DNA from: Pseudalkalibacillus salsuginis
GTDB taxonomy: Bacteria > Bacillota > Bacilli > Bacillales > Fictibacillaceae
DNA: 64,000 nucleotides
Assembly: GCF_021646685.1 (NCBI RefSeq)
Contig: NZ_JAKJHW010000002.1
Coordinates: 1 to 64,000 of the forward strand
Direction of reading: 5' to 3'
Part shown: positions 1 through 64,000 of the stretch, piece by piece
How positions within the stretch are numbered: position 1 is the stretch's first letter
Layout: every line of letters begins with the position of its first letter
Made by a program: the position numbers and the translations under genes
The notes under the pieces: model-generated
Seen by the model: the letters and a program-made list of their open reading frames with translations, nothing else
Database searches by the model: none
What the model was told of the DNA's origin: nothing

Positions 1-409
1 GAAGGATCGCTCTGGCTTAAAGATTCGGTCCTTCCCTTCCCATCTCGAGTTTGGGAAGGTACTATGACCTCTGCTGACTTCTGCCGGTTCAGCTACCCAT
101 CGCTGGATAGGTTACGAAGTGTACTTCGCGTTTCCGGCAGACCTCCCCGGGTAAGTTCACACACTTCCTCTCCATGTACCCGTCTCATTTACTGTCATTC
201 CCTTCGGTCGTTGGGACTTTGATGTGAGTTGCCATCTCATCCCAGAAAAACAGCCTTGTATGAGATTCGTGTTCCTCGGGTCGGAGATTTGCCTCCGGCT
301 TCCTTCAGATTCCGGGTCGTCCCGGACACCCTTGCCTTCAGCTAACGGCTACAACGACCTTCACCGTTCGGGACTTGAACCCTAGAGCGTGTGCACATGC
401 CGGGCGCAC
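1..409 (-). mobile_element. Group II intron, bacterial class C type, 5' part (runs off the left edge)
   Basis: Read on the minus strand, the element starts at 409 with GTGCGCCCGGCATG, a group II intron 5' end of the GUGYG type. It continues with long paired blocks that I recognise from the class C intron of Oceanobacillus iheyensis, such as TCCCGAAC..GTGAAGG, GGAATCTGAAGGAAGC, GAGGAACACGAA and CAGAAGTCAGCAG..GTCATAGTACC. These are domain I to III type sequences. The part visible ends near the start of domain IV, so the reverse transcriptase/maturase gene and domains V-VI would lie outside the window. The intron begins four bases after the T-tract of the yfiC terminator, which is the site type class C introns use. 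Whether the full element is active cannot be judged. Confidence 0.85.
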
Positions 410-413
410 AACA

Positions 414-440
414 AAAAAAGGCTGAAAAACAGCCTTTTTT
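414..440 (-). terminator. Rho-independent terminator of the yfiB-yfiC operon; intron target site
   Basis: Perfect 11-bp inverted repeat (AAAAAAGGCTG / CAGCCTTTTTT) with a 5-base loop, directly behind the yfiC stop codon. On the minus strand it ends in a run of T. The group II intron starts right after it. Confidence 0.88.
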
Positions 441-442
441 GG

Positions 443-2245
443 TTACATAGCATCGAGCATTTTAAATTGAGATACGATCAGATCATAGTATTCTCCTTTT
501 TGTTTCATGAGAGAATCATGATTTCCTTGTTCAATAAGATTTCCATGATCGAGAACAAAAATATTGTCAGATTCACGGATTGTTGAGAGCCTGTGGGCGA
601 TGATGATCGCTGTACGTCCTTTAAGCAATGTTTGCAAGGCGTTTTGAATCTTCAATTCTGATTCTGTGTCAATACTTGCTGTCGCTTCATCCAATATCAG
701 GATCCGCGGATCTGCCAGTAATGCACGTGCAAACGAAATCAACTGCCTTTCCCCGACAGATAACACATTCCCTCTCTCTTCTACCTCTGTTTCATATTGA
801 TTCTCGAGTTTTTCGATGAAGGTGCTTGCGCCGACTGCTTCAGCAGCTTGGATGACTTCCTCATCACTTGCGTCCGGGCGTCCGAACCGGATGTTATCTA
901 TGATGGTTCCCGAAAAAATGAATGTATCCTGTAAGACTACACTTACTTTTTGTCTTAAACTATCAAGCTTCACATCTCTCAAATCGATACCATCGATTTT
1001 GACTGATCCTTCCGTGGGGTCATAGAACCTGCTGATAAGATTGGCGATCGTCGTCTTACCTGATCCCGTATGTCCGACTAAAGCGACGGTCTCACCAGCT
1101 TCGATCGTCAAATTAACGCCATTCAATGCTTTCCGTTTGTCATCGTAAGAGAATTCCACTTGATCAAATTCGATCTTCCCATCAATGTCATCAAAAGTGA
1201 TCGCGTTTTTCCGTTCTGATACATTCGGTTGTTCATCAAGGAATTCAAAGATTCGCTCACTGGATGCCATGGCAACCAGCAATTGGTTGTAAACCTGCCC
1301 CATACGTGAAATCGGTTCCCAGAACATACCTAGATAGAATGCAAAGGTTACGAATACCCCATAGTCCATTCCATTTTGGATCAAGTACACACCATACCAG
1401 ATGAGGATGGCTGTTCCGATAGCATTTGACATTTCGACGAACGGACGGAAAACCGCACTCTTCCGGGTTGCATCCTTCCAGCTATCGAACGTCTCACCGT
1501 TCACTCCCTCGAAGAATCCCATGTTTTCTTTTTCCTGTGTATAGGATTGGGTCACCCGGATTCCTTGAATGCTTTCATTCAGATGGGAATTGAGCTTTGC
1601 TTGCTTGATCCGGACCATTTGCCATGAGCGGCGGATGTTTCCGCGTAATTTCGTAGAGATCAAGAACATGATCGGCAGGACAATCATGATGGCCAAAGTC
1701 AATTCAGGACTTAGGATGAACATGATGACGAGAATACCGATTAGAAGGAGGAAGTCCATCAATAGATTGATGACGCCGTTTGTAAAAAGTTCCTGTAATG
1801 AATTGACGTCGTTGATGATCCTTACAAGAATCGATCCAGCCGACCGTTGATCGAAAAATCGATGGGAAAGGCGCTGGATGTGTTTAAACAATCCTTGCCG
1901 GATATCATAGATGATGTATTGCCCTAGCTGATTCGTCCATTTGATCCGGAAGGTATTCGCAATCCAAGCCAGAATGTATAGCCCCGCTATTCCGAAAATC
2001 AATTGGATAAGCAAGCTCTCATCTTGTTCTTTGATCGCATGGTCGAAAAGCAAAACCCCGATGAAGATCGGAACGACCAATCTCACAGCTGTCGAAATCA
2101 ACATGGCGATAATCGATTTCGGCAATAGATTGGTTTGGTATGGCTTCATGTAACCAAATAGGCGTAGCATCTGTTTCCAATTGAATTGTTTTTCTATCGC
2201 TTGATCCTGTGAATAATGAAATCGTTTTTTCGTATTGTTGCTCAT
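443..2245 (-). CDS. yfiC: Heterodimeric ABC exporter subunit, YfiC-like (permease plus ATPase)
   Basis: 600 residues, a complete half-transporter: about six membrane segments in residues 40-330, then a nucleotide-binding domain. Walker A GHTGSGKTT is at 391-399, Walker B ILILDE at 515-520 with the catalytic Glu present, and the H-loop His at 551. The signature motif is LSVGERQ (495-501) instead of LSGGQ, so this subunit supplies the degenerate signature of the pair. It follows the partner gene by 13 bp and the two surely form one exporter of the multidrug type, as in YfiBC or BmrCD. Length fits B. subtilis YfiC. Substrate cannot be read from the sequence. Confidence 0.85.
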   Translation of the reverse strand: MSNNTKKRFHYSQDQAIEKQFNWKQMLRLFGYMKPYQTNLLPKSIIAMLISTAVRLVVPIFIGVLLFDHAIKEQDESLLIQLIFGIAGLYILAWIANTFRIKWTNQLGQYIIYDIRQGLFKHIQRLSHRFFDQRSAGSILVRIINDVNSLQELFTNGVINLLMDFLLLIGILVIMFILSPELTLAIMIVLPIMFLISTKLRGNIRRSWQMVRIKQAKLNSHLNESIQGIRVTQSYTQEKENMGFFEGVNGETFDSWKDATRKSAVFRPFVEMSNAIGTAILIWYGVYLIQNGMDYGVFVTFAFYLGMFWEPISRMGQVYNQLLVAMASSERIFEFLDEQPNVSERKNAITFDDIDGKIEFDQVEFSYDDKRKALNGVNLTIEAGETVALVGHTGSGKTTIANLISRFYDPTEGSVKIDGIDLRDVKLDSLRQKVSVVLQDTFIFSGTIIDNIRFGRPDASDEEVIQAAEAVGASTFIEKLENQYETEVEERGNVLSVGERQLISFARALLADPRILILDEATASIDTESELKIQNALQTLLKGRTAIIIAHRLSTIRESDNIFVLDHGNLIEQGNHDSLMKQKGEYYDLIVSQFKMLDAM

Positions 2246-2258
2246 TCTCTCACCTCAC

Positions 2259-4013
2259 TTAACCAGTTTGTCTTTGTTTGATAGCCTCTTTATCCTTATA
2301 TTGGATATCATAGACCCTCCGGTACATACCTTCTTGATCGATCAAATCTTCATGGGTGCCGCGCTGTGCAATTCGCCCGTCTTCCAGTACAAGAATCTCA
2401 TCTGCATGTTTCAAGGAAGAGATACGATGGGCGATGATGAATGTAGTCCTCCCTTTCATCACTTCCTGGAAGGCTTTTTGAATCTTGAATTCTGTCTCCA
2501 TATCGACTGCACTCGTTGCATCATCCAGTATGAGAATACTTGGGTCTGGTAAAATGGCACGAGCAATAGCGATCCGCTGCTTTTGCCCTCCAGATAGCCC
2601 CATTCCCCGTTCACCGAGGATTGTATCGTAGCCATCAGGGAGCTCCTGGATGAACTCATGAGCTTGGGCTCTTTTAGCTGCCTCGACGATCTTTTCGAAT
2701 TCTGCATTTGCGTTTCCATATGCGATGTTGTCTCTAATCGATGAAGAGAACAGGAAAGTTTCCTGTAGAACGACTCCAACATTTTTTCTGAGAGATTTGA
2801 TGGAATATTCCTTAATATCTCTTCCATCGACCAAGACTTTGCCTTCCTTCGGTTCATAGAATCTTGAAATCAATTGAGTTATGGTTGTTTTACCAGCTCC
2901 AGTGGCACCTAGAAGTCCAATTGTCCTTCCTTTAGGAGCTTTGAAGGAAACGTTTTTCAATGCGTACTCTTCTTCACTCGCATACTTATGCGTAACATCG
3001 ACGAACTCTACATCGCCGTTCAACGTGTCAATTTGAAGGGGGTCTTCCGTATCCTGGATATCTTCTGGTTCATCTAAAATTTCCAACAGCCGCTCACCAG
3101 AAGCCTTTGACTGTGAAAATGTGTTGATGACGAATCCAAGGTTCATGATCGGCCAGATGATATACCAGACCAGACTAAAGAAAGCGACGAGCTCACCTGG
3201 ATTCAATTGATTGTTGAATACAAGGAATCCACCATAAGAAAGAAGAAATACGACACAAAGGTTCCCGATCATTTCCATGAGTGGGAAGTATTTCGCCCAG
3301 ATGTCTGATGTGTTCAGGTAATTGTCACGATAATCCTTGTTATTGTTGACGAATTTCCCGATTTCGAAGTCTTCACGGGACAGGGACTTGATTGTATTGA
3401 TTCCGCTGACATTTTCTTGGACCTTGGTATTCAATCGACCCATGGATTTCCGAATTCCTCTGAAGGCCGGATGTACCTTCTTGTCAAAACGGTATACGGC
3501 AATGGCCAAGAACGGAAGCATGCCGAGTGTGACAAATGCAAGAGGTACTGAATAGTAGAACATTACAGCTAAACTGAATGATACGAGCAAAACGAAGTTG
3601 ATGACCTGTGCAAACCCGAAGGATAAAAAGAACCGAAACCCCTCGACATCAGCAGTCAGGCGTGACATCAGGTCTCCGGTTTTTGCATTGTCATAATATC
3701 TGAACGGTAAATACTGCAGCTTTTTATACAATGCCTCCCTCAACCGGTAAACAGCGGTGACACCGAACAAATCGCCCAAATACTGATGGAAGAATGTTGC
3801 TGTTCCTTTGATCGCCATCACGATGATGAAGCCGATCGCCAAATATGGTATCCACCAGTATTGCTCATTGATGATGACCTCATCAATGGTGAACTGCAAC
3901 AGCATCGGATATATGACTGTAATACCTGATACGAATAAGAGGGAAAATACTGAGAGTAAGAAATATTTGCGATAAGGCCAATAAAATTCTTTTAAACGTC
4001 TAAAAGTATCCAC
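2259..4013 (-). CDS. yfiB: Heterodimeric ABC exporter subunit, YfiB-like (permease plus ATPase)
   Basis: 584 residues with an N-terminal six-helix domain (about 15-310) and a C-terminal ATPase. Walker A GATGAGKTT is at 369-377, the signature LSGGQ at 473-477 is canonical, and Walker B is ILILDD (493-498), so Asp498 stands where the catalytic Glu should be. Together with the changed signature of the downstream subunit this makes one of the two ATP sites of the dimer degenerate, as known for type IV heterodimeric exporters. The start is GTG at 4013 with AGGTG six bases upstream; an overlapping ATG at 4015 is in another frame. First gene of the two-gene operon. Confidence 0.85.
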   Translation of the reverse strand: MDTFRRLKEFYWPYRKYFLLSVFSLLFVSGITVIYPMLLQFTIDEVIINEQYWWIPYLAIGFIIVMAIKGTATFFHQYLGDLFGVTAVYRLREALYKKLQYLPFRYYDNAKTGDLMSRLTADVEGFRFFLSFGFAQVINFVLLVSFSLAVMFYYSVPLAFVTLGMLPFLAIAVYRFDKKVHPAFRGIRKSMGRLNTKVQENVSGINTIKSLSREDFEIGKFVNNNKDYRDNYLNTSDIWAKYFPLMEMIGNLCVVFLLSYGGFLVFNNQLNPGELVAFFSLVWYIIWPIMNLGFVINTFSQSKASGERLLEILDEPEDIQDTEDPLQIDTLNGDVEFVDVTHKYASEEEYALKNVSFKAPKGRTIGLLGATGAGKTTITQLISRFYEPKEGKVLVDGRDIKEYSIKSLRKNVGVVLQETFLFSSSIRDNIAYGNANAEFEKIVEAAKRAQAHEFIQELPDGYDTILGERGMGLSGGQKQRIAIARAILPDPSILILDDATSAVDMETEFKIQKAFQEVMKGRTTFIIAHRISSLKHADEILVLEDGRIAQRGTHEDLIDQEGMYRRVYDIQYKDKEAIKQRQTG

Positions 4014-4210
4014 ATAAGCACCTGCCTTCTTTTTATGTATTGTTTAAAAAGTCATAATATAAATAATATAACGGACTCCGAAATAAATAACCAGAATTTT
4101 GCTTAAAATTTATTACGAGGTAAATTATACATATTTTAGATCCATATTATTATCTATCGGATCATAGTACTGGATGTTTAAATGATTTAATTTTCAGAAA
4201 TTAAATCATG

Positions 4211-4243
4211 AAAAAAATAGAGCCTAACCTGAGTTAGGCTCTA
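4211..4243 (-). terminator. Rho-independent terminator region after the ykuU peroxiredoxin gene
   Basis: Perfect 11-bp stem TAGAGCCTAAC / GTTAGGCTCTA with a 4-base loop, followed on the minus strand by seven T. It lies just past the stop codon of the peroxiredoxin gene. The remaining 4014-4210 is AT-rich and should hold the promoter of the ABC operon, but no single -35/-10 pair stands out. Confidence 0.9.
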
Positions 4244-4257
4244 CTTTGAAATGTCTA

Positions 4258-4806
4258 TTAAACGTTAAGTGTTTCTTGACCTGGCTTCCAGTTTGCCGGG
4301 CAAAGTCCACCAGTTTGAAGAGCTTGAAGGACACGCAGTGTTTCATCTACATCACGGCCAATGTTATTGTGGTTTACCACAGCGTACATTAGCTCACCTT
4401 CTGGACTGATGATGAACAATCCGCGTAGTGCAACCCCTTCCTCTTCAATCAACACACCATAGTCTTCAGAGACTTTATGGTTCGTGTCTGCAGCTAATGG
4501 GTATTTCAATTCACCTAATCCGTTATCGTCACGGTTCGTATTGATCCATGCCAAGTGAGTGTGGATCGTGTCAGTAGAAACACCGATCACTTCTGTGTCA
4601 AGGTCTTCAAATTCATCATAGCGATCACTCATCGCAGTGATTTCTGTAGGACAAACAAATGTGAAGTCCATTGGATAGAAGAAAAGGACTGTCCACTTAT
4701 CATTCTTCATGTTTTCTTCAAGGCTTACTTTACCGAATTCTTTGTTTGAAAGTACTGCATCCATTTCAAAGCGTGGTGCTTGTTTTGCTACCATACGTTC
4801 TGCCAT
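4258..4806 (-). CDS. ykuU: 2-Cys peroxiredoxin (AhpC/TSA family), YkuU-like
   Basis: 182 residues, usual size for a typical 2-Cys peroxiredoxin, which reduces hydrogen peroxide and organic peroxides in the cytoplasm. The peroxidatic Cys is in FVCPTE after the FYPMDFTF strand, and the resolving Cys is in GGLCPANW near the C-terminus. An in-frame ATG at 4899 would give 213 residues, but it lies upstream of the predicted transcription start (the -10 is at 4885-4890), and only the ATG at 4806 has a Shine-Dalgarno (GGAGGG, 8 bases away). Next to the mscS-like ykuT gene, divergently transcribed, as the yku gene set of B. subtilis suggests. Confidence 0.9.
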   Translation of the reverse strand: MAERMVAKQAPRFEMDAVLSNKEFGKVSLEENMKNDKWTVLFFYPMDFTFVCPTEITAMSDRYDEFEDLDTEVIGVSTDTIHTHLAWINTNRDDNGLGELKYPLAADTNHKVSEDYGVLIEEEGVALRGLFIISPEGELMYAVVNHNNIGRDVDETLRVLQALQTGGLCPANWKPGQETLNV

Positions 4807-4884
4807 TCGTAATCCCTCCAAAATGATTTTTAATGTAAGATCGGCAGTTACGCCTTTCTTTTCCATCATTATTGTACATGCTAT

Positions 4885-4918
4885 ATTATAATCATTCACT
4901 TATTGATAGTCAATATCA
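4885..4918 (-). promoter_or_regulatory. Sigma-A promoter of ykuU with an overlapping Fur/PerR-type operator
   Basis: On the minus strand TTGACT (4908-4913) and TATAAT (4885-4890) are separated by exactly 17 bases. The -35 lies inside a palindrome, TTGATA-N5-TATCAA (4903-4919). Read as a 7-1-7 site (4904-4918) it matches the Fur box TGATAATNATTATCA at 12 of 14 defined positions; the second base is G, which favours Fur over PerR. The operator assignment is inference. Confidence 0.65.
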
Positions 4919-5126
4919 AATGAGAATTAATTTAATATAGCGCACTAGACATGCTTACTATTTCCAAAAAAAGCTTGTAATAAACGCTTCGGGCATGTCC
5001 ATATCTATTCTAACGTGTTTTCTTCCTCTTCTCAAAGGATATACTCTGACCTTATTTATTGCGGGTCTGAGCAAAAGTCCGTTATAGTATTATTATTCTG
5101 AACTGAGAAGCAAGGAGCTGATTTAT

Positions 5127-5969
5127 ATGGACGAACTACTCGCAAAAATCGATTGGGCTGAAATTTTAAAAGATGCCGGAATACTGGCTCTGAAATTGAT
5201 TTTCATCTTGATTGCGTTCATGATAGTGAAGGCGATCGGTAACCGAATCATACAATCTACATTCGAAAAAATTCAGAACCGGAGAGACATGTCTCCTGGA
5301 AGGGTAATAACACTGAAGAGCATAATGAAAAGTGTCTTTTCTTACATATTGATCTTTATTTTAGTGGTTGCCGTGATGGGAACTTTTCAATTAGATGTTA
5401 CAGGGCTGTTAGCTGGGGCAGGTATTATCGGATTGGCGATCGGTTTTGGCGCCCAAGGACTTGTCAGTGATGTTGTGACAGGTTTCTTCATCCTCTTGGA
5501 AAAACAGCTTGATGTTGGGGATTACGTGACAACGGCCGGCTTTGACGGCATTGTTGAGGAAACGGGTTTGAGAACCACGCATATCCGAGGGTTTGACGGT
5601 ACTCTCCACTATGTCCCCAACCGTGAGATCAGCGCCATAAGCAACCATACTCGCGGGAACATGAGAGCACTTGTCGATATCAGTATTTCTTATAATGATA
5701 ATATCGATACAGCAATCGGAGTCCTGCAGGAAGCTTGTGATCGTATCGCTGAAACAAATGAGAATATCGTCGAGGGACCGAATGTCCTTGGTGTACAATC
5801 ACTAGGTGCTTCTGATGTCGTATTACGTGTCATTGCAAAAACGAAGAACGACATGCAATGGGGGGTCGAGCGCGAACTGCGCAAAGCGCTAAAGGAATCT
5901 CTAGAAGCAAACGGAATCGAAATCCCGTTCCCGCATCAAGTATATATACACAAAGACGAAAATCAATAA
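5127..5969 (+). CDS. ykuT: Small-conductance mechanosensitive channel, MscS family (YkuT-like)
   Basis: 280 residues with three predicted membrane helices (about 18-37, 66-88 and 93-125). The third is the Gly/Ala-rich pore helix (GLLAGAGIIGLAIGFGAQ, followed by SDVVTGFF). The beta domain follows with the DVGDYVTTAG and PNREI segments, and a C-terminal alpha/beta domain ends the protein. MscS channels open on membrane tension and release solutes during osmotic downshock. Start ATG is supported by AAGGAG eight bases upstream. A possible promoter (TTGCGG/TATAGT, 18-bp gap) lies about 40-70 bases upstream of the gene. It is divergent from ykuU. Confidence 0.9.
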   Translation: MDELLAKIDWAEILKDAGILALKLIFILIAFMIVKAIGNRIIQSTFEKIQNRRDMSPGRVITLKSIMKSVFSYILIFILVVAVMGTFQLDVTGLLAGAGIIGLAIGFGAQGLVSDVVTGFFILLEKQLDVGDYVTTAGFDGIVEETGLRTTHIRGFDGTLHYVPNREISAISNHTRGNMRALVDISISYNDNIDTAIGVLQEACDRIAETNENIVEGPNVLGVQSLGASDVVLRVIAKTKNDMQWGVERELRKALKESLEANGIEIPFPHQVYIHKDENQ

Positions 5970-6003
5970 TGTTTATTTTGGAGTTGTTCCGGGTACTCTT
6001 TTT

Positions 6004-6055
6004 AAAAGGCTGTTTCGTATAGATTGATGTCTAACAGTTTAGAAAACAGCTTTTT
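6004..6055 (+). terminator. Putative terminator of ykuT
   Basis: Arms AAAAGGCTGTTT and AAAACAGCTTTTT flank a 27-base loop and end in T. The long loop lowers confidence. It lies between ykuT and the chaB-like gene. Confidence 0.5.
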
Positions 6056-6076
6056 GAAAAAAGGAGGGTACTTCAT

Positions 6077-6280
6077 ATGCCTTATGATTCCCAAGAAGAA
6101 CTACCTGATCAAGTGAAGAACAATCTTCCCGAGCATGCCCGTGAAATTTATAAAGAAGCCTTCAACTCGGCTAGCAAACAATATGACCAGGAAAAAACAG
6201 CACATAAAGTAGCGTGGAATGCAGTAAAAGAGAAATATGAGAAGAACGAAAACGACAACTGGGTGAAGAAAGAAGATTAG
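6077..6280 (+). CDS. ChaB-family small protein
   Basis: 67 residues forming essentially one ChaB domain: LPEHAREIYKEAFNSA near 17-32, then EKTAHKVAWNAVKEKY and a conserved Trp near the end. ChaB was named as a regulator of a cation antiporter in E. coli, but its real role is unclear. Charged and helical, no signal peptide or membrane segment, so cytoplasmic. Very good ribosome binding site (AAAGGAGGG, 8 bases before ATG). It sits between an MscS channel and a Ktr potassium channel, which fits osmotic or ion homeostasis, but that is only context. Confidence 0.8.
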   Translation: MPYDSQEELPDQVKNNLPEHAREIYKEAFNSASKQYDQEKTAHKVAWNAVKEKYEKNENDNWVKKED

Positions 6281-6345
6281 ACGGTGCCAGGTACACTTTC
6301 AAACCTCAACTGCCCCAAGGCCCTCTAAAGTGTACCTGTCACCAT
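6281..6345. repeat. Short palindromic intergenic repeat (GTGCCAGGTACAC type)
   Basis: Arms of 19 bases (6281-6299 and 6327-6345) pair at 17 of 19 positions around a 27-base centre. The arm sequence ACGGTGCCAGGTACACTTT resembles a palindrome seen scattered in Bacillaceae genomes. It begins right after the chaB-like stop codon. A related but different palindrome is at 54469-54520. Confidence 0.65.
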
Positions 6346-6349
6346 GTAG

Positions 6350-6394
6350 AAAAAATCCCCATCAAGCTGGCTGCAGCCTGAGGAGGTTTTTTTT
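6350..6394. terminator. Probable terminator between the convergent chaB-like and ktr genes
   Basis: An A-run and a T-run flank a partly paired stem whose inner part is the perfect palindrome GGCTGCAGCC (6369-6378). It can act on both strands because the two genes converge here. Confidence 0.5.
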
Positions 6395-6395
6395 A

Positions 6396-7745
6396 TTATC
6401 CTGTAATGATTTCTCCATATGGATAACGGACTTTACGGCGAAGACTAGGTTTCGCCAGGATGAATAAAAGAGTAAGAGGTCCAAGCTTTCCGAAATACAT
6501 CAACAGGATGATGACGATCTGGCCGATTACGGATAATTCACCGGTAATCCCCATTGAGAGACCGCATGTGGAGATTGCTGAGACCGCTTCAAACAAGATT
6601 TCGATAAAAGATGCGTCTTCAGAAATCATCATGATGAAAACTGTCGTAAATAATATGCCCAGCAAGATGACAGTAATGGCAAATGCACGGATGATCGTAC
6701 TGTCACTGATCGTCCTCCCGAGAATGACCGCTTCACTTTTCCCTCTTAGGAAGGTCGCGACAGAAAGCAATAAAGCGATGAAGGTGGTCAATTTGATCCC
6801 TCCACCAGTTGAGGTGCTTCCAGCCCCGATGAACATAAGGATGATTGTGAAAAAGATCGATGCATCTTCCATACTGTTCACATCAAGGGAGTTCAATCCT
6901 GCGGATCTCGGTGTCACCGCTTGGAAATAAGAGTTGAACAATTTATCGGACAAGGGCATCAGGCCGATCGTTTTTACATTATTGAATTCGAGCGCGAATA
7001 TGACGAACAAAGCGACAATATTGATGACACCCGTACCGATGATCATCAGTTTCGAATGCAGGGAAAGTTCCTTGAACTTCCTGCTGTAGTAAAGATCAAG
7101 TATGACGGTAAATCCCAAACCACTCAATACGAATAAAGTCGAGATGACTGTAAGGACGACAGGATTACTGTTATGACCGATCAAGCCTTCCGACCAAATC
7201 GAAAAGCCCGCACTGTTGAAACCGGAAATACTATAAAAAATACTTGCGTAAGTCCCCTGTTTCCATCCCATGTCCGGTACCCACATAGACATAAGGATAA
7301 GTGTCCCGATCGATTCCGAAACGAGAGCAAAAATCAACAGTACTTTTACCAGCCTGATGATCCCGCCGTAAGATGACTGGTTAAGGGCTTGTTGGATCAG
7401 AAGCATGAACCTTATTCCAATCCTTTTACTCAACATCTGAACGATTAACACAGCAAAGGTCATGATCCCTACTCCACCTGCTTGGATCAAACTTAGGATG
7501 ATGATTTGCCCGAACAACGTATAGACGGAACCGGTATCGACCACGACAAGCCCTGTAATCGTGGAGGCTGATGTCGCAGTGAACAAGGCGGTGAGCCAGG
7601 TGATTTCCCCGGTTGTTGCAATCGGCAGTTTTAACAGCAATGTACCGACCGTGATCAACACAATAAAAGAGAAGGCTAATATCCTTGGCGGTGTCAATAC
7701 CACTTTTTTTATTCGATTAGGAATACCTAGAGTTTGGAAATTCAT
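6396..7745 (-). CDS. Ktr potassium uptake channel subunit (KtrB/KtrD, TrkH superfamily)
   Basis: 449 residues, the length of B. subtilis KtrD. The four pore-loop repeats of the family are visible: TSASTITGLV, GFNSAGFS, TPRSAGLNS and ISTCGLSMG, each with the selectivity-filter Gly. The glycine-rich GAGSTSTGGGIKL stretch between repeats three and four fits the flexible gating loop in the M2C helix of the third repeat. It is a multi-spanning membrane protein importing K+ (or Na+-coupled K+) with a cytoplasmic RCK partner (KtrA/KtrC), which is not in this window. I cannot decide between KtrB and KtrD. In B. subtilis no ktr gene sits inside the yku cluster, so the location is different here. No c-di-AMP riboswitch is seen in the short 130-bp leader. 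Confidence 0.88.
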   Translation of the reverse strand: MNFQTLGIPNRIKKVVLTPPRILAFSFIVLITVGTLLLKLPIATTGEITWLTALFTATSASTITGLVVVDTGSVYTLFGQIIILSLIQAGGVGIMTFAVLIVQMLSKRIGIRFMLLIQQALNQSSYGGIIRLVKVLLIFALVSESIGTLILMSMWVPDMGWKQGTYASIFYSISGFNSAGFSIWSEGLIGHNSNPVVLTVISTLFVLSGLGFTVILDLYYSRKFKELSLHSKLMIIGTGVINIVALFVIFALEFNNVKTIGLMPLSDKLFNSYFQAVTPRSAGLNSLDVNSMEDASIFFTIILMFIGAGSTSTGGGIKLTTFIALLLSVATFLRGKSEAVILGRTISDSTIIRAFAITVILLGILFTTVFIMMISEDASFIEILFEAVSAISTCGLSMGITGELSVIGQIVIILLMYFGKLGPLTLLFILAKPSLRRKVRYPYGEIITG

Positions 7746-7845
7746 ATGTACATTAACCCCTCTAATAGAAAAACGATCTAGAGAACTAAGTATACCTAAA
7801 TATGACTCTTGTGTACATTGACCCCTTTACAACATACGGAAAATC

Positions 7846-7872
7846 AGAAAAAAGAGGACAGCGGCTGCCATC
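7846..7872 (-). terminator. Putative terminator of ykuS
   Basis: A GC-rich imperfect stem around GGCAGC/GCTGTC is followed on the minus strand by a run of six T. It lies just behind the ykuS stop codon. Confidence 0.45.
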
Positions 7873-7875
7873 CCC

Positions 7876-8124
7876 TTATTGTTGGTTGAAACGTTGGTCG
7901 ACCTGTTCACAAATCTCATCCGCTGTATAACCGTGAGCGCTGATGACTGATCCTTGTGTAACCGTGTTTTGGATTCCCATTACATTCTGATCCTGCCCTG
8001 TGATTACACAGCAATCACAATCCTCAGCATCTTGCTCTTGTTTTAATTGTTTTACTTCATACCCTCTGCTTTGCAATGCCTCTTGAACATCTGTCAATGA
8101 TTGTTCTACTCCGATTCTCGGCAT
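7876..8124 (-). CDS. ykuS: UPF0180 family protein, YkuS
   Basis: 82 residues covering the whole UPF0180 family: an N-terminal IGVEQSL..V..AL segment, a central Cys cluster (DCDCCVITG) and a C-terminal [10 protein letters not shown] helix. Function is unknown. The open frame has an earlier ATG at 8133, but the Shine-Dalgarno GGAGG lies only three bases from it and eight bases from the ATG at 8124, and the family starts with M-P/A-x-I-x-V-E-Q, so 8124 is chosen. Downstream of dapL on the same strand as in B. subtilis, though a terminator separates them. Confidence 0.85.
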
Positions 8125-8201
8125 TTCATCCACCTCCTTGCGAATATTGTTAATGTAACCTCATCAAGGGGGTGTTATGCATTTTATGGAAGCCCAATAT
8201 A

Positions 8202-8269
8202 AGCCTTCAACGGTTGTATGATTGGTCTAAACAGCACCGCAACCAAAATTTTTATACTTTCTTATCCTT
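8202..8269 (+). repeat. Dispersed repeat family A, truncated copy (3' end only)
   Basis: The block CACCGCAACCAAAATTTTTATAC.. followed by CTTATCC recurs at the 3' ends of the copies at 20421-20624 and 25501-25664. The rest of the element is missing or too diverged. The copy abuts the T-tract of the dapL terminator, like the other two. Nothing coding was seen in 8134-8294. Confidence 0.6.
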
Positions 8270-8296
8270 TAAAAAAGAGCCCCATTCAGGGACTCT
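8270..8296 (-). terminator. Rho-independent terminator of dapL (overlaps its stop codon)
   Basis: Stem 8276-8283 / 8289-8296 (AGAGCCCC / GGGACTCT, one mismatch), loop of five, then six T on the minus strand. The stem overlaps the dapL stop codon. Confidence 0.75.
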
Positions 8297-9425
8297 AAGT
8301 CGTTTTATGTGTCAGATAATCGATCAATATACTTGTTGCAACTTCCATAGCCTCTTCTTTCGGTTCGATTTTAGAGTGATGGAGGCCATATGGCGTCTCG
8401 ACACCAAGCCAGAACATGAAACCTGGTATCTCTTTTAGAAAATAGCCGAAATCTTCCCCTGTCATGGCCTTATCAACCTGCAAAACGGTATATTGAGGTT
8501 TTATTTTTGCGATGTATTCACAAAATTCATGAGTAAGCTCAGCATCATTGTTGACTTGGTAGTAATTCGCACCGTAATCAATATCAGCTTCGCATTCAAA
8601 TCCCGCTTTAATACCGTTCACGAGTGCTTCGACCCTTTTTTTCACACTGTCCATCGCTTGAGGCGATAAAGTCCTTATTGTTCCTTCGATCCTTGCATTT
8701 TCAGCAATGATATTCTGTTTCGTCCCTCCCATTATTTTCCCGATGGTGACGACTGCCGAATCAAGCGGATCCATATTCCTCGAGACGATCGTCTGCAGTT
8801 GGGTGACAAGATGGCTCGCTGCCACAACCATGTCATTTGCTTGATGTGGATAGGCTGCATGCCCCCCTTTTCCTTTCAAGTTTATGAAAAGCTCAGAGGT
8901 GTTCGCAAAAAGCAAACCTTCCTTGATGCCGATCGTGCCGACAGGGAGATTCGGTTCAATGTGTAAAGCAACGATCATATCAGGACGATCTTCATTGAAC
9001 ACATCACTCTCTAGCATTGGCAATGCCCCACCAGGACCTTCTTCTGCAGGCTGGAAAATGAACAATAGATTGTCGTCTGGACGGTTATTCGCAAAGTGTG
9101 TCAATACGCCTAAAGCAATTGTCATATGAAAATCATGGCCGCAAGCATGCATCATACCTTCATGTTCCGAACGAAAATCATAAGTCGTTTCCTCTTTGAT
9201 CGGTAACCCGTCAATATCAGTACGATAACCAATTGTCTTTTTGGGAACTGCCCCGGTCACTTTTACGAGCAATCCAGTTCGCCACTCCTTCACCTCTAAA
9301 AAATCTTGAGGAAGAGAACGAATGTATTTTAATAAAAATTGCTGGGTTTCCACCTCTTGAAAACCCAGCTCAGGAATCCGATGTAAGGCACGTCGGATAG
9401 GTATAAGTTCATCGAGAGGCATCAT
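8295..9425 (-). CDS. dapL: N-acetyldiaminopimelate deacetylase (M20 family)
   Basis: 376 residues, full length. The family motifs are in order: [10 protein letters not shown] near the N-terminus, [18 protein letters not shown] (metal ligands) and [11 protein letters not shown] (catalytic Glu and metal ligand), with a C-terminal GEDFGYFL segment. It removes the acetyl group from N-acetyl-L,L-diaminopimelate in the acetylase branch of lysine and meso-DAP synthesis, in the cytoplasm. It follows dapH by 18 bp, so the two are one transcription unit, as the B. subtilis ykuQ-ykuR pair. Two adjacent ATG codons are possible starts. Confidence 0.92.
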
Positions 9426-9443
9426 ATTTCGCTCTCTCCTTTT

Positions 9444-10163
9444 CTAGTCTTCTTTTAATTGACGAAGTTCTTGCTTAATTTCCGTCTTGCCTTTAGTCTT
9501 ATCATCGATCTTCTTGATGACGCGGGCTGGTGTCCCGGCAACCACTGACAACGGAGGGACATCTTCTGTGACGACAGCACCCGCTGCGACGACAGAACCT
9601 TCACCTACTCTAACACCTTCTAAAATAACAGCGTTAGCACCAACCACAACGCCGTCTTCAACAACGACAGGGCTCGCTGATGGCGGTTCAATCACCCCTG
9701 CAAGGACCGCTCCCGCTCCGATGTGGCAATTCTTCCCTACTGTCGCACGTCCACCAAGAACAACATTCATATCAATCATCGTCCCTTCACCAACGACAGA
9801 ACCGATGTTGATCATAGCGCCCATCATGATGACTGCATTTTTTCCAATTTCAACCTGGTCACGGATAATCGCCCCTGGTTCAATTCGTGCTTGTACTCCT
9901 TTAAGGTCCAGCAAAGGAATCGCTGAGTTGCGTCGATCGTTTTCTACAACATAGTCTTCGATTGAAGTTTCGTTCTGTTCAATCGCATTCTTGATATCTT
10001 TCCACTCACCGAAAAGCACGCCGGTAGTACCTGTAATGAACGATTTCGTGTTGGCACCGAAATCGATTGCTTCAAGTTCTCCCTTGATATGTACTTTTAC
10101 AGGTGTTGACTTCTCACTATTTTGAATAAATGAGATGATTTCATTTGCATCCATCATTTTCAT
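9444..10163 (-). CDS. dapH: Tetrahydrodipicolinate N-acetyltransferase
   Basis: 239 residues, near-identical in layout to B. subtilis DapH (YkuQ): start [10 protein letters not shown], an N-terminal domain to about 85, then hexapeptide repeats of the left-handed beta-helix (for example [20 protein letters not shown] and [20 protein letters not shown]). The C-terminal end is [11 protein letters not shown]. It acetylates tetrahydrodipicolinate with acetyl-CoA, the first committed step of the acetylase DAP pathway. First gene of the dapH-dapL operon. The 129-bp gap to ccpC (10164-10292) shows no lysine riboswitch-sized leader. Confidence 0.95.
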
Positions 10164-10292
10164 GTCCCTTTTCCTCCTATTGACAATTATAGCTGCTTAG
10201 TCTATCCCAGATGCATAAACGTTCAGCTTCCAATTCGTCTTTTTCATTTCAATCGCGTTCATTTTATCGTACTTTCTTCAAGATGTTAAGTG

Positions 10293-11168
10293 TTACGTCC
10301 TATGTTTCATCGACTTGATTAGTTCATTAAAGACCCTGACCTGTTTCAACTGGAGGGATGCTTCACTATTGATGATCCACGTGTCCCTGCTAAGCGGCTC
10401 ATTCCGCTCATTCATAATCGGAATCGTATGGATATTCCGGTCTTGTCTAGTCAAGCTTATGGAAGGCAATATCGCATAACCAATACCATTCAGCGCCATC
10501 TGCTTGCAAGTTTCGATCTGATCCACGACAATCGTCCTTTTTGGCGAAGATTTGAATTTCTTCACCCACCAGTCCTGAATCTCCTGATAATAAGTAGAAT
10601 GGCTCCTAAATTGGATGAATGGTCTTGTCGTCTCCTTCAATTCCTCCAAGGACTGGATTTTCGTATCGACCAGGTGCAGCTCATCCTTCATCAAATATTC
10701 TTTTGGTCCCTTCCAATCAGGGTAACCTCTTATGATCCCAACATGGTAATGATCGCTGAACAATTGCCGCTGGACTTCACTACTCCACCCCGTAACAAGT
10801 GAAATTTTCACGTTCGGATATTGTTCCACATATTTCTTCAAAACCTTCGGAAGCCAGTATTGGCCAATGATCGAGGCAACAGCGATCTTCAACGTTCCAT
10901 GCACGACGTCCCCTAATGATAAAATCTCATCCTGCAAATCCTCTTCGGTCTGGAGGGTCTTGTTGACAAATTCAATGACCTTTTCTCCTGCCGGTGTGAG
11001 TGTCAAACCCTTCTGAGATCGGATGAAAAGCTTCGCTCCCCAACGTTGTTCAATGGACTGAAGTCGCTGGCTCAATGCTGGCTGAGATACATAAAGCCGT
11101 TCGGAAGCTTTGCGCATATTCAATTCAGAGGCCAATACATTCAACACTTTAAACTCGGTCATCTGCAT
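10293..11168 (-). CDS. ccpC: LysR-type catabolite control protein CcpC
   Basis: 291 residues. The N-terminal winged helix-turn-helix (about 1-60, with RKASERLYVSQPALSQRLQ) and the periplasmic-binding-like effector domain match CcpC closely, including ASIIGQYWLPKVLKKYVE, SLVTGWSS and VDQIETCKQMALNGIGYAILPS. CcpC represses citB and citZ in B. subtilis and responds to citrate. Two palindromes lie in its upstream region, one with the exact CcpC dyad spacing, so it likely regulates itself. Compared with B. subtilis, the flavodoxin genes that separate ccpC from dapH are missing. Confidence 0.9.
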   Translation of the reverse strand: MQMTEFKVLNVLASELNMRKASERLYVSQPALSQRLQSIEQRWGAKLFIRSQKGLTLTPAGEKVIEFVNKTLQTEEDLQDEILSLGDVVHGTLKIAVASIIGQYWLPKVLKKYVEQYPNVKISLVTGWSSEVQRQLFSDHYHVGIIRGYPDWKGPKEYLMKDELHLVDTKIQSLEELKETTRPFIQFRSHSTYYQEIQDWWVKKFKSSPKRTIVVDQIETCKQMALNGIGYAILPSISLTRQDRNIHTIPIMNERNEPLSRDTWIINSEASLQLKQVRVFNELIKSMKHRT

Positions 11169-11189
11169 AAATCTCTCACGCCTTTTATT

Positions 11190-11234
11190 GATAAGATTTT
11201 CTTATCGTAGAACATAAAATAATCGTTATTTTAT
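11190..11234. promoter_or_regulatory. CcpC-type operator pair in the ccpC / tauE divergent region
   Basis: Site 1 is GATAAGATTTTCTTATC (11190-11206), which contains ATAA-N7-TTAT at 11191-11205, the dyad described for CcpC. Site 2 is a perfect palindrome with arms ATAAAATAA (11214-11222) and TTATTTTAT (11226-11234) around TCG. Both lie within 70 bp of the ccpC start and upstream of the divergent permease gene. Palindromes are seen directly; binding by CcpC is inference. Confidence 0.65.
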
Positions 11235-11291
11235 TATAGCTGAAGATAGCATACGATAACAATAGAATCGGATATGGAAGAAGGTACCATT

Positions 11292-12032
11292 ATGACAATA
11301 TTATTGATATTCATCGGTTTCGCTGCCACTTTCATCGGCACACTTGCTGGAAGCGGCGGATTGATCAATCTGCCAGCCATGCTCCTTGCAGGGGTTCCGG
11401 TTCACAATGCAATCGCTTCAAACAAATTTTCCAATATGCTAAGTTCTTTTTCAAGCTTTTTCGTCCTATTGAAACGGAAGGAAGTGAAGCTGAAGGCTGC
11501 ATTGAAAATAGCCCCATTCAGTTTTTTTGGCGGGATTATAGGGGGACTGGCCGCTTCCTCTTTATCCGAACGGACGATGATCATCATCGGAATCAGCTTA
11601 TTGGGCTTAACATTTGTTACATCCTTCATCAAGAAACCACCACAGCAGAAAGACGGACATGAAAGATTATCCTTATGGAGTTATCCTAGTTTATTCGGTA
11701 TAGGTGCCTATGACGGCATGTTCGGACCAGGCCAGGCAACTTTCCAGATGTATCTATTTTTCTATCAGGGTATCTCTTACCTCCGAACCATCGCTTACAC
11801 CAGGTTCAATACGTTTTTAAGTTGTTTCGGCGGGTTCATCAGCTTCTATGTTACCGGGTATGTCCGGTGGGATGTAGCAATCCCTTTGTCAATCGGTTCA
11901 TTGATCGGTGCCCAGGTCGCGGTACGGCTTGCTGGCAAACTTTCAAAATCGATTGTAAAACTGATATTACGCTTCATCACTCTATTGCTCTTGATTCAAC
12001 TCGTCTATCAATTTTTAGGGGGGAATCTATAA
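11292..12032 (+). CDS. TauE/SafE family permease (sulfite exporter type)
   Basis: 246 residues, about eight hydrophobic helices. The N-terminal repeat has the family pattern GxLAGSGGLINLPAMLLAGVP, followed by NKFSNM, and the second half GAYDGMFGPGQATF, then RFNTFLSC. Members export or import small anions such as sulfite, sulfoacetate or other organosulfur acids; the substrate here is unknown. The frame is open from an ATG at 11274, but a better site (GAAGAAGG, 7 bases before) precedes the ATG at 11292, and that gives a normal membrane-start N-terminus. It is divergent from ccpC and followed one base later by a VOC gene, so the two are co-transcribed. Confidence 0.8.
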   Translation: MTILLIFIGFAATFIGTLAGSGGLINLPAMLLAGVPVHNAIASNKFSNMLSSFSSFFVLLKRKEVKLKAALKIAPFSFFGGIIGGLAASSLSERTMIIIGISLLGLTFVTSFIKKPPQQKDGHERLSLWSYPSLFGIGAYDGMFGPGQATFQMYLFFYQGISYLRTIAYTRFNTFLSCFGGFISFYVTGYVRWDVAIPLSIGSLIGAQVAVRLAGKLSKSIVKLILRFITLLLLIQLVYQFLGGNL

Positions 12033-12033
12033 C

Positions 12034-12402
12034 ATGAAGATTATATTCAAAAGGCTCCATCATGTTCAAATTTGTATACCGACTGGAGAAGAGGAAAAAG
12101 CACGCTCTTTTTACAGCGATATATTAGGCTTGACTGAAATCGAAAAGCCTGAATCGTTGAAAAAGAATGGCGGGTTATGGTATCAGGTTGGTGACATCCA
12201 ACTGCATATCGGAACAGAAAAGTATACAGAAACGAGCAAAAGACATCCAGCTTTTGAAATAGCTGATCTCGATACAGTGAAAAGCTACCTGGAGGAAAAC
12301 ACTGTAACCATTAAAGACGAAACGAAGATCACAGGCTTGAAAAGGTTCTCCTTCCTCGACCCTTTCCATAACCGGATCGAATTCCTTGAAACATATGAAT
12401 AA
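12034..12402 (+). CDS. VOC family protein (glyoxalase/bleomycin-resistance fold)
   Basis: 122 residues, one vicinal-oxygen-chelate module pair: RLHHVQICIPTG at the start, a middle VGDIQLHIGTE strand, and the ending FLDPFHNRIEFLE, typical of the family, with likely metal ligands His10 (or 11), His57 in LHIG and Glu118. Such proteins are metal-dependent lyases, isomerases or dioxygenases, or resistance proteins; nothing fixes the substrate. It starts one base after the tauE-like stop codon, with GGGGGG before the ATG, so the two genes probably work in one pathway. Confidence 0.82.
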   Translation: MKIIFKRLHHVQICIPTGEEEKARSFYSDILGLTEIEKPESLKKNGGLWYQVGDIQLHIGTEKYTETSKRHPAFEIADLDTVKSYLEENTVTIKDETKITGLKRFSFLDPFHNRIEFLETYE

Positions 12403-12485
12403 ATAGCTCTTGATTATAAAAATTTAAAAGGAACGATCCATTGTAGACTACTCGTTGTTTATATAATAAGCGCATAAATTTGATG

Positions 12486-12663
12486 GATTGATGTCTAGCT
12501 CCAACGGCCAACCACTTGGTTCACTTCAGTCCTCCTGCGGCGGTCGACACATTGATTTAGTTCGAAGTGTTTTACCCACGTAGAACCGAACTTTGTTTGG
12601 TTCAAGCCTCCTCGTCGGTCTTCCAGTGACCTGCGTGGCTAACCAGGGGGCGGTTGCGCTTTT
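12486..12663 (-). repeat. Dispersed repeat family A, long copy
   Basis: Read on the minus strand it starts AAAAGCGCAACCGCC, goes on with CTGGTTAGCCACGCAGGTCA, GACGAGGAGGCTTGAACC, AAACAAAGTTCGGTTC, AATGTGTCGACCGCCGCAGG and ends near GGAGCTAGACATCA. The same blocks, in the same order, recur at 20421 and, in shorter forms, at 25501, 40915 and 57985. It fills the gap between the VOC gene and the MFS stop codon; 12403-12485 shows nothing else. Confidence 0.85.
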
Positions 12664-12664
12664 C

Positions 12665-14185
12665 TTACTGTTCAGGTGTTTGATCTTCCTTTCTCGGCAG
12701 AAAAACGATCAAGACAAAACTGACAATAGCTAAGATACATACACCGATATAAACACTATCAAGAGAAAATGTGAGCCCTTCTTGAAGAATTTTCAGTGTT
12801 TCGGGTGCTAATTTTTCTCGTTGGGATTTTTCGAGAAGGATGTTCGCAGCATCGATCGATAACGAATCATCCAGGTCCGCTCCATGTGCCTCCAAATAGC
12901 TCTGCAGCCGATTGTTCAGAATCCCGCCTAGAAGCGTTGCACCGATCGCACTCCCTAAAATTCTCATGAACATATTTGATGCTGTCGCCACTCCCCGTTT
13001 CTCCCAATTTACAGACGATTGGATCGATACGATGAAGGTCGTCGTTGAAAGCCCCATCCCGACACCGATGATGAACGACCCAATCGCAGCCCAAACCGGC
13101 CCTTTCACCGGGTCAAGGAACACGAAGAAGAGGGATCCTAAAACAAGCGCGATGCCTCCTCCAAGGGCCACTGTCCTGAAACCTAATTTTATGATCAACC
13201 TTCCTGCCAATGTGGATGCAATCGGCCAACCGATGGACATTGTCGTAAGGGTAAAGCCCGCTACAAGAGGTGACTCCTCCATGACACCTTGCACATACGC
13301 AGGTAAAAAGGAAGAAATCCCGAATAAAATCGCACCGGTAGTCAGTGAAGCGAGGTTTGCTAACGTGATCAAGCGATCCTTCCATAAGCTAAGTGGCATG
13401 GTCGGCTCTGCAGCACGTCGTTCCTGGAAGATGAACAAAATGAAACTAGCGGCAAAAGTTCCAATCAAGCCTGCGATCTGCCAGGATGTCCAAGGGAGAG
13501 AAACCCCGCCTTGGATCAAAGCCACCATCAAACTGCTGACTGAAATGAAAACCAATAAAGCCCCTATGTAATCTATTTCATGCTTTTTCTTTTCAATGTC
13601 TTCATGTAAAAATAAATTCGTTCCTAATATCGCCAAAATACCAAGAGGAAGATTGAGCCAGAAAACCCATGCCCAGTCCCAATAAAGGACAATGAAGCCG
13701 CCAAAAGCTGGGCCGAGTACAGCAGAAATACCCCAGACACTTGCTAGGTATCCCTGGATTTTTGCCCGTTCCTCCATTGTGTACATATCACCTACTATCG
13801 TCGTCGCAATCGGCATCACCGCTCCAGCACCAATACCTTGAATCAGACGGTAGATAATGAGCATTTCCATCGTCTCAGCGAAACCGCACAACAAAGAGCC
13901 GACCATGAACATTCCGATCCCGAATGTAAAAACAGGCTTACGACCGAACAGATCGGATAATTTGCCATAGATTAAAATCGTTACTGCCTGCATAAGCAAG
14001 TAAGCAGAGAAAACCCAACTGTACAATCGGAATCCGCCTAGATCAGCGACGATGCTCGGCATTGCAGTGGAAACGATCGTTCCTTCAATAGCAGCCATGA
14101 ACATCGCCAAAATAACTGCAGCTAAGACAAGAGGCCTTAGTGTGGTCTTTTCTTTGATCCCTACCAAAATATCTTCTTTCGTCAT
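12665..14185 (-). CDS. MFS multidrug efflux transporter, DHA2 (14-helix) family
   Basis: 506 residues with 14 hydrophobic stretches. Motif A is GKLSDLFGRKPVF in the loop after helix 2, motif B/C region RLIQGIGAGAVMPIA and GPAFGGFI follow, as in the EmrB/QacA/LmrB group. Such proteins expel drugs or metabolites using the proton gradient. The Trp- and Asp-containing YWDWAWVFWLNLP segment after helix 5 is also typical. The ATG at 14185 has GGAAGTG upstream. It lies alone between repeat A and corA, both on the same strand with a 69-bp gap, so it could be read through from corA. Substrate unknown. Confidence 0.88.
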   Translation of the reverse strand: MTKEDILVGIKEKTTLRPLVLAAVILAMFMAAIEGTIVSTAMPSIVADLGGFRLYSWVFSAYLLMQAVTILIYGKLSDLFGRKPVFTFGIGMFMVGSLLCGFAETMEMLIIYRLIQGIGAGAVMPIATTIVGDMYTMEERAKIQGYLASVWGISAVLGPAFGGFIVLYWDWAWVFWLNLPLGILAILGTNLFLHEDIEKKKHEIDYIGALLVFISVSSLMVALIQGGVSLPWTSWQIAGLIGTFAASFILFIFQERRAAEPTMPLSLWKDRLITLANLASLTTGAILFGISSFLPAYVQGVMEESPLVAGFTLTTMSIGWPIASTLAGRLIIKLGFRTVALGGGIALVLGSLFFVFLDPVKGPVWAAIGSFIIGVGMGLSTTTFIVSIQSSVNWEKRGVATASNMFMRILGSAIGATLLGGILNNRLQSYLEAHGADLDDSLSIDAANILLEKSQREKLAPETLKILQEGLTFSLDSVYIGVCILAIVSFVLIVFLPRKEDQTPEQ

Positions 14186-14254
14186 ATGTTCACTTCCGTT
14201 TTTTGGGTATCCAATAATGCCCTCCCATTATATCAACTTTATTCCACAAAATCT

Positions 14255-15310
14255 TCAGAACCATCGTTTAGCTTTGAAAAAGATAAGCATTCCTATCGTC
14301 ATCATGATCATAATCCCCCAAACAATCGGATATCCCCAATGTTCATCTAACTCCGGCATATATTGAAAGTTCATCCCATAGATTCCGGCAATAAATGTGA
14401 GCGGGATAAAAATTGTAGAAACGATCGTCAATACCTTCATGACCTCATTCATCTTGTTACTTACACTTGAGAAATAGACATCCAGGAGATTAGTTGACAT
14501 CGAATGGGTCATTTCCACCATATCCATGACATGTATGACGTGATCGGATACATCTTTCAAATAGAAACCGGTATTCATATCGATGATTTTCGATTTTTCC
14601 AACCCTGTAATGATTTCCTTGACAGGCCACACCTGCTTGCGGAGATATATTCCGACATTTTTGTAATTATAAATCTTCTGAAGAACGGTTTGGTCAGGAT
14701 GTAACACCATCTCCTCTTCAACCTTCTCGATATCCGCTGCTATCCGTTCAGATTCAATCAAGTATTGGTCGACGATTGCATCCAATATGGAATAGACTAG
14801 GTACCCTGTACTCATCTTGCGGATATTCCCTAGATTTTGGCGAATCATTTGGCGAACAGGATCTAGTACATCACCCTCTTTTTCCTGAAACGTTATGATC
14901 GTTTGATCTTTTATGATGAGACTGATCTGTTCTTCATCAATATCAATTTCCTCCCGCTCGAACCATACCATCTTCAAAATCATCAGTATATAATTGTCCA
15001 GTACATTGATTTTTGGCCGATGTTCAGTATTCAATATGTCTTCGATGAGTAAAGGATGTACCCCGAAGATATCACGGACTCCCTTAAAGACCTCTTTGTT
15101 GTAAAGCCCTTCGATATTGATCCACGTTACGCTGTCTGATTCGGCATATGATAATGCTTCCTGGATCGTATCGACAGATTTTTCTGCAAAAACGTCACCG
15201 TTATAGTCGATGATAGAGATCTTCGTAACCGAAGCCTCTTCATCTCCTACGTAAACCAGAGACCCAGGGGGCAGTCCTTTTTTCTTTTCCAAATCTGCTT
15301 GTTTACCCAT
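14255..15310 (-). CDS. corA: CorA family magnesium/cobalt transporter
   Basis: 351 residues: a large acidic cytoplasmic domain, a long helical stalk, and two C-terminal membrane helices. The selectivity signature YGMN is at 311-314 at the end of the first helix, followed by the short MPELDEHWG loop and the last helix ending in basic residues KAKRWF. CorA forms pentameric Mg2+ channels gated by intracellular Mg2+. Length is normal. A second Mg2+ transporter, mgtE, is encoded at 56392-57744. Confidence 0.92.
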   Translation of the reverse strand: MGKQADLEKKKGLPPGSLVYVGDEEASVTKISIIDYNGDVFAEKSVDTIQEALSYAESDSVTWINIEGLYNKEVFKGVRDIFGVHPLLIEDILNTEHRPKINVLDNYILMILKMVWFEREEIDIDEEQISLIIKDQTIITFQEKEGDVLDPVRQMIRQNLGNIRKMSTGYLVYSILDAIVDQYLIESERIAADIEKVEEEMVLHPDQTVLQKIYNYKNVGIYLRKQVWPVKEIITGLEKSKIIDMNTGFYLKDVSDHVIHVMDMVEMTHSMSTNLLDVYFSSVSNKMNEVMKVLTIVSTIFIPLTFIAGIYGMNFQYMPELDEHWGYPIVWGIMIMMTIGMLIFFKAKRWF

Positions 15311-15479
15311 TCAATCATCTCCAAACACTACTTTTTATCTACACAAAGGGTAATATGTGTGGACTTTTATTTCTATTATTGTCGAATCATCAGAAGTTTC
15401 CACGAAAGACTTCCAAAGGTCTTGCTTTTGTAAGATAATGTACAAGGTCAACTCGAAACTTAGGTATGGAGGTAAAAAA

Positions 15480-15653
15480 ATGTTAGTTCATACAATCGAA
15501 AGAAAGAGAGAACAGATGCTAGAGACAGCGAAAATTTATGGCATGTCATCTAGCGAAACCCTTAAATGCAGCCAAGAGTTGGACAAGCTTCTACAACTAC
15601 ATTTAGTAAAAAACATACATGAACGAAACTTGAACATACTCAAAATTTCCTAA
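15480..15653 (+). CDS. Spo0E-like sporulation phosphatase (aspartyl-phosphate phosphatase)
   Basis: 57 residues, typical for the family: a two-helix hairpin with the signature SQELDKLL at 31-38, which carries the Ser and Asp needed to dephosphorylate Spo0A~P. It would delay entry into sporulation. The ATG at 15480 is preceded by GGAGG at a good distance; an in-frame ATG further upstream would add residues without a ribosome binding site. It stands alone in 15311-15789, with a terminator some 140 bp downstream. Its presence supports a spore-forming host. Confidence 0.85.
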   Translation: MLVHTIERKREQMLETAKIYGMSSSETLKCSQELDKLLQLHLVKNIHERNLNILKIS

Positions 15654-15789
15654 TTTTAATATATTGAAATAAGGTCATATGAACTTGAAAACATTTCAAA
15701 AATTAAAATTGGGCAGATCTTTATAAAGAAAACTATACCCGTTATCAATCCATAACACACTTCTACCATGTCGTGTGTATAACATATAA

Positions 15790-15823
15790 CCTCTTCGATC
15801 ACAGATCGAAGAGGTTTCTTTTT
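15790..15823 (+). terminator. Strong Rho-independent terminator
   Basis: Perfect 11-bp stem CCTCTTCGATC / GATCGAAGAGG with a 3-base loop, followed by TTTCTTTTT. It lies 137 bp behind the spo0E-like gene and likely ends its transcript. The stretch between them (15654-15789) is AT-rich and holds a weak ACACAC..GTGTGT hairpin but no gene. Confidence 0.85.
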
Positions 15824-15893
15824 ATTTACTTATCCTCATATAGGCATAACTGGGGAATAAACATAATTAAAAATGGATGGGGGAAATTCCTGT

Positions 15894-16892
15894 ATGCTGA
15901 TAAGTGTTGTTATGGCCGTATACAATGGGGAGCTTTATTTACAAGAAGCAATAGACAGCATTTTACAACAAACTTATCCTGAGTTTGAATTTATTATTGT
16001 GAACGATGGTTCTACCGATAAAACGATTCAGATCCTAAATGATATACAAGACCCAAGAGTTCGGCTCATTCACCTTCCTAAGAATGTAGGAGCTGCATCC
16101 GCCTTGAACAGAGGGATTCAAGAAGCAGAAGGAAAATGGATTGCAATTCAAGATGCAGATGACTTAAGCTATCCGTCAAGATTGAAAGAACAGATATCTT
16201 ATGTTAAAGATCATCCCGGGATAGCTGCAGTGGGAACATTAAGGAAATGTATAAGCGGCAGAAATGAAATCCCGAAAAAAAGACTGAGAACGGAAGAATT
16301 CAGTAACTATCTTGTTTCAGGTGAACATTTGAGAGCTTACCGATTCTATATCAATCCTTTATGTCACGGCTCTGTTCTTTTTTCAAAGGAAATTTTCAAG
16401 AAAATCGGTGGCTATGATCCTTCCTATAAGATTTGTTACGATTACGATTTATGGATAAGAATGCTTGAAGTCGGGTCTATCCATAAAATCAACAAAGTAT
16501 TATATCACTATCGAATACATCCCGAATCAATAAGCAGGAAAAAACAACCTTATAATGAAGACTGGCTCGTTGCTTCCACACACATTAAGAAAATAGCAAA
16601 AAAACAATATCATGACACCCGTGATCCAGTCTTCCTTGTGATAGGGAATTCAAATGCTTGTAACGAATTCAAACAGATTTGCAGTTTGAGCAAGCTGAAA
16701 GTGGACTGTTATCTACAATCAACGGATTCGGGTACTCTTGAAGCAATACATCAACTTATTAAAAAGCAACTTATTGATAGTGTAATCTTATTGGAAGGGA
16801 TCCAATATCTCAGTATCTTTCAAGCTCTTGAGGAAAAGGGTATGGAATGGAATAGGAACCTTTTTAAAATCTGGGCCGGATATTGGAATTGA
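15894..16892 (+). CDS. Glycosyltransferase family 2 with extra C-terminal domain
   Basis: 332 residues. The GT-A domain (1-220) shows ISVVMAVYNGELYL, the NDGSTD nucleotide-binding motif, and DADD as the metal-binding DxD, with CYDYDLWIRM further on. Residues of about 225-332 form a second, Rossmann-like segment (VFLVIGNSN..) without membrane helices. A paralogue with the same extra domain lies 31 kb away at 47242-48228. The ATG at 15873 lacks a ribosome binding site, while GGGGG precedes the ATG at 15894, so the latter is used. Soluble, donor and acceptor unknown. A bidirectional terminator follows. Confidence 0.82.
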   Translation: MLISVVMAVYNGELYLQEAIDSILQQTYPEFEFIIVNDGSTDKTIQILNDIQDPRVRLIHLPKNVGAASALNRGIQEAEGKWIAIQDADDLSYPSRLKEQISYVKDHPGIAAVGTLRKCISGRNEIPKKRLRTEEFSNYLVSGEHLRAYRFYINPLCHGSVLFSKEIFKKIGGYDPSYKICYDYDLWIRMLEVGSIHKINKVLYHYRIHPESISRKKQPYNEDWLVASTHIKKIAKKQYHDTRDPVFLVIGNSNACNEFKQICSLSKLKVDCYLQSTDSGTLEAIHQLIKKQLIDSVILLEGIQYLSIFQALEEKGMEWNRNLFKIWAGYWN

Positions 16893-16914
16893 TCATCATG
16901 GAATATGGAAATTC

Positions 16915-16950
16915 AAAAAACCTTTTTCAATAAATGAAAAAGGTTTTGTA
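16915..16950. terminator. Bidirectional terminator between the glycosyltransferase and tRNA-Val
   Basis: Arms AAAACCTTTTTC (16917-16928) and GAAAAAGGTTTT (16936-16947) pair perfectly. T-runs on both strands let it end both the plus-strand glycosyltransferase and the minus-strand tRNA transcript. Confidence 0.82.
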
Positions 16951-16961
16951 TATACTATGTA

Positions 16962-17037
16962 TGGTGACCCGTACTGGGCTCGAACCAGTGACCTCCACCC
17001 TGTCAAGGTGGCGCTCTCCCAACTGAGCTAACGGATC
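16962..17037 (-). tRNA. tRNA-Val (anticodon GAC)
   Basis: 76-nt cloverleaf on the minus strand including an encoded CCA end. The acceptor stem GATCCGT pairs with ACGGGTC (one G-U). The D-arm is GCTC..GAGC, the anticodon stem CCACC/GGTGG closes the loop TTGACAG with anticodon GAC, and the T-arm is ACTGG TTCGAGC CCAGT. Discriminator base A. GAC reads the Val codons GUC and GUU. Confidence 0.95.
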
Positions 17038-17057
17038 CTTTTTAGCGGACAAGTATT

Positions 17058-17086
17058 ACTATACTTATATTCAACGAAATTGTCAA
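17058..17086 (-). promoter_or_regulatory. Sigma-A promoter of tRNA-Val
   Basis: On the minus strand a consensus TTGACA (17081-17086) and TATAGT (17058-17063) are exactly 17 bases apart, about 20 bases upstream of the mature tRNA 5' end. Confidence 0.88.
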
Positions 17087-17110
17087 CGTTATTTTTAAAG
17101 AAATTTGGCA

Positions 17111-17143
17111 GTAGGTTGACCTGGTGGTCTTCGGCCAACCTAT
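17111..17143 (-). terminator. Putative terminator hairpin after the PgpA-like gene
   Basis: Stem TAGGTTGACC / GGCCAACCTA (one mismatch), loop of eleven. The following T-tract is weak, so this may be only a stabilising hairpin. Confidence 0.42.
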
Positions 17144-17151
17144 ATTGAATA

Positions 17152-17706
17152 TTAACCGATTCTCTCTTCTTCATCACGTTTCCGGATTTCTTCCTCCTTT
17201 AGATTTTCTTCACGATCACGAATACGATGAGCTAATCGGCTTGAAGCATTAGCGGCTAAACTTGCAATTAGATCATCTAGAAACGTATGGACACCATTGC
17301 CATGTTTCGTATCTAATTTTTGGATGATCCCTACTTTTTGTTTATCAAGATGGCCGAATGTTGTAATCGCAATGCTACCATATCCATAGACAGCACCCAT
17401 GGCGATCGTTTCATCGATTCCGAACAAACCTTCATCTGTTTCAACAATCGATTGAAGCGGCTCAGACAACTTGTTTTGCTCAGCCAATTTATCCAGTTCA
17501 ATACCAACCAATAAGGCATGTTGCATTTCTCTCTTATCCAATACTGCTTCAACACTTTCAATACAATCATCCATTTTCAAACCTGGTGCATATGGACTTT
17601 GCATGTCGTAAACGATTTCAGCTACATCCATGATACTGACACCGCGCTCCTTCAAAAGGTTCATTGTTGCAGCTTTCACTTCCTTGCTGTGAATACGTTT
17701 ATTCAT
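17152..17706 (-). CDS. PgpA-family phosphatidylglycerophosphatase-like protein (YutG/YpjQ type)
   Basis: 184 residues. The core ERGVSIMDVAEIVYDMQ, then KREMQHALLVGIELDKLAEQ, LSEPLQSIVETDEGLFGIDE and TFLDDL matches the Bacillus PgpA-family proteins that carry out, or are predicted to carry out, dephosphorylation of phosphatidylglycerophosphate. I cannot tell whether it is the YutG or the YpjQ orthologue. Unlike proteobacterial PgpA it has no clear membrane helices. The C-terminal 25 residues are very charged (EENLKEEEIRKRDEEE). The ATG at 17706 has GGAGA about eight bases upstream; the longer frame to 17754 lacks a ribosome binding site. Confidence 0.75.
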   Translation of the reverse strand: MNKRIHSKEVKAATMNLLKERGVSIMDVAEIVYDMQSPYAPGLKMDDCIESVEAVLDKREMQHALLVGIELDKLAEQNKLSEPLQSIVETDEGLFGIDETIAMGAVYGYGSIAITTFGHLDKQKVGIIQKLDTKHGNGVHTFLDDLIASLAANASSRLAHRIRDREENLKEEEIRKRDEEERIG

Positions 17707-17822
17707 TGTCAGTCTCCTCTCTCTGCTAGTTCCATTGCTTATACTTAATTTCATTATAGCATTTATGATAGAATGTATCTCAGATTAAAGTGTCTGCTTT
17801 CATTATGGAGGATGATTTAAAG

Positions 17823-18548
17823 ATGAAACAAAAAGGTATTACTCTAGATAAGACAATTCAGAGTGAATTATTAAATGAGGAAATCAAAATGCTCGTCTAC
17901 CTTCCTCCATCCTATACACCTTTATTGAGGTATCCTGTATTGATTGCACAAGATGGAGATGACTATTTCAGGTTAGGAAGGTTAGCCCGTACTTCTGAAG
18001 AGTTATTTGAAGAAGGTGAAATCGACGAATTTATTATTATCGGGCTTCCATACAAAAGTGTGAAAGACCGCAGGAGGAAATACCATCCTTCCGGTGAACA
18101 GAACGCTCCATACGTACGTTTTCTTGTGAATGAACTCGTGCCATACATTGAAGCGGAATTTTCCACCCTCGAACTTCCAAGTGCCAGAGTATTGGTTGGT
18201 GATTCCCTTGGTGCCACGGTTTCTTTAAAAACAGCATCATCCTACCCAAGGACGTTCGGAAAAGTGATTCTTCAATCGCCATACGTTGATGAAGAGATAA
18301 TGAAAGAGGTTTCGGAAATTAAGGATCCTTCACTTCTTACCATTTATCATGTTGCAGGAAAGCAAGAGACCGAAGTAGAAACGACTAATGGAGAGGTGCT
18401 AAACTTTATTGAACCGAATCGTGAACTGAATAAACTTTTTTCAAAGCGATCTTTTGAGTATCATTATGAAGAATTTGATGGAGGTCATAGTTGGAAATAC
18501 TGGCAACCTGACATTCCAAAAGCTTTGAAATATATGTTTTCAGAGTAA
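17823..18548 (+). CDS. yjcH: Esterase/alpha-beta hydrolase, YjcH
   Basis: 241 residues of the esterase D-like alpha/beta hydrolase family. The nucleophile elbow is GDSLGA (about 131-136), the acid is probably in the strand before, and the catalytic His is in FDGGHSW near 223-229. Early segments LVYLPPSY and LIAQDGDDYF are typical of the family. A GGAGG lies 11 bases before the ATG at 17823; upstream in-frame ATGs would place this site inside the coding region. First of the yjcH-yjcG-yjcF set, an arrangement shared with B. subtilis. Natural substrate unknown. Confidence 0.82.
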   Translation: MKQKGITLDKTIQSELLNEEIKMLVYLPPSYTPLLRYPVLIAQDGDDYFRLGRLARTSEELFEEGEIDEFIIIGLPYKSVKDRRRKYHPSGEQNAPYVRFLVNELVPYIEAEFSTLELPSARVLVGDSLGATVSLKTASSYPRTFGKVILQSPYVDEEIMKEVSEIKDPSLLTIYHVAGKQETEVETTNGEVLNFIEPNRELNKLFSKRSFEYHYEEFDGGHSWKYWQPDIPKALKYMFSE

Positions 18549-18657
18549 TGCCCCCTAATCGGGATGTTGTATATAAGTAGGAAATAGTGAGAAAATTTGC
18601 TATAATAGATTAAGTTCGACAACAACATGCATGTTATTCAGTAAGAGGAGGGTAATT

Positions 18658-19176
18658 ATGAAATACGGTATCGCGATTTTTCCATCGAAAAAACTACAAG
18701 ACCTTATAAATTCATATCGAAAACGTTATGATCCTCACTATGCATTAATCGCTCCTCACTTGACTTTAAAGGAACCGTTTTATGTCGAGGACGAGGCTGA
18801 ATTGAAAGAATTAACACAACAAGTCCATGAAATTTCTGATAACATCCAACCGTTCACCTTGCACGTCTATAAAGTCGCATCATTTCATCCAGTAAACAAT
18901 GTCATTCATTTCAAAGTAAAAGAAGAAGAAAGATTGATGAAGCTTCATGAACAATTACATCAGGAAGAACTTTACAGTGAACGTCCGTATCGTTTCGTCC
19001 CTCATATAACAGTTGGTCAAAACCTCTCAGACGAAGAGCATCATGATGTTCTGGAATCCCTTAAGATGATGGATATCGACCATAAGGAAGAGATCGATAG
19101 ATTCCAATTGTTATATCAACTTGAAAATGGTTCCTGGACAGTATATGAAACCTTCCATCTAGGAAAGGTCCGCTGA
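18658..19176 (+). CDS. yjcG: 2H phosphoesterase (2'-5' RNA ligase-like), YjcG
   Basis: 172 residues with the two H-x-T motifs of the 2H phosphoesterase superfamily: HLTL in LIAPHLTLKEPF (about 37) and HITV in FVPHITVGQ (about 117). Family members hydrolyse or form 2',5' or cyclic phosphodiester bonds in RNA or nucleotides. Cytoplasmic, one domain. The ATG at 18658 follows GAGGAGGG closely, which excludes the longer open frame. yjcF follows after five bases, so the genes are co-transcribed. Confidence 0.88.
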   Translation: MKYGIAIFPSKKLQDLINSYRKRYDPHYALIAPHLTLKEPFYVEDEAELKELTQQVHEISDNIQPFTLHVYKVASFHPVNNVIHFKVKEEERLMKLHEQLHQEELYSERPYRFVPHITVGQNLSDEEHHDVLESLKMMDIDHKEEIDRFQLLYQLENGSWTVYETFHLGKVR

Positions 19177-19181
19177 GCAAA

Positions 19182-19607
19182 TTGAAAGTTGAAGTTGTTG
19201 ACACCGATCGAAAATTAGAGGATGCCTTCCAAGTACGGACGAAAGTATTCGTTGAGGAACAAAATGTGCCTGTAGAAGAAGAAATTGATGAATTCGAGTC
19301 AGAATCCATTCATTTCGTCATTTACAGTGATAACCATAAGGCTATTGGAGCAGCACGCTTACGCTTTGTAGAGGATTATGGAAAGGTTGAACGTGTCTGC
19401 ATTCTCAAGGAATTCAGGGGTACTGGAGCAGGTAAGATGTTGATGCAAAAATTAGAGCATACAGGGTCTGAAAGAGGTTGTAAAAAGTTCGTCCTCTATG
19501 CACAGACTCATGCTGAACCATTCTATCAACGCTTAGGTTATCACACATACTCGGATATTTTCATGGATGCTGGTATCCCACATATTGCAATGAAAAAAGA
19601 ATTTTAA
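19182..19607 (+). CDS. yjcF: GNAT family N-acetyltransferase, YjcF
   Basis: 141 residues, one GNAT fold: start MKVEVVDTDRKLEDAFQVR, the typical VFVEEQNVPVEEEIDEFE segment, the acetyl-CoA loop ILKEFRGTGAGKMLMQ (R/Q-x-x-G-x-G/A), and AEPFYQRLGYHTYS near the end. It transfers an acetyl group from acetyl-CoA to an unknown small substrate. The start is TTG, five bases behind the yjcG stop codon, with only AAAGG some 14 bases upstream, so translation may be coupled to yjcG. A terminator follows at once. Confidence 0.85.
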   Translation: MKVEVVDTDRKLEDAFQVRTKVFVEEQNVPVEEEIDEFESESIHFVIYSDNHKAIGAARLRFVEDYGKVERVCILKEFRGTGAGKMLMQKLEHTGSERGCKKFVLYAQTHAEPFYQRLGYHTYSDIFMDAGIPHIAMKKEF

Positions 19608-19634
19608 AAACGACCCTTCAAAGGTCGTTTTTTT
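19606..19634. terminator. Rho-independent terminator of the yjcHGF unit
   Basis: Stem AAAACGACC / GGTCGTTTT with a seven-base loop and a run of T. It may also serve the convergent DUF421 gene. Confidence 0.88.
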
Positions 19635-19653
19635 ACTGGATACGAATCTGAAA

Positions 19654-20340
19654 TTAACTTTCAGCTGGCATTTTACTGATGTGGACACCTTCATCTTGTT
19701 TCCATTCCAGATAGAATATTTCTTCATAATGGTCGATGTGATGTTTTTGAAGGGTTTTCTTCAGCCATGCTTCATCAAATCCCGCCTTCTTAAGGTTTTC
19801 CCAGTCGACCTTTCCATCATTAATAAAGGTAAATGGCAAATAAACCGGGTTTTGCGGCAAACCCATATCCGAAAGCGTCGGTGTTTCATATTCCGGCTTT
19901 CTCATGACACTGACAGAACCATCTGTCTCGATGATCGCAAAGGCCACCTCTCTGATGGAAAACACGTCCTTTTGCCGTAATAGATTCTGAAGTTGATTCA
20001 AATCCATTTTGTTCTTTTTCATTTCCTTTTTATCACAATGTCCATCCCGTATGATGATAGAGGGACTACCTTCAAGAAGTTTCCTTGAACCACGGAACTT
20101 TTGGGTGAAGAATTCCATGATGAAGATCATAGTACCCCACAACCCTATTGCAAAAAGGATAGAGCCGACATTTACCTCATCATCATAGATTGCATTTCCA
20201 ACTAGTTCCCCAAGGACAACAGCTGAAATGAAATCAAAAATCGTAATTTGAGCGAGAGATACTTTACCCAATATTTTTGTCATCAGAAATAGGGCAATAA
20301 AACCTACAAATAATTCCGTTGTAGTCGATAGAATATGCAT
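19654..20340 (-). CDS. DUF421 family membrane protein (YetF/YrbG-like)
   Basis: 228 residues. Three N-terminal membrane helices (about 5-85) with the family segment FDFISAVVLGELVGNAIYDD are followed by the cytoplasmic DUF421 part, which includes SIIIRDGHCDKKEMKKNKMDLNQL and FAIIETDGSVSVMRKPE. The related B. subtilis YetF is a sporulation-associated or general membrane protein of unknown role. The frame continues upstream for 33 codons, but the ATG at 20340 carries the ribosome binding site GGGGGAAGG and begins at the usual family N-terminus. Confidence 0.85.
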   Translation of the reverse strand: MHILSTTTELFVGFIALFLMTKILGKVSLAQITIFDFISAVVLGELVGNAIYDDEVNVGSILFAIGLWGTMIFIMEFFTQKFRGSRKLLEGSPSIIIRDGHCDKKEMKKNKMDLNQLQNLLRQKDVFSIREVAFAIIETDGSVSVMRKPEYETPTLSDMGLPQNPVYLPFTFINDGKVDWENLKKAGFDEAWLKKTLQKHHIDHYEEIFYLEWKQDEGVHISKMPAES

Positions 20341-20420
20341 ATGTCCTTCCCCCTCATTGCATGTTTTCTTAGTATGTACGGATTGGGGAAAGACTAATCG
20401 CACCTGGATGTCAAAATAAA

Positions 20421-20624
20421 GAAAACTTAGCAAAGCCAAGCCCTTGCAAGGCTAATCGCTGAAAATGAGGCTCAACCAAACAAAGTTCAGTTCTGCGTGG
20501 GTAACACTTCGACCTAAATCAATGTGTCGACCCGCCGCAAGAGGACTGAAGTGATCCAAGTGGTCGGGTGGTGGAGCTAGACATCACTTCACCGCAACCA
20601 AAATTTCACACTTTCTTATCCTAT
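20421..20624 (+). repeat. Dispersed repeat family A, long copy
   Basis: Shares CAACCAAACAAAGTTCAGTTC, TGCGTGGGTAACACTTCGACC, AATCAATGTGTCGACC, GACTGAAGTGATCCAAGTGG and GGAGCTAGACATCACTTC with the copies at 12486, 25501 and 57985. Its right end (CACCGCAACCAAAATTTCAC..) abuts the T-tract of the next minus-strand terminator. No gene is seen in 20341-20679. Confidence 0.85.
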
Positions 20625-20658
20625 AAAAAAAGCCTGCCGGCTGATTGCCAACAGGACT
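20624..20658 (-). terminator. Rho-independent terminator of the MBL-fold gene
   Basis: Stem AGCCTGCCGGC (20631-20641) / GCCAACAGGACT (20647-20658) with minor mismatches, loop of five, then seven T on the minus strand. Confidence 0.8.
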
Positions 20659-20679
20659 CCAACTGCTTTGATGAACAGA

Positions 20680-21582
20680 CTATTCCTCTAATAAAAAGAA
20701 GTATGGAGAATAATCCTTGATCTGGTATGTGACCCGTTTATCTTCTATCCCTTTGATGATATAGGCGTAGAGGGCTGTCCGGTATAGGGACCAAACCGAT
20801 AACGATGGTAATGAGACCTCCCACCTCTTACACATTTCTTTCATGAAAATTTCAAAACTGCAGCCCTCCTTATATTCTTGAAGCGTTTCGTACATCGTGG
20901 TAACGATCGATACGTGATGGTCATAATTTCGAATCAGGGTTTGAGCAGGGTTTTCTTCATATGTGCCATGGCCCGGAACCATTCCAACATTGGTCAGTGA
21001 TAAAAGCTTTTCAATAGTAGCTAATGTAGCATCCGCATCAATAATAAATGGAATCCTGTGCTTCTCGAGTTGTTCAGTTCCAAAGTACCCATCCGCTGCA
21101 TACATGATGTTACCGGCTTTGACACCGAGTTGGTTGACACTGTGACCTGGTAAAGCGATCAGTTCAACTTCAATAGAGCCGAAGCACATTAATCCCTCTG
21201 TAACAATATGATCAATGGCAATTGGCGGTGCCTCTAAAAATTTATTCCGCAACTCATCTAGCGGACGGTTCCCCTGCAGGAGGTACATCGGTTCCAAAAC
21301 AGGATTCCGCAGGATTGCTTCTTCAATTTTTGGGGCGAAGGTCAGTATGTTTGTTTGGTTCTGGAGAAATTTTGCACCTCCATAATGATCTGCATGGGCG
21401 TGCGTTATGAACAGATGGGTGATTGGCAGCGACTTTTCGTGCAATTGCCTGATGATATGCTTCATCACCTGTTTATCGATGCCGGTATCAATCAGGACTC
21501 CATCATCACCTTGATTGATATAACCGACATTGACTGGTCCTTGAAAATAATAGCATCTGTGATCCATTTGGCATAGTTTCAT
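20680..21582 (-). CDS. MBL-fold metallo-hydrolase
   Basis: 300 residues. The metallo-beta-lactamase fold shows the metal motif THAHADHYGG (T-H-x-H-x-D-H), an earlier strand with LIDTG, the GHS motif in ALPGHSVNQLG, the ADGYFG Asp, and a final His in MVPGHGTYEENP. The C-terminal 90 residues form a helical extension that may include a DNA- or partner-binding segment, as in lactamase_B-like hydrolases of this length. Members act as thioesterases, lactonases or glyoxalases; no substrate can be assigned. Single gene; the upstream 178 bp (21583-21760) shows nothing else. Confidence 0.85.
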   Translation of the reverse strand: MKLCQMDHRCYYFQGPVNVGYINQGDDGVLIDTGIDKQVMKHIIRQLHEKSLPITHLFITHAHADHYGGAKFLQNQTNILTFAPKIEEAILRNPVLEPMYLLQGNRPLDELRNKFLEAPPIAIDHIVTEGLMCFGSIEVELIALPGHSVNQLGVKAGNIMYAADGYFGTEQLEKHRIPFIIDADATLATIEKLLSLTNVGMVPGHGTYEENPAQTLIRNYDHHVSIVTTMYETLQEYKEGCSFEIFMKEMCKRWEVSLPSLSVWSLYRTALYAYIIKGIEDKRVTYQIKDYSPYFFLLEE

Positions 21583-21720
21583 TGTAATCGCACCAATCTT
21601 TCTTTAATAAAGGCGTTCCTAAAGGTAATAATTGTTTATAGCAATTTACAAACTTGTCGATATCAAGTATTAGCTCAGATTAAGCCTTAGTTACCTTAGC
21701 CCAACAAAAGCAAATAAAAA

Positions 21721-21762
21721 AGGAAAGGAGAAATGACTCAGATAGAGTCAAGTCCATTTCCT
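21721..21762 (-). terminator. Putative terminator of the 80-residue gene
   Basis: AGGAAA and TTTCCT arms enclose an inner GACT..AGTC stem, and the minus strand continues in TTTTTT. It lies around the stop codon at 21761. Confidence 0.6.
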
Positions 21763-22003
21763 ATATTACTTCGTTGATATTTTGCCCTTTTCCTGTTAAT
21801 TCAGAGAAAATTTTTTGGAAAGAATCATGAGGAGCATGGATGTGCTTGAATGGTTTTGAGTAATCCTGACTTTTATCGGTCGCATTTTTAAACGGAATCC
21901 GCTGAACCGGGTACAACTGTAGCCTGGTTCTAGTATAAGAAGATTCAGTACGACTTCCATATATCAGTTTCTGATCTGGAACGTAAGGTGGTATATAACC
22001 CAT
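21761..22003 (-). CDS. Small hypothetical protein (MGYIPPY start)
   Basis: 80 residues, not recognised with certainty. It starts MGYIPPYVPDQKLIYGSR, is rich in Tyr, Arg and Pro in the first half, and ends in a probable amphipathic helix (SFQKIFSELTGKG). No signal peptide, membrane helix or Cys. The reading frame has a clear AGGTGATAGG ribosome binding site and its own terminator, which argue for a real gene. Similar MGYIPPY starts occur in small Bacillus proteins as far as I recall, but I attach no function. Confidence 0.6.
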   Translation of the reverse strand: MGYIPPYVPDQKLIYGSRTESSYTRTRLQLYPVQRIPFKNATDKSQDYSKPFKHIHAPHDSFQKIFSELTGKGQNINEVI

Positions 22004-22147
22004 CCTATCACCTGCTTCACTTTTTCTTTTCTATTATGGAAAACGTATTTTTCAATTATGTTTCCCGGTAATCCGTTCATTAAAAAGCTGAAAGTTTTTG
22101 TACTATTCAAAATCTTCGTTGGCGTGTGTAAGAATATGGGTGCCCGT

Positions 22148-23035
22148 TCAGAAATTTATGGAAATTTGATTCATTGCTCTTGCCCTATAGTCCTCTTTTT
22201 GAAAATAGACGAACGCTTCAACTACTACACTGTCCTCGAATTGCTTTTGAATCGGGATCTGAAAGTCGGTCAAAGATATGGTACGGCTAACAGGTATTTG
22301 GAAATCATACATTGAAGCAATCCAAATTTCCCCTCTGGACTTGGCTTCTTCAGCCCAATCATTATCTACATATACCCATTGGATGTTTTCTTTCGTTTCA
22401 GGATTAATGCTACCCTGGTCCAAGGAATTGATTTTCCCTTTCAAATTCGTGTAATCGGCAGGCTGGAACCTGAAACACAATAATGGATTTTCTAATGGTT
22501 TCTCTCCGGTATTCGTCATGTGAAAACTTCCATGAATCACATAAGATTCTTTATCCTTACAAATTACACTATAATTAAAATAGGATGAAAGCTGGTAATC
22601 TGCTTGTTCCTTTTCTTCTGGTTCCGTCTCGACCTCTTCGGGTGTATATTTTTGTACCTTTACCCGCTTTTCTAAACTTTTGATTTTCGATTTGTAGCTT
22701 TCAATTTGTTTTTCCTTTTCATTCAGTTCTTTCTCGATCGCTTCCAACAATTCTTCGAATCCTTCAACTTTCTGTTCCATCGCCTGGAGATTAGACAATG
22801 ATACCTCATTTTTCAATTGATCCAATTCGCTCTGCAATTGATTCACTTTATTTTCTTTAGCCTCTAGTTGGCGTTCCAATTCATCGTTTTCCAACGCTTC
22901 TTTCAATTGTAGTTCAAGCTGATCGATCTTGTCTTCCGCAAACACTAGTTTCTTTTCTAATTCCAATGATTTTTCCTGATAAAATTTCGTTCTCGAAGCC
23001 AAACGATCGTAGCTTAGTTCTTTTTGAGAATTCAT
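22148..23035 (-). CDS. Coiled-coil protein with C-terminal beta domain, function unknown
   Basis: 295 residues. Residues of about 8-135 form a long uninterrupted coiled coil rich in Glu, Lys, Leu and Gln. An acidic linker (TPEEVETEPEEKEQAD) leads to a C-terminal domain of about 150 residues with several beta strands and a repeated DFQIP element (SMYDFQIPVSR, LTDFQIPIQKQ). No signal peptide or membrane segment, so it is cytoplasmic or part of an assembled structure. GGAGGG precedes the ATG at 23035. It neighbours the glycan locus on the left, and could be a scaffold, but this is only context. Confidence 0.7.
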   Translation of the reverse strand: MNSQKELSYDRLASRTKFYQEKSLELEKKLVFAEDKIDQLELQLKEALENDELERQLEAKENKVNQLQSELDQLKNEVSLSNLQAMEQKVEGFEELLEAIEKELNEKEKQIESYKSKIKSLEKRVKVQKYTPEEVETEPEEKEQADYQLSSYFNYSVICKDKESYVIHGSFHMTNTGEKPLENPLLCFRFQPADYTNLKGKINSLDQGSINPETKENIQWVYVDNDWAEEAKSRGEIWIASMYDFQIPVSRTISLTDFQIPIQKQFEDSVVVEAFVYFQKEDYRARAMNQISINF

Positions 23036-23136
23036 TACGACTCCCTCCTGACAGGGCATTTACATCTATCTTATGTATATCAAGGCTGAGACTTTACAAG
23101 AACCTGAAATTTAGGGGGCTGACCCTAAGCCATCCC

Positions 23137-23952
23137 CTAAATTGGATTTTCCAGTCCATGTATATATCGGATCAATTGTAAGTACTCTTCCTCAATTCCA
23201 ATATCGAACCGATCCCCTTCGATCTCATAACCATAACAGGCCCGATTTGCCATTAATTTGCATATGGCATCAGTAAGTTGTATTTCTTCCCCAAATTCTC
23301 CAGATTTTACAGTGATGCAATCAAAAATGTCCGGTGTCATTATATATCTACCAACAACAGCTAAGTTTGAAGGTGGTGAATGTTTCGGTTTTTCAATAAT
23401 GGATTTGAGATGATGCACTTGGCCTTCCTGACTGGTTATATCCACCACTCCATATTTATGCAGTAGTTCATCCTTCATATATTTAAGCGCAATCACTGGA
23501 GATTCAACTGTATTATAAAGGTCAATAAGTTGCTTGGTTGCATTCGCTCCTTGATTGATTATGATATCATCAGGCAATAACACGGCAAATGGATCATTCC
23601 CTGCAAAGGACCTCCCTAACAGGATTGCATCTCCAAGGCCGCGTGCATATGGTTGACGGGTATATTGTATATGAACTTTCGGGAGGACCAATTTATCCAG
23701 TAAATAGGCTTTATTCCTTGATTCCAGGAAGGCTTCCAACTCCAGTGAGACATCAAAATAATCAACGATCAGGTTTTTATATTTGGATACGATGATAAGT
23801 ATTTCTTCAATTCCAGATTCAACGGCTTCTTCTACAATGTAATGGATGGAGGGTTTCCCCTTGATTGGAAACATTTCTTTAGGAAGAACCTTTGTTATGG
23901 GCAGACTCCTAGTACCATATCCAGCAGCCGGTATGATTGCTTTTTTGATCAA
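23137..23952 (-). CDS. galU: UTP-glucose-1-phosphate uridylyltransferase (GalU/GtaB/YtdA family)
   Basis: 271 residues, slightly shorter than GtaB. The nucleotide-binding start KKAIIPAAGYGTRSLPITKVLPKEM is intact, with later GLGDAILLGRSFAG, the LLPDDI Asp pair, SIIEKPK and the C-terminal GDRFDIG. It makes UDP-glucose from UTP and glucose-1-phosphate. It lies divergent to UDP-glucose dehydrogenase, so together they feed UDP-glucuronate. A second copy of this family dedicated to a glycan locus is known in B. subtilis (ytdA, yngB), and this gene may be such a paralogue and not the housekeeping gtaB. Confidence 0.88.
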   Translation of the reverse strand: MIKKAIIPAAGYGTRSLPITKVLPKEMFPIKGKPSIHYIVEEAVESGIEEILIIVSKYKNLIVDYFDVSLELEAFLESRNKAYLLDKLVLPKVHIQYTRQPYARGLGDAILLGRSFAGNDPFAVLLPDDIIINQGANATKQLIDLYNTVESPVIALKYMKDELLHKYGVVDITSQEGQVHHLKSIIEKPKHSPPSNLAVVGRYIMTPDIFDCITVKSGEFGEEIQLTDAICKLMANRACYGYEIEGDRFDIGIEEEYLQLIRYIHGLENPI

Positions 23953-24126
23953 AGCTTACTCCTCCTCAAGATTCATATAATAGCTTATTCAATTCAAAGT
24001 ATGAAGTGTAAGCTTAACTGAAAATAAGGCTTGTTCACCTTGTAATTCCCAGTCTGGCTTCATCACCTAAATCATCTATGGCCAATACAATATAAAGTGA
24101 TTGAGTAAAGGTCGGGGTGATATGGA

Positions 24127-25413
24127 TTGAACATTTGCGTTGTAGGGTGTGGTTATGTAGGTTTGACAACAGGTACGGTCCTATCCCATTTCGGGCATAA
24201 GGTTACCTGTATAGATATTGACGAAGGGAAAGTGGACTCCCTAAATTCAGGAAAGTGTATCATTCATGAAGACGGATTGGAACCCATGCTTCAGAAACAA
24301 CTTGAGTGTGAAACGCTTAAATTTTCAACTGACATTCACACGCATATGCGAAAAAATGAAATCATCATCATTGCGGTAGGAACACCATCAAATGGAACAG
24401 GACAAACTGATCTCACCTACATTGATCAGGTCATTGAATATATCGAATCTTTAAAGGCTGACCAGCATTTTCAGACGATCGTCATCAAAAGTACCGTTCC
24501 GCCTGGAACAAATGACTATGTACGAAACCGATTACTCCAGTCAGGAAGGGACAAAGACAGTTTCTCGGTCATATCGAATCCGGAATTTTTACGGGAAGGG
24601 ACAGCAGTTTATGACTTGTTACATCCTGATAAAATAGTCGTAGGCGGCAGAGATCCCCTGGAACTAGAGTTGATTCGGAAGATGTATGGCTATCTCCCGT
24701 CCAAATACTTCTTCACTTCCCCAATCACAGCTGAAATCACAAAGTATGCTTCCAATGCTTTTCTTGCAACAAAAATTTCGTTCATCAATGAAATACAGAG
24801 AATATGTGAAGCATATAAAGGTGATGTTTCGGTCGTTGCTGAAGCGATCGGTTGTGATCCGAGAATCGGTCCCGATTTTTTGAAAGCTGGGTTAGGTTAT
24901 GGAGGATACTGTTTACCTAAGGATATTCAGTCCTTAACACATTCTGCAATAGATAAAGGAATCGTCCCCTCATTATTACATGCCGTGGAACGAGTGAATC
25001 ATTCACAAGTTGACTTGTATATCGATCTACTCGAAAAAGAGATGGGGACCCTGAAGGATCGTGACATAACAGTCTGGGGACTCGCGTTCAAGCCGAATAC
25101 AGATGATACACGTGACTCCCCATCCTTCCGCTTGATCGATGGATTGGTTGACAAAGGCTCTGAAATCACTGCTTATGATCCAGCAGCATCTGGAACGCCA
25201 AAAGCTATTAATGTATCAAAAGATCAATATGAATCTGTCAAAGGTTCAGATGTGCTGATCATAGCGACAGATTGGAAACCCTTTATAGAGGCTGACTGGA
25301 AAAGAGTAAAAGCACTAATGAAAGGTTCCATCATTATTGATGCAAGAAATTGTTTGAATGCCTCCATTGTAAGGCAAGCCGGGTTGAAGTATCTTGCCGT
25401 CGGTCGACATTAG
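24127..25413 (+). CDS. ugd: UDP-glucose 6-dehydrogenase
   Basis: 428 residues, full length. The N-terminal NAD-binding domain has GCGYVG (7-12). The NPEFLREG motif is at 151-158, and the catalytic Cys262 is in the context GYGGYCLPKD. The C-terminal UDP-binding domain has the typical GLAFKPNTDDTRDSPS. It oxidises UDP-glucose to UDP-glucuronate with two NAD+. The start is TTG (24127) with GGGGTG seven bases before; an ATG five bases upstream is out of frame and stopped. It is divergent from galU, and supplies the substrate for the predicted UDP-xylose synthase at 46256. Confidence 0.93.
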   Translation: MNICVVGCGYVGLTTGTVLSHFGHKVTCIDIDEGKVDSLNSGKCIIHEDGLEPMLQKQLECETLKFSTDIHTHMRKNEIIIIAVGTPSNGTGQTDLTYIDQVIEYIESLKADQHFQTIVIKSTVPPGTNDYVRNRLLQSGRDKDSFSVISNPEFLREGTAVYDLLHPDKIVVGGRDPLELELIRKMYGYLPSKYFFTSPITAEITKYASNAFLATKISFINEIQRICEAYKGDVSVVAEAIGCDPRIGPDFLKAGLGYGGYCLPKDIQSLTHSAIDKGIVPSLLHAVERVNHSQVDLYIDLLEKEMGTLKDRDITVWGLAFKPNTDDTRDSPSFRLIDGLVDKGSEITAYDPAASGTPKAINVSKDQYESVKGSDVLIIATDWKPFIEADWKRVKALMKGSIIIDARNCLNASIVRQAGLKYLAVGRH

Positions 25414-25434
25414 AAATAGAACCTCCAACCATTG

Positions 25435-25465
25435 AAAGACAGCTAGTGACCAAGCTGTCTTTTGT
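25435..25465 (+). terminator. Rho-independent terminator of ugd
   Basis: Stem AAAGACAGCT / AGCTGTCTTT with an eight-base loop and a following T-rich stretch. Confidence 0.82.
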
Positions 25466-25500
25466 TTGTATTATGTAGGTGTATTATGAACGATATATTC

Positions 25501-25664
25501 AAAATAAAGAAAAGCGCAAACGCCCTGGTCAGCCACGAAGGTCACTGGAAGTCTGACGAGGAGGCTGCCGCCGCCACAGAAGGACTGAAGTGATCCAAGT
25601 GGTTGGGCGTTTGAGCTGGACATCACTTCACCGCAACCAAAATTTTTATACTCCCTTATCCGTA
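25501..25664 (+). repeat. Dispersed repeat family A, short copy
   Basis: It starts AAAGCGCAAACGCCCTGGTC, carries AGCCACGAAGGTCACTGGAAG, GACGAGGAGGCTG, then jumps to GACTGAAGTGATCCAAGTGG and GACATCACTTCACCGCAACC. Compared with the long copies, the block with AAACAAAGTT..AATGTGTCGACC is absent, so an internal deletion form exists. Its right end abuts the next terminator. Confidence 0.85.
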
Positions 25665-25697
25665 TAAAAAATGGAGCGAGGTTACTCGCTCCTATTT
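25664..25697 (-). terminator. Rho-independent terminator of the 391-residue gene
   Basis: Stem GGAGCGAG / CTCGCTCC with a four-base loop, T-rich on the minus strand side. Confidence 0.85.
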
Positions 25698-26873
25698 TTA
25701 TACCTTTTTAAATTTGAGATCGTCGAACGTTACACAATCCTCTACTTCGATATCACCCTCATCAGAACATACTACATCTGAATCAAAAATGGTTTTACCT
25801 TTACGGTTGATCAATTGAAGCTGGAACAACGTTTCTGAGTCACTATCAACGACTGCAAAGTTGAAATCCACTGTCTTTCCATCAACTTTACCAGTACCGC
25901 TAACGATCAGTTTCAGACCATCTTTCGTCTCTTCGCAGCATAATGTCTCTTGATCAAATGTTTTCGCTGTAAAATTGAAGCTTTGTGAACCATCACCAGA
26001 ATCAGAATCCCTGAAGCTGGCCCTTAATTCACTGTCAACTAGACTGCAGTCTGGACAGATATTAACAAGGACTGATAAGCGACCCTGTTCCGTTGCATCA
26101 GGTCCAGTATCCCCGCTCGCTTCTCCTTCTGCAGAGCAATCGCAATTCGGTCTAGGGAAGATTCCTGGACATTGTTCTGGAAAATGTACCTTAGGACACC
26201 GGTCATCGACCACATCTTCTTCTGCTACAAGGTCATTGTCTCTAGGTGAGCAGAATTTAGCCAGTACTTCGAGTTTCACTTCTGCTTCTACTTGGATATC
26301 GAGACAAAATGTAATCTCTATATTGAAACGATCTGGTGCTGGTGTATTGAGGAGTACCGTTCCTGTCGGAATGCGACAGAAAATCTTGGATACTTTGCAG
26401 AATAAGTCTGTTCCTTCTGGGAAGCAAAGTACAAATGATTCAAAGACTGATGCATTGACGACCGCTTTTGTAACAACACATCCATGTCTATCGACAACAA
26501 GTACCTTAACATCAGTACTTATCAGCAGCTCCACTAGTTGCGCATCGATGAACCCGCCATTGGTTGAGATCGTGACGTCACGTGTTTCTCCCACTTGTTC
26601 ACAAATGAATCCTAAATCGTGATCGTGATCTTCATTTCCACTGCTTAGAGGGAATAATGGAGGTGTTTTCGGCGGTTCACAGACAAGACGCAAAGGGCGG
26701 CGACTCGGGTCATCCATCGCTTCTTCTATATCTCTGAGCTGATCTTCTGTAAACAAAACCGTCTTGGTGACGGTAAGTGCATCGGTAACCCAGTCGTACA
26801 CTTTCTGTACGCGGATACACTCATCCTGTAAGCTGTTGGCAGCTTTAGGTATGTCGTGTTTTTTCTTACTCAT
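25698..26873 (-). CDS. Acidic Cys-containing protein, putative spore-surface structural protein
   Basis: 391 residues. The first 40 residues contain ECIRVQKVYDWV, a start I associate with uncharacterised Bacillales surface or spore proteins. A beta-rich middle follows, with Cys spread throughout (about 18 in all) and short clusters such as CPDC and NCDC, then a Ser/Asp/Gly-rich DSDSGDG linker. The end is a second beta-rich part. It is very acidic, has no signal peptide or membrane helix, and would be made and kept in the cytoplasm. ATG at 26873 has AAGGGA upstream; the longer frame to 26912 places this site inside the gene. Function unknown; coat or exosporium role is inference. Confidence 0.6.
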   Translation of the reverse strand: MSKKKHDIPKAANSLQDECIRVQKVYDWVTDALTVTKTVLFTEDQLRDIEEAMDDPSRRPLRLVCEPPKTPPLFPLSSGNEDHDHDLGFICEQVGETRDVTISTNGGFIDAQLVELLISTDVKVLVVDRHGCVVTKAVVNASVFESFVLCFPEGTDLFCKVSKIFCRIPTGTVLLNTPAPDRFNIEITFCLDIQVEAEVKLEVLAKFCSPRDNDLVAEEDVVDDRCPKVHFPEQCPGIFPRPNCDCSAEGEASGDTGPDATEQGRLSVLVNICPDCSLVDSELRASFRDSDSGDGSQSFNFTAKTFDQETLCCEETKDGLKLIVSGTGKVDGKTVDFNFAVVDSDSETLFQLQLINRKGKTIFDSDVVCSDEGDIEVEDCVTFDDLKFKKV

Positions 26874-26981
26874 AGTTTCCCTTCCTTTCTTCATCATGAA
26901 CTGAAGATTCAATACATACTATGGGAATACGACGGCTAATGACACAAAGATTATTGCCTATTTTTAAAGGAGGGGAATGCT

Positions 26982-27770
26982 GTGTACAGCGTTTCATTTA
27001 ATAGAAAAGAAGTATGTAAGCTTTCTTCTGAGGAACTGCAAATACTTAAGAAAATAGCTGTTTTCTGGGGATTGGTCTGGGAAGATTCCACTAATCAATT
27101 GAATGGTAGATTATTAGGGAAAACAGTCCGTATCATAGGATTGAATAGGAAAGAATTGAACCGTTTGAACCGTTCACTAGAACATACACAAGCTATCATT
27201 ACAACCCATCCTTGCCATGCAGATCTGACTTTGTCAGTCTTTAAGGAAACAGCTCCCAAAGTTACAATAAAAATAGAATCCAACAACCAGGTGTTTGAGT
27301 TCGAACCTCCCAGTAAACCATCCTTCCAATCGGTGTCAGACATGATCTACAAGCGATTTGAACCGGTCATCTCTGATGCAGTGAAAGTTTACTGGAATCC
27401 TGTAAATTGCATCGATATCACTGAATGGCTAGCCTATTTAATTTTAAAACCTAATGAATCCACTGAACTTTTGCAGGATGTACCTTTAAAAACCTTTGAA
27501 TCGCTTTTGAGAAATGTCCTTGTACCGATCAATCCCTTTTTATCCTCTTATCAGCTTAAGCACTACTGGCCGGAAATTCCAAAAAGCAAATCCGATAAAC
27601 AACAGTCCGGAGAACTGATTAGCTCTTTCAAAGGAAAGAATAATTTTCCTGCTACACAGATCAATCCATTTAAAGAAAAACCGGAAACACCATCAACCAC
27701 CATCAATCCATTTAAACCAAAAACTGAAGGGAAGAACAACAACGTTATCAATCCATTTTTCAAAAAATAG
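26982..27770 (+). CDS. Protein with C-terminal NPF repeats, function unknown
   Basis: 262 residues, not recognised. The N-terminal two thirds look like a globular alpha/beta domain (KIAVFWGLVWED, TVRIIGLNRKELNRLNR, TIKIESNNQ). The last 90 residues are Lys/Pro/Asn-rich and repeat the tripeptide NPF in INPF four times, once at the end of the globular part and three times in the tail, the last just before the stop codon. Start is GTG with AGGAGGGG eight bases before. It is divergent from the Cys-containing gene and next to a 47-residue CxxC protein, all inside the glycan locus. No signal peptide or membrane helix. Confidence 0.6.
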   Translation: MYSVSFNRKEVCKLSSEELQILKKIAVFWGLVWEDSTNQLNGRLLGKTVRIIGLNRKELNRLNRSLEHTQAIITTHPCHADLTLSVFKETAPKVTIKIESNNQVFEFEPPSKPSFQSVSDMIYKRFEPVISDAVKVYWNPVNCIDITEWLAYLILKPNESTELLQDVPLKTFESLLRNVLVPINPFLSSYQLKHYWPEIPKSKSDKQQSGELISSFKGKNNFPATQINPFKEKPETPSTTINPFKPKTEGKNNNVINPFFKK

Positions 27771-27829
27771 AACACCATCCCGTCCTTATGCGAATAAGAT
27801 GCATTATCAGATGACCGGGGTGAACTGAC

Positions 27830-27973
27830 ATGAAAAAAGAGGATGTTATCGAGTTATATAATTATGTCAAGAATAAGAGAATCAAGGAAAACAAAACGAA
27901 TCTTTTTACAACAACTAAAAAGACGACGGGTTGTAAATCTTGCGGTAAAGTAACATGGAAACCAAACCGATGA
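27830..27973 (+). CDS. Small CxxC protein (47 residues)
   Basis: The frame ATG (27830) to TGA (27971-27973) encodes 47 residues: a Lys- and Asn-rich helix at the start and a single zinc-knuckle-like half, CKSCGK, near the end. GGGGTGA precedes the ATG at 8 bases. It follows the NPF protein by 59 bp and is closed by a terminator, which makes a shared transcript likely. One CxxC pair could bind metal as a dimer or form a disulfide. Function unknown. Confidence 0.5.
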   Translation: MKKEDVIELYNYVKNKRIKENKTNLFTTTKKTTGCKSCGKVTWKPNR

Positions 27974-27982
27974 TTACCTTTT

Positions 27983-28020
27983 AAAAACCAACACCTGTAA
28001 CAAGGAAGTTGGTTTTTATT
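27983..28020. terminator. Bidirectional terminator
   Basis: Stem AAAAACCAAC / GTTGGTTTTT with a 15-base loop. It ends the plus-strand small gene and, from the other side, cysC. Confidence 0.75.
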
Positions 28021-28615
28021 TTTTCAAATATCCATTTTTGAATAGATAATTCATGATTTGTTTTACACACACATTGGGAGACATCATTGTGGTATCAACG
28101 ACTATTTCTGGATCTTCAGGATGTTCATAGGGATCCGAGATACCTGTGAAGTTTTTTATTTCCCCCTTTAGTGCTTTTTCATAAAGCCCTTTTGGGTCCC
28201 GCGCTTTTAAAGTATCTAGATTGCACTTCACATAAACTTCGATAAACTCATTTTTATTCACCAGGTTTCTGACAAAATCCCTGTCTTTTTGAAATGGAGA
28301 TACAAAGGTTGCCAGGACAATGATCCCGGCATCGACAAATAGTCGGGCTACTTCTCCAACTCTTCGGATATTTTCTTCCCTGTCCTTTTGAGCGAAACTG
28401 AGGTCTTTGTTAAGGCCCATCCTGATATTATCTCCATCAAGTATATAAGTAGAAATGTTGTGACGGTATAATGCACGATCGAGACGGTTTGCAATAGTGG
28501 ACTTACCAGAACCTGATAAACCCGTGAACCAAATGATGAAGCTTTTATGACCGTGCAGCAATTGTCTCGCCTTCTTAGGGACATCCTGTTGATGCCAAAA
28601 TAAGTTCGATGTCAT
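28016..28615 (-). CDS. cysC: Adenylylsulfate kinase
   Basis: 199 residues, full length. The P-loop is GLSGSGKST (32-40), followed by LDGDNIRMGLNKDLSF and the IRRVGEVARLF helix, and RDPKGLYEKA near the C-terminus, all hallmarks of APS kinase. It makes 3'-phosphoadenylylsulfate (PAPS), the sulfate donor of sulfotransferases. The frame extends to a GTG at 28624, but that codon lies in the Shine-Dalgarno (GGGAGG), so the ATG at 28615 is used. Third gene of a sat-permease-cysC operon; no PAPS reductase accompanies it, which points away from assimilation. Confidence 0.93.
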   Translation of the reverse strand: MTSNLFWHQQDVPKKARQLLHGHKSFIIWFTGLSGSGKSTIANRLDRALYRHNISTYILDGDNIRMGLNKDLSFAQKDREENIRRVGEVARLFVDAGIIVLATFVSPFQKDRDFVRNLVNKNEFIEVYVKCNLDTLKARDPKGLYEKALKGEIKNFTGISDPYEHPEDPEIVVDTTMMSPNVCVKQIMNYLFKNGYLKK

Positions 28616-28628
28616 TCTTTGCACCTCC

Positions 28629-30395
28629 CTAACTTAATGGCCATAAAAGTGGAACGATGGTCATCGTCATTATGAACCCAATGATATTAAGTGGTAAACC
28701 GACTCTGATGAAATCAGCAAATCGATATTGGCCAGAACTGTATACGAGTAAATTGGTCTGGTAACCTATAGGAGTCGAAAAACTGGCAGATGCAGCAATG
28801 GCTAGGACAACGGCAAATGGATGGGGATTTAATGATAGTTCGTTTACAAAGGAAAGGACAATTGGGAACATGATTACTACAGCTGCATTATTCGTGATGA
28901 TCTCAGTCAATATATTGGTTACAAGATAAACACTCATCAACAGGATGAACGGCGTCATGGCATCCAAATTCAAGAAAACGAGATTGACCACGGAATCTGC
29001 AGCCCCTGATTTCGTCATGGCTGTGGCGATCCCAAACGCTCCACCTATGATGAAAAGGATATCCCATTTGATCGCTTCCATGGCCTCATCGAAGGTAGTT
29101 ACTTTCAAAAGAATCAAAATGATGGCAGTCGTGATCGCCGCGTGTGCTATCTGGACGAGTCCAAAACTGACCAACAACAGCATCAATCCAAATAAACCAA
29201 TCGGAATCCAATCTTTGAAGGTTCCATTTTTATCGGTTGGATACACATCTAGAACAAGTAGGTTTTTTGACGCACGATCGGTTTTCAATGACTCGTTGGT
29301 TGTAAGGACCACCAACATATCGCCCGATTTCAAACGGATAGAACCGATTTTTTCGTTGATCCGCCTTCCTTTCCGATATACTGCGACCACTATCCCCCCA
29401 TGTCTTGTACGGAATTTGATATCGCTGATCCTCTCTGATACATAGGATGAATGCTGAGGTACGGTTGCTTCCACTAATTTGAATTCATTATGATGGTCGG
29501 TGAAATCATACCGTGAATGTTCTATGACCAGCCCCCTCATATGTTCGATTTCTTGGGAACAAGTCTCGTCTCCGACGAATAACAAATGATCACCGTCGTT
29601 GACTTTCTGTGTAGGGGATACAGGGAAAATCCATTCTCCTTGTCTCAAAACCGCCATTACATAACATTTTTTCAGATGACGTAAGCCTGCCTCCTCCAGT
29701 GTTTTACCGGTTCCTGAGAATTGTTCATTCACTTTAACCTCGACAATGAACTTTGGACTTATGATCTTTTGCAGATAATTCGTATCATGCTGCGGAAGCA
29801 GCCTATAGCCGAAGAACAGCATATAAAAGAGCGCGATGATGAAAAAGGGAACACCGATATACGCTAATTCAAATAAGGAAAACCCTTTGTAACCTTCTCT
29901 TAGTAATAATGTATGGAGGACCAGGTTTGTCGATGTGCCTATCAACGTACACATTCCCCCGATGATAGCTGCATAAGAGAGCGGAATCAACAGTTTTGAT
30001 GGAAAGATCGATTGCTTTTCTGCCCATCTTTTCACAATTGGCGTAAAGAGTACGACAAGAGGGGTATTGTTCATGAAACTTGATAACCCACCTGTCACGA
30101 CCATCATACGCGACATTCCGCTTCTCAGTGTCTGTTTATTTCCAAATACAAATTTTGTTATGTTAGAGAAGGAAGGATGCTTCTGAATCGAATTCATGAC
30201 GATGAACAATGAAGCAATCGTAAGGACCCCTTCATTTATGAACCCCCCGAATGCCTCAGTAAGAGAGAGTACTCCGCTCCATATTAAAACTAAAACAGCA
30301 CTGAGGACGATCACTTCTGCGCTGTATACGTTTGTAAGCAGGAATAGGAGCATGACGCCGATGACAATGTATGTTATCCATATATCAGTTATCAA
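28629..30395 (-). CDS. SLC13/DASS family permease with TrkA-C domains (probable sulfate transporter)
   Basis: 588 residues. Two blocks of membrane helices (about 5-200 and 400-588) enclose two TrkA-C-like domains (about 205-375, with VKVNEQFSGTGKTLEEAGL and ERISDIKFRTRHGG). Both transport signatures are visible: GTSTNLVLHTLLL in the first block and TPIGYQTNLLVYSSG in the second. Members move sulfate or dicarboxylates with sodium. Its place between sat and cysC makes sulfate the likely substrate. TTG start at 30395; the ATG two bases upstream runs into a stop. It begins five bases behind sat. Confidence 0.85.
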   Translation of the reverse strand: MITDIWITYIVIGVMLLFLLTNVYSAEVIVLSAVLVLIWSGVLSLTEAFGGFINEGVLTIASLFIVMNSIQKHPSFSNITKFVFGNKQTLRSGMSRMMVVTGGLSSFMNNTPLVVLFTPIVKRWAEKQSIFPSKLLIPLSYAAIIGGMCTLIGTSTNLVLHTLLLREGYKGFSLFELAYIGVPFFIIALFYMLFFGYRLLPQHDTNYLQKIISPKFIVEVKVNEQFSGTGKTLEEAGLRHLKKCYVMAVLRQGEWIFPVSPTQKVNDGDHLLFVGDETCSQEIEHMRGLVIEHSRYDFTDHHNEFKLVEATVPQHSSYVSERISDIKFRTRHGGIVVAVYRKGRRINEKIGSIRLKSGDMLVVLTTNESLKTDRASKNLLVLDVYPTDKNGTFKDWIPIGLFGLMLLLVSFGLVQIAHAAITTAIILILLKVTTFDEAMEAIKWDILFIIGGAFGIATAMTKSGAADSVVNLVFLNLDAMTPFILLMSVYLVTNILTEIITNNAAVVIMFPIVLSFVNELSLNPHPFAVVLAIAASASFSTPIGYQTNLLVYSSGQYRFADFIRVGLPLNIIGFIMTMTIVPLLWPLS

Positions 30396-30400
30396 TCATG

Positions 30401-31540
30401 TCAGTCCTTCAATTTCTGATAATAGTCAATCAAGATGTCAACGACTTCTTTTCTGCTGAAATACAACGGGGGAACCGTGCCCTCTTTCAACATTTTCCGT
30501 ACTTTCGTACCAGATAAATGGATATGGTTTTCGGAATCATGGGGACATGTCTTCAATGAGGTCATTTGATCACACTTTCTACAATAGAAACTATGTTCAA
30601 GGCAGACGGGGACGATACCTAGATCATCTCCTTTGAATTGATTCAATAATCGTTGAGCATCATATGTGCCATAATAATCCCCTACACCTGCATGATCCCT
30701 TCCGATAATGAAATGGGTACACCCGAAGTTTTTCCGTACGATTGCATGGAAGACAGCTTCTCTCGGGCCGGCATACCGCATTGAACTTGAAAACACACCA
30801 AGGAGATAGCGGTCTTTCGGATAGTAATTGTCCAATAACACCTCATAACACTTCATCCTGACCTCTGCGGGCACATCGTCTGACTTCGTCTCACCAACGA
30901 GAGGATGGAGAAATAAACCATCCACATGCTCCAATGCAGTTTTTTGAATATACTCATGTGCTCTATGGATCGGATTCCGTGTCTGGAACCCAACAATCGT
31001 ATTCCAGCCTTTTTGTTGAAAAATAAGCCTTGTTTCTTCGGGAGCATAGGTATGGTTTGGAAATGAGGCTGTGACCCTTTTGAACATCGTTATCTGACCG
31101 CCGATATTGACAGACGGTCGTCCATATAGTTTCTTCACTCCTGGATGATCCGGATCCACTGTGCCATAGATGAGTTCCGCCTCCCGTTTCAGATCGACAT
31201 GATAGATATCATCAACTTCTAGTACCCCGTAAACATCACTGTCGTACACTAGTAAGACCCGCTTTTCGTCCTTCAATTCTGAGATACGTGTTTCATCAAT
31301 TGGAAGGGTGATCGGGATCGTCCATATTTCTCCTGTTTTCAACCTCATGTAATCCAGTACATTGTCATAATCATCTTTTGTCATGAAGCCTTCTAAAGGA
31401 CTGTATACACCTGAGGCAATACAGTCCAGGTCATTTAATTGGCCCCTCGTGAGTTCAATTTTCTTCAAGTTTGTGAATTCTTCCGTACAGATAAAACCAA
31501 ATCTATTGATGAGTCTTCCACCATGTGGAACACTTGTCAT
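30401..31540 (-). CDS. sat: Sulfate adenylyltransferase (ATP sulfurylase)
   Basis: 379 residues, near the B. subtilis Sat length. The active-site motif [10 protein letters not shown] is at 186-195, and the second motif [12 protein letters not shown] at 280-291, with a Cys cluster ([14 protein letters not shown]) in the C-terminal part as in bacterial monofunctional Sat. It forms adenylylsulfate from ATP and sulfate, the substrate of CysC. It follows the GT4 gene by four bases and precedes the permease, so sulfate activation is co-expressed with glycan assembly. Start ATG with GAGGTAACAGC before it. Confidence 0.93.
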
Positions 31541-31544
31541 GCTG

Positions 31545-32582
31545 TTACCTCCTGTTCATGAATCCTTTGATTGCTACTTCGAAAAGGTCGACACTTCTAT
31601 CCCATGTCCATTTAGATGCTTCTTTCTCTCCTTCGATCGCAAGCTTCTGACGAAGCTGGGCGTTCTCTATTAGAGTAGAAACGTGCTCAAACAACATATT
31701 TTCATGGCGATAAGATAATAAACAGTTTTCTCCATGACGGCAGTAATCCATGTTTCCTCCTGAATAGACTGTTGCCAATGCTGCTCCACATTTCATCGCT
31801 TCCAGTCCAGGTAAGGAAGCTGTATCATAGGTTGATGAGCTCACAAAAATATCTGTTTTATTCAGGAATCGGTTAAGCTGCATATCATCACGAGGTCTTA
31901 ATGATTGGAATGAGCGGTTTGAGTGGTATTGATGAAGGGTCGGAGAGGATATGACTTCATTTGGGGGTGAAATCAAATTGAAAATCACACGTGGATATTT
32001 CTCCTTTAATGCCCTGAAGGTCTCAATAAGATATTCCTGTTCTCTATGCCATGAATATCCACCTTCTTGTATTCTGACGATTCCGCTAACTTCCAACCTT
32101 TTGCTCGATCGCCTTTTGCCTAGATTGCAAAAGTTCCCGCTTACACCTACAGGTACGATCGAACCTTCGATTCCATGGTTCAATTTAATGAGTTGTTGCT
32201 GCCAATTGGAAAGGACGACAAGATTTTTACTGATATGATAGCTCTTGAAAGAAGCTTCATGATCTGGCAGAAACACAGGTTCATAACAAAGACTGATCCT
32301 TACATGTATCCCTTTGCCAGCATGGCTGGCTTGCTCGCATATAGGCGTCAATGTATAAAAGTTAGAGACAATGACGTCACTGACTGGTATTTCATCCGCA
32401 GTAATGCTTTGTCCCTTCGTCCGGATCACACTGACATGTAACGGATATTCGATAACCCCTTGCGGTGGCATGACAACTGCCACATCATATCCTTTTTGGG
32501 AAAGACCATTCGCAAGCTCCACAAGCATTCTTTGAGCCCCTCCTTTACAGAGAGTGATCACTGCAAATGTTATCTTCAAACA
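31545..32582 (-). CDS. Glycosyltransferase family 4
   Basis: 345 residues, GT-B fold. The start has [23 protein letters not shown], a typical GGA(E/Q)R acceptor-side motif, and the C-terminal half carries the E-x7-E-like element [22 protein letters not shown] with [11 protein letters not shown]. Retaining transferase; donor unknown. The frame continues to two GTG codons, but GGTGG is placed seven bases before the TTG at 32582, and this gives the usual N-terminus [10 protein letters not shown]. It leads the sat-permease-cysC genes. No membrane helix. Confidence 0.82.
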
Positions 32583-32608
32583 CACCACCACCTTTCTTTA
32601 TTTTTACG

Positions 32609-32916
32609 GCTTTGTTAAATAGTAATGTTGTTTGCAGGAAATTCTCTAAGCCAAATTCGCGACACTCGAGCGGGAAAGGCGAGCCAGGCTAGACCCCGCA
32701 GCAATTTAAGGATTCTCGACTAACAACCACCACGTCCTGTGGTGAATGTCGAAGCCAGCACAAGGAAAGCTTCTAAGAATTCTCATCGCAGACACGAAAA
32801 TGATTTTATTTTTGTGTTGACATCCTGTGCAAGTAAGCGAGGAGGCTTGCGGATCGTCCGCGGAAAGGGAGTGAATTTTGCATTTATCAACAATGAACTT
32901 TAACTGAGGCTATTTT
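32609..32916 (-). repeat. Dispersed repeat family B, complete copy
   Basis: About 300 bp containing TTTGCAGGAAATTCTCTAAG, TTCGCGACACTCGAGCGGG, GCGAGCCAGGCTAGACCCCG, the hairpin CACCACGTCCTGTGGTG inside a larger CGAC..GTCG stem, GCAAGTAAGCGAGGAGGCTTGC and TCCGCGGAAAGGGAGTGAA. The same blocks occur at 57809-58190. The strand is arbitrary. It fills the whole gap between two glycosyltransferase genes, so it may split the operon. Confidence 0.85.
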
Positions 32917-34125
32917 TTATAAGTTTCCAAGGTATTTAAAGCACTCTAGAAAACTTTGATATCGGCGAAGTTTCCTTAATTGTTGTATTTCATTAAAGAG
33001 GGCATTCTTGTCTATTTTTTGTTTAGAGAGACTGGTGATCGGTTCGTTCTTACTCTTAAGCCTCCCTATTTCTCGTAACATACCATGGAAACATTGTTTG
33101 ATAGATTTATAGGCATCCGGGTATCGAATGCAAAGATCCTGATAATTGACTAAGATTTGGTTTGTTTTATGGAGATTAAATGGTTTAGGTAAAAACGTGA
33201 GGCTGATGATCATTTGGTCCACCTCTTTATAGGTTTCCTGGAACCTGAAATAATTTTCTTTCGATTCATCCCGGATCGTTTTGGCTATCGGGTGTTCCTG
33301 ATGATAGCTGATTAAACGTTCATCACTGGTGAATACAGCTCCATTTTTATAAAGACGGTACCCCATTTCACAATCATCCCATCCATATCCTGGGTATTCC
33401 GAAAATAGACCTACCTGCTCGATCGCACCTTTAGAAACCGACACGTGGCCTGTTCCGAACATTTGCCATGGAATCTTATAACCCTTTAATTCATAACCGT
33501 AATTCGCGATGATCACCCGGTTATAAAATTTCTCATAAGGTGTAATCGTGGATAATCTTTTGTATTTCTCCGAAAAGATATGATGCTTGTTTAACAACAG
33601 CAATTTTTGAGGTTTCTTATCAAATGCGTCGACTTTCGCCTTAAACTCTGGTAAAGCCCGGGTGATTCCTCTGCATTCTTGTAATTGACTTTCAGAAAAA
33701 TCAGGATACAAAATAGAATATAATCTCCTGATGGTCATGACTCCTGTAACGACCATATTCGAATGTTTACTATGATAGTGATGGTGGATCGTTAGAAAAT
33801 CAGGCTGAACGATAATCTCCGCATCAAGGAAAATGAGGATTTTTCCTTTTGCATTCTTTATACCCAGATTTCTTGCTGCTGGTCTGCCGATGTTATGACC
33901 ACTCCGTATTAACTTAAAGTGAAAAGGAAATGTATGGCTAATCAATGTTCTCGTCTGATCTGTAGAACCATCATCAATCATGATGACTTCTACTTTGGAA
34001 AGATCGAATTGTTGGTTTTCAATAGAATATAGGGTCAATAAATTTTGGGGGTATTTATTATACGTCGGAATGATGATACTGATTTCAATATCCTGTTCCA
34101 GGGGTTTTTCTTTCCTTATTTTCAT
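32917..34125 (-). CDS. Glycosyltransferase family 2 with GT7-like C-terminal motif
   Basis: 402 residues. The GT-A domain begins SIIIPTYNKYPQNLL, with IDDGSTD and, in place of a usual DxD, LDAE. The middle contains a 100-residue insertion and then the galactosyltransferase-like motif YPGYGWDDCEMGYRLY (about 270), which normally places the catalytic base. A further 100 helical residues end the protein. Soluble. It is nine bases downstream of the next GT2 gene and belongs to the same transcript. Donor unknown; the GWDD motif suits an inverting hexose or hexosamine transferase. Confidence 0.8.
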   Translation of the reverse strand: MKIRKEKPLEQDIEISIIIPTYNKYPQNLLTLYSIENQQFDLSKVEVIMIDDGSTDQTRTLISHTFPFHFKLIRSGHNIGRPAARNLGIKNAKGKILIFLDAEIIVQPDFLTIHHHYHSKHSNMVVTGVMTIRRLYSILYPDFSESQLQECRGITRALPEFKAKVDAFDKKPQKLLLLNKHHIFSEKYKRLSTITPYEKFYNRVIIANYGYELKGYKIPWQMFGTGHVSVSKGAIEQVGLFSEYPGYGWDDCEMGYRLYKNGAVFTSDERLISYHQEHPIAKTIRDESKENYFRFQETYKEVDQMIISLTFLPKPFNLHKTNQILVNYQDLCIRYPDAYKSIKQCFHGMLREIGRLKSKNEPITSLSKQKIDKNALFNEIQQLRKLRRYQSFLECFKYLGNL

Positions 34126-34134
34126 CTCAATATT

Positions 34135-34908
34135 TCACTCCACATCATCGTCTCGAGAACATTCCTCTCTTATTCCGGTTTCTTCACAATGAATAAGTCT
34201 GGCCAACATCCCTTTATATTTTTCTTGTACGGCCTTGATTTCTTTCCATTGTCCCTCCACGAACCTTTTCGAACCCATATTGTCATGGATCCGATAATTC
34301 AGTAAAGATTCACCCATGACTCTCAGTTCGTACTTGGCCGCCATCCTTATCCACATATCGTAATCCTGTGTATACTTCAACGTTTCGTCGAACCAACCGA
34401 TCGATGAGAACATCTCTTTTTTTACCAAAACCGTACTTCCATTAACCGGACAGCTTTTTTGGAGCTGCTTGAATAAATCAACCTTACTCGTGAGAATCAA
34501 CCCAACATCCTTTTTGAAAACGACACTATGCTCATCGATCAGGTTGAAATTGGTATACACCATATCCGCCTTTGTTTCCTGCATGAACTGAACCTGCTTA
34601 GCCAGCTTATCCTTTAAAAATACATCATCTGAACTCAACCATGCGATCAATTCTCCTGTGGAAGATTGGATTCCGGTATTCAAAGCACTAGCTGTACCAC
34701 CATTTTCTTTTTTTATATACAAAATTTGATTCAAAAATGGATTGATCAATGATGTATGTTGTGTCGATCCATCATCGACCAGGATGACTTCCCTATTTCG
34801 ATAGGTCTGTCTAAGGGCACTCCTTATCGCTTGATCGACATACGGACAATTATAAAAAGGTATGATGATACTTATTTTCGGCAAATTTTCCAACGTGGTT
34901 TTCCTCAT
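34135..34908 (-). CDS. Glycosyltransferase family 2
   Basis: 257 residues, compact GT-A fold: KISIIIPFYNCPYVDQAIRS, VDDGST, NGGTASALNTG, SSDD as the metal site, and TQDYDMWIRMA with LNYRIHDNMGSKR. The gene at 41111-41857 encodes a close paralogue with the same order of motifs (NGGTASALN, WLSSDD, YRIHGAMGSK). No membrane helix. It sits 18 bp downstream of an SDR gene. The shadow reading for its extension was not used; the ATG at 34908 has a weak ribosome binding site. Confidence 0.82.
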   Translation of the reverse strand: MRKTTLENLPKISIIIPFYNCPYVDQAIRSALRQTYRNREVILVDDGSTQHTSLINPFLNQILYIKKENGGTASALNTGIQSSTGELIAWLSSDDVFLKDKLAKQVQFMQETKADMVYTNFNLIDEHSVVFKKDVGLILTSKVDLFKQLQKSCPVNGSTVLVKKEMFSSIGWFDETLKYTQDYDMWIRMAAKYELRVMGESLLNYRIHDNMGSKRFVEGQWKEIKAVQEKYKGMLARLIHCEETGIREECSRDDDVE

Positions 34909-34926
34909 TTCAGTCTTTAATGAATG

Positions 34927-35826
34927 TTATTGGACAATAGACTTATAGAAAGAAAGGATATCATTCAAAGTTGATTGGAGGGTATATTCCGGCTTCCATC
35001 CAAGTGATCTTACCAACCGTAAATCCAAGCCAACCGGGTCGGTTGCATGGGAATGATCCTTAGTAATTCGGATAGGTTGTGTGGTTATCAACTTAAAATT
35101 GTCCATCAGGTTCTCCAGCGTCCTGCTCTGTCCTGAACCGATATCAAAATGATCAAATTCACTTTCACTCATCAAAATCATTAGATATGCCTTGACCGCA
35201 TCCCGTACATCTACAAAATCGCATTCCGATAGACTATTGTATAGATGGACACGGACAGGTTCATTATTTTTTTCAGCGATGACGATCTCTTTTGCCACTT
35301 TAGAACAAATACCTTGGGAATGTCCGGGTCCGATAAGATTGGATGGTTTGGCTACAGCAATGTTCATATCGTAAAATCGCTTCCACTCTTTTGACAGGAG
35401 TGTCTGGAGCGTTTTACTGAGGCTATAGGGATGAGGTGGCTTTTCCCCAGAGCACAACGAATATTGAAGAGCGGAACCAATGATTAATATTTTAGACTTC
35501 GGAATATGAAGCCGGACAGCTTCTAGAAGATTGAGGGTTCCAAGTATGTTATTCTCTAAACAGGTATGCGGTGTTTCCCAAGATCGTCGAGCATCATTGA
35601 ACCCTGCAAGATGAAGTACATAATGTGGTTTTGCACTCTTAATGATTCCTTCAATCTGAGCATAGTCAGTCAAATCACACTGTTTGAATGGTATGGGTGA
35701 AGAAGGTTGAGGGCTCCTGCTGGTACAGATGACCTTTAATTCCGACTGATGAGCGAGTTTTACAGCGTGCACCCCAGTAAAACCGGAAGCTCCTGTTATC
35801 AGGATCCTCTTTTTAGAGGCTGGCAT
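34927..35826 (-). CDS. NAD(P)-dependent sugar epimerase/dehydratase or reductase (SDR)
   Basis: 299 residues of the extended SDR family. The Rossmann motif is GASGFTG, the active-site YSLSK (Y-x3-K) follows an SALQYS serine strand, and the C-terminal end GWKPEYTLQSTLNDIL is typical of nucleotide-sugar enzymes. The closest function by pattern is a GDP-4-keto-6-deoxymannose reductase or a similar 4-keto reductase, but I cannot assign it. It begins one base after the RmlD-like stop codon, hence co-transcribed and likely in the same deoxysugar pathway. Confidence 0.75.
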   Translation of the reverse strand: MPASKKRILITGASGFTGVHAVKLAHQSELKVICTSRSPQPSSPIPFKQCDLTDYAQIEGIIKSAKPHYVLHLAGFNDARRSWETPHTCLENNILGTLNLLEAVRLHIPKSKILIIGSALQYSLCSGEKPPHPYSLSKTLQTLLSKEWKRFYDMNIAVAKPSNLIGPGHSQGICSKVAKEIVIAEKNNEPVRVHLYNSLSECDFVDVRDAVKAYLMILMSESEFDHFDIGSGQSRTLENLMDNFKLITTQPIRITKDHSHATDPVGLDLRLVRSLGWKPEYTLQSTLNDILSFYKSIVQ

Positions 35827-35827
35827 T

Positions 35828-36646
35828 TCAGTCCATCCATTCCCTTAATTCCCTCAGCATTTCATCATAAGAGGGAGTCTGGTAACCGACATCTTCTCTA
35901 GTATTCATAAGCGTACGATCGCAAACCACCTTTTCGTATGGCTTTATGCTTACATCATCTTTCCCGAAAATCCCATGGATCTTCGTAAGTAGTGAATATT
36001 TGGAAAGGGGTTCTTGGGCGGTAAGATGATAAAGCCCAGAAACATTCTGAATGAGGAGAACATGTACCGCTTTAGCCAATTCAAGGGTAGTGATGCCATT
36101 CCAAAAGACATTGATGAATCCATTGATCTCCCCTGTTTGCTTCATGAACCAATTGAATAATCCGATTCCATCTTTCAATTCTGGTCCGATGATTGACGTT
36201 CTGACTGTAAGATGCGGCTCCTCCGTCACCTCTCCCAGTGCCTTGGTTCTGCCGTAAATACTTGTACTGTCCGGGAGATCCGTTTCAGTATGGTTGCCCT
36301 TTTGTCCATTGAAAACACAATCCGTACTTATGTGGATTAACTTAGATCCGATGATAGACAATTCATCCTTAAGAATATGCGGTAATAGGCTGTTCACCAT
36401 TATGGCATCCCTAGTGTGTTTTTCTGCACTTTCATTCAGGATACCTACACAATTGATGACAATATCAGGCTTCACATTTTGAATAACGCTTTTAAGTTCT
36501 GCCGTATTTCGGACATCGAGGTATATTCCTTCAGTGGCCTCCGGATTTCGATGAGTATAGTAAAGGTCATATTCTTTCAAACTGGTAAAATACTTGACTA
36601 TCATATGACCCGCCATTCCATGTCCTCCCAAGACAAGCACCCTCAT
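35828..36646 (-). CDS. RmlD-like nucleotide-sugar 4-keto reductase
   Basis: 272 residues. The N-terminal GGHGMAG cofactor loop, CVGILNESAEKH and STDCVFNGQKG segments and YGRTKALGE (Y-x3-K) mark the RmlD family of SDR reductases. It lacks the C-terminal cupin domain of CapF/WbjC. With the FnlA/CapE-like dehydratase (overlapping it by four bases, ATGA) and the FnlC/CapG-like 2-epimerase it completes a three-step UDP-N-acetyl-L-hexosamine pathway. In Vibrio cholerae O37 a WbvB-WbvR-WbvD set with an RmlD-like WbvR makes UDP-L-RhaNAc and UDP-L-QuiNAc, so that is my first guess; UDP-L-FucNAc is the alternative. Confidence 0.75.
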   Translation of the reverse strand: MRVLVLGGHGMAGHMIVKYFTSLKEYDLYYTHRNPEATEGIYLDVRNTAELKSVIQNVKPDIVINCVGILNESAEKHTRDAIMVNSLLPHILKDELSIIGSKLIHISTDCVFNGQKGNHTETDLPDSTSIYGRTKALGEVTEEPHLTVRTSIIGPELKDGIGLFNWFMKQTGEINGFINVFWNGITTLELAKAVHVLLIQNVSGLYHLTAQEPLSKYSLLTKIHGIFGKDDVSIKPYEKVVCDRTLMNTREDVGYQTPSYDEMLRELREWMD

Positions 36647-37629
36647 GACAGAAACCCACCTTTGAGTAGCATCTCTTTGATTTCGGCTTTGGACATCAGC
36701 ATCTCATGTGAGCTATAACTGTGCAGATCAATCTTTTTATAACTTTGGTAATGTTCCTTCAGCTCTTTAAGATCGATGGTCGGAAGGATGACAAAGTATT
36801 CTTCGTCAAAATAGACTGTTGTGTTGCTTTCATATTCAGAAAGCAGAATCTCATGCAATTTTTCACCTGGCCGAATGCCAGACTCTTTGATGGCAACCCC
36901 TTCTTTGCCTGATGCCTCAATCAATACTTCAGCTAAATCGATGATACGGCACGTTGGCATCTTCATTACGAAAATCTCTCCGCCCTTACTTTCGTCCGTA
37001 GCTTTGAATAAGAGCTTGATGGCATCCTGCAAGGTGAGAAAGAACCTGGTCATCCGTTTGTCAGTTATCCCGATTTCACCTTTCTGCTGGATCTGACGCT
37101 TGAAGACATGGATGACACTCCCATTCGTCCCAAGTACGTTACCACCTCTTACACATACAAATTTGGTTGATGGGCTGAGGACATTCGCATAGATGATAAG
37201 TTTTTCACCAATCGCTTTCGTCATTCCATAAAAGTTGGAAGGATTTGCAGCTTTATCTGTCGAGATGTAAATGACTTTCTCGATATTATTTTGGATAGCG
37301 GCCTCAATAACATGTTGTGTTCCCAACACATTCGTTTTGAGCGCCTCATATGGTTGATGTTCACAGATCGGCACATGTTTCAAGGCAGCCAGATGGTAGA
37401 TATAGTCTACCCCTTCTGAGGCTTTTGCCAGGCCTTGATATTCACGTATATCTCCGATGATGAAATTAAGCTTCGGATTATATTCAAATTCATGTTGCAT
37501 GTGGACTTGACTTGCCTCGTTACGTGAAAATATCCGGATTTCTTTCGGATCTTTTTCAAGCAGCTGTTTGACAAGTTCATGTCCCCACGAACCTGTTCCT
37601 CCAGTAATCAAAATCGTTTTATTTCTCAA
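36643..37629 (-). CDS. UDP-GlcNAc 4,6-dehydratase/5-epimerase (CapE/FnlA/WbjB family)
   Basis: 328 residues of the CapD/CapE SDR group: TGGTGSWGHELVKQL cofactor motif, the FSRNEASQVHMQHEF segment, the YHLAALKHVPICE block, STDKAANPSNFYGMTK with the catalytic Tyr and Lys, and RGGNVLGTNGSVI. This family converts UDP-GlcNAc to a UDP-4-keto-6-deoxy-L-hexosamine intermediate. Family knowledge places an RmlD-like or CapF-like reductase and a 2-epimerase next, and both are adjacent here. Gap of three bases to the upstream 2-epimerase gene. Confidence in the family is high, in the exact sugar low. Confidence 0.85.
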   Translation of the reverse strand: MRNKTILITGGTGSWGHELVKQLLEKDPKEIRIFSRNEASQVHMQHEFEYNPKLNFIIGDIREYQGLAKASEGVDYIYHLAALKHVPICEHQPYEALKTNVLGTQHVIEAAIQNNIEKVIYISTDKAANPSNFYGMTKAIGEKLIIYANVLSPSTKFVCVRGGNVLGTNGSVIHVFKRQIQQKGEIGITDKRMTRFFLTLQDAIKLLFKATDESKGGEIFVMKMPTCRIIDLAEVLIEASGKEGVAIKESGIRPGEKLHEILLSEYESNTTVYFDEEYFVILPTIDLKELKEHYQSYKKIDLHSYSSHEMLMSKAEIKEMLLKGGFLS

Positions 37630-37632
37630 TAG

Positions 37633-38715
37633 TCAGCGACCTCCTAATAAAAATTGAACTACTTTATGTGAAACTTGCTTTTCAAGATAACCAACTGGAC
37701 ATTCCCACTCCGAATCTTGGTTTATCATGATTCTAACTGCATCCAATATGCGCTTCCTGTTCAATCCAGACACGACATTACTTCCACAATCGACGGTTTC
37801 TGGACGTTCGGTACTGTTTCGGATCGTGACGGTAGGAACTTTGAAGATGCAACATTCCTCCTGAACTGTCCCGCTGTCAGTCAATACGCAAAGAGCTTGT
37901 TTTTCAAGCTGGACAAAATCGAAGAATCCAAAAGGATCAAAGAATCGTATGTTTGGATGGTGGGTCAATTGTGTTAGGTTTTCCAACTTGGATTTCGTAC
38001 GGGGATGGATACTGCATATGATCGGTTTATTGTAGGTTTCAGCGATAGAGTTAAGTCCTTCGAAAATTTCAACCAGATGCACAGGATTGTCTACATTTTC
38101 TGCACGATGGGTTGTCACAAGGAAATACTCCTGTGGACTTAGATCCAATTTGGCCATGATCTTGCTGTTATCAATTGTTTTTTCGTAATGTTTAAGCACT
38201 TCATAGATAGGATTTCCAAATAACATGATCCGATTGCTCGGAATCCCTTCACGTAGCAAGTTATCCCTGCTATTCGGTGTATAGGGGAGATTATAGGTGG
38301 AAATCGCATCGATCACTTTCCTGTTTTTCTCCTCTGGGACAGCTAAATCGAAGCATCTGTTTCCAGCCTCCATATGGATGACAGGGATGCTCATTCGTTC
38401 AGCTAGCACCGCACTCAATGCACTATTCGTATCACCTAGAACGAGAACTTTATCGGGTTTTTCCCGTAACAGGATTTCTTCAATTCGTTCAAACATGGAT
38501 GCTAATTGACTCCCTAATGACTGTTGCTTAGTCTGTAAAATGTAATCAGGCATCCGTAAATCCAGTTCTTTAAAGAATATTTCACTTAAGTTATAAACAA
38601 AATTCTGACCAGTATGGACCAATATATGCTGATCAGCCCATTGATCCAGTTTTTTCAAGATCAGACTTAAACGTATGATCTCTGGACGTGTACCCAGAAT
38701 CGTCAAGACTTTCAT
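37633..38715 (-). CDS. UDP-N-acetyl-sugar 2-epimerase (FnlC/CapG/WbvD branch)
   Basis: 360 residues, GT-B-like epimerase fold: TILGTRPEIIRLSLIL at the start, HTGQNF, the GDTNSAL strand, the branch marker EAGNRCFD (WecB/MnaA have EAGLR), THRAENVD, and the late DSGTVQEEC. The EAGNRCFD form is typical of CapG/FnlC-like enzymes acting on UDP-6-deoxy-L-hexosamines, not on UDP-GlcNAc. First gene of the deoxysugar block of at least six genes down to 32917. The 118-bp gap to the sulfotransferase gene (38716-38833) shows no terminator. Confidence 0.85.
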   Translation of the reverse strand: MKVLTILGTRPEIIRLSLILKKLDQWADQHILVHTGQNFVYNLSEIFFKELDLRMPDYILQTKQQSLGSQLASMFERIEEILLREKPDKVLVLGDTNSALSAVLAERMSIPVIHMEAGNRCFDLAVPEEKNRKVIDAISTYNLPYTPNSRDNLLREGIPSNRIMLFGNPIYEVLKHYEKTIDNSKIMAKLDLSPQEYFLVTTHRAENVDNPVHLVEIFEGLNSIAETYNKPIICSIHPRTKSKLENLTQLTHHPNIRFFDPFGFFDFVQLEKQALCVLTDSGTVQEECCIFKVPTVTIRNSTERPETVDCGSNVVSGLNRKRILDAVRIMINQDSEWECPVGYLEKQVSHKVVQFLLGGR

Positions 38716-38833
38716 ACCAAACCCCTTTCATTATCCTCAGGCTTTCTCCTATTAACCTATGACACGGGTATCATGCAAGCATAGACAAGCCCCTATAATC
38801 GCTTAAATAAATTCAAATAGGCGCAATTTTACA

Positions 38834-39613
38834 TTACCAATCCAGATTTTTTTCATAGCCAAGCTCGATCAACAGTGGACCTGCTACTTTTTTGAATGTC
38901 GATCGGAGTTCCCCATCCATTTCATCTTTCCACCCGCCGATCTTTCCTTTTCGGAATGTCGGGGAAGTGCCTGGATCGATATTCTGGATCATTTTCCCGA
39001 CCATTTCTTGCCTGCTGGATGGCATAGAAAGATCTCCCCAAAGAAATTTAACGATCCTATGTGTTGCTTGCAACCTACTTGTATCAGACGAAATCAAATC
39101 TTCAAAGCGGACAGGATGTACATTGTCTTTTCCGATCCATGTTGAAAAGCTTTTGTACCACTCCAGTACATCTGGCTGATAAGCTTTTTTCGGATCGGTC
39201 GGTTGGCCGCCTTTGATGAGGAACTTGATACGATCACGATGTGTGAAACCTTCCTGTTTGAACGTATCGTATAAAGGGTGAATTTTTAATGCAGGTATGA
39301 AATAGGCATATGACACAATGACATCCCGTGGATCCCGGTAGACGAATATTTGCTTCATACTTAATTCCTTGAAAAACGTCTCCCATTCTGTACTATAAAA
39401 CAGGTGTCCATTCACAAATTCATTGTTTGTAAGATCTTTGATTCTCTCAAGCTGTATAGACGTCTGATATTGTATATGCCCGAACATTCCTTTATCCGGG
39501 TGATGATTCATCCCTGGAATGCCTCGTAACATCTGTTTTACTAAATGGGTTCCACTTTTCGGGATCGTATTCAGCAAAAATGGCGGCAGCCCTTGTGACT
39601 CATTTGTTACCAA
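38834..39613 (-). CDS. Sulfotransferase (PAPS-dependent)
   Basis: 259 residues. The PAPS 5'-phosphosulfate loop is PKSGTHLVKQML (18-29), the 3'-phosphate-binding segment VYRDPRDVIVSY is at 91-102, and the C-terminal motif RKGKIGGWKDEM is at 221-232, so all three cofactor-contact regions of the sulfotransferase family are present. It is cytosolic by sequence (no signal or membrane helix). Its donor is PAPS, which the Sat-CysC pair 8 kb downstream can produce; its acceptor is likely a sugar residue of the glycan encoded here. TTG start with AGAGGG before it. Confidence 0.88.
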   Translation of the reverse strand: MVTNESQGLPPFLLNTIPKSGTHLVKQMLRGIPGMNHHPDKGMFGHIQYQTSIQLERIKDLTNNEFVNGHLFYSTEWETFFKELSMKQIFVYRDPRDVIVSYAYFIPALKIHPLYDTFKQEGFTHRDRIKFLIKGGQPTDPKKAYQPDVLEWYKSFSTWIGKDNVHPVRFEDLISSDTSRLQATHRIVKFLWGDLSMPSSRQEMVGKMIQNIDPGTSPTFRKGKIGGWKDEMDGELRSTFKKVAGPLLIELGYEKNLDW

Positions 39614-39850
39614 TATTTTCCCTCTCTTCCATTTTTATATTTGGCTCTGTAAAGTTCATTTTTGATTTATACCTTATATTCAAAGGCTTTTACATCCTAT
39701 GAACCGACCATTGAGGATGATTGGACAACTTTCCTATGAAATTACATTTTTCCAATTGATCTGTACTATTGGTGATCAGTACAAGCAGTTACAGATGTGG
39801 AAACATATATATAATTCAATAATCTTCAAGAAGAGGGGAGTTTAACTAGA

Positions 39851-40912
39851 ATGAAGGTCCTTTTCACTTATTTCATATCCAGTGGGGGTGTCGAGACACT
39901 CAACAGGCACCGAATCAAGGCACTTGGCAATGTTGGTATAGAATGCCACTTGCTATACAAAGAGCGAGGATCAGGCCACCAAAATATCTCAGGTATCAAA
40001 ACGTTCATAATGAGTGATCCTTTGGCGATAACAGCCTTGATCAAAAGGGAACAATATGACCTGATTGTCGTTTGTACAGATTACCAACTCCTTCAAGTAA
40101 TCAGAAGGTCTGGGTATAAGGGGAAACTGGTATTCGAGCTCCAAGGCCTGGGTAATTACAGGTCAACAGAACGTTTCTTCATCCAGCATAACCCCATCAT
40201 TAATAGAGCTGCTGATGGGATTTTGCTTCCCAAAACAGAACATTTGATTCGATTATCCAACAACTACCTTTCAGCTTTGCCACGCTTCCCAATCCATAAT
40301 TGCTTTGATAACGAGACCTTTCATCACGTGAAAGTGCAAAAACCACCTTCTCCAATCATCGCTTGGGTCGGAAGGATCGAAAAAAATAAAAATTGGAAGT
40401 TTTTCCTTGAAATCGGAGAAAAAATGATTGAACGGAATAGCACATTAAAACTGTGGATGTTCATTGATGACACGATCTTTGAACATTCTCAGAAACAAAG
40501 GTTCTTGAGGAAAAAAGAATCTGCAAAGTTATCGAATAACCTTGTAATCCATAACAACATAAAAAATCATCTGATGGCGAAATACTACTCTGAAATCGCA
40601 GATTCTGGAGGTTTTTTATGTTCAACATCTCAGGTGGAGGGTTTTGGCTATACGATCGTAGAGGCTATAAGCTGTGGTTGCCCGATCCTCACCACTGATT
40701 CGGATGGTGTCCGTAACATCATAGAAAATCAGGTATCAGGTCTTTTTATCGAACAAGGTAATGTGATGAAAGCGGTCTTACAAGGAGAACGATTATTGGC
40801 AAATTCCAAATTTCGTAACTTCTTGACCGTCAATGCAAAGTATCATCTTAAACAAACCTTTTCTCTGGAACGTTATGCGTCCGAATTCATGAACATGTAC
40901 ACAAATCTATGA
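39851..40912 (+). CDS. Glycosyltransferase family 4
   Basis: 353 residues, GT-B fold. The N-terminal half has FTYFISSGGVETLNRHR, and the C-terminal half IIAWVGRIEKNKNWKFFLEI, then CSTSQVEGFGYTIVEAISCGCPILTT with the two conserved Glu residues, typical of retaining GT4 enzymes. No membrane segment. It is alone on the plus strand between minus-strand genes, so it has its own promoter in 39614-39850, where I see an AT-rich stretch but no clear consensus. GGGGAG lies ten bases before the ATG. Confidence 0.85.
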   Translation: MKVLFTYFISSGGVETLNRHRIKALGNVGIECHLLYKERGSGHQNISGIKTFIMSDPLAITALIKREQYDLIVVCTDYQLLQVIRRSGYKGKLVFELQGLGNYRSTERFFIQHNPIINRAADGILLPKTEHLIRLSNNYLSALPRFPIHNCFDNETFHHVKVQKPPSPIIAWVGRIEKNKNWKFFLEIGEKMIERNSTLKLWMFIDDTIFEHSQKQRFLRKKESAKLSNNLVIHNNIKNHLMAKYYSEIADSGGFLCSTSQVEGFGYTIVEAISCGCPILTTDSDGVRNIIENQVSGLFIEQGNVMKAVLQGERLLANSKFRNFLTVNAKYHLKQTFSLERYASEFMNMYTNL

Positions 40913-40914
40913 AT

Positions 40915-41012
40915 CAATAAAAGCGGAATTGCCCTGTTTAGCCACGAAGGTCACTGGAAATCCGACGAGAAGGTTCGAACCAAACAAAGTTCGGTTCTGC
41001 TTGGATAACTTC
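40915..41012 (+). repeat. Dispersed repeat family A, 5' half only
   Basis: Shares AAAGCGGAATTGCCCTG, AGCCACGAAGGTCACTGG, CGACGAGAAGG and ACCAAACAAAGTTCGGTTC with the long copies, then stops; the right half is missing. It begins right after the GT4 stop codon. Confidence 0.75.
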
Positions 41013-41058
41013 TTAAGTAATACTCATTTTGTCTCCCCCACCTTTTCTTACCCAAAAC

Positions 41059-41109
41059 AAAAACTGGCTACAGTCTCTCCCAGAAGTGAGAGGGATTGAT
41101 GCCAGTTTT
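41059..41109 (-). terminator. Terminator of the GT2 gene at 41111
   Basis: Outer stem AAAACTGGC / GCCAGTTTT with an inner CTCTC..GAGGG-type stem, T-rich on the minus strand. Confidence 0.7.
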
Positions 41110-41110
41110 G

Positions 41111-41857
41111 TTATAAATACCTTTGATTTCTTTTTGCGCGTGTGATCATATTGATCAACCTGCTCATCTGATCCCGGTGCTTCCTCTTGACTTTATGGAT
41201 CTCATTTCGTATAACCTCTTTATGAACTTTTGAGCCCATCGCTCCATGAATTCTGTAATATACTAAAGGTTCTGGGAAATAAGGAAAATCATATTTTGGT
41301 ATCAACCTCAGCCAAAGATCGTAATCATGCGTAAAAGGCAAGGATTCATCAAACATTCCAATCTCTTTAATGGCATTGATTTTTGCCATCACAGTACACC
41401 CATTGATGATACACCCCGATCGCATCGTTTTAAGGAAAAACCATTTGTCTGCAAAGCCTACGCCGACAGGTTCACTTGTGATATGATCACGTGCATTCAT
41501 CAAATAATAGTTCCCATAAGAAATGACAGCTTGCTGATCTTGCATGAACTGAAGTTGCTTTCTGATTTTTTCAGGATGGTACATGTCATCCGAACTTAAC
41601 CAGGAAAAATATTCCCCCTTGGCATGAAGGATCCCTAGGTTAAGGGCGCTTGCAGTTCCTCCGTTCCCCTTTTTTATATAAGTAATTTTCCCTTTATAAG
41701 GATTGATACGTTCGACATGTTGTGTCGATCCATCATCAATGACGATGATTTCACAATTATTATAGGATTGGTTTAAGGCACTTTCAATTGCGCGATCAAT
41801 ATATTGACAATTATAAAAAGGTATTATAATCGAAACTTTCGGTGTAATTGGATTCAT
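41111..41857 (-). CDS. Glycosyltransferase family 2
   Basis: 248 residues. Motifs: VSIIIPFYNCQYIDRAIESAL, IDDGST, NGGTASALNLG, WLSSDD, FTHDYDLWLRLI and VYYRIHGAMGSKV. It is a close paralogue of the gene at 34135-34908. The frame begins at a TTG (41887) inside the upstream CgeB-like gene; the ATG at 41857 has GAGG eight bases before it and gives the same N-terminus as the paralogue, so it is used, with some doubt. Its start lies 14 bases behind the CgeB-like stop, so translation may be coupled. Soluble. Confidence 0.8.
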   Translation of the reverse strand: MNPITPKVSIIIPFYNCQYIDRAIESALNQSYNNCEIIVIDDGSTQHVERINPYKGKITYIKKGNGGTASALNLGILHAKGEYFSWLSSDDMYHPEKIRKQLQFMQDQQAVISYGNYYLMNARDHITSEPVGVGFADKWFFLKTMRSGCIINGCTVMAKINAIKEIGMFDESLPFTHDYDLWLRLIPKYDFPYFPEPLVYYRIHGAMGSKVHKEVIRNEIHKVKRKHRDQMSRLINMITRAKRNQRYL

Positions 41858-41870
41858 CCTCCTTCCCTCA

Positions 41871-42785
41871 CTAAATAAGCCTTTCAATATGACCGATCAG
41901 CTCCTTCGCCCTGACTTCAGTGGTATGTTTTTGCTGGATCAGACGTTTTCCCTTACTTACAATCCGGTTCCGTCGGGATTCGTTTTTAAGATTAACATTC
42001 ACTTTTTCCAGAACGTCATGGTCATTTATTTCAATAAAAGTCTCTCCATCGATGAACCCTAAGTCTTGAAGTTCCTTTGAACCTGAGGCTAATAGTAAAG
42101 TGCCGCATGCAAGTGATTCAAAGTATTTCAATACTGGATATTTATAGATTGAGTCGCAAGTCAAAAATATCTTTGCCCGGTTCAATAATTTAGCGTAATT
42201 TTCACCTGTCATCGCCTTTGCATTCGAGGGTAGGTTACGATAACCCGGATGTTGGACATAAAGGAAATCAGTCCGTTTTGAAAGTGTATTGAATAAGTGG
42301 ACTCTAAGTGGGTACAGATGTTCAATCATACTTCCAAGCATAAGAAGATTAATCTCTTTTGGTAGATTGTATTCTGTAAATATATGACCAGGGACATGAT
42401 GAGGCAGCCAGATCATTTGCTGTTTGAATTCTGGATACCATCTTAAGAACGCATCCCGATACTGGACGAATAAATGTTCAATATGGTTCTTCTGGTACAT
42501 TTTTTTCCGTCGACCTATCCGGTAATGCATATCATGAACAAGTGCACCTTTTGGAATAGTCACTTTATCGATATTCCGGATCCAGGGACAATAGTCAGGT
42601 TTCTGATCATTGAATAAGATGAAATCTGGAGATTGTGGAAGCTGAGCGATGATATCTGGTAAGTTTCCATCTTCATACCAATAGGTTAGATTGCATAATT
42701 TATCCAGTTCATTCGCCAGATAGTAAGTACTTTTTTCAATAAAAGACCCCATATATCTTGTAATGAATAAAACATTCAGTTTCAT
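41871..42785 (-). CDS. CgeB-like glycosyltransferase
   Basis: 304 residues of the CgeB/glycosyl transferase group 1-like family: a GT-B-type C-terminal half with LLMLGSMIEHLYPLRVHLF, FLTCDSIYKYPVLKYFESLACGTLLLAS and an end of basic helices, and a shorter N-terminal half. In B. subtilis CgeB is a spore-crust glycosylation protein made late in the mother cell. Here it precedes a GT2 gene and neighbours two small proteins, one Cys-rich, like the cgeAB pair. Ribosome binding site AAGGTGATTAC before ATG. The spore link is inference from family and context. Confidence 0.72.
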   Translation of the reverse strand: MKLNVLFITRYMGSFIEKSTYYLANELDKLCNLTYWYEDGNLPDIIAQLPQSPDFILFNDQKPDYCPWIRNIDKVTIPKGALVHDMHYRIGRRKKMYQKNHIEHLFVQYRDAFLRWYPEFKQQMIWLPHHVPGHIFTEYNLPKEINLLMLGSMIEHLYPLRVHLFNTLSKRTDFLYVQHPGYRNLPSNAKAMTGENYAKLLNRAKIFLTCDSIYKYPVLKYFESLACGTLLLASGSKELQDLGFIDGETFIEINDHDVLEKVNVNLKNESRRNRIVSKGKRLIQQKHTTEVRAKELIGHIERLI

Positions 42786-42850
42786 GTAATCACCTTAAAT
42801 AGATTGTTTGAGGTTGACTCAAAAAATGAGACAACCTCAAACTTTGGTTG

Positions 42851-43060
42851 TTAGATTATGATCCCAACGATATTTCTGGTCGGAACCCAAATAGTCCCTA
42901 AACCACCAGATCCACCCTGATTGAACAAACACCAGTCCCTACCTACTTCTAATAGGACAACGTTTGTCAAAATCAAATCAGCATCTGAGTTTTCGACAGC
43001 TACTTCAGTTAAAATTCTTCCAAAGAGTCGGCGCATATAAACCAGTTTAGTACTAGCCAT
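42851..43060 (-). CDS. Small beta-rich hypothetical protein (69 residues)
   Basis: 69 residues. It starts MASTKLVYMRRLFGRIL and then shows an alternating hydrophobic pattern (LILTNVVLLEVGRDWCLFN) and a Gly-rich turn before WVPTRNIVGIII. The pattern (small, beta-strands, closing Ile/Val run) resembles an Sm-like or OB-like barrel, but no family is recognised. AAAGGAG precedes the ATG. It is divergent from the Cys-rich protein at 43312, whose C-terminal part has a similar strand pattern, and 65 bp upstream of the cgeB-like gene on the same strand. Confidence 0.55.
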   Translation of the reverse strand: MASTKLVYMRRLFGRILTEVAVENSDADLILTNVVLLEVGRDWCLFNQGGSGGLGTIWVPTRNIVGIII

Positions 43061-43311
43061 TTTAACACTCCTTTTATGTTAATTAGCATCACAATCGATG
43101 CTTCTTTATATATATGTGGCAATATGTCGAGTTGCATGGACAACCATGTATGTAACCAAAAATTGGTTGTGTGCGGACAAGGCTAACATCCATTTTTGAT
43201 AGGAGTAGGTCTTGACCCATTCAAAAGGACATCAATTGCAATATAGTATAGTAACCCTTTCTAATATGCATTTTGGGGTGCATACACACTTTTTATAAAG
43301 GAGGAAACGAA

Positions 43312-43572
43312 ATGAGTTTATTTGATAAAGATTGCGGATGTGACAAAAGAGACGATCGAAGAAGAGACGACAAGTGTGACGGCTGTGTCTGTGACGAATT
43401 GAGAAAACTACGTTCCGGTGAGACAGTAGACTTGATTATTGATGGGGAAGAATTTGCAGATTTGATTTTCGCATGCTTTGATAAGAAATCTTGCTGTGTA
43501 ACTTTCTTAGATGACGACTATCCATTCATCGTAGATTGCCGTAAAGTCGATGCGATCCGCGTCTTAAGCTAA
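43312..43572 (+). CDS. Small Cys-rich protein, putative spore-surface protein
   Basis: 86 residues. The N-terminal third is Cys/Asp/Arg-rich (DKDCGCDKRDDRRRDDKCDG, then CVCDEL), reminiscent of CotY/CotZ-type coat proteins, and the C-terminal part is a compact beta-rich unit (ETVDLIIDGEEFADLIFA, CCVTFLDD, FIVDCRKVDAIRV). Ten Cys in total. The ATG at 43312 has AAAGGAGG at eight bases; the longer frame to 43273 lacks this. It is divergent from a 69-residue gene beside the cgeB-like gene. A structural role on the spore surface, perhaps as glycan carrier, is inference. Confidence 0.62.
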   Translation: MSLFDKDCGCDKRDDRRRDDKCDGCVCDELRKLRSGETVDLIIDGEEFADLIFACFDKKSCCVTFLDDDYPFIVDCRKVDAIRVLS

Positions 43573-43590
43573 CTCATAATCCTTAAGTAA

Positions 43591-43624
43591 AAGAACCTGA
43601 TTTGACAACAAATCAGGTTTTTTC
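43591..43624. terminator. Rho-independent terminator behind the Cys-rich gene
   Basis: Stem AACCTGATTT / AAATCAGGTT, six-base loop, then TTTTTT. It may also act on the convergent glycosyltransferase gene. Confidence 0.85.
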
Positions 43625-43626
43625 TT

Positions 43627-44352
43627 TCAATTGCCAGCTTTCAAATTCTCCAAATAAGAGCGGAAATCGTCCGTTTTTATGATAGGTGTACAAAACCTCT
43701 TCAGCTTCTGGTTTTTGATCTTCCAAGTATGGGCCTCCAACGAATTCCGAATATAAACGTAATGGTCTTTCGTACCTGAAAAGATCGGGATACCTTTTTC
43801 AATGCATCCTTCACAGAATTTTGCATCCTCCCCTGTATTACACGGCTGAAAAGGTGCTAAACGGTTTACACTCTTTTCGAAAAGAAGCGTGCCTCCCATC
43901 ATCACCTTAGGATCATACCGATTCTCTGTTTCCTGGTCTTCTTGTCTGGCGAATTTGTAAGGATTGAATGCATATAAGGTTCGATCATCTTCAAAATACA
44001 TATAAATCGTCGTTTTGCCGACAACCTTTGCTTTTGACTTTCTCAATGTTTCCATACTATGCGCCAGATAATCCCCCGTATAAAAATCATCATCATCAAA
44101 TTTGGAAATATAATCATAAGCCGCCTCCTCCACCCCTCTATTTAAACATTCGCCGAGGGACGTATTCTCTTTCAGCTGGAGGACTTTGATTTCTGGATCA
44201 TCAGCTACTTTCAATTTCCAATCTTCAAGACTTAGAGAATCTTTATTCAAGATGATGATCAATTCTTTTTCCTTCCACGTCTGCCTGTAATAGTTTTCAA
44301 GGATCATAGGAAGAGAATATTCTTTGTTGGTACATGCGAGCACGCTGATCAA
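43627..44352 (-). CDS. Glycosyltransferase family 2 (HTWK type)
   Basis: 241 residues. N-terminal MISVLACTNKEYSLPMILENYYRQTW, KELIIILN, then SLGECLNRGVEEA and the metal site FDDDDFY. The C-terminal half has GGTLLFEKSV, a Cys pair (FCEGCIEKG), YVYIRN and AHTWK. The adjacent upstream gene is a paralogue with all these elements. The frame begins at 44391 inside that gene; the TTG at 44352, eight bases after GGGGGGG, is a better start and leads straight into the first beta strand. Last gene of galE-GT-GT. Soluble. Confidence 0.8.
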   Translation of the reverse strand: MISVLACTNKEYSLPMILENYYRQTWKEKELIIILNKDSLSLEDWKLKVADDPEIKVLQLKENTSLGECLNRGVEEAAYDYISKFDDDDFYTGDYLAHSMETLRKSKAKVVGKTTIYMYFEDDRTLYAFNPYKFARQEDQETENRYDPKVMMGGTLLFEKSVNRLAPFQPCNTGEDAKFCEGCIEKGIPIFSGTKDHYVYIRNSLEAHTWKIKNQKLKRFCTPIIKTDDFRSYLENLKAGN

Positions 44353-44356
44353 TGTT

Positions 44357-45079
44357 CTATCCCCCCCGTTTTTTGATGATGTACGGTTCAAAATCCTCAG
44401 TGTAGGCTACAACCTTACAGACACTCAGAATGATATCGTTTGGTACCTTCCATGTGTGCGTGCCCCCTGAATCATTTCGTATATATACGAAATTGTCTTT
44501 ATCTGAAGAGTATACCTTGAATCCTTCAGAAACACAGTCGTTACAGAAGAACCTGTCAAGTTCACGAATCTGATCACGGAACAGGACTCTTTCAAAGACA
44601 TGGCGTTTCATTACGAGTGTCCCGCCTTGTAAGTACTGTTTTCCGATCTTTGTTTGGTCATTGACATATTGATGCTCATTATTGGAATTAAAAATCGCCA
44701 AAACCTTTCTTTCCGGCATAAATAAATAAACCGTCGTTTTTCCGATAACATCAGCATTTGTCAGCTCCATAGCTGATAATGAATCATTCAAATAGTCTTG
44801 GGCGTAATAGTCGTCATCTTCAAAGTTTGCGATGATTTCGTATTTCGTCTGTTCCACAGCAAAATTTAAGCACTTCCCTAGTGAGGAACCACCATCTGTC
44901 ACTTTGAAGATGGAAACGTTCTTATGTTTTTTTGCTTCCGTTTCCCACCTATCCTGATCCATTTCTACTTTCGTCAAAACGATAATAAGTTCTTTATCCT
45001 CCCATTTTTGCCGGGCGTAATTATTGAATACATTTTCAAGGCATGAATCTCTCATTGTACAAGTTATCACCGAAACCAT
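44357..45079 (-). CDS. Glycosyltransferase family 2 (HTWK type)
   Basis: 240 residues, tandem paralogue of the next gene: MVSVITCTMRDSCLENVFNNYARQKW, KELIIVL, SLGKCLNFAVEQ, FEDDDYY as metal site, GGTLVMKRHVF, FCNDCVSEGF, FVYIRN and THTWK. The shared HTWK near the C-terminus is a good marker of this subfamily. ATG at 45079 follows GGGGAGGG. It overlaps nothing, and starts 21 bases behind the galE stop codon. Donor unknown. Confidence 0.82.
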   Translation of the reverse strand: MVSVITCTMRDSCLENVFNNYARQKWEDKELIIVLTKVEMDQDRWETEAKKHKNVSIFKVTDGGSSLGKCLNFAVEQTKYEIIANFEDDDYYAQDYLNDSLSAMELTNADVIGKTTVYLFMPERKVLAIFNSNNEHQYVNDQTKIGKQYLQGGTLVMKRHVFERVLFRDQIRELDRFFCNDCVSEGFKVYSSDKDNFVYIRNDSGGTHTWKVPNDIILSVCKVVAYTEDFEPYIIKKRGG

Positions 45080-45099
45080 ATTCCCTCCCCTTTCATCCC

Positions 45100-46086
45100 T
45101 CATACATATCCGTCAGGATTTTTCTGATACCAATCCCATGCTGTCTGGACCATGTCGGTCAGGCCATAATCCGGTTTCCAGCCTAATTCTCCAACTATTT
45201 TACTACTGTTTGCAATGAGTCTTGGCGGATCACCCTTTCGTCTCGGTTCAATTACAACCTTTGCTTTCATGCCGGTGATTTTCTCGCAAGTGTCAATGAG
45301 CTCCCGGACAGAATAGCCATTCCCATTTCCAAGGTTAAAGGTGTTATTTTTCACCTGATTGTTAAGCAAATGTTCCAATGCGAGAATATGGCCTTTCGCT
45401 AAATCGCATACGTGGATGTAGTCTCGTATGCAGGTTCCGTCCCGTGTTTCATAGTCACTGCCATATACTGTTATATAGGGCTGTTTCCCTGCTAAATGGA
45501 GCAAAATATTGGGGATGATATGTGTTTCTGGGTGATGATCTTCCCCTAGTTTCCCATCAGGATCTGCCCCCGCAACATTGAAATATCTGAGGTTGATATA
45601 TTCAAGTCCATAGGCAAAAGAAAAATCCTTGATCATCTCTTCAGCCACCAGTTTAGTACGTCCGTAAGGTGATATCGGATTTGTCTCCATTCGTTCATTT
45701 ATTTCAGGGTTTTCCGGAATTCCATACACTGCACAAGAAGATGAAAAGATGAGCTTATTTACACCGTTATCCCTCATTATTCCTAATAGGGTGATCATGC
45801 TTGCAACATTATTTTCATAATACTTCCTAGGTTGCGTGACAGACTCCCCGACATAGCAGTTTGCCGAAAAATGCATGACCGCTCTTATCGGAAATTTTTC
45901 CAGAACACCTTCTACGTCTTCGCAGTTCTTTACATCCCCCTTAATAAAATGTGCACGTTCATCGACCGCTTCCTTATGGCCGGTTGAAAGGTTATCAAGA
46001 ACGACTACTTGATGATGGGCATCCAAAAGCCCCTTCACGACATGACTACCGATATATCCAGCTCCTCCTGTAACAAGAATCATAGT
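45100..46086 (-). CDS. galE: UDP-glucose 4-epimerase
   Basis: 328 residues, full length. MILVTGGAGYIGSHVVKGLL is the NAD-binding motif, followed by LDNLSTGH, MHFSANCYVGESV, SSSCAVYG (Ser/Thr) and SPYGRTK (Y-x3-K), then RYFNVAGAD and the late LGWKPDYGL. It interconverts UDP-glucose and UDP-galactose. In this locus it provides UDP-galactose for the mutase Glf at 48310. The frame extends ten codons upstream to 46116, but 46086 begins at the conserved first strand. A 169-bp divergent gap separates it from uxs. Confidence 0.9.
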   Translation of the reverse strand, partial: TMILVTGGAGYIGSHVVKGLLDAHHQVVVLDNLSTGHKEAVDERAHFIKGDVKNCEDVEGVLEKFPIRAVMHFSANCYVGESVTQPRKYYENNVASMITLLGIMRDNGVNKLIFSSSCAVYGIPENPEINERMETNPISPYGRTKLVAEEMIKDFSFAYGLEYINLRYFNVAGADPDGKLGEDHHPETHIIPNILLHLAGKQPYITVYGSDYETRDGTCIRDYIHVCDLAKGHILALEHLLNNQVKNNTFNLGNGNGYSVRELIDTCEKITGMKAKVVIEPRRKGDPPRLIANSSKIVGELGWKPDYGLTDMVQTAWDWYQKNPDGYV

Positions 46087-46255
46087 TCCATCTGCCTTTC
46101 CAATCCATTTGTCCATTCACCAATTTCATACTGAATACATAAAAATATCCAGACCTATGTCTTAATAAAGTATTAGAGTCCTAGTTAAACCGTGCAATTC
46201 GGTTTTATTTAAAACAATTTTAAAAAAATTAATGGACGGTAAAAGGAGAAATAAA

Positions 46256-47206
46256 ATGACGAAAGCCGTTATTACGGGGGTTGCAGGCTTTTTAGGATCT
46301 AATTTGGCTTTGAAGCTCCTCACGGAAGGATATGAAGTGATCGGGGTTGACAATATTTCAACAGGAAGAATAAGTAATATAGATAAATTGAATCCATTTC
46401 CCCAGTTTCAATTCATTAAAGCGGATATTACTCAACAATCCATCCTTGATAATGAAAAGATGGTCAAGATTGATGAGGTCTATCATCTCGCTTCTCCAGC
46501 CTCACCGAAATGGTATCAAGCGTCACCTTTTAACACCATTTCTGTCAATACGGTTGGAACGATGCACATGCTTGAATTGACCAAAAAGCATGGAGCCAAG
46601 ATGCTTTATTCCAGTACAAGTGAAATATATGGGGACCCTGAGATCCACCCACAATCAGAAAATTATAAAGGAAATGTAAATACATGGGGACCAAGAGCAT
46701 GTTATGACGAGTCCAAACGGCTTGGTGAAGTTTATTGTTATTTGTACCATTCTTTATATGACACAAGAGTTACGGTTGCGAGAATTTTTAATACTTACTC
46801 TTCAGGATTGTGGCAAGAGGATGGAAGAGTCATATCAAATTTTGTCACCCAAGCTTTAAAAGGAGAGGATTTGACGGTTTATGGAAAAGGCTCTCAAACG
46901 CGTACGTTCTGTTATATTGAAGATACGATCACCGCTTTTCGAAAAATGATGGCATCTGAACGATCCAACGGAGAGATTTTTAACATTGGGCATCCCAAAG
47001 AATATACTATCCTGGAGGTTGCGAAGCTTGTCAAAAAACTAACCAATACGACCAGTAATATCGTTTACAAGGAGCTACCTGAAGATGACCCTAAAGTTCG
47101 ATGTCCAGATATTTCAAAAGCTATTAGTGTATTGGGGTGGAAACCAAGAATCGAATTGCAAGAAGGGTTGACTCGTATGATAGAAGAATATAAAAATCAG
47201 ATATAG
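46256..47206 (+). CDS. uxs: UDP-glucuronate decarboxylase (UDP-xylose synthase)
   Basis: 316 residues. TGVAGFLGSNL is the NAD site (7-17). The blocks that set this family apart from other SDRs are all here: YHLASPASPKWYQASP (76-91), STSEIYGDP (120-128), HPQSENYKGNVN (131-142), CYDESKRLGE with the catalytic Tyr150 and Lys154, and RIFNTYSSG..DGRVISNF. It decarboxylates UDP-glucuronate to UDP-xylose. With Ugd in the same locus the pathway from UDP-glucose to UDP-xylose is complete. ATG at 46256 has AAAGGAG eight bases upstream. Confidence 0.87.
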   Translation: MTKAVITGVAGFLGSNLALKLLTEGYEVIGVDNISTGRISNIDKLNPFPQFQFIKADITQQSILDNEKMVKIDEVYHLASPASPKWYQASPFNTISVNTVGTMHMLELTKKHGAKMLYSSTSEIYGDPEIHPQSENYKGNVNTWGPRACYDESKRLGEVYCYLYHSLYDTRVTVARIFNTYSSGLWQEDGRVISNFVTQALKGEDLTVYGKGSQTRTFCYIEDTITAFRKMMASERSNGEIFNIGHPKEYTILEVAKLVKKLTNTTSNIVYKELPEDDPKVRCPDISKAISVLGWKPRIELQEGLTRMIEEYKNQI

Positions 47207-47241
47207 AATATACAAATGCTTTCTGAAGGAAAAATCAATAC

Positions 47242-48228
47242 TTAAGCAAGATAAAACGCGAAAAATTCCTTATTCAATTCTAATCCATTGATTTGAAGTT
47301 GCCTTATAACGGTAGTCCATCCACTTAAGTTATTCAGTATAATGATCCCATCAATTTTTTCTTCTTTAAGTAATGTTAATGAGTGGTTTATCGTACTGCT
47401 ATCACCTTTACTAAAGATAGTCTTCACATTTATATCATTGGGCAATGTTAATTTTTCTGAACCTAGGTTTCCAAATATCGCAACAGATGGTTTATTTGAA
47501 TTGTCCATAAAACAACTCTTGCGAATATACTTTAAAAACGAATACAACAGTTCTTCATTCGTTCGAGTTATATTTTTACTGGATAATGATTCATTATAGC
47601 GACGGTATTTGTATAAGACTTCAGGCACATTTATGATAGGACCTATTGTGATTAAACGGGTCCATAAATCATAATCATAAGCAATTCTTAGAGTTGGATC
47701 ATATCGACCCGCTTTAAGAATTGCTTTTTTTGAATACATGATCGTACCATGTGTGAAGGGACATCCATGATATAGGGCTGATTTTATTTGGTCGCCGTCC
47801 AACGTATGGTTTCTTCCAAATTCTATTTGGCGTAACTCACGTTCAGAGTACTGGGAATTTGGGCAGGTGATACATTCTATAAAAGACCCAACTCCGATCA
47901 ATTCAGGATGCTTTTTTATATAATTGACTTGTTCTTCTAATCGATTGGGGTAGCTTAGATCATCCGCATCATGAACCGCTATCCAGTCTCCATTTGCATG
48001 CTCAATCGCTAAATTTAGCGCATACGCTGCACCCATATTCGTTTTTAAATGGATGACTTTAATACGGTTGTCGGAATAATCATCTAAAATCTTTTTCGTG
48101 TCGTCTCTTGAAGCATCGTTGACAATAATGAGTTCCATTTTTGAATATGTATGAGAAGTGATACTGTCTATAGCTTCTGTAAGATATTCCTCGCCGTTAT
48201 GAACAGCCCTTACCACGGAAACGATCAA
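47242..48228 (-). CDS. Glycosyltransferase family 2 with extra C-terminal domain
   Basis: 328 residues. GT-A domain: IVSVVRAVHNGEEYL, NDASRDD, DADD metal site, AYDYDLWTRL. Residues of about 225-328 match the extra C-terminal domain of the gene at 15894 (PSVAIFGN.., KIDGIIILNNLSGW, LELNKEFFAFYLA against VFLVIGN.., LIDSVILLEGIQYL, MEWNRNLFKIWAGYW). The frame begins at a GTG (48237), but the TTG at 48228 lies eight bases after GGGAG and begins the first strand. Soluble. It sits 72 bp downstream of glf. Confidence 0.8.
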   Translation of the reverse strand: MIVSVVRAVHNGEEYLTEAIDSITSHTYSKMELIIVNDASRDDTKKILDDYSDNRIKVIHLKTNMGAAYALNLAIEHANGDWIAVHDADDLSYPNRLEEQVNYIKKHPELIGVGSFIECITCPNSQYSERELRQIEFGRNHTLDGDQIKSALYHGCPFTHGTIMYSKKAILKAGRYDPTLRIAYDYDLWTRLITIGPIINVPEVLYKYRRYNESLSSKNITRTNEELLYSFLKYIRKSCFMDNSNKPSVAIFGNLGSEKLTLPNDINVKTIFSKGDSSTINHSLTLLKEEKIDGIIILNNLSGWTTVIRQLQINGLELNKEFFAFYLA

Positions 48229-48309
48229 AAAAACCACTCCCTTTTTTTAATGGTAAATTATTTTTCTAAACTGAATGAAGAATCAACGTTTTGAAAACCT
48301 GGATAGGTC

Positions 48310-49437
48310 TTACTTATTGATAATTTGTCTTTCAAACGTCTGAAGAGCTCTTGCGACAACTTGATCCATATTATAATAGCGATATTCCGCCAATCTTCCG
48401 ATAAAAAGAACTCTATTCTTTATTTTATCTGCTTCTGCATGATATTTACGGTATAACTCAGTATGTTCTTTATTCGGGATAGGGTAATAAGGGTCGTTCA
48501 TACCGCGTAAATAAGGACATGCTTCTTCGACCATGATGGTTGTTCCAGCTGTCTTTTGTTGTGTGATATGTTTGTATTCCGTTATCCTCGTAAAATCATA
48601 ATCGTTCGGATAATTGATTTGCGAGGTTTCCTGATAATAATCTGTATTGCTATGATGGATGGATTTAAAATTGAGGCTGCGGTACGGCAACTCTCCATAT
48701 TTATAATCAAAGAACTCATCGATTGGGCCAGTATAGACCATCTTCGCAGCTGAAAAACGATCCTTTAGCTCTTTGTAATCTGTTTTTAGCAATATTTTGA
48801 TATTCGGATTTTTGATAATATTTTTGAACATAGCAGTATAGCCGCTTTTCGGAACGGCTTGATATTTATCCTGGAAATAACGGTCATCTCTGCTTATATG
48901 TATGGGTACTCTTGCGGTTACAGAAGAATCCAGGTTTTTTGGATCAATTCCCCACTGTTTCAACGTATAACCTAGAAATACTTTCTTATAAACGAAATCA
49001 GCTAATTGTTGGATTTCTTCGTCACTATCCTCAATCATCTCAAGAATAGGGACTTTCTTTCCCAAGCCATACCGATCGATCAATTTCATTTCCATTTTGT
49101 TCGCATATCCAATAGGAAATAACATATGGAGGGAGTTCAGGTTAAATGGAACGGGCACCTTTTTTCCATCAATCACAGCTAATACATGGTGCTGGTAAAA
49201 AAGCCATTCTGTAAAGGTTGAAAGATAGTCCCAAACTTTCTTCGAGTTCGTATGAAATAGATGAGGACCATATTGGTGGGCGAGGACCCCGTTTTCATCA
49301 TAACAATCATAAGCATTCCCGCCAATATGGTCCCGTTTCTCAACAATCAACACGTTTTGATCCAACCGGCTGGCAATCTGTTCTGCAAGGATACAGCCAG
49401 TAAATCCTGCGCCTACGATCAGCCAATCGATTTTCAA
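48310..49437 (-). CDS. glf: UDP-galactopyranose mutase
   Basis: 375 residues. The FAD-binding motif GAGFTGCILAEQ is at 9-20, then EKRDHIGGNAYD, the GPHLFHTN substrate segment, TLKQWG, and the C-terminal GRLAEYRYYNMDQV that carries conserved Arg and Tyr residues. It converts UDP-galactopyranose into UDP-galactofuranose with a flavin nucleophile. Galactofuranose in the product is therefore likely. Start: a TTG at 49437 after GAGGGG gives the usual N-terminus; an ATG six codons upstream is possible but covers this ribosome binding site. Confidence 0.92.
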   Translation of the reverse strand: MKIDWLIVGAGFTGCILAEQIASRLDQNVLIVEKRDHIGGNAYDCYDENGVLAHQYGPHLFHTNSKKVWDYLSTFTEWLFYQHHVLAVIDGKKVPVPFNLNSLHMLFPIGYANKMEMKLIDRYGLGKKVPILEMIEDSDEEIQQLADFVYKKVFLGYTLKQWGIDPKNLDSSVTARVPIHISRDDRYFQDKYQAVPKSGYTAMFKNIIKNPNIKILLKTDYKELKDRFSAAKMVYTGPIDEFFDYKYGELPYRSLNFKSIHHSNTDYYQETSQINYPNDYDFTRITEYKHITQQKTAGTTIMVEEACPYLRGMNDPYYPIPNKEHTELYRKYHAEADKIKNRVLFIGRLAEYRYYNMDQVVARALQTFERQIINK

Positions 49438-49478
49438 TCCAATCCCCTCACCCATACTTATTTGTACGTATTATATGC

Positions 49479-50291
49479 TTAATCAAATAAACTTTTCCTT
49501 TTTTCTATTGGATGAAGAGCAGCGAGCTGTTTCCAACCGCAACGAAACTTGAATTCTGGTTCATACTCTTTCCCCCATCTACGCAAAGTGTCAAAGATAT
49601 GCCATTCGAATACTTCATTGTAAAGATCGAGCTTTTTCGTAGCATTGAATGGATGCTGCCTGTAATTGTATAACATTTCGTCAATCCAGTGGATCTTATA
49701 CCGTTCAATCAACCTGACATCGATTCGCCGATCTTCCATCACCCGTCCATCCCATGGATCGTCTGTCGGCCAACCTCCTACCCTTTTCAATGCTTCTGTC
49801 CGGTAAAACCTTGGGAAAGGAACATCATTTGAAAGGAGGAATTCATATTTGTCCGAATAGGATGCACCTTCTTTTCGAGGCACCCTCAGACACGTATTCC
49901 CCTCCCTATCCTCATATACATCTGTTTTCCTTCCCCATAGGAGAGCTACATCTCCAGGCAGCCATTTCATTTCAGCGGCCATCTTTTCAAGCGTTTCAGG
50001 GAAAAACCAATCATCGCTGTCAAGTTTGATGATGAAAGGAGTGTCAATGACATCGAGTCCGGTATTCTGTGCATGCGATTGGCCCTTATTGAACTCGTGG
50101 GTGAGGAGTGTCACTCTGGGATCATCAGTGAATTCTTTTATACAATCGACCGAATCATCCGAAGAAGCATCGTTCACTAAAACGATCTTCCATTTTTGAT
50201 ACGTCTGTTCGAAAACACTCCTCAGTGCTTCTCTCAGGAATCGTCTTCCGGGATTATAAAAAGGAATCAAGACGGTCACTTCTGCTTCCAT
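49479..50291 (-). CDS. Glycosyltransferase family 2
   Basis: 270 residues. VTVLIPFYNPGRRFLREAL, VNDASSDDS, KLDSDDW metal site, then FPRFYRTEALKRVGGWPTDDP, VMEDRRIDVRLIERYKIHWIDEMLYNYRQHP. The upstream gene is a tandem paralogue sharing the long GGWPTDDP..EDRR.DVRLIE.YKIHWIDEMLYNYR block. Ten bases lie between the two genes, and GGAGG precedes this ATG. Single-domain and soluble. Donor unknown. Confidence 0.85.
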   Translation of the reverse strand: MEAEVTVLIPFYNPGRRFLREALRSVFEQTYQKWKIVLVNDASSDDSVDCIKEFTDDPRVTLLTHEFNKGQSHAQNTGLDVIDTPFIIKLDSDDWFFPETLEKMAAEMKWLPGDVALLWGRKTDVYEDREGNTCLRVPRKEGASYSDKYEFLLSNDVPFPRFYRTEALKRVGGWPTDDPWDGRVMEDRRIDVRLIERYKIHWIDEMLYNYRQHPFNATKKLDLYNEVFEWHIFDTLRRWGKEYEPEFKFRCGWKQLAALHPIEKRKSLFD

Positions 50292-50300
50292 AATAGCCTC

Positions 50301-51092
50301 CTAACCTTTCCTTTTTTCTAATGAAGCAAGCTCCTTCGTTCCGTTGTTCATACGGAATACTGGTTCATATCGACTTTTCCACCTTTTCAGGGCATCTCGG
50401 ATGTTCCATTCGATCATTTCATTAATAGGATCGATATGATTGGTCAAACTGTCTGTATGTTTTCGATAATTATAGAGCATCTCATCGATCCAATGGATTT
50501 TGTAATGCTCAATCAATCGTACATCCATTCTACGGTCCTCAAGATAGCGGCCTTCGTATGGATCATCCGTCGGCCACCCTCCCACCTTCCGGAGAGCTGA
50601 CGTCCTATAAAATCTAGGATAGGGAACATAGTTTGCTAGTAGGAATTCATACCGATCTTCAAAAGACCTTCCCCATTTATCCTGATATTTCCCTAGGATT
50701 TTTCCCCCGTAATCAAATACTACTTCCTTATTACCGCAAATGAGTGCTACATCTTCCGAAACCTTGTTCGCTTCGTCCAACAGCTTTTCAATCGTATAAT
50801 CAAACAACCAGTCATCGCTATCCAACATCAGAATGAATGGGGTTTCGACATGAGAGAGTCCCATGTTCTGGGATCTCGATTGGCCTAAATTCTGTTCATT
50901 CTTGATAAGGGTCACCCGTGGATCATCCAGGTGATCTATGATTGAAGACAGACTGTCATCCTCAGATGCATCATCCACGATGACATGCCTCCATTCCTTG
51001 TAGGTTTGCTTACGGACGCTGTCGACAGCAGTTCGTAAATACTCCCCTGGATTAAAAGAAGCCGTAAGGACTGTCACTTCACTTTTATTCAT
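50301..51092 (-). CDS. Glycosyltransferase family 2
   Basis: 263 residues, tandem paralogue of the gene downstream of it: VTVLTASFNPGEYL, VDDASEDDS, LDSDDW, YPRFYRTSALRKVGGWPTD and YLEDRRMDVRLIEHYKIHW. It overlaps the end of the methyltransferase gene by eight bases. The frame starts four codons earlier at a GTG (51104), but the ATG at 51092 gives the family N-terminus. Soluble. Confidence 0.83.
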   Translation of the reverse strand: MNKSEVTVLTASFNPGEYLRTAVDSVRKQTYKEWRHVIVDDASEDDSLSSIIDHLDDPRVTLIKNEQNLGQSRSQNMGLSHVETPFILMLDSDDWLFDYTIEKLLDEANKVSEDVALICGNKEVVFDYGGKILGKYQDKWGRSFEDRYEFLLANYVPYPRFYRTSALRKVGGWPTDDPYEGRYLEDRRMDVRLIEHYKIHWIDEMLYNYRKHTDSLTNHIDPINEMIEWNIRDALKRWKSRYEPVFRMNNGTKELASLEKRKG

Positions 51093-51741
51093 GTTCTTCA
51101 CCACTTGAATGGGAATAAGGATCCTTTTTGGTTATTGCCGCCATATGGATGACTTCATAACGGGGATCATTATAAGCGAATAGACTCCTAGGGATTTCAT
51201 GGACAGCTCTTCCCTCCAAAAAAGCTTGTGCAATACCTAGATTCCCATAGGTTTCGATTGCCATCTCCCCAACTGTTTCAATCTCGTAGAAGAATCTTTC
51301 TATCGCCATTCTGGTAAAGCGCCAATAATCACCATACTCTTTCGTTTTGCAGCTTTGGCTGAGTCCAGGGAAGGTGACAAGGAGAACCCCGCCAGGCTTC
51401 AATGTTTTCAATGCATTCCGCAGTGCTTGTTTAAAGTCATAGATGATGTGGATCACTTGTGTCAGGATGAAACAGTCGTATTCAGAGTCCGGTACATTTT
51501 CACCTGTTTCCAGATTTCCGGTTATCGTCACGCCAGGGTATCGATCAATGTCAAATACATCTGAACGTTCAATCTGATCTCCGAATTGCTCCGTATATCT
51601 GTTCTCTCCGATCTCGAGAACCTTCCCTTTTATAAAATGTTTTTTTTCTTTTAAAAACCTTTCAATGAAATAGCGATCTATAGGTTGTCCTCGGTCAAAT
51701 CCAAATTGTCTGCTGACTGGTCTTTTCGAAAAATTTCTCAT
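51085..51741 (-). CDS. SAM-dependent methyltransferase (class I)
   Basis: 218 residues. The SAM motif I is GKVLEIGENRY, an acidic loop DVFDIDRY follows, then CFILTQVIHIIYDF and LKPGGVLLVTFPG (motif III), the order of a class I fold similar to Methyltransf_11. There is no membrane segment. It overlaps both neighbours (ATGA with the upstream epimerase, eight bases with the glycosyltransferase), so it is translated as part of this operon and probably O-methylates a sugar of the same glycan. The first 25 residues have basic character and the end is His/Glu-rich. Confidence 0.8.
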   Translation of the reverse strand: MRNFSKRPVSRQFGFDRGQPIDRYFIERFLKEKKHFIKGKVLEIGENRYTEQFGDQIERSDVFDIDRYPGVTITGNLETGENVPDSEYDCFILTQVIHIIYDFKQALRNALKTLKPGGVLLVTFPGLSQSCKTKEYGDYWRFTRMAIERFFYEIETVGEMAIETYGNLGIAQAFLEGRAVHEIPRSLFAYNDPRYEVIHMAAITKKDPYSHSSGEEHE

Positions 51742-52673
51742 TTATCGGTTCCCTCCCTGTTCTTTACCGTGACAGTCTGTATCATTTGACAAATCCCCTC
51801 TTCCAATCGCAAACGAGGTTTCCACCCTAATCGCGTTTCCGCCTTTTTATTTACAAGCCGGCTAAATAAGATATCCCCATGCCTGTTAGGTAGATAGAGT
51901 GGATCTTTGTCGTAGCGGAAGAACCCGGAAATGAGCTTATATAACCGATTGATTGTTGTGTCACTCATGCTGCTTATGTTCATGACACCATCAACATTTT
52001 TTTCAATTGCTGACAGGTTAGCACGCGCCACATCCTCCACGTGGATGAAATCTCTCGTTTGCTTGCCATCTCCATAAATCACCGGAATCCTTCCCTCAGT
52101 AAGCAGTTTGATGAATATCGGGACAACGCCTCCTTCATTGTCTGACCGCTGACGCGGCCCATACACGTTGGAATATCTGAAAATGGTGAAAGGAAGGCCA
52201 AATTGTTGATTGAATTGCTGAATATATTTTTCAGATGCTAGTTTCGATATTCCATAAAAAGAGATCGGATTAAGCGAAGAAGCCTCATCTGCAGATTGTC
52301 CTCCTAGGTCACCATAAACGGCAGATGTAGATGCGAATATGAATCTTTTTACCTCATGTATACGACACATTTGTAAGAGTCTTATAGTTCCAAGGATATT
52401 GATTTCGGCGTCAAAAACTGGATTTTCCATCGACGTCTTGATATCCACTTGAGCCGCAAGATGAATGACAAATTCCGGGCGCTCCTTTTCAAAAATCCCT
52501 TCCATTTCCATTGATGTAAAATCTATCTCATAATAGTGAATTGGATAAATATCTGATCGGTAGTTCCCGCTGCTCAGGTTGTCGATCACTACTACTTCAT
52601 AGCCTTGTGCTGCCAGGAGTTCTGCGATATGGGAACCAATGAACCCACAACCTCCTGTAATAAGTACCTTCAT
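51738..52673 (-). CDS. UDP-glucose 4-epimerase-like nucleotide-sugar epimerase/dehydratase (SDR)
   Basis: 311 residues. MKVLITGGCGFIGSHIAELL cofactor motif, IDNLSSGN, STSAVYGD, SFYGISK (Y-x3-K), RYSNVYGPRQRSDNEGGVV and LGWKPRLRLEEG. This is the epimerase group that covers UDP-Glc/GlcNAc 4-epimerases. The locus already has a GalE, so this one may act on another UDP-sugar such as UDP-GlcNAc or UDP-GlcA; the sequence does not decide. Two codons after a first ATG (52679) a second ATG (52673) begins the conserved strand and is preferred. ATGA overlap with the methyltransferase. Confidence 0.82.
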   Translation of the reverse strand: MKVLITGGCGFIGSHIAELLAAQGYEVVVIDNLSSGNYRSDIYPIHYYEIDFTSMEMEGIFEKERPEFVIHLAAQVDIKTSMENPVFDAEINILGTIRLLQMCRIHEVKRFIFASTSAVYGDLGGQSADEASSLNPISFYGISKLASEKYIQQFNQQFGLPFTIFRYSNVYGPRQRSDNEGGVVPIFIKLLTEGRIPVIYGDGKQTRDFIHVEDVARANLSAIEKNVDGVMNISSMSDTTINRLYKLISGFFRYDKDPLYLPNRHGDILFSRLVNKKAETRLGWKPRLRLEEGICQMIQTVTVKNREGTDK

Positions 52674-52700
52674 ATTCATCCCTCATTTAACATTTGAACT

Positions 52701-53387
52701 TTATAACAGCTGCCCCCGAATGAGGTGATACTTCTCTGCATAGCCCACTCCAGTTTCCATTCCTCTTTTTGCAGCCCATTTTTTGATATTTTCTGGTGAT
52801 ATCAAATGTTCTGAAGTTCGGATTTGTGATTGATGTTTGCAGAATGCATCCACTTTCCTATCGATCGAATCTGTGATATCCAGGTACAGCTCACCGACAT
52901 CATTTACCTTTGGATACTGCCATACGATCAATGGGTATTCATACATAGCGACTAATTTAGGGTTTCTATTCGGGACCGGCCGCAAACTGGCCATGGACGC
53001 CTGAAACAGTACTTGGTGATCTTGGTGATAGCTTGGATATGGAATAAAGATCATCGTCGGGTCAAATCCATGTAGAATCCGATCCAATTTCGCGACGATC
53101 TGATTCATTGGAATCGTATCCATCGCACTTTCTTTATTTTCAAATAAAATCTGATGATCTTCACAACCCAAATAAACAAGAGCTTCCCGAAGTTCTTGTT
53201 TTCTTGTTTGAGATTCAATGATCCTTTCATTTTTATGTTGGAAGGAAATGTCTCCTACTGAACCTATGATCACTTTTACATCGTTATCGTAATGCCGTGC
53301 TTTATCAATAAGTCCACCGCAGCCTAACACCTCATCATCGGCGTGTGGAGCAATGACCAACACCCGTTCTTCCCCATTTACTAGCAC
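52701..53387 (-). CDS. PIG-L family deacetylase
   Basis: 228 residues. The zinc motif APHADDEVLGCGG (about 13-25) and a late HxxH-type PYPSYHQDHQ (HQDH metal ligand) are those of the PIG-L/BshB/MshB family, which removes N-acetyl groups from GlcNAc-type sugars. In this operon it probably deacetylates an amino sugar or a sugar-linked product. Not the bacillithiol BshB1, whose neighbours differ. Start GTG at 53387 lies eight bases after AAGGAG. First gene of the run from 53387 to 47242; a leader with a terminator and a tiny upstream ORF precedes it. Confidence 0.82.
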   Translation of the reverse strand: MLVNGEERVLVIAPHADDEVLGCGGLIDKARHYDNDVKVIIGSVGDISFQHKNERIIESQTRKQELREALVYLGCEDHQILFENKESAMDTIPMNQIVAKLDRILHGFDPTMIFIPYPSYHQDHQVLFQASMASLRPVPNRNPKLVAMYEYPLIVWQYPKVNDVGELYLDITDSIDRKVDAFCKHQSQIRTSEHLISPENIKKWAAKRGMETGVGYAEKYHLIRGQLL

Positions 53388-53399
53388 AATACACACTCC

Positions 53400-53444
53400 T
53401 TAAACCCATCGTGATAATTTAATGTATTCATGAATCGTCTTCAT
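53400..53444 (-). CDS. Possible 14-codon upstream ORF (leader peptide)
   Basis: ATG at 53444 with GGAAAGGTG seven bases before, coding MKTIHEYIKLSRWV, stop overlapping the ribosome binding site (TTTAAGGAG) of the PIG-L gene. Too short for statistics; ribosome binding site and overlap are the only support. Confidence 0.35.
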   Translation of the reverse strand: MKTIHEYIKLSRWV

Positions 53445-53467
53445 GTGTAGGCACCTTTCCAAAGCAT

Positions 53468-53498
53468 AAAAAAACGCCTAGGAAACTCGTCTCTAGGC
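53468..53498 (-). terminator. Second terminator-like hairpin in the leader of the glycan operon
   Basis: GCCTAG (53476-53481) and CTAGGC (53493-53498) pair around an 11-base loop, and the minus strand continues G then seven T. It stands some 80 bases downstream of the fabI terminator, so it could be an attenuator of a separate transcript that begins between them. Confidence 0.55.
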
Positions 53499-53563
53499 AT
53501 AGGATATAAACATGAACTGTCTAACTTTAGGACTGTATTGAAAAAGGATAGAATTTCTAATGT

Positions 53564-53591
53564 AAAAAACCATTCCTGAAATCAGGAATGG
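53564..53591 (-). terminator. Rho-independent terminator of fabI
   Basis: Perfect stem CCATTCCTG / CAGGAATGG with a four-base loop, then six T on the minus strand. Confidence 0.92.
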
Positions 53592-53599
53592 CTCATCAC

Positions 53600-54376
53600 T
53601 TATCTGGCTAAAAGGTGGTAGCCGCTGTCTATATGAAGGATTTCACCAGTTAGTCCTCTGGATAGATCGCTCATCAAGTAAAGAGCCGTATCGCCGACCT
53701 CTTCTGTGGTAGTCGTACGTCGAAGTGGAGCCCTTTCCTCGATTTCTTTCAATATACTGTTGAAATCACCTACTCCTTTAGCAGCAAGTGTACGGATCGG
53801 TCCTGCCGAAATGGCATTGACACGGATGCCGTCCTTTCCTAAATCATTGGCAAGGTATTTTACACTTGCATCCAGTGAAGCTTTGGCAACGCCCATGACG
53901 TTATAGTTCGATACGACACGCTCTCCACCAAGATAGGTCATCGTCACAATCGATCCGCCTTCAGTCATCAGTCCGCGTGCTTCCTTTGCTACAGCTGTAA
54001 GTGAGTAGGAACTGATATTATGAGCCAATAGGAACCCGTCTCTCGTCGTATTCAAGTATTCACCCTTTAACTCATCAACATTCGCAAATGCAATACAATG
54101 GGCCAGTCCATGGATGACACCGACTTCTTCCTTGATCCGGGTGAAAGCACCTTTGATTTGTTCGTCATCTGTTACATCACAAGGAATGACAAGAGAATCC
54201 TTACGGTCAAGAGATTCTGCAAGATCACGTACTCCCTTTTCAAAACGTTCACCGGCATACGTGAATACTAGTCGTGCTCCAGCATTACTCAATGACCGTG
54301 CGATTCCCCATGCGATACTCCTCTTGTTGGCTACTCCCATGACAACATATGTACGGTTTTCTAATGATAAATTCAT
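53600..54376 (-). CDS. fabI: Enoyl-[acyl-carrier-protein] reductase (NADH), FabI
   Basis: 258 residues, the exact length of B. subtilis FabI. The modified cofactor site is GVANKRSIAWGIA, and the active-site set is Tyr148 (TYLGG), Tyr158 and Lys165 (Y-x6-K in NYNVMGVAK). The end is SGYHLLAR. It catalyses the last step of each fatty-acid elongation cycle. A FapR-type operator lies at its promoter, which fits malonyl-CoA-controlled lipid synthesis. Its neighbours on the left (glycan genes) differ from B. subtilis, where cotO is near; the right side (yjbQ) is conserved. Confidence 0.96.
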   Translation of the reverse strand: MNLSLENRTYVVMGVANKRSIAWGIARSLSNAGARLVFTYAGERFEKGVRDLAESLDRKDSLVIPCDVTDDEQIKGAFTRIKEEVGVIHGLAHCIAFANVDELKGEYLNTTRDGFLLAHNISSYSLTAVAKEARGLMTEGGSIVTMTYLGGERVVSNYNVMGVAKASLDASVKYLANDLGKDGIRVNAISAGPIRTLAAKGVGDFNSILKEIEERAPLRRTTTTEEVGDTALYLMSDLSRGLTGEILHIDSGYHLLAR

Positions 54377-54419
54377 TGAATGGGCCTCCTTTACGTACTT
54401 TTATGATTTACGTTTGTTC

Positions 54420-54436
54420 TTATGACCTAGTCCTAA
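54420..54436 (-). promoter_or_regulatory. FapR operator and promoter region of fabI
   Basis: The 17-bp site TTATGACCTAGTCCTAA has the imperfect dyad of the FapR consensus (TTAGTACC..CTAA type). It starts a few bases behind a TATACT -10 (minus strand, about 54442-54447), so bound FapR would block transcription start. The -35 is weak. Site seen directly; identity is inference from knowledge of FapR boxes. Confidence 0.7.
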
Positions 54437-54468
54437 TTAGAGTATAGCAGTCACTCGAAGAAAAGAAA

Positions 54469-54528
54469 AGTGTCGGACGCCCTGTCATCCAGTGATGATC
54501 CATTCAGGACGCCTGACACTCTCTTGAT
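54469..54528 (-). terminator. Palindromic repeat doubling as terminator of yjbQ
   Basis: Arms of 16 bases (54469-54484, 54505-54520) pair at 13 positions, with an inner TCATC/GATGA stem. On the minus strand TTTTCTTTTCTT follows. It resembles the GTGTCAGGC-type palindromes of Bacillaceae. The T-rich tail reaches into the fabI promoter. Confidence 0.65.
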
Positions 54529-54534
54529 TAAAGA

Positions 54535-56373
54535 TTACGATAAGGCATTTCTTAATTCTTGTATGCTTTCATTGCTTCCTGTTACAATCAGATGGTCATG
54601 CAGTTGAATCTCTGTATCTCCGTGAGGGACAATGGATTCATTACCTCTGAAAATCCTGATGATGATCGCATTTCCCATGAATGGGAAGTTCCGGAGCATC
54701 GTTCCGACATATTTGTTGTTTTGGACGTTCACTTGATATAACCGGTTTTCTTGACCGATGATCAGCTTCGCGACATCAGGTGTCTCAATCATCGATCTAA
54801 GAATAGTCTTAGCTGATAACAGTGATGAGAACACTTCAATGTCTTTTTCTTTCAGTTTCGTACTTATCTTCGATGATTCAATCCTCGTTATGACGCGCTC
54901 TATTCCAGTTTCTTTTGCATAGGATGCGATTTTGGAATTGATCGAATCGTTACCGGTCGTTACGACCAGTACATCTGTATTGAATACATCGTCTTGCAGC
55001 AATCTTTCTATTTCATAATCATCCACTTCATTCACTTCAAAATTAGTCCCGATCCCTTCCTCAAGCTTTTCTTGTTTCGTATGATATAGAGTCGTATTGA
55101 ACAAATTCGGATCAAGTTCCAATGGCAGTCTTAATGTTAATTGGTTCGCTCCAATGACGTTCACCTTCTTTGTTTTGGAGGCGACCAGATTTAAAGGGAA
55201 TACCTTTTTGAATACGATTGGCGTAACAATACAGGTGATGACTGCAAGCAGGATCAGTGCTGATGACATTTGGTTATCAATGACCCCAATACGTTCCCCG
55301 ATCTTCGCCGCTGCGACTACTAGAGACAGAGTCGCTGTCAGCAGGAATCCAGAACCGATGATCGTATTCCAGTCATACCATTTCTTCAAATACAGTACAG
55401 GAACCAGCTTGGAAATCAATAAGGCAATGAACAATAATGGGATCAGAATGACGATCCTCGGGTCGCTGAATAAAGCCCAGAGATCGAGCTCTACCCCGAC
55501 CATAACGAAAAAGATCGGGATCAAGAACCCATATCCGAATGAATCCAATTGTCTTACCATCTCCCGGTTAGGTGCCAACAAGGATACAAGTACTCCGGCA
55601 AGGAAAGCCCCGAGAATACTTTCTGCTCCGACTTGTTCAGATAACCCGACCAAAAGGATGATCAGGGCGAATACGGCCCTCATTCCAATCTGCACAGTAC
55701 CTGTCGACAAGGTTTCAAAAAAGGTGCTTTGTTTAAAGAACTTGCCGATGAAATAGAGAAGAATTCCTGCACAGAATAGCAAGAGCAACAGCCACATGTT
55801 TCCGCCGCCTTCATATAAAGAGACGAAAACTGCCAACAGGACCATCGTCACAAGATCCGCAATGACTGTGACAATTAGGATGATCTGGCCGATTCCTGAT
55901 TTCATGATCCCGGTTTCTTTCAATGTCGGGACGACAACACCAAGAGAAATCGTCGAGATGACGAGACACATAAAATAAGCATTGTTTGTAAAGCCGAATA
56001 ACACGAGCAGCCACGACAATACAAACGACAGGATCAGAATGAACACGAAAACGATGATTGAAACGAGAAAACGGTTCGGTTCCAATTTCCCTGAAGGCAA
56101 GGTCACTCGATTTTTATTATTTGAAAATACGCTGAAATCAATTTCCAAACCACTTAAAAACATAAGAAATATAAATCCAAGGCTTGCGAGGATAGTGATC
56201 CACTCATCGGGCTGGACTAAATTGAAACCTGTTCTTCCGATGATCAGACCGGCAATGATTTCAGCAACCACCACAGGAATGATCGACAGTCTTAATTTCT
56301 TCAATAAGATCGGTGTGAGAAAAGCGGTTAAAATAACGACGATTAAGGATGTGAATGATACATGCTCTTCCAT
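54535..56373 (-). CDS. yjbQ: Cation:proton antiporter of the CPA2/KefB family, YjbQ
   Basis: 612 residues against 614 in B. subtilis YjbQ. About twelve membrane helices (1-385) with the Na+/H+ exchanger signature regions (IPVVVAEIIAGLIIGRTGF, VGAESILGAFLAGVLVSL), then a TrkA-N-like domain (about 395-520) and a TrkA-C domain with YVGTMLRNFPFMG and DHLIVTGSNESI near the end. It should exchange K+ or Na+ for H+, gated by cytoplasmic ligand. It follows mgtE by 18 bp, same strand, so the two are one transcript. Confidence 0.88.
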   Translation of the reverse strand: MEEHVSFTSLIVVILTAFLTPILLKKLRLSIIPVVVAEIIAGLIIGRTGFNLVQPDEWITILASLGFIFLMFLSGLEIDFSVFSNNKNRVTLPSGKLEPNRFLVSIIVFVFILILSFVLSWLLVLFGFTNNAYFMCLVISTISLGVVVPTLKETGIMKSGIGQIILIVTVIADLVTMVLLAVFVSLYEGGGNMWLLLLLFCAGILLYFIGKFFKQSTFFETLSTGTVQIGMRAVFALIILLVGLSEQVGAESILGAFLAGVLVSLLAPNREMVRQLDSFGYGFLIPIFFVMVGVELDLWALFSDPRIVILIPLLFIALLISKLVPVLYLKKWYDWNTIIGSGFLLTATLSLVVAAAKIGERIGVIDNQMSSALILLAVITCIVTPIVFKKVFPLNLVASKTKKVNVIGANQLTLRLPLELDPNLFNTTLYHTKQEKLEEGIGTNFEVNEVDDYEIERLLQDDVFNTDVLVVTTGNDSINSKIASYAKETGIERVITRIESSKISTKLKEKDIEVFSSLLSAKTILRSMIETPDVAKLIIGQENRLYQVNVQNNKYVGTMLRNFPFMGNAIIIRIFRGNESIVPHGDTEIQLHDHLIVTGSNESIQELRNALS

Positions 56374-56391
56374 ACTTTCCTCCTGTTTCGT

Positions 56392-57744
56392 TTACGTAAA
56401 ATAGTTGATGAATGCCGTCGCCAGGCCAAAATAGATCAGAACACTGATGATATCGTTGATTGTTGTAATGAATGGTCCAGATGCTACTGCAGGGTCGATT
56501 TTCATTTTGTGCATAAGGAGCGGAATCAGAGCTCCGGCGAGAGTGGCAACGATCAAAGTCATCAAGATCGATGCACCCACGAGCAACCCTAAATAGATCG
56601 AATCCTTCCATAAATATACGATGATCATGATGATCAATCCACAAGACGTTCCGGTGATCACACCTGTCCCCGCTTCTCTTAATACCAGGCTCCGGACATC
56701 TTGCTTATCTGTATCCCCTGTCGCAATCCCCCTTACCGCGACTGCTAAAGCTTGGGTACCTGTATTCCCAGCCATCCCAGCAATCAGCGGGATGAATACG
56801 GCTAAAATGGCAACTTGATTCAACGTTTGCTCAAATTGTCCGATCAGGCTTGCGGTTATCATACCGAGAAACAATAATATGATTAGCCAGGGCAATCGTC
56901 TTTTGGCTGCCTGGATCGGACTCCGGTCAGCAGAATCCATATCTGAAACGGCAGCTAATTTTGAATAGTCTTCCGAAGCTTCTTCATCGATGACATCGAC
57001 AATATCATCGACTGTGATGATCCCCAGAAGATGATTTTGAAAATCGACAACCGGCAATGCGAGAAAGTCATAATCTTTCATCATCCGTGCCGCTTCCTCC
57101 TGATCCTCTCCTACAGAAATCGCTACCACACGTTCATTCATTACGTCGGTCACTAATGTGTCTTCTTCAGCGATGATCAAGTCCCTTAAAGAGATGACCC
57201 CGACCAGCTTTTTATTTTCATCGACTACGAACACATAGTAAATCGTTTCAGCATCGGGAGCTTCTTTTCTAAGAATTTGCATCGCCTGCGTCACCGTCTG
57301 GTTTGCACGTATGGCTACGAACTCCGTTGTCATGATACTACCAGCTGTTTTTTCTTCATAATGTAAGAGCTCTTTGATTTCCTGAGCCGCTTCATCATCC
57401 ATGATCGTCAGGTAGCTGGCTAACTGTTCAGCCTCCAGATCATTCAATACGTCTACCGCGTCATCGGCGTACATGTCACCAAGCATTTTTGCAGCATAAA
57501 AGGGCTCCATTTCAAACAGATAGCCTTTTGTATCTTCAATCTCTATTTTTTCAAATATATCAGCCATTTCTCCAGGTGAAAGATAGCTATAAAGGCGCAT
57601 CCTTTCTTCTTCTTCCAACTCTGAGAACAACCGGGTTTGATCATAAGGGTGCATCTCTAAGAAATTTTCCCTGAAAAGATCGATATCTTCTTTTTTCAAA
57701 GCTTCGAACACATGCTTGAATTCGTTGTTCAGTTCTTGTTCCAT
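56392..57744 (-). CDS. mgtE: Magnesium transporter MgtE
   Basis: 450 residues, full length. Domains in order: acidic superhelical MgtE N domain (1-125), two CBS domains (about 133-256, including GVISLRDLIIAEEDT and GIITVDDIVDVIDEE), a plug helix, and five membrane helices (about 285-450) with the GMAGNTGTQALAVAVRG and DPAVASGPFITTINDI signatures. A Mg2+-gated Mg2+ channel of the membrane. B. subtilis mgtE is under an M-box riboswitch; here the upstream region is occupied by repeat B from 57809 on, so only some 60 bp of leader remain and no M-box is seen. Confidence 0.93.
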   Translation of the reverse strand: MEQELNNEFKHVFEALKKEDIDLFRENFLEMHPYDQTRLFSELEEEERMRLYSYLSPGEMADIFEKIEIEDTKGYLFEMEPFYAAKMLGDMYADDAVDVLNDLEAEQLASYLTIMDDEAAQEIKELLHYEEKTAGSIMTTEFVAIRANQTVTQAMQILRKEAPDAETIYYVFVVDENKKLVGVISLRDLIIAEEDTLVTDVMNERVVAISVGEDQEEAARMMKDYDFLALPVVDFQNHLLGIITVDDIVDVIDEEASEDYSKLAAVSDMDSADRSPIQAAKRRLPWLIILLFLGMITASLIGQFEQTLNQVAILAVFIPLIAGMAGNTGTQALAVAVRGIATGDTDKQDVRSLVLREAGTGVITGTSCGLIIMIIVYLWKDSIYLGLLVGASILMTLIVATLAGALIPLLMHKMKIDPAVASGPFITTINDIISVLIYFGLATAFINYFT

Positions 57745-57808
57745 ATCCTTCTCCCCTCTCAGTCAGGGTGATTCAATCAAGTATAAGAATCGTTCATAGT
57801 TTTTTATA

Positions 57809-58190
57809 GACTTTGTTAATTTGCAGGAAATTTTCTAAAACGAAATTCGCGACACTCCTGCGGGAAAAGCGAGCCAGGCGAGACCCCACAGCGTTTTAAG
57901 GATCTTCGACTAACAACCACCACGTCCTGTGGTGAACGTCGAAGCCAGCACATCCTCTGCAAGTGAGCGAAGAGACTTGCTGAAGTGGGTTAATACAGGG
58001 AAGTGATGTCTAGCTCAGCGACCAGTCACATGGATCACTTCAAACTTCCTGCGGCGGCAACAGCCTCCTCGTCAGTTTTCCAGTGACCTACGTAACTAAT
58101 CGGGTCGCTTCCACTTTTCGATTGCCCGCGGAAAGGGGGTGAATTTCGCTTAGAAACACTGAACTTTACCAGAGCTTTGTTATAAAATAT
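57809..58190 (+). repeat. Dispersed repeat family B copy, interrupted by a family A copy
   Basis: Begins TTTGTTAATTTGCAGGAAATTTTC and follows B with TTCGCGACACTCCTGCGGG, GCGAGCCAGGCGAGACC, CACCACGTCCTGTGGTG and GCAAGTGAGCGAAGAGACTTGC. After a break (57985-58120, family A) it resumes with CCCGCGGAAAGGGGGTGAATTTCGC. The other copy is 32609-32916. It fills most of 57745-58338. Confidence 0.85.
57985..58120 (-). repeat. Dispersed repeat family A, short copy nested in a family B element
   Basis: On the minus strand: AAAAGTGGAAGCGACCCGAT, TTACGTAGGTCACTGGAAAAC, GACGAGGAGGCTGTTGCCGC, CGCAGGAAGTTTGAAGTGATC and GAGCTAGACATCACTTC. The internal block of the long copies is missing, as in the copy at 25501. 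The flanks are family B sequence that is contiguous in the other B copy. Confidence 0.82.
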
Positions 58191-58338
58191 TTTCCATGAC
58201 TCACTAATAGTAAAAAAGCGTTTCAAGATTGTCAATTTAAAAAGCGATTAAAGACTTATTTTCAAACTATTTATAGTTCGTTATCATAAAAGATGTTATT
58301 ATTTTCATTGAACTAGTTTTTCAAGGTAGGGAAGGCTT

Positions 58339-59526
58339 ATGACGAACCCAGAAAAAGAAACCCCATTTTCACAAATTGATTATAACTTACTTTTCATCTT
58401 ATTTCTTTTAATCTGTTCCAGCTGCATTGCGATTTATAGTGCTGTAGGACAGTATGAAGGCAACTTCGTTCTGAAGCAGTTAGTTTGGTATGCGGTAGGA
58501 TTTGGGGCCATTGCGGTTGTCATGATCCTTGATTTTGATCAGTTCCTGAAGCTTTCATGGTACATTTATGGATTTGGGATCTTATTGTTACTTGGAATTA
58601 TCCTGATTCCATTAGTCGATCCGAATGCTGGTACGAAAGAAGCGATCGTTCCCTATATCAACGGTGCACAAAGCTGGTATCGCTATGGAGGAATCGCCTT
58701 CCAGCCTTCCGAGCTGATGAAAGTGGCGCTCATCATTTCAATTGCCAATGCAATTACACTTCATAACGAGAAATATCTAGATCGATCCATACGAGAAGAC
58801 TTTTTATTGCTTGGGAAGATCATCTTGATTTCGATACCACCAATATTTTTAGTTATGCTGCAGCCTGATCTTGGCACAACACTCGTCTTTTTTGCGATTA
58901 TTGCAAGTCTTTTATTAGTTTCCGGAATCAGATGGCGGATTATCCTCCTTTTGCTTTTGATTTCATTGCTGGGCATCGGAGGATTAGTTGCAATCTATAT
59001 GTATAACCCTGAATTTCTGATCAATTATATTTTACATGATGAATATCAGTTGAATCGGTTTTACGGATGGCTTCAACCTTATGAATTCGAGCAAGGATTC
59101 GGATTCCAGCTCGTTAAGTCCTTATTGGCGATCGGGTCCGGCCAATTATACGGAAAAGGATTCGGGGAAGGGAATGTCTATTTCCCTGAAGCTCAGACAG
59201 ATTTCATCTTTTCTGTGATCGGTGAGGAGTTTGGGTTCATGGGCACAAGTTTTGTCATCTCCCTGTTCTTCCTATTGGTTTATCGCATCATCCACGCTGC
59301 ATTGGAAAGCAACGATCCATTTGGAAGCTATTTATGTGCAGGTGTAATCGGTATGATCACGTTCCAGGTCTTTCAGAATATCGGAATGGTCATCGGCTTG
59401 CTTCCAATCACCGGGATTCCCCTTCCATTTATCAGTTATGGGGGCAGTTCGATCTTAGCTAGTATGATTGCAATCGGACTCGTGCTAAATGTTCGTTCAA
59501 GGACAAGGAAATATATGTTTGACTAG
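58339..59526 (+). CDS. rodA: RodA/FtsW/SpoVE family peptidoglycan polymerase
   Basis: 395 residues with about ten membrane helices. Family motifs include the YINGAQSWYRYGGIAFQPSE loop (with the R/G-rich extracellular pattern), a long loop with QPYEFEQGFGFQLVKSLLAIGSG, FPEAQTDFIFSVIGEEFG and the late GIPLPFISYGGSS. Length matches RodA, the SEDS glycosyltransferase of cell elongation, that works with a class B PBP. FtsW and SpoVE are the alternatives; the missing extension and length favour RodA. ATG with GGGAAGG before it. A terminator follows. Confidence 0.85.
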   Translation: MTNPEKETPFSQIDYNLLFILFLLICSSCIAIYSAVGQYEGNFVLKQLVWYAVGFGAIAVVMILDFDQFLKLSWYIYGFGILLLLGIILIPLVDPNAGTKEAIVPYINGAQSWYRYGGIAFQPSELMKVALIISIANAITLHNEKYLDRSIREDFLLLGKIILISIPPIFLVMLQPDLGTTLVFFAIIASLLLVSGIRWRIILLLLLISLLGIGGLVAIYMYNPEFLINYILHDEYQLNRFYGWLQPYEFEQGFGFQLVKSLLAIGSGQLYGKGFGEGNVYFPEAQTDFIFSVIGEEFGFMGTSFVISLFFLLVYRIIHAALESNDPFGSYLCAGVIGMITFQVFQNIGMVIGLLPITGIPLPFISYGGSSILASMIAIGLVLNVRSRTRKYMFD

Positions 59527-59555
59527 AAAGCACCTTCTTTAAGGTGCTTTTTTCA
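59527..59555 (+). terminator. Rho-independent terminator of rodA
   Basis: Stem AAAGCACCTT / AAGGTGCTTT with a four-base loop and a long T-rich tail. Confidence 0.9.
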
Positions 59556-59609
59556 TTTTTTTTTGTTATTTTAAAATATACCAGTACGAATTAGATGGAG
59601 TGAAAAAGC

Positions 59610-60353
59610 ATGAAGTATGATGTCATCGGAGATATTCATGGTTGTTATAGGGAATTAATCCAGCTTATTGACGAATTGGGCTATAGAAAAGATGAAAATG
59701 GGAATCATCTTCCTCCTGAAAACCGTAAGCTTGTTTTTCTAGGTGACTTGACTGATCGCGGCCCTGAATCCATAAAAGTGATTCGACTCGTTTATAGACT
59801 GGTAAAGCAAGGTATTGCGCTCTATTCACCTGGAAACCACTGCGATAAATTGTATCGTTATTTTCTAGGAAGAGATGTACAGATCCGTCATGGTCTTGAA
59901 ACGACGGTTGCTGAATTCAAGGCATTGCCACAGAGCGAAAAGGTGGAGATTTCAAGCATGTTCAAAGAATTGTTTGAAGACGCCCCTCTTTATCTTCAGC
60001 TTGATGATACCAAGCTCGTTGTTGCACACGCAGGTATTAAAGAGGATTTTATCGGCCAAAAGCACAAACGGGTCCGGACCTTTGTCTTGTATGGGGATAT
60101 TACAGGAGAACGGCATGATAATGGTATGCCTGTCCGTAGAGACTGGGCCCAAAGGTATAAAGGAAAAAGGATCATCGTTTACGGCCATACCCCAGTTTCA
60201 GAACCAAGAAGGGTCGGGAACACGATTAACATCGATACAGGATGTGTTTTCGGGGGATTCCTCACTGCCTATCGCTATCCAGAGGATCAAACGGTTTCCG
60301 TGCCGTCTGGAATGCCATATTTGGAAGAAAAATTCAGGTTATTTGATGATTAA
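59610..60353 (+). CDS. prpE: Symmetrical diadenosine tetraphosphatase / PPP-family phosphatase PrpE
   Basis: 247 residues, close to the 244 of B. subtilis PrpE. Metallophosphoesterase motifs in order: [10 protein letters not shown] (7-16), [14 protein letters not shown] and AHAG, then YGHTP late. PrpE hydrolyses Ap4A and protein phosphate in vitro and has been linked with spore germination. Cytoplasmic. It has its own start 83 bp behind rodA. In B. subtilis it also sits between yjbO and yjbQ, and here it keeps the yjbO neighbour, convergent to it. Confidence 0.92.
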
Positions 60354-60403
60354 GGCTTTGAAGTTCGCCTTATTGTGCGAGTGATCAATTTGTTTGATTT
60401 TAG

Positions 60404-60556
60404 TGCAATAAGGTTATTTTTAAAGCAATAAGCATAACGATGATGCAATAATATTTGTGCCCGCGCATTCAACTCACGGAATCGTGCAATTATTTTTATT
60501 TCCGTGCGATTATTCCTCAAAATCGTGCAATTGATTCTTGAAACGGTGCAATTAAA
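60404..60556 (+). repeat. Degenerate tandem array, period about 20-21 bp, core GTGCAAT(A/T)A
   Basis: The core starts at 60404, 60425 (AGCAATAAG), 60444, 60485, 60505 (GTGCGATTA), 60526 and 60547, with a decayed unit near 60465. Spacing is 19-21 bp throughout, two turns of the helix. It fills the gap between the convergent prpE and yjbO genes; no coding frame is convincing. Confidence 0.7.
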
Positions 60557-60652
60557 TAGAACGAGGACGGTTCGAATAGAAAAAGGAGCCCAGCAGCTTC
60601 CTTTTAATGCCTTTTCAATCTCAAGGTCGATTTTCCCTACAAAAAAACGTCT

Positions 60653-61543
60653 TCATTTCATCAATTTCTCCATATCATGGGGTACCGGAGCCTCTACTTC
60701 TATCAACTTTTCCAGGAAAGGATGGGCGAATTGCAGGGATTGACTATGGAGAGCCTGTCTCTTTATAAAAATTCCGTCTCCTCCATAAAGATCATCTCCT
60801 AATAATGGATGACCGATCGATGACATATGGACCCTGATCTGGTGGGTTCGTCCAGTATCCAGCTTCAACCGGACCATTGCATATTCCTTAAATGATTTCA
60901 ATACTGCAAAATGTGTTTTCGCATGTTGACCGTCTTTGCAAACACAGCGCTCGATGATACTCCCCTCTTTTCTTCCGATCGGAAGGTCAATCGTTCCTTT
61001 TGTTTTTTCAGGTACACCGTGACAAAGTGCAATATACGTCCGTTCGAGTTCACCTCTTTTTTGAAGCCTTGATAACAAGGAATGACCGTAGCGGTGTTTA
61101 GCGAACAAAACGATCCCAGACGTATTCCGATCAAGCCGGTTGACAGCATGGATCGTCGAAGGTATCCTTTTTTGCCTATAATAGAAAAGTACCGCTTGTG
61201 CGAGGGAGTCTGTATTCCGGAACTTTGACGGGATGGTCGGCATATCGGGAGGTTTGTCCACCGCTAAAAAGTGCTCATCTTCATACAAAATGGAAAGCGG
61301 GATATGGACTGGATCCATAGATTCGCTAACTACTTCATCAGGGAAACATACAGTTACCCGATCCCCTTCCTTAAGAGGATATCGGACAGTCACGTGCTCA
61401 CCGTTTACAAAAAGAGCGCCACCGGCAAACTTGATGTCAGTGAGCGCTTGTCTTGATATGAACTTCTCTCCCAGTAGATACTCTCTTAGAAGTTTTCCAC
61501 TGGACACCTTCCCGACAGTCCATGTGAATTGTAATTGAGTCAT
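60653..61543 (-). CDS. yjbO: RluA-family pseudouridine synthase, YjbO
   Basis: 296 residues. A short S4-like N-terminal part (SSGKLLREYLLGEKFISRQAL..GGALFVNG) is followed by the catalytic domain with HAVNRLDRNTSGIVLFAK, which contains the catalytic Asp, and later DTGRTHQIRVHM and GHPLLGDDLYG. It isomerises uridine in ribosomal or transfer RNA; B. subtilis YjbO substrate is not certain. The frame extends 31 codons upstream over the end of the NAD kinase gap; GGAGGAG before the ATG at 61543 decides the start. Last gene of the yjbL-yjbM-nadK-yjbO unit. Confidence 0.9.
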   Translation of the reverse strand: MTQLQFTWTVGKVSSGKLLREYLLGEKFISRQALTDIKFAGGALFVNGEHVTVRYPLKEGDRVTVCFPDEVVSESMDPVHIPLSILYEDEHFLAVDKPPDMPTIPSKFRNTDSLAQAVLFYYRQKRIPSTIHAVNRLDRNTSGIVLFAKHRYGHSLLSRLQKRGELERTYIALCHGVPEKTKGTIDLPIGRKEGSIIERCVCKDGQHAKTHFAVLKSFKEYAMVRLKLDTGRTHQIRVHMSSIGHPLLGDDLYGGDGIFIKRQALHSQSLQFAHPFLEKLIEVEAPVPHDMEKLMK

Positions 61544-61574
61544 GATGATAAGTCTCCTCCAGCAACCCTGCAAA

Positions 61575-62369
61575 TCATTCTTTGACGAAGGATTCCCTGA
61601 CACGCTTCCAGAATGGGAACGGACGGAATCTTGCAAACCTTACCTTTTTTTCAGCAACCCGGCATTGGATCGACTTTACTTTTTCATGCAGTAAAAATAG
61701 GTGGTCGATCGTAATATGGAAATCAACATCATTCACCGGTTTTAACATACACGTATGATGTTGTGGCAATACGAGTGGAGATCCGACCGTCCGGAACACA
61801 CGATTATTGATTGAAGCCATTTCTGCCAACTGGATGGATGGAAGGGAAGGATGAATGATCGCCCCTCCTAAAGCTTTATTATAAGCTGTACTTCCCGAAG
61901 GTGTTGAGATACATAACCCATCGCCTCTGAATGTTTCAAATTCTTCTCCTTTAATTTCCACATTCATGACGAGGGACCCCTCAACACTTTTGACCGTACA
62001 CTCATTCATCGCTAAATACCGGCTTTCATTATCTCCATCAAGATAACGCACAGTCACCTCAAGAAGAGGGTATTCAACGATTTGGAAAGGTGTCTTCGCA
62101 ATATGGATGACAAGCTTTTCCACCTCACTTGGCGTCCAATCGGCATAGAATCCAAGATGCCCTGTATGGACTCCGACGAATGCCGCTTGGTCGACGTGTT
62201 CGATATAGTGATGGAAAGCGTGAAGGAGTGTTCCATCGCCACCAATGGAAATGACAATGTCCGGCTCCTTCTCATCCCATACCAGATCAAAGTCTTGTAG
62301 ATAAGACTTAATTCGCTTTTCAAGTTTAGCTGATTTCTCGTCACCTTTTGAGATTATCGAAAAATTCAT
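61575..62369 (-). CDS. nadK: NAD kinase (YjbN/NadF)
   Basis: 264 residues (B. subtilis 266). The diacylglycerol-kinase-like [10 protein letters not shown] motif is at 43-52, MNECTVK (NE motif) follows about 75 residues later, and [22 protein letters not shown] is the nucleotide site. It phosphorylates NAD to NADP and is essential. Start ATG at 62369 with AAGGAAG; the longer frame to 62393 is not needed. It follows yjbM by 42 bp and is followed by yjbO after 31 bp. Confidence 0.94.
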
Positions 62370-62411
62370 TGAACATCGCTTCCTTACCTTCAAAATTCCT
62401 TCTTATGTAAA

Positions 62412-63029
62412 TCACCGTTGTTCCTTTTGCTCGAATAGTTTTTGAGCTTCTTGTATTTCCCCTTTTATTATCGACATTTCTTCGTCCAATCGGAACGCTG
62501 CTTCGGCAGCCCGTTGCAATCGTTGTTGGATATTCCTCGGGATAGCCCCGGCATATTTATAATTTAAAGAATGTTCAATTGTCGCCCAGAAATTCATAGC
62601 GAGCGTACGAATTTGTATTTCTACTAGAATTTTTTTCTCGCCGTCAACGGTTTGGACCGGGTATGAAATGACGACGTGGAAGGAACGGTATCCGCTTGGT
62701 TTTTTATGATTGACATAGTCCCTCTCCTCGATGACTTCCAGATCTTTGCGTTTCTTAAGCATGTTGATCACAGTACCTATATCATCCACAAACTGGCACA
62801 TGATCCTGATACCGGCGATATCTTGTATTTCCGCTTCAATATCATCGAGTGAAATGTTCTTCCGCTTCATTTTATCTAAAATGCTTGCCACAGGTTTCAC
62901 CCTTCCAGTGACAAACTCGATCGGGGAGTGTTTATTTTCAATGATATACTGTTCGCGGACCCCTTTCAATTTGACTTTCAGTTCTTCAACTGATTGTTTA
63001 TAAGGATTCAACAATACATCCCATTCCAT
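62412..63029 (-). CDS. yjbM: Small alarmone synthetase (GTP pyrophosphokinase), YjbM/RelQ/SasB
   Basis: 205 residues (B. subtilis SasB 211). Single RelA/SpoT synthetase domain without hydrolase: VKPVASILDKMKRK (ATP site), IQDIAGIRIMC (RFRD-like position), KPSGYRSFHVV (G-loop) and EIQIRTLAMNFWATIEH (catalytic Glu). It makes ppGpp or pppGpp under stress and forms tetramers. Followed by nadK on the same strand, as in other Bacillaceae. Start ATG follows GGTGG; yjbL ends 40 bp upstream. Confidence 0.93.
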   Translation of the reverse strand: MEWDVLLNPYKQSVEELKVKLKGVREQYIIENKHSPIEFVTGRVKPVASILDKMKRKNISLDDIEAEIQDIAGIRIMCQFVDDIGTVINMLKKRKDLEVIEERDYVNHKKPSGYRSFHVVISYPVQTVDGEKKILVEIQIRTLAMNFWATIEHSLNYKYAGAIPRNIQQRLQRAAEAAFRLDEEMSIIKGEIQEAQKLFEQKEQR

Positions 63030-63069
63030 CTAACCACCACCGAATCTCTTTTTTCGGAAGCTCTCCATG

Positions 63070-63459
63070 TCATCCGTTTATTGGTTGGAATATCTCTTCG
63101 ACGCTAGACATCATTTCGTTTCCGTAATTTGCATTGCCAGAAATGTTTTGAATAAGATAACCCATTTCCCCTTTTATCCCTTTCAAGTGGATTGGTTCAT
63201 GGTTAGACAATTTCAAAATCGCATCTTTCTCATCTGTGATAACGGCTTTCAAACCAGTCCAACGTTCTTTTGGGAAAGATACGTAGATGAAGCTATCAGG
63301 AGTTTCTAATATGTAGATGAAAGATAAAGAATCAGAATCCACCAATACTTGCTCTGAAGGTTCCAATGCAACCTCACCCGCTATATTTTCACTATTGCAT
63401 GCAAACTCTACTTTATCTTCGAAAATTTCACTTGATGTAACTTCTAATCTTATAGTCAT
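63070..63459 (-). CDS. yjbL: UPF0738 family protein, YjbL
   Basis: 129 residues, beta-rich (LEVTSSEIFEDKVEFA, SLSFIYILETPDSFIYVSF) with a typical WTGLKAVITDEKDAILKLSNH segment, recognised by position before yjbM and by pattern as the UPF0738 protein. Function unknown; cytoplasmic by sequence. GGAGG is placed well before the ATG at 63459. It heads the operon yjbL-yjbM-nadK-yjbO. Confidence 0.8.
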   Translation of the reverse strand: MTIRLEVTSSEIFEDKVEFACNSENIAGEVALEPSEQVLVDSDSLSFIYILETPDSFIYVSFPKERWTGLKAVITDEKDAILKLSNHEPIHLKGIKGEMGYLIQNISGNANYGNEMMSSVEEIFQPING

Positions 63460-63547
63460 AATGATTCCTCCTAAAAAAAAATGAATCTATATCCTTTACT
63501 ATTTTAAAGTTCAAGCAGTCAACTAAAACGCTACTTCCTAACCCACT

Positions 63548-63800
63548 ACTGTTACTAGTATTTCCTATACGCTGAAAGTCCTATTGGTCTGGAGGACCTG
63601 CATGAGGACCGGTAAAACCAATAGCGCTCACTCCGTAAAAACGTCACGTCCTGTGACAACGGCAGTACTAGCAACGAGAAAAACATGTATAACAACTGCG
63701 AGTTGTATCGAGGAAGCTGACTTCGAGAGATACACTTGTAGACGCAGGTACAGGTTTTACTCTGTGCGTCGGAAATTTGCCTTTTCGTTTGTTGACTTGG
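63548..63800. repeat. Intergenic repeat-like element with several hairpins (family C)
   Basis: CTATTGGT / ACCAATAG arms enclose a GGAGGACC..GGACCGG part, then comes the hairpin GTCACGTCCTGTGAC, then AACTGCGAGTT and a further set of short inverted repeats. The loop GTCCT is the same as in the CACCACGTCCTGTGGTG hairpin of family B. Only one copy is in the window, so repeat status is inference. It fills 63460-63914 between divergent yjbL and yjbK. Confidence 0.5.
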
Positions 63801-63914
63801 TTGAAGACCCGTTATAAGTGTACCATATTTTAATTGGTATATTAAAATTGTAGCCATATTCCAGATATGAGATAATGACACGTACAACTATGCTCGCATG
63901 AGGTGAATCCACAT

Positions 63915-64000
63915 ATGAAACAAGAAATCGAAATCGAATTGAAAAACCTAGTCATTGAAGCCGAATTCAATGAACTGGCCTCAGCCTTTTCTCTTACAGA
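63915..64000 (+). CDS. yjbK: CYTH-domain protein, YjbK (5' end only)
   Basis: 28 complete codons are visible before the window ends. The start MKQEIEIELKNLVIEAEF carries the ExExE motif that gives metal-triphosphate binding in CYTH enzymes, and yjbK lies in this place in B. subtilis, next to yjbL and yjbM and divergent from them. GAGGTG precedes the ATG at nine bases. B. subtilis YjbK is a CYTH protein whose substrate is not certain (triphosphate hydrolysis is the family theme). Confidence 0.8.
   Translation, partial: MKQEIEIELKNLVIEAEFNELASAFSLT

Follow-up and report, generated by a model that had tools for sequence, protein, structure and literature searches.

A candidate sulfation module in a glycan locus beside a spore-coat gene in Pseudalkalibacillus salsuginis and its relatives

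In rhizobia, the NodPQ/NodH system places a dedicated supply of PAPS beside a glycan sulfotransferase, and in Vibrio sp. KMM 8419 a cluster for a capsule is said to combine the two in the same way. In the Bacillus loci for spore-surface glycans (sps, cge and those for exosporium glycans), coat genes are accompanied by numerous genes for deoxysugars and cytosolic glycosyltransferases, and we know of no sulfation in any of these loci. Bacillus subtilis also possesses yitA, yitB and yisZ, which are homologs of sat, cysH and cysC, respectively. The genes yitBA-yisZ and yitCD are reported to form a set used late in sporulation that was inferred to make phosphosulfolactate (PMC517825), and the Vibrio cluster is described as one for a sulfated capsule (PMC11641403). 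A search of the open-licence PMC literature (titles and starts of abstracts) found no report of sulfated spore glycans. As far as we are aware, PAPS genes accompanied by sulfotransferases are already known from Gram-negative glycan systems, and the spore setting appears unusual.

Here, we examined a stretch of 64,000 nucleotides from P. salsuginis (the window; contig NZ_JAKJHW010000002.1), together with the whole genome of this strain (G000; 19 contigs, 99.6% complete) and 33 other genomes of the family (G001-G033). The glycan locus in the window differs from the Gram-negative systems in that the host belongs to Bacillota, single-chain Sat and CysC are present instead of CysDN/C, a spore-coat gene adjoins and a promoter-like motif is shared with a sporulation gene. 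It resembles the Bacillus sps, cge and exosporium loci in its cytosolic glycosyltransferases, deoxysugar genes and coat genes, and no exporter was found among the locus proteins scanned. With yitBA-yisZ it shares the feature of a second sulfate-activation set, which here would also act late in sporulation; however, the set here comes with sulfotransferases and no reductase, whereas the B. subtilis set includes a PAPS reductase (yitB). On the sequence evidence, we consider it likely that the locus is a dedicated sulfation module for a spore-surface glycan made in the mother cell.

Gene order and enzymes of the glycan locus

The features of the locus are as follows (window coordinates, strand and identity).

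25698..26912, minus: BMQ_0737-family morphogenetic spore coat protein (NF052457, 137.9 bits versus cut-off 71); conserved neighbor
26982..27770, plus: NPF-repeat protein, coat-like by position only; conserved neighbor
28016..28624, minus: cysC2, APS kinase (PF01583, 8.5e-67; TIGR00455, 262 bits versus cut-off 138.7); in a clade with other locus copies
28629..30395, minus: SLC13/CitMHS-type permease (CitMHS PF03600, two TrkA_C stretches PF02080, Na_sulph_symp PF00939)
30401..31540, minus: sat2, ATP sulfurylase (PF01747, 1.6e-98; TIGR00339, 431 bits versus cut-off 323); in the clade of locus copies
31545..32591, minus: GT4 glycosyltransferase (PF00534), first gene of the sat operon
32917-34125, minus: GT2 glycosyltransferase (PF00535)
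34135-34908, minus: GT2 glycosyltransferase (PF00535)
34927-35826, minus: SDR, deoxysugar gene (Pfam/NCBIfam)
35828-36646, minus: RmlD-like reductase, deoxysugar gene (Pfam/NCBIfam)
36643-37629, minus: PseB/FnlA-like 4,6-dehydratase, deoxysugar gene (Pfam/NCBIfam)
37633-38715, minus: WecB-like 2-epimerase, deoxysugar gene (Pfam/NCBIfam)
38753..38788, minus: promoter-like motif upstream of wecB (comparison of relatives' upstream regions)
38834..39613, minus: ST1, PAPS-type sulfotransferase (PF00685, 2.8e-18; invariant motifs; SULT fold)
39693..39728, minus: promoter-like motif upstream of ST1 (comparison of relatives' upstream regions)
39851..53396, strand unspecified: other glycan-locus genes by family matches (GT4, several GT2, galE, SDRs, UDP-galactopyranose mutase, methyltransferase, PIG-L deacetylase)

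Transcription on the minus strand would run through ST1, the WecB-like gene, the 4,6-dehydratase, the RmlD-like gene, the SDR and the two GT2 genes, and after 325 bp through GT4, sat, the permease and cysC. The initial annotation had described a tight sat-permease-cysC operon with gaps of 5 and 13 bp. The tightness and the 5-bp gap between sat and permease were confirmed, and the gap between permease and cysC is 13 bp only if counted from the ATG at 28615, being 4 bp from the GTG start. The GT4 gene said to be fused to this operon does adjoin sat at 4 bp, with no protein fusion, and the sulfotransferase placed 8 kb away is intact and indeed among deoxysugar genes, at 7.3 kb from sat within one glycan locus. 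It should be noted that in the window genome the 325-bp gap (32592-32916) parts GT4-sat-permease-cysC from the upstream run of ST1 to GT2, a split that counts against our preferred reading; no repeats of at least 12 bp were found within 32560-32960. The permease matched CitMHS and Na_sulph_symp in Pfam and scored 110.5 bits with the NCBIfam 'dass' model for DASS/SLC13 sulfate symporters, under the cut-off of 198.6, and it is probably a sulfate importer. Searches of Pfam and NCBIfam gave no family match for the NPF-repeat protein.

The enzyme motifs had been described as intact, which our analysis bears out: every full-length locus copy of sat (17 of 17) had the sat motifs, and the P-loop was present in all 20 cysC copies. 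Other cysC patterns failed in some of these 20 copies (DGDN in 9, SPF in 14 and NIRR in 1), which points either to overly narrow patterns or to divergence of the copies at these positions. ST1 passed the curated cut-off of PF00685 (66.7 versus 22 bits), and its PAPS-binding residues and the candidate catalytic His70 were invariant in 12 of 12 aligned relatives. The conserved segments are presumably the 5'-phosphosulfate loop, the 3'-phosphate R..S motif, RKGxxGxW and the conserved His. By family and motifs, ST1 is a predicted PAPS-dependent sulfotransferase.

The nature of its acceptor was considered in the light of structure. A profile of 43 sequences for ST1 retrieved SULT structures (best 2zpt, 6.4e-14), and the predicted structure (pLDDT 88.4, pTM 0.85) had SULT7A1 as its top match (E 2.9e-9, TM 0.65). 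Thus ST1 shares the PF00685 fold and PAPS motifs with cytosolic SULT enzymes such as 2zpt and 5x2b, although identity was 15-22% and TM about 0.54-0.66 among the matches listed. Since SULTs use small molecules, this fold does not in itself prove a glycan acceptor, and the resemblance is a further point against the preferred reading. ST1 might instead sulfate a small molecule, a lipid or a coat-protein residue, as its closest solved structures, all small-molecule SULT enzymes, would suggest. However, sulfotransferase genes lie among glycan genes in several genera, and in the same locus of one genome only (G019) we found a 490-aa GT2-sulfotransferase fusion (GT2 at residues 5-129, Sulfotransfer_1 at 246-478), which speaks most strongly for a sugar as the acceptor. 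We therefore regard a non-glycan acceptor as quite improbable.

Separation of the locus from sulfate assimilation

Whole-genome analysis of the window strain identified two cysC, two sat, one cysH and two PF00685 sulfotransferase genes. The second sat-cysC pair is on contig C7, where the order is cysH, cysP, sat, cysC, sulfite reductase, sumT and sirB (neighbor names read from ORFs); by its gene content, this set is a standard assimilatory operon. CysH and sulfite reductase each gave one strong match genome-wide, both on C7. These results agree with the earlier statement that the window has no cysH or sulfite reductase gene (in our hands, no full-length one), and they answer the proposed genome search for a second pair and cysH, as the second pair adjoins the only cysH and sulfite reductase. 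The second sulfotransferase, ST2, lies alone on C13 at 928,702, near genes read from ORFs as nadABC.

We then searched all 34 family genomes for PF00685, cysC, PAPS reductase and sat. PF00685 was found in 21, cysC in 33 and sat in 32 genomes, and 29 had a PAPS-reductase-type match at E<=1e-10, two of these matches being weak (G007 and G031). Three congeners (G027, G029 and G032) had no cysH and only one sat and one cysC each; both genes belong to the glycan locus, and the distance to ST1, taken from match start to match start, is 10.7-10.8 kb. The sulfite reductase of the window strain was searched for in 12 genomes: six had a full-length match, all with a strong cysH; G027, G031, G001 and G007 had no match, and G029 and G032 had a short, weak one. 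As G027, G029 and G032 lack cysH and full-length sulfite reductase, PAPS from their loci can hardly feed assimilation. Two Fictibacillus genomes (G001 and G007) likewise had no strong cysH and a single sat-cysC pair, at the locus. On a hand-made count that left aside an extra CysNC-like copy in G033, cysC occurred apart from strong cysH in 24 of the 34 genomes.

Phylogenetic analysis was carried out for cysC (47 rows, 7 of 54 matches left out) and sat (44 rows, 6 of 50 left out); both trees omitted the locus copies of G010, G011, G013 and G016 and the second cysH-linked copies of G004 and G008, and the cysC tree also the CysNC-like copy of G033. Locus and assimilatory copies fell on the two sides of one branch (support 96/91 for cysC and 97/96 for sat; 98% of bootstrap trees), and this single-branch separation in both trees suggests that the split is old.

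On these data, assimilation as the role of the locus was rejected in view of the congeners without cysH and full-length sulfite reductase and of the separate clade, and the initial proposal that PAPS here is made for sulfation is supported by the separate C7 set and by cysH-less relatives that keep only the locus pair. Two related alternatives should be considered. The locus pair could be a redundant assimilatory sat-cysC placed by chance among glycan genes: it belongs to the same enzyme families as the assimilatory set, and the cysH elsewhere in the window strain could use its PAPS. However, the pair is kept in genomes without cysH and its members form a separate clade, which leaves this idea extremely improbable. 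Slightly less so, though still highly improbable, is a sulfonate pathway of late sporulation, comparable to that of yitBA-yisZ and yitCD; B. subtilis is described as expressing such a second set late (PMC517825), but the locus here has no PAPS reductase, and G027, G029 and G032 have none at all.

Distribution of the module among relatives

The locus neighborhood was read in 22 of these 24 genomes (the window, 19 regions and G010 and G013), all but G011 and G016. In 20 of the 22, the distance from cysC to the BMQ_0737 gene was at most 3.5 kb, and it was 8.6 kb in G003 and 11.8 kb in G019. Across the 34 genomes, locus cysC and PF00685 anywhere in the genome occurred together in 20, cysC only in 4, the sulfotransferase only in one (G025) and neither in 9 (Fisher p 1.2e-4, and 0.025 within the group g2 alone, with kinship ignored in both). 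The four genomes that keep locus cysC without detected PF00685 (G002, G003, G008 and G031) run against the preferred reading; another sulfotransferase family (PF13469) was sought in G002, G003 and G008 and not found. G031 also had no sat, and its orphan cysC is in a locus lacking deoxysugar genes. Partial sets were observed elsewhere: the locus sat of G004 is a 133-aa fragment, and within the locus stretches examined no sat was found in G019 and no sulfotransferase in G001. The locus sulfotransferase of G007 is broken by an internal stop and seven Fictibacillus genomes carry a sulfotransferase unlinked to the locus, both of which also speak against the best explanation. Proteins of 441-450 aa beside Fictibacillus sat-cysC had been suspected to be sulfotransferases, and the three tested matched glycosyltransferase families only.

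The sulfotransferase tree (40 rows, one of them a duplicate, covering 29 of 34 PF00685 matches) should be read with the caution that long branches may meet; the omitted sequences were those of G033 (C7 and C4:5410), G030 (C81), G014 (64k) and G007 (1258k). ST1 formed a clade of nine rows, all in-locus. The ST2 clade, also of nine rows, was unlinked in the window genus and in-locus in A. macyae, A. algicola and CinArs1, and the unlinked sulfotransferase of the seven Fictibacillus genomes grouped with the in-locus one of G004. Clades that mix linked and unlinked copies suggest that sulfotransferase genes enter and leave the locus yet tend to stay with the system.

A contig scan for relatives with ST1 alone found none, and a scan with the coat-protein alignment (A1) yielded 50 BMQ_0737-type loci in named strains, covered by up to 10 kb on each side. 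CysC was present in 15 of them, all Pseudalkalibacillus-like or Fictibacillus by title apart from three strains. These carry the titles Alkalihalobacillus sp. YIM B00296, Rossellomorea aquimaris and Bacillus sp. Marseille-Q3570, but by the genome search they belong to the window genus. YIM B00296 was the closest named relative of the window strain among these loci (98% on the coat protein), and the locus of the type strain P. decolorationis DSM 14890 (L090) holds the set. Five loci had a sulfotransferase without cysC: P. hwajinpoensis Y2 (L098), NTK071 (L099), CinArs1 (L103), A. macyae (L106) and A. algicola (L117). The remaining 30 had neither in the stretch covered, and thus many such loci lack the sulfation module. 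Sulfated surface glycans had been called rare in Firmicutes, a view to be qualified in that genes for sulfotransferases are fairly common across the order: 70 of 397 genomes and 34 of 135 genera have PF00685.

Promoter-like motif and a possible role in the spore

Comparison of relatives' upstream regions revealed a motif, TTGTCYA...CATANNNT, upstream of both ST1 and wecB. The pattern had two matches in the window versus 0.03 expected; having been built on these very sites, it offers no independent test there. Independent evidence comes from other sites: the motif also precedes the unlinked ST2 in G027, G030, G032 and G033, and that of the window strain with one mismatch. In seven genomes of the genus it matched 57 times, versus 30 for a reversed control: 4 matches were before ST1, 4 before ST2, 3 before wecB and 7 before a YjcZ-like ORF, one per genome (7/7), the others falling inside or beside unrelated genes. 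Two YjcZ-like ORFs were tested with TIGR01732, one of the seven (1e-13) and a further one in G028 (1.4e-9).

Upstream of the coat gene, all 13 relatives aligned share unchanged blocks, including AAAAATAGGC, which we take to be GerE-like, and CATAGTATGTAT; the reverse complement of TTGTCCAA presumably fits a SpoIIID box. A looser CATANNNTR box is present upstream of ST1 and wecB, and it is akin to sigma-K -10 elements such as those reported for bclA and bclB. The strict sigma-K pattern (AC-N13-16-CATANNNTA) was not matched at ST1 or wecB; when the regions upstream of 22 window genes were scanned with strict patterns for sigma-K and sigma-E, the single match was a sigma-K one at ugd. Against the best explanation stand this lone match at ugd, the definition of the motif on these very sites and its matches inside unrelated genes. 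In B. subtilis, yjcZ is listed as a member of the sigma-K regulon (PMC517825), and BMQ_0737 is reported to be among the outermost spore proteins. Sigma-K control of the locus is thus inferred.

Alternatively, vegetative cells might use the locus for a sulfated exopolysaccharide or capsule, with the coat gene a chance neighbor; this would be in keeping with the capsule-like gene content and with the sulfated capsules known in marine bacteria (PMC11641403). However, the coat gene stays beside the locus across genera, the promoter-like motif is shared with YjcZ-like genes, and among 30 locus proteins scanned (22148-53396) there was no flippase, polymerase, exporter or initiating transferase. We thus consider a capsule unlikely.

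A spore-surface glycan remains our preferred reading. The initial idea of surface-glycan sulfation is upheld as to its dedicated PAPS supply, and the coat-gene neighbor and the motif common to ST1, wecB, ST2 and the YjcZ-like gene narrow a general surface glycan to one more likely on the spore. The mother cell would transcribe the locus late in sporulation and the permease would import sulfate, which Sat would convert to APS and CysC2 to PAPS, as their families indicate. The locus glycosyltransferases may assemble a glycan with N-acetyl-6-deoxyhexosamine in the mother-cell cytosol; judging from the motifs, the shared promoter motif and the fusion in a relative, ST1 and the unlinked ST2 could then transfer sulfate from PAPS to this glycan, which would decorate the outer coat in the vicinity of the protein of BMQ_0737 type. 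Where present, the separate operon would serve assimilation. Our confidence is not higher because the module is missing from 30 of the 50 loci in named strains and because the test of the motif is in part circular. We lean, by a little, toward the broader view of an old sporulation-controlled PAPS/sulfotransferase pathway in Fictibacillaceae and neighboring families, serving spore-glycan sulfation alone, kept by non-assimilating species and using two sulfotransferases at different positions.

Type strains such as P. decolorationis DSM 14890 allow a direct test of this reading. If it is true, the system would be a source of bacterial glycan sulfotransferases, one of them naturally fused to a glycosyltransferase, and sulfate esters would give a strongly acidic spore surface, which is relevant to adhesion, dispersal and the binding of metals. 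Sulfation would then be added to the chemistry of the spore coat, and PAPS use in Bacillota would extend beyond assimilation.

Gene run and gene starts of the locus

The run of genes in the window is interrupted by a 325-bp gap (32592-32916) between the GT2 gene and the GT4-sat-permease-cysC genes, and the corresponding run has gaps of less than 100 bp in four congeners (G027, G029, G032 and G033). This gap resembles a Bacillaceae extragenic repeat element; no internal repeat of at least 12 bp was found in it (window 32560-32960). In another congener, G030, GT2a (L071 11358-11964) is split over two short ORFs of 108 and 103 aa, and this gene is broken or misassembled.

In the neighboring spore-coat gene, the BMQ_0737 gene, DNA covering the upstream region and first codons (window 26820-27000) was strongly conserved in 13 relatives. 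An ATG near 26873, preceded by a good ribosome-binding site, is probably the true start of this gene rather than the annotated TTG.

Variants of the locus and a second activation set

In the Fictibacillus locus L077 (G014:C7:58001-78000), sat-cysC was accompanied by three sulfotransferases; a GT61 and an epimerase carrying a Polysacc_synt_C domain were also present beside it, a gene content that points to another version of the glycan. The loci of CinArs1 (L103) and A. algicola (L117) possessed both the PAPS-type sulfotransferase of the window locus (ST1) and the second sulfotransferase (ST2), together with a permease 49-51% identical to that of the window; neither sat nor cysC was found within the locus stretch examined.

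A further sulfate-activation set, unlike that of the glycan locus, was observed at a contig edge in G033; it and the sulfotransferases listed below possibly form a single module divided by assembly.

Sulfate-activation and sulfotransferase genes at contig edges in G033
G033:C5:1-15000 (L087), one contig edge: CysD-like ORF, CysNC-like ORF, DASS-like permease and inositol-phosphatase-family gene
G033:C4:201-6057, edge of another contig: two Sulfotransfer_3-type sulfotransferases

Wider occurrence of the shared motif

The promoter-like motif shared by ST1, wecB, ST2 and YjcZ-like ORFs was also present upstream of GDSL-like lipase ORFs (L162 and L165), of an ORF for a short protein rich in Cys (L166) and of additional YjcZ-like ORFs (L172 and L180). 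The genes in these five regions may belong to a broader sporulation regulon.
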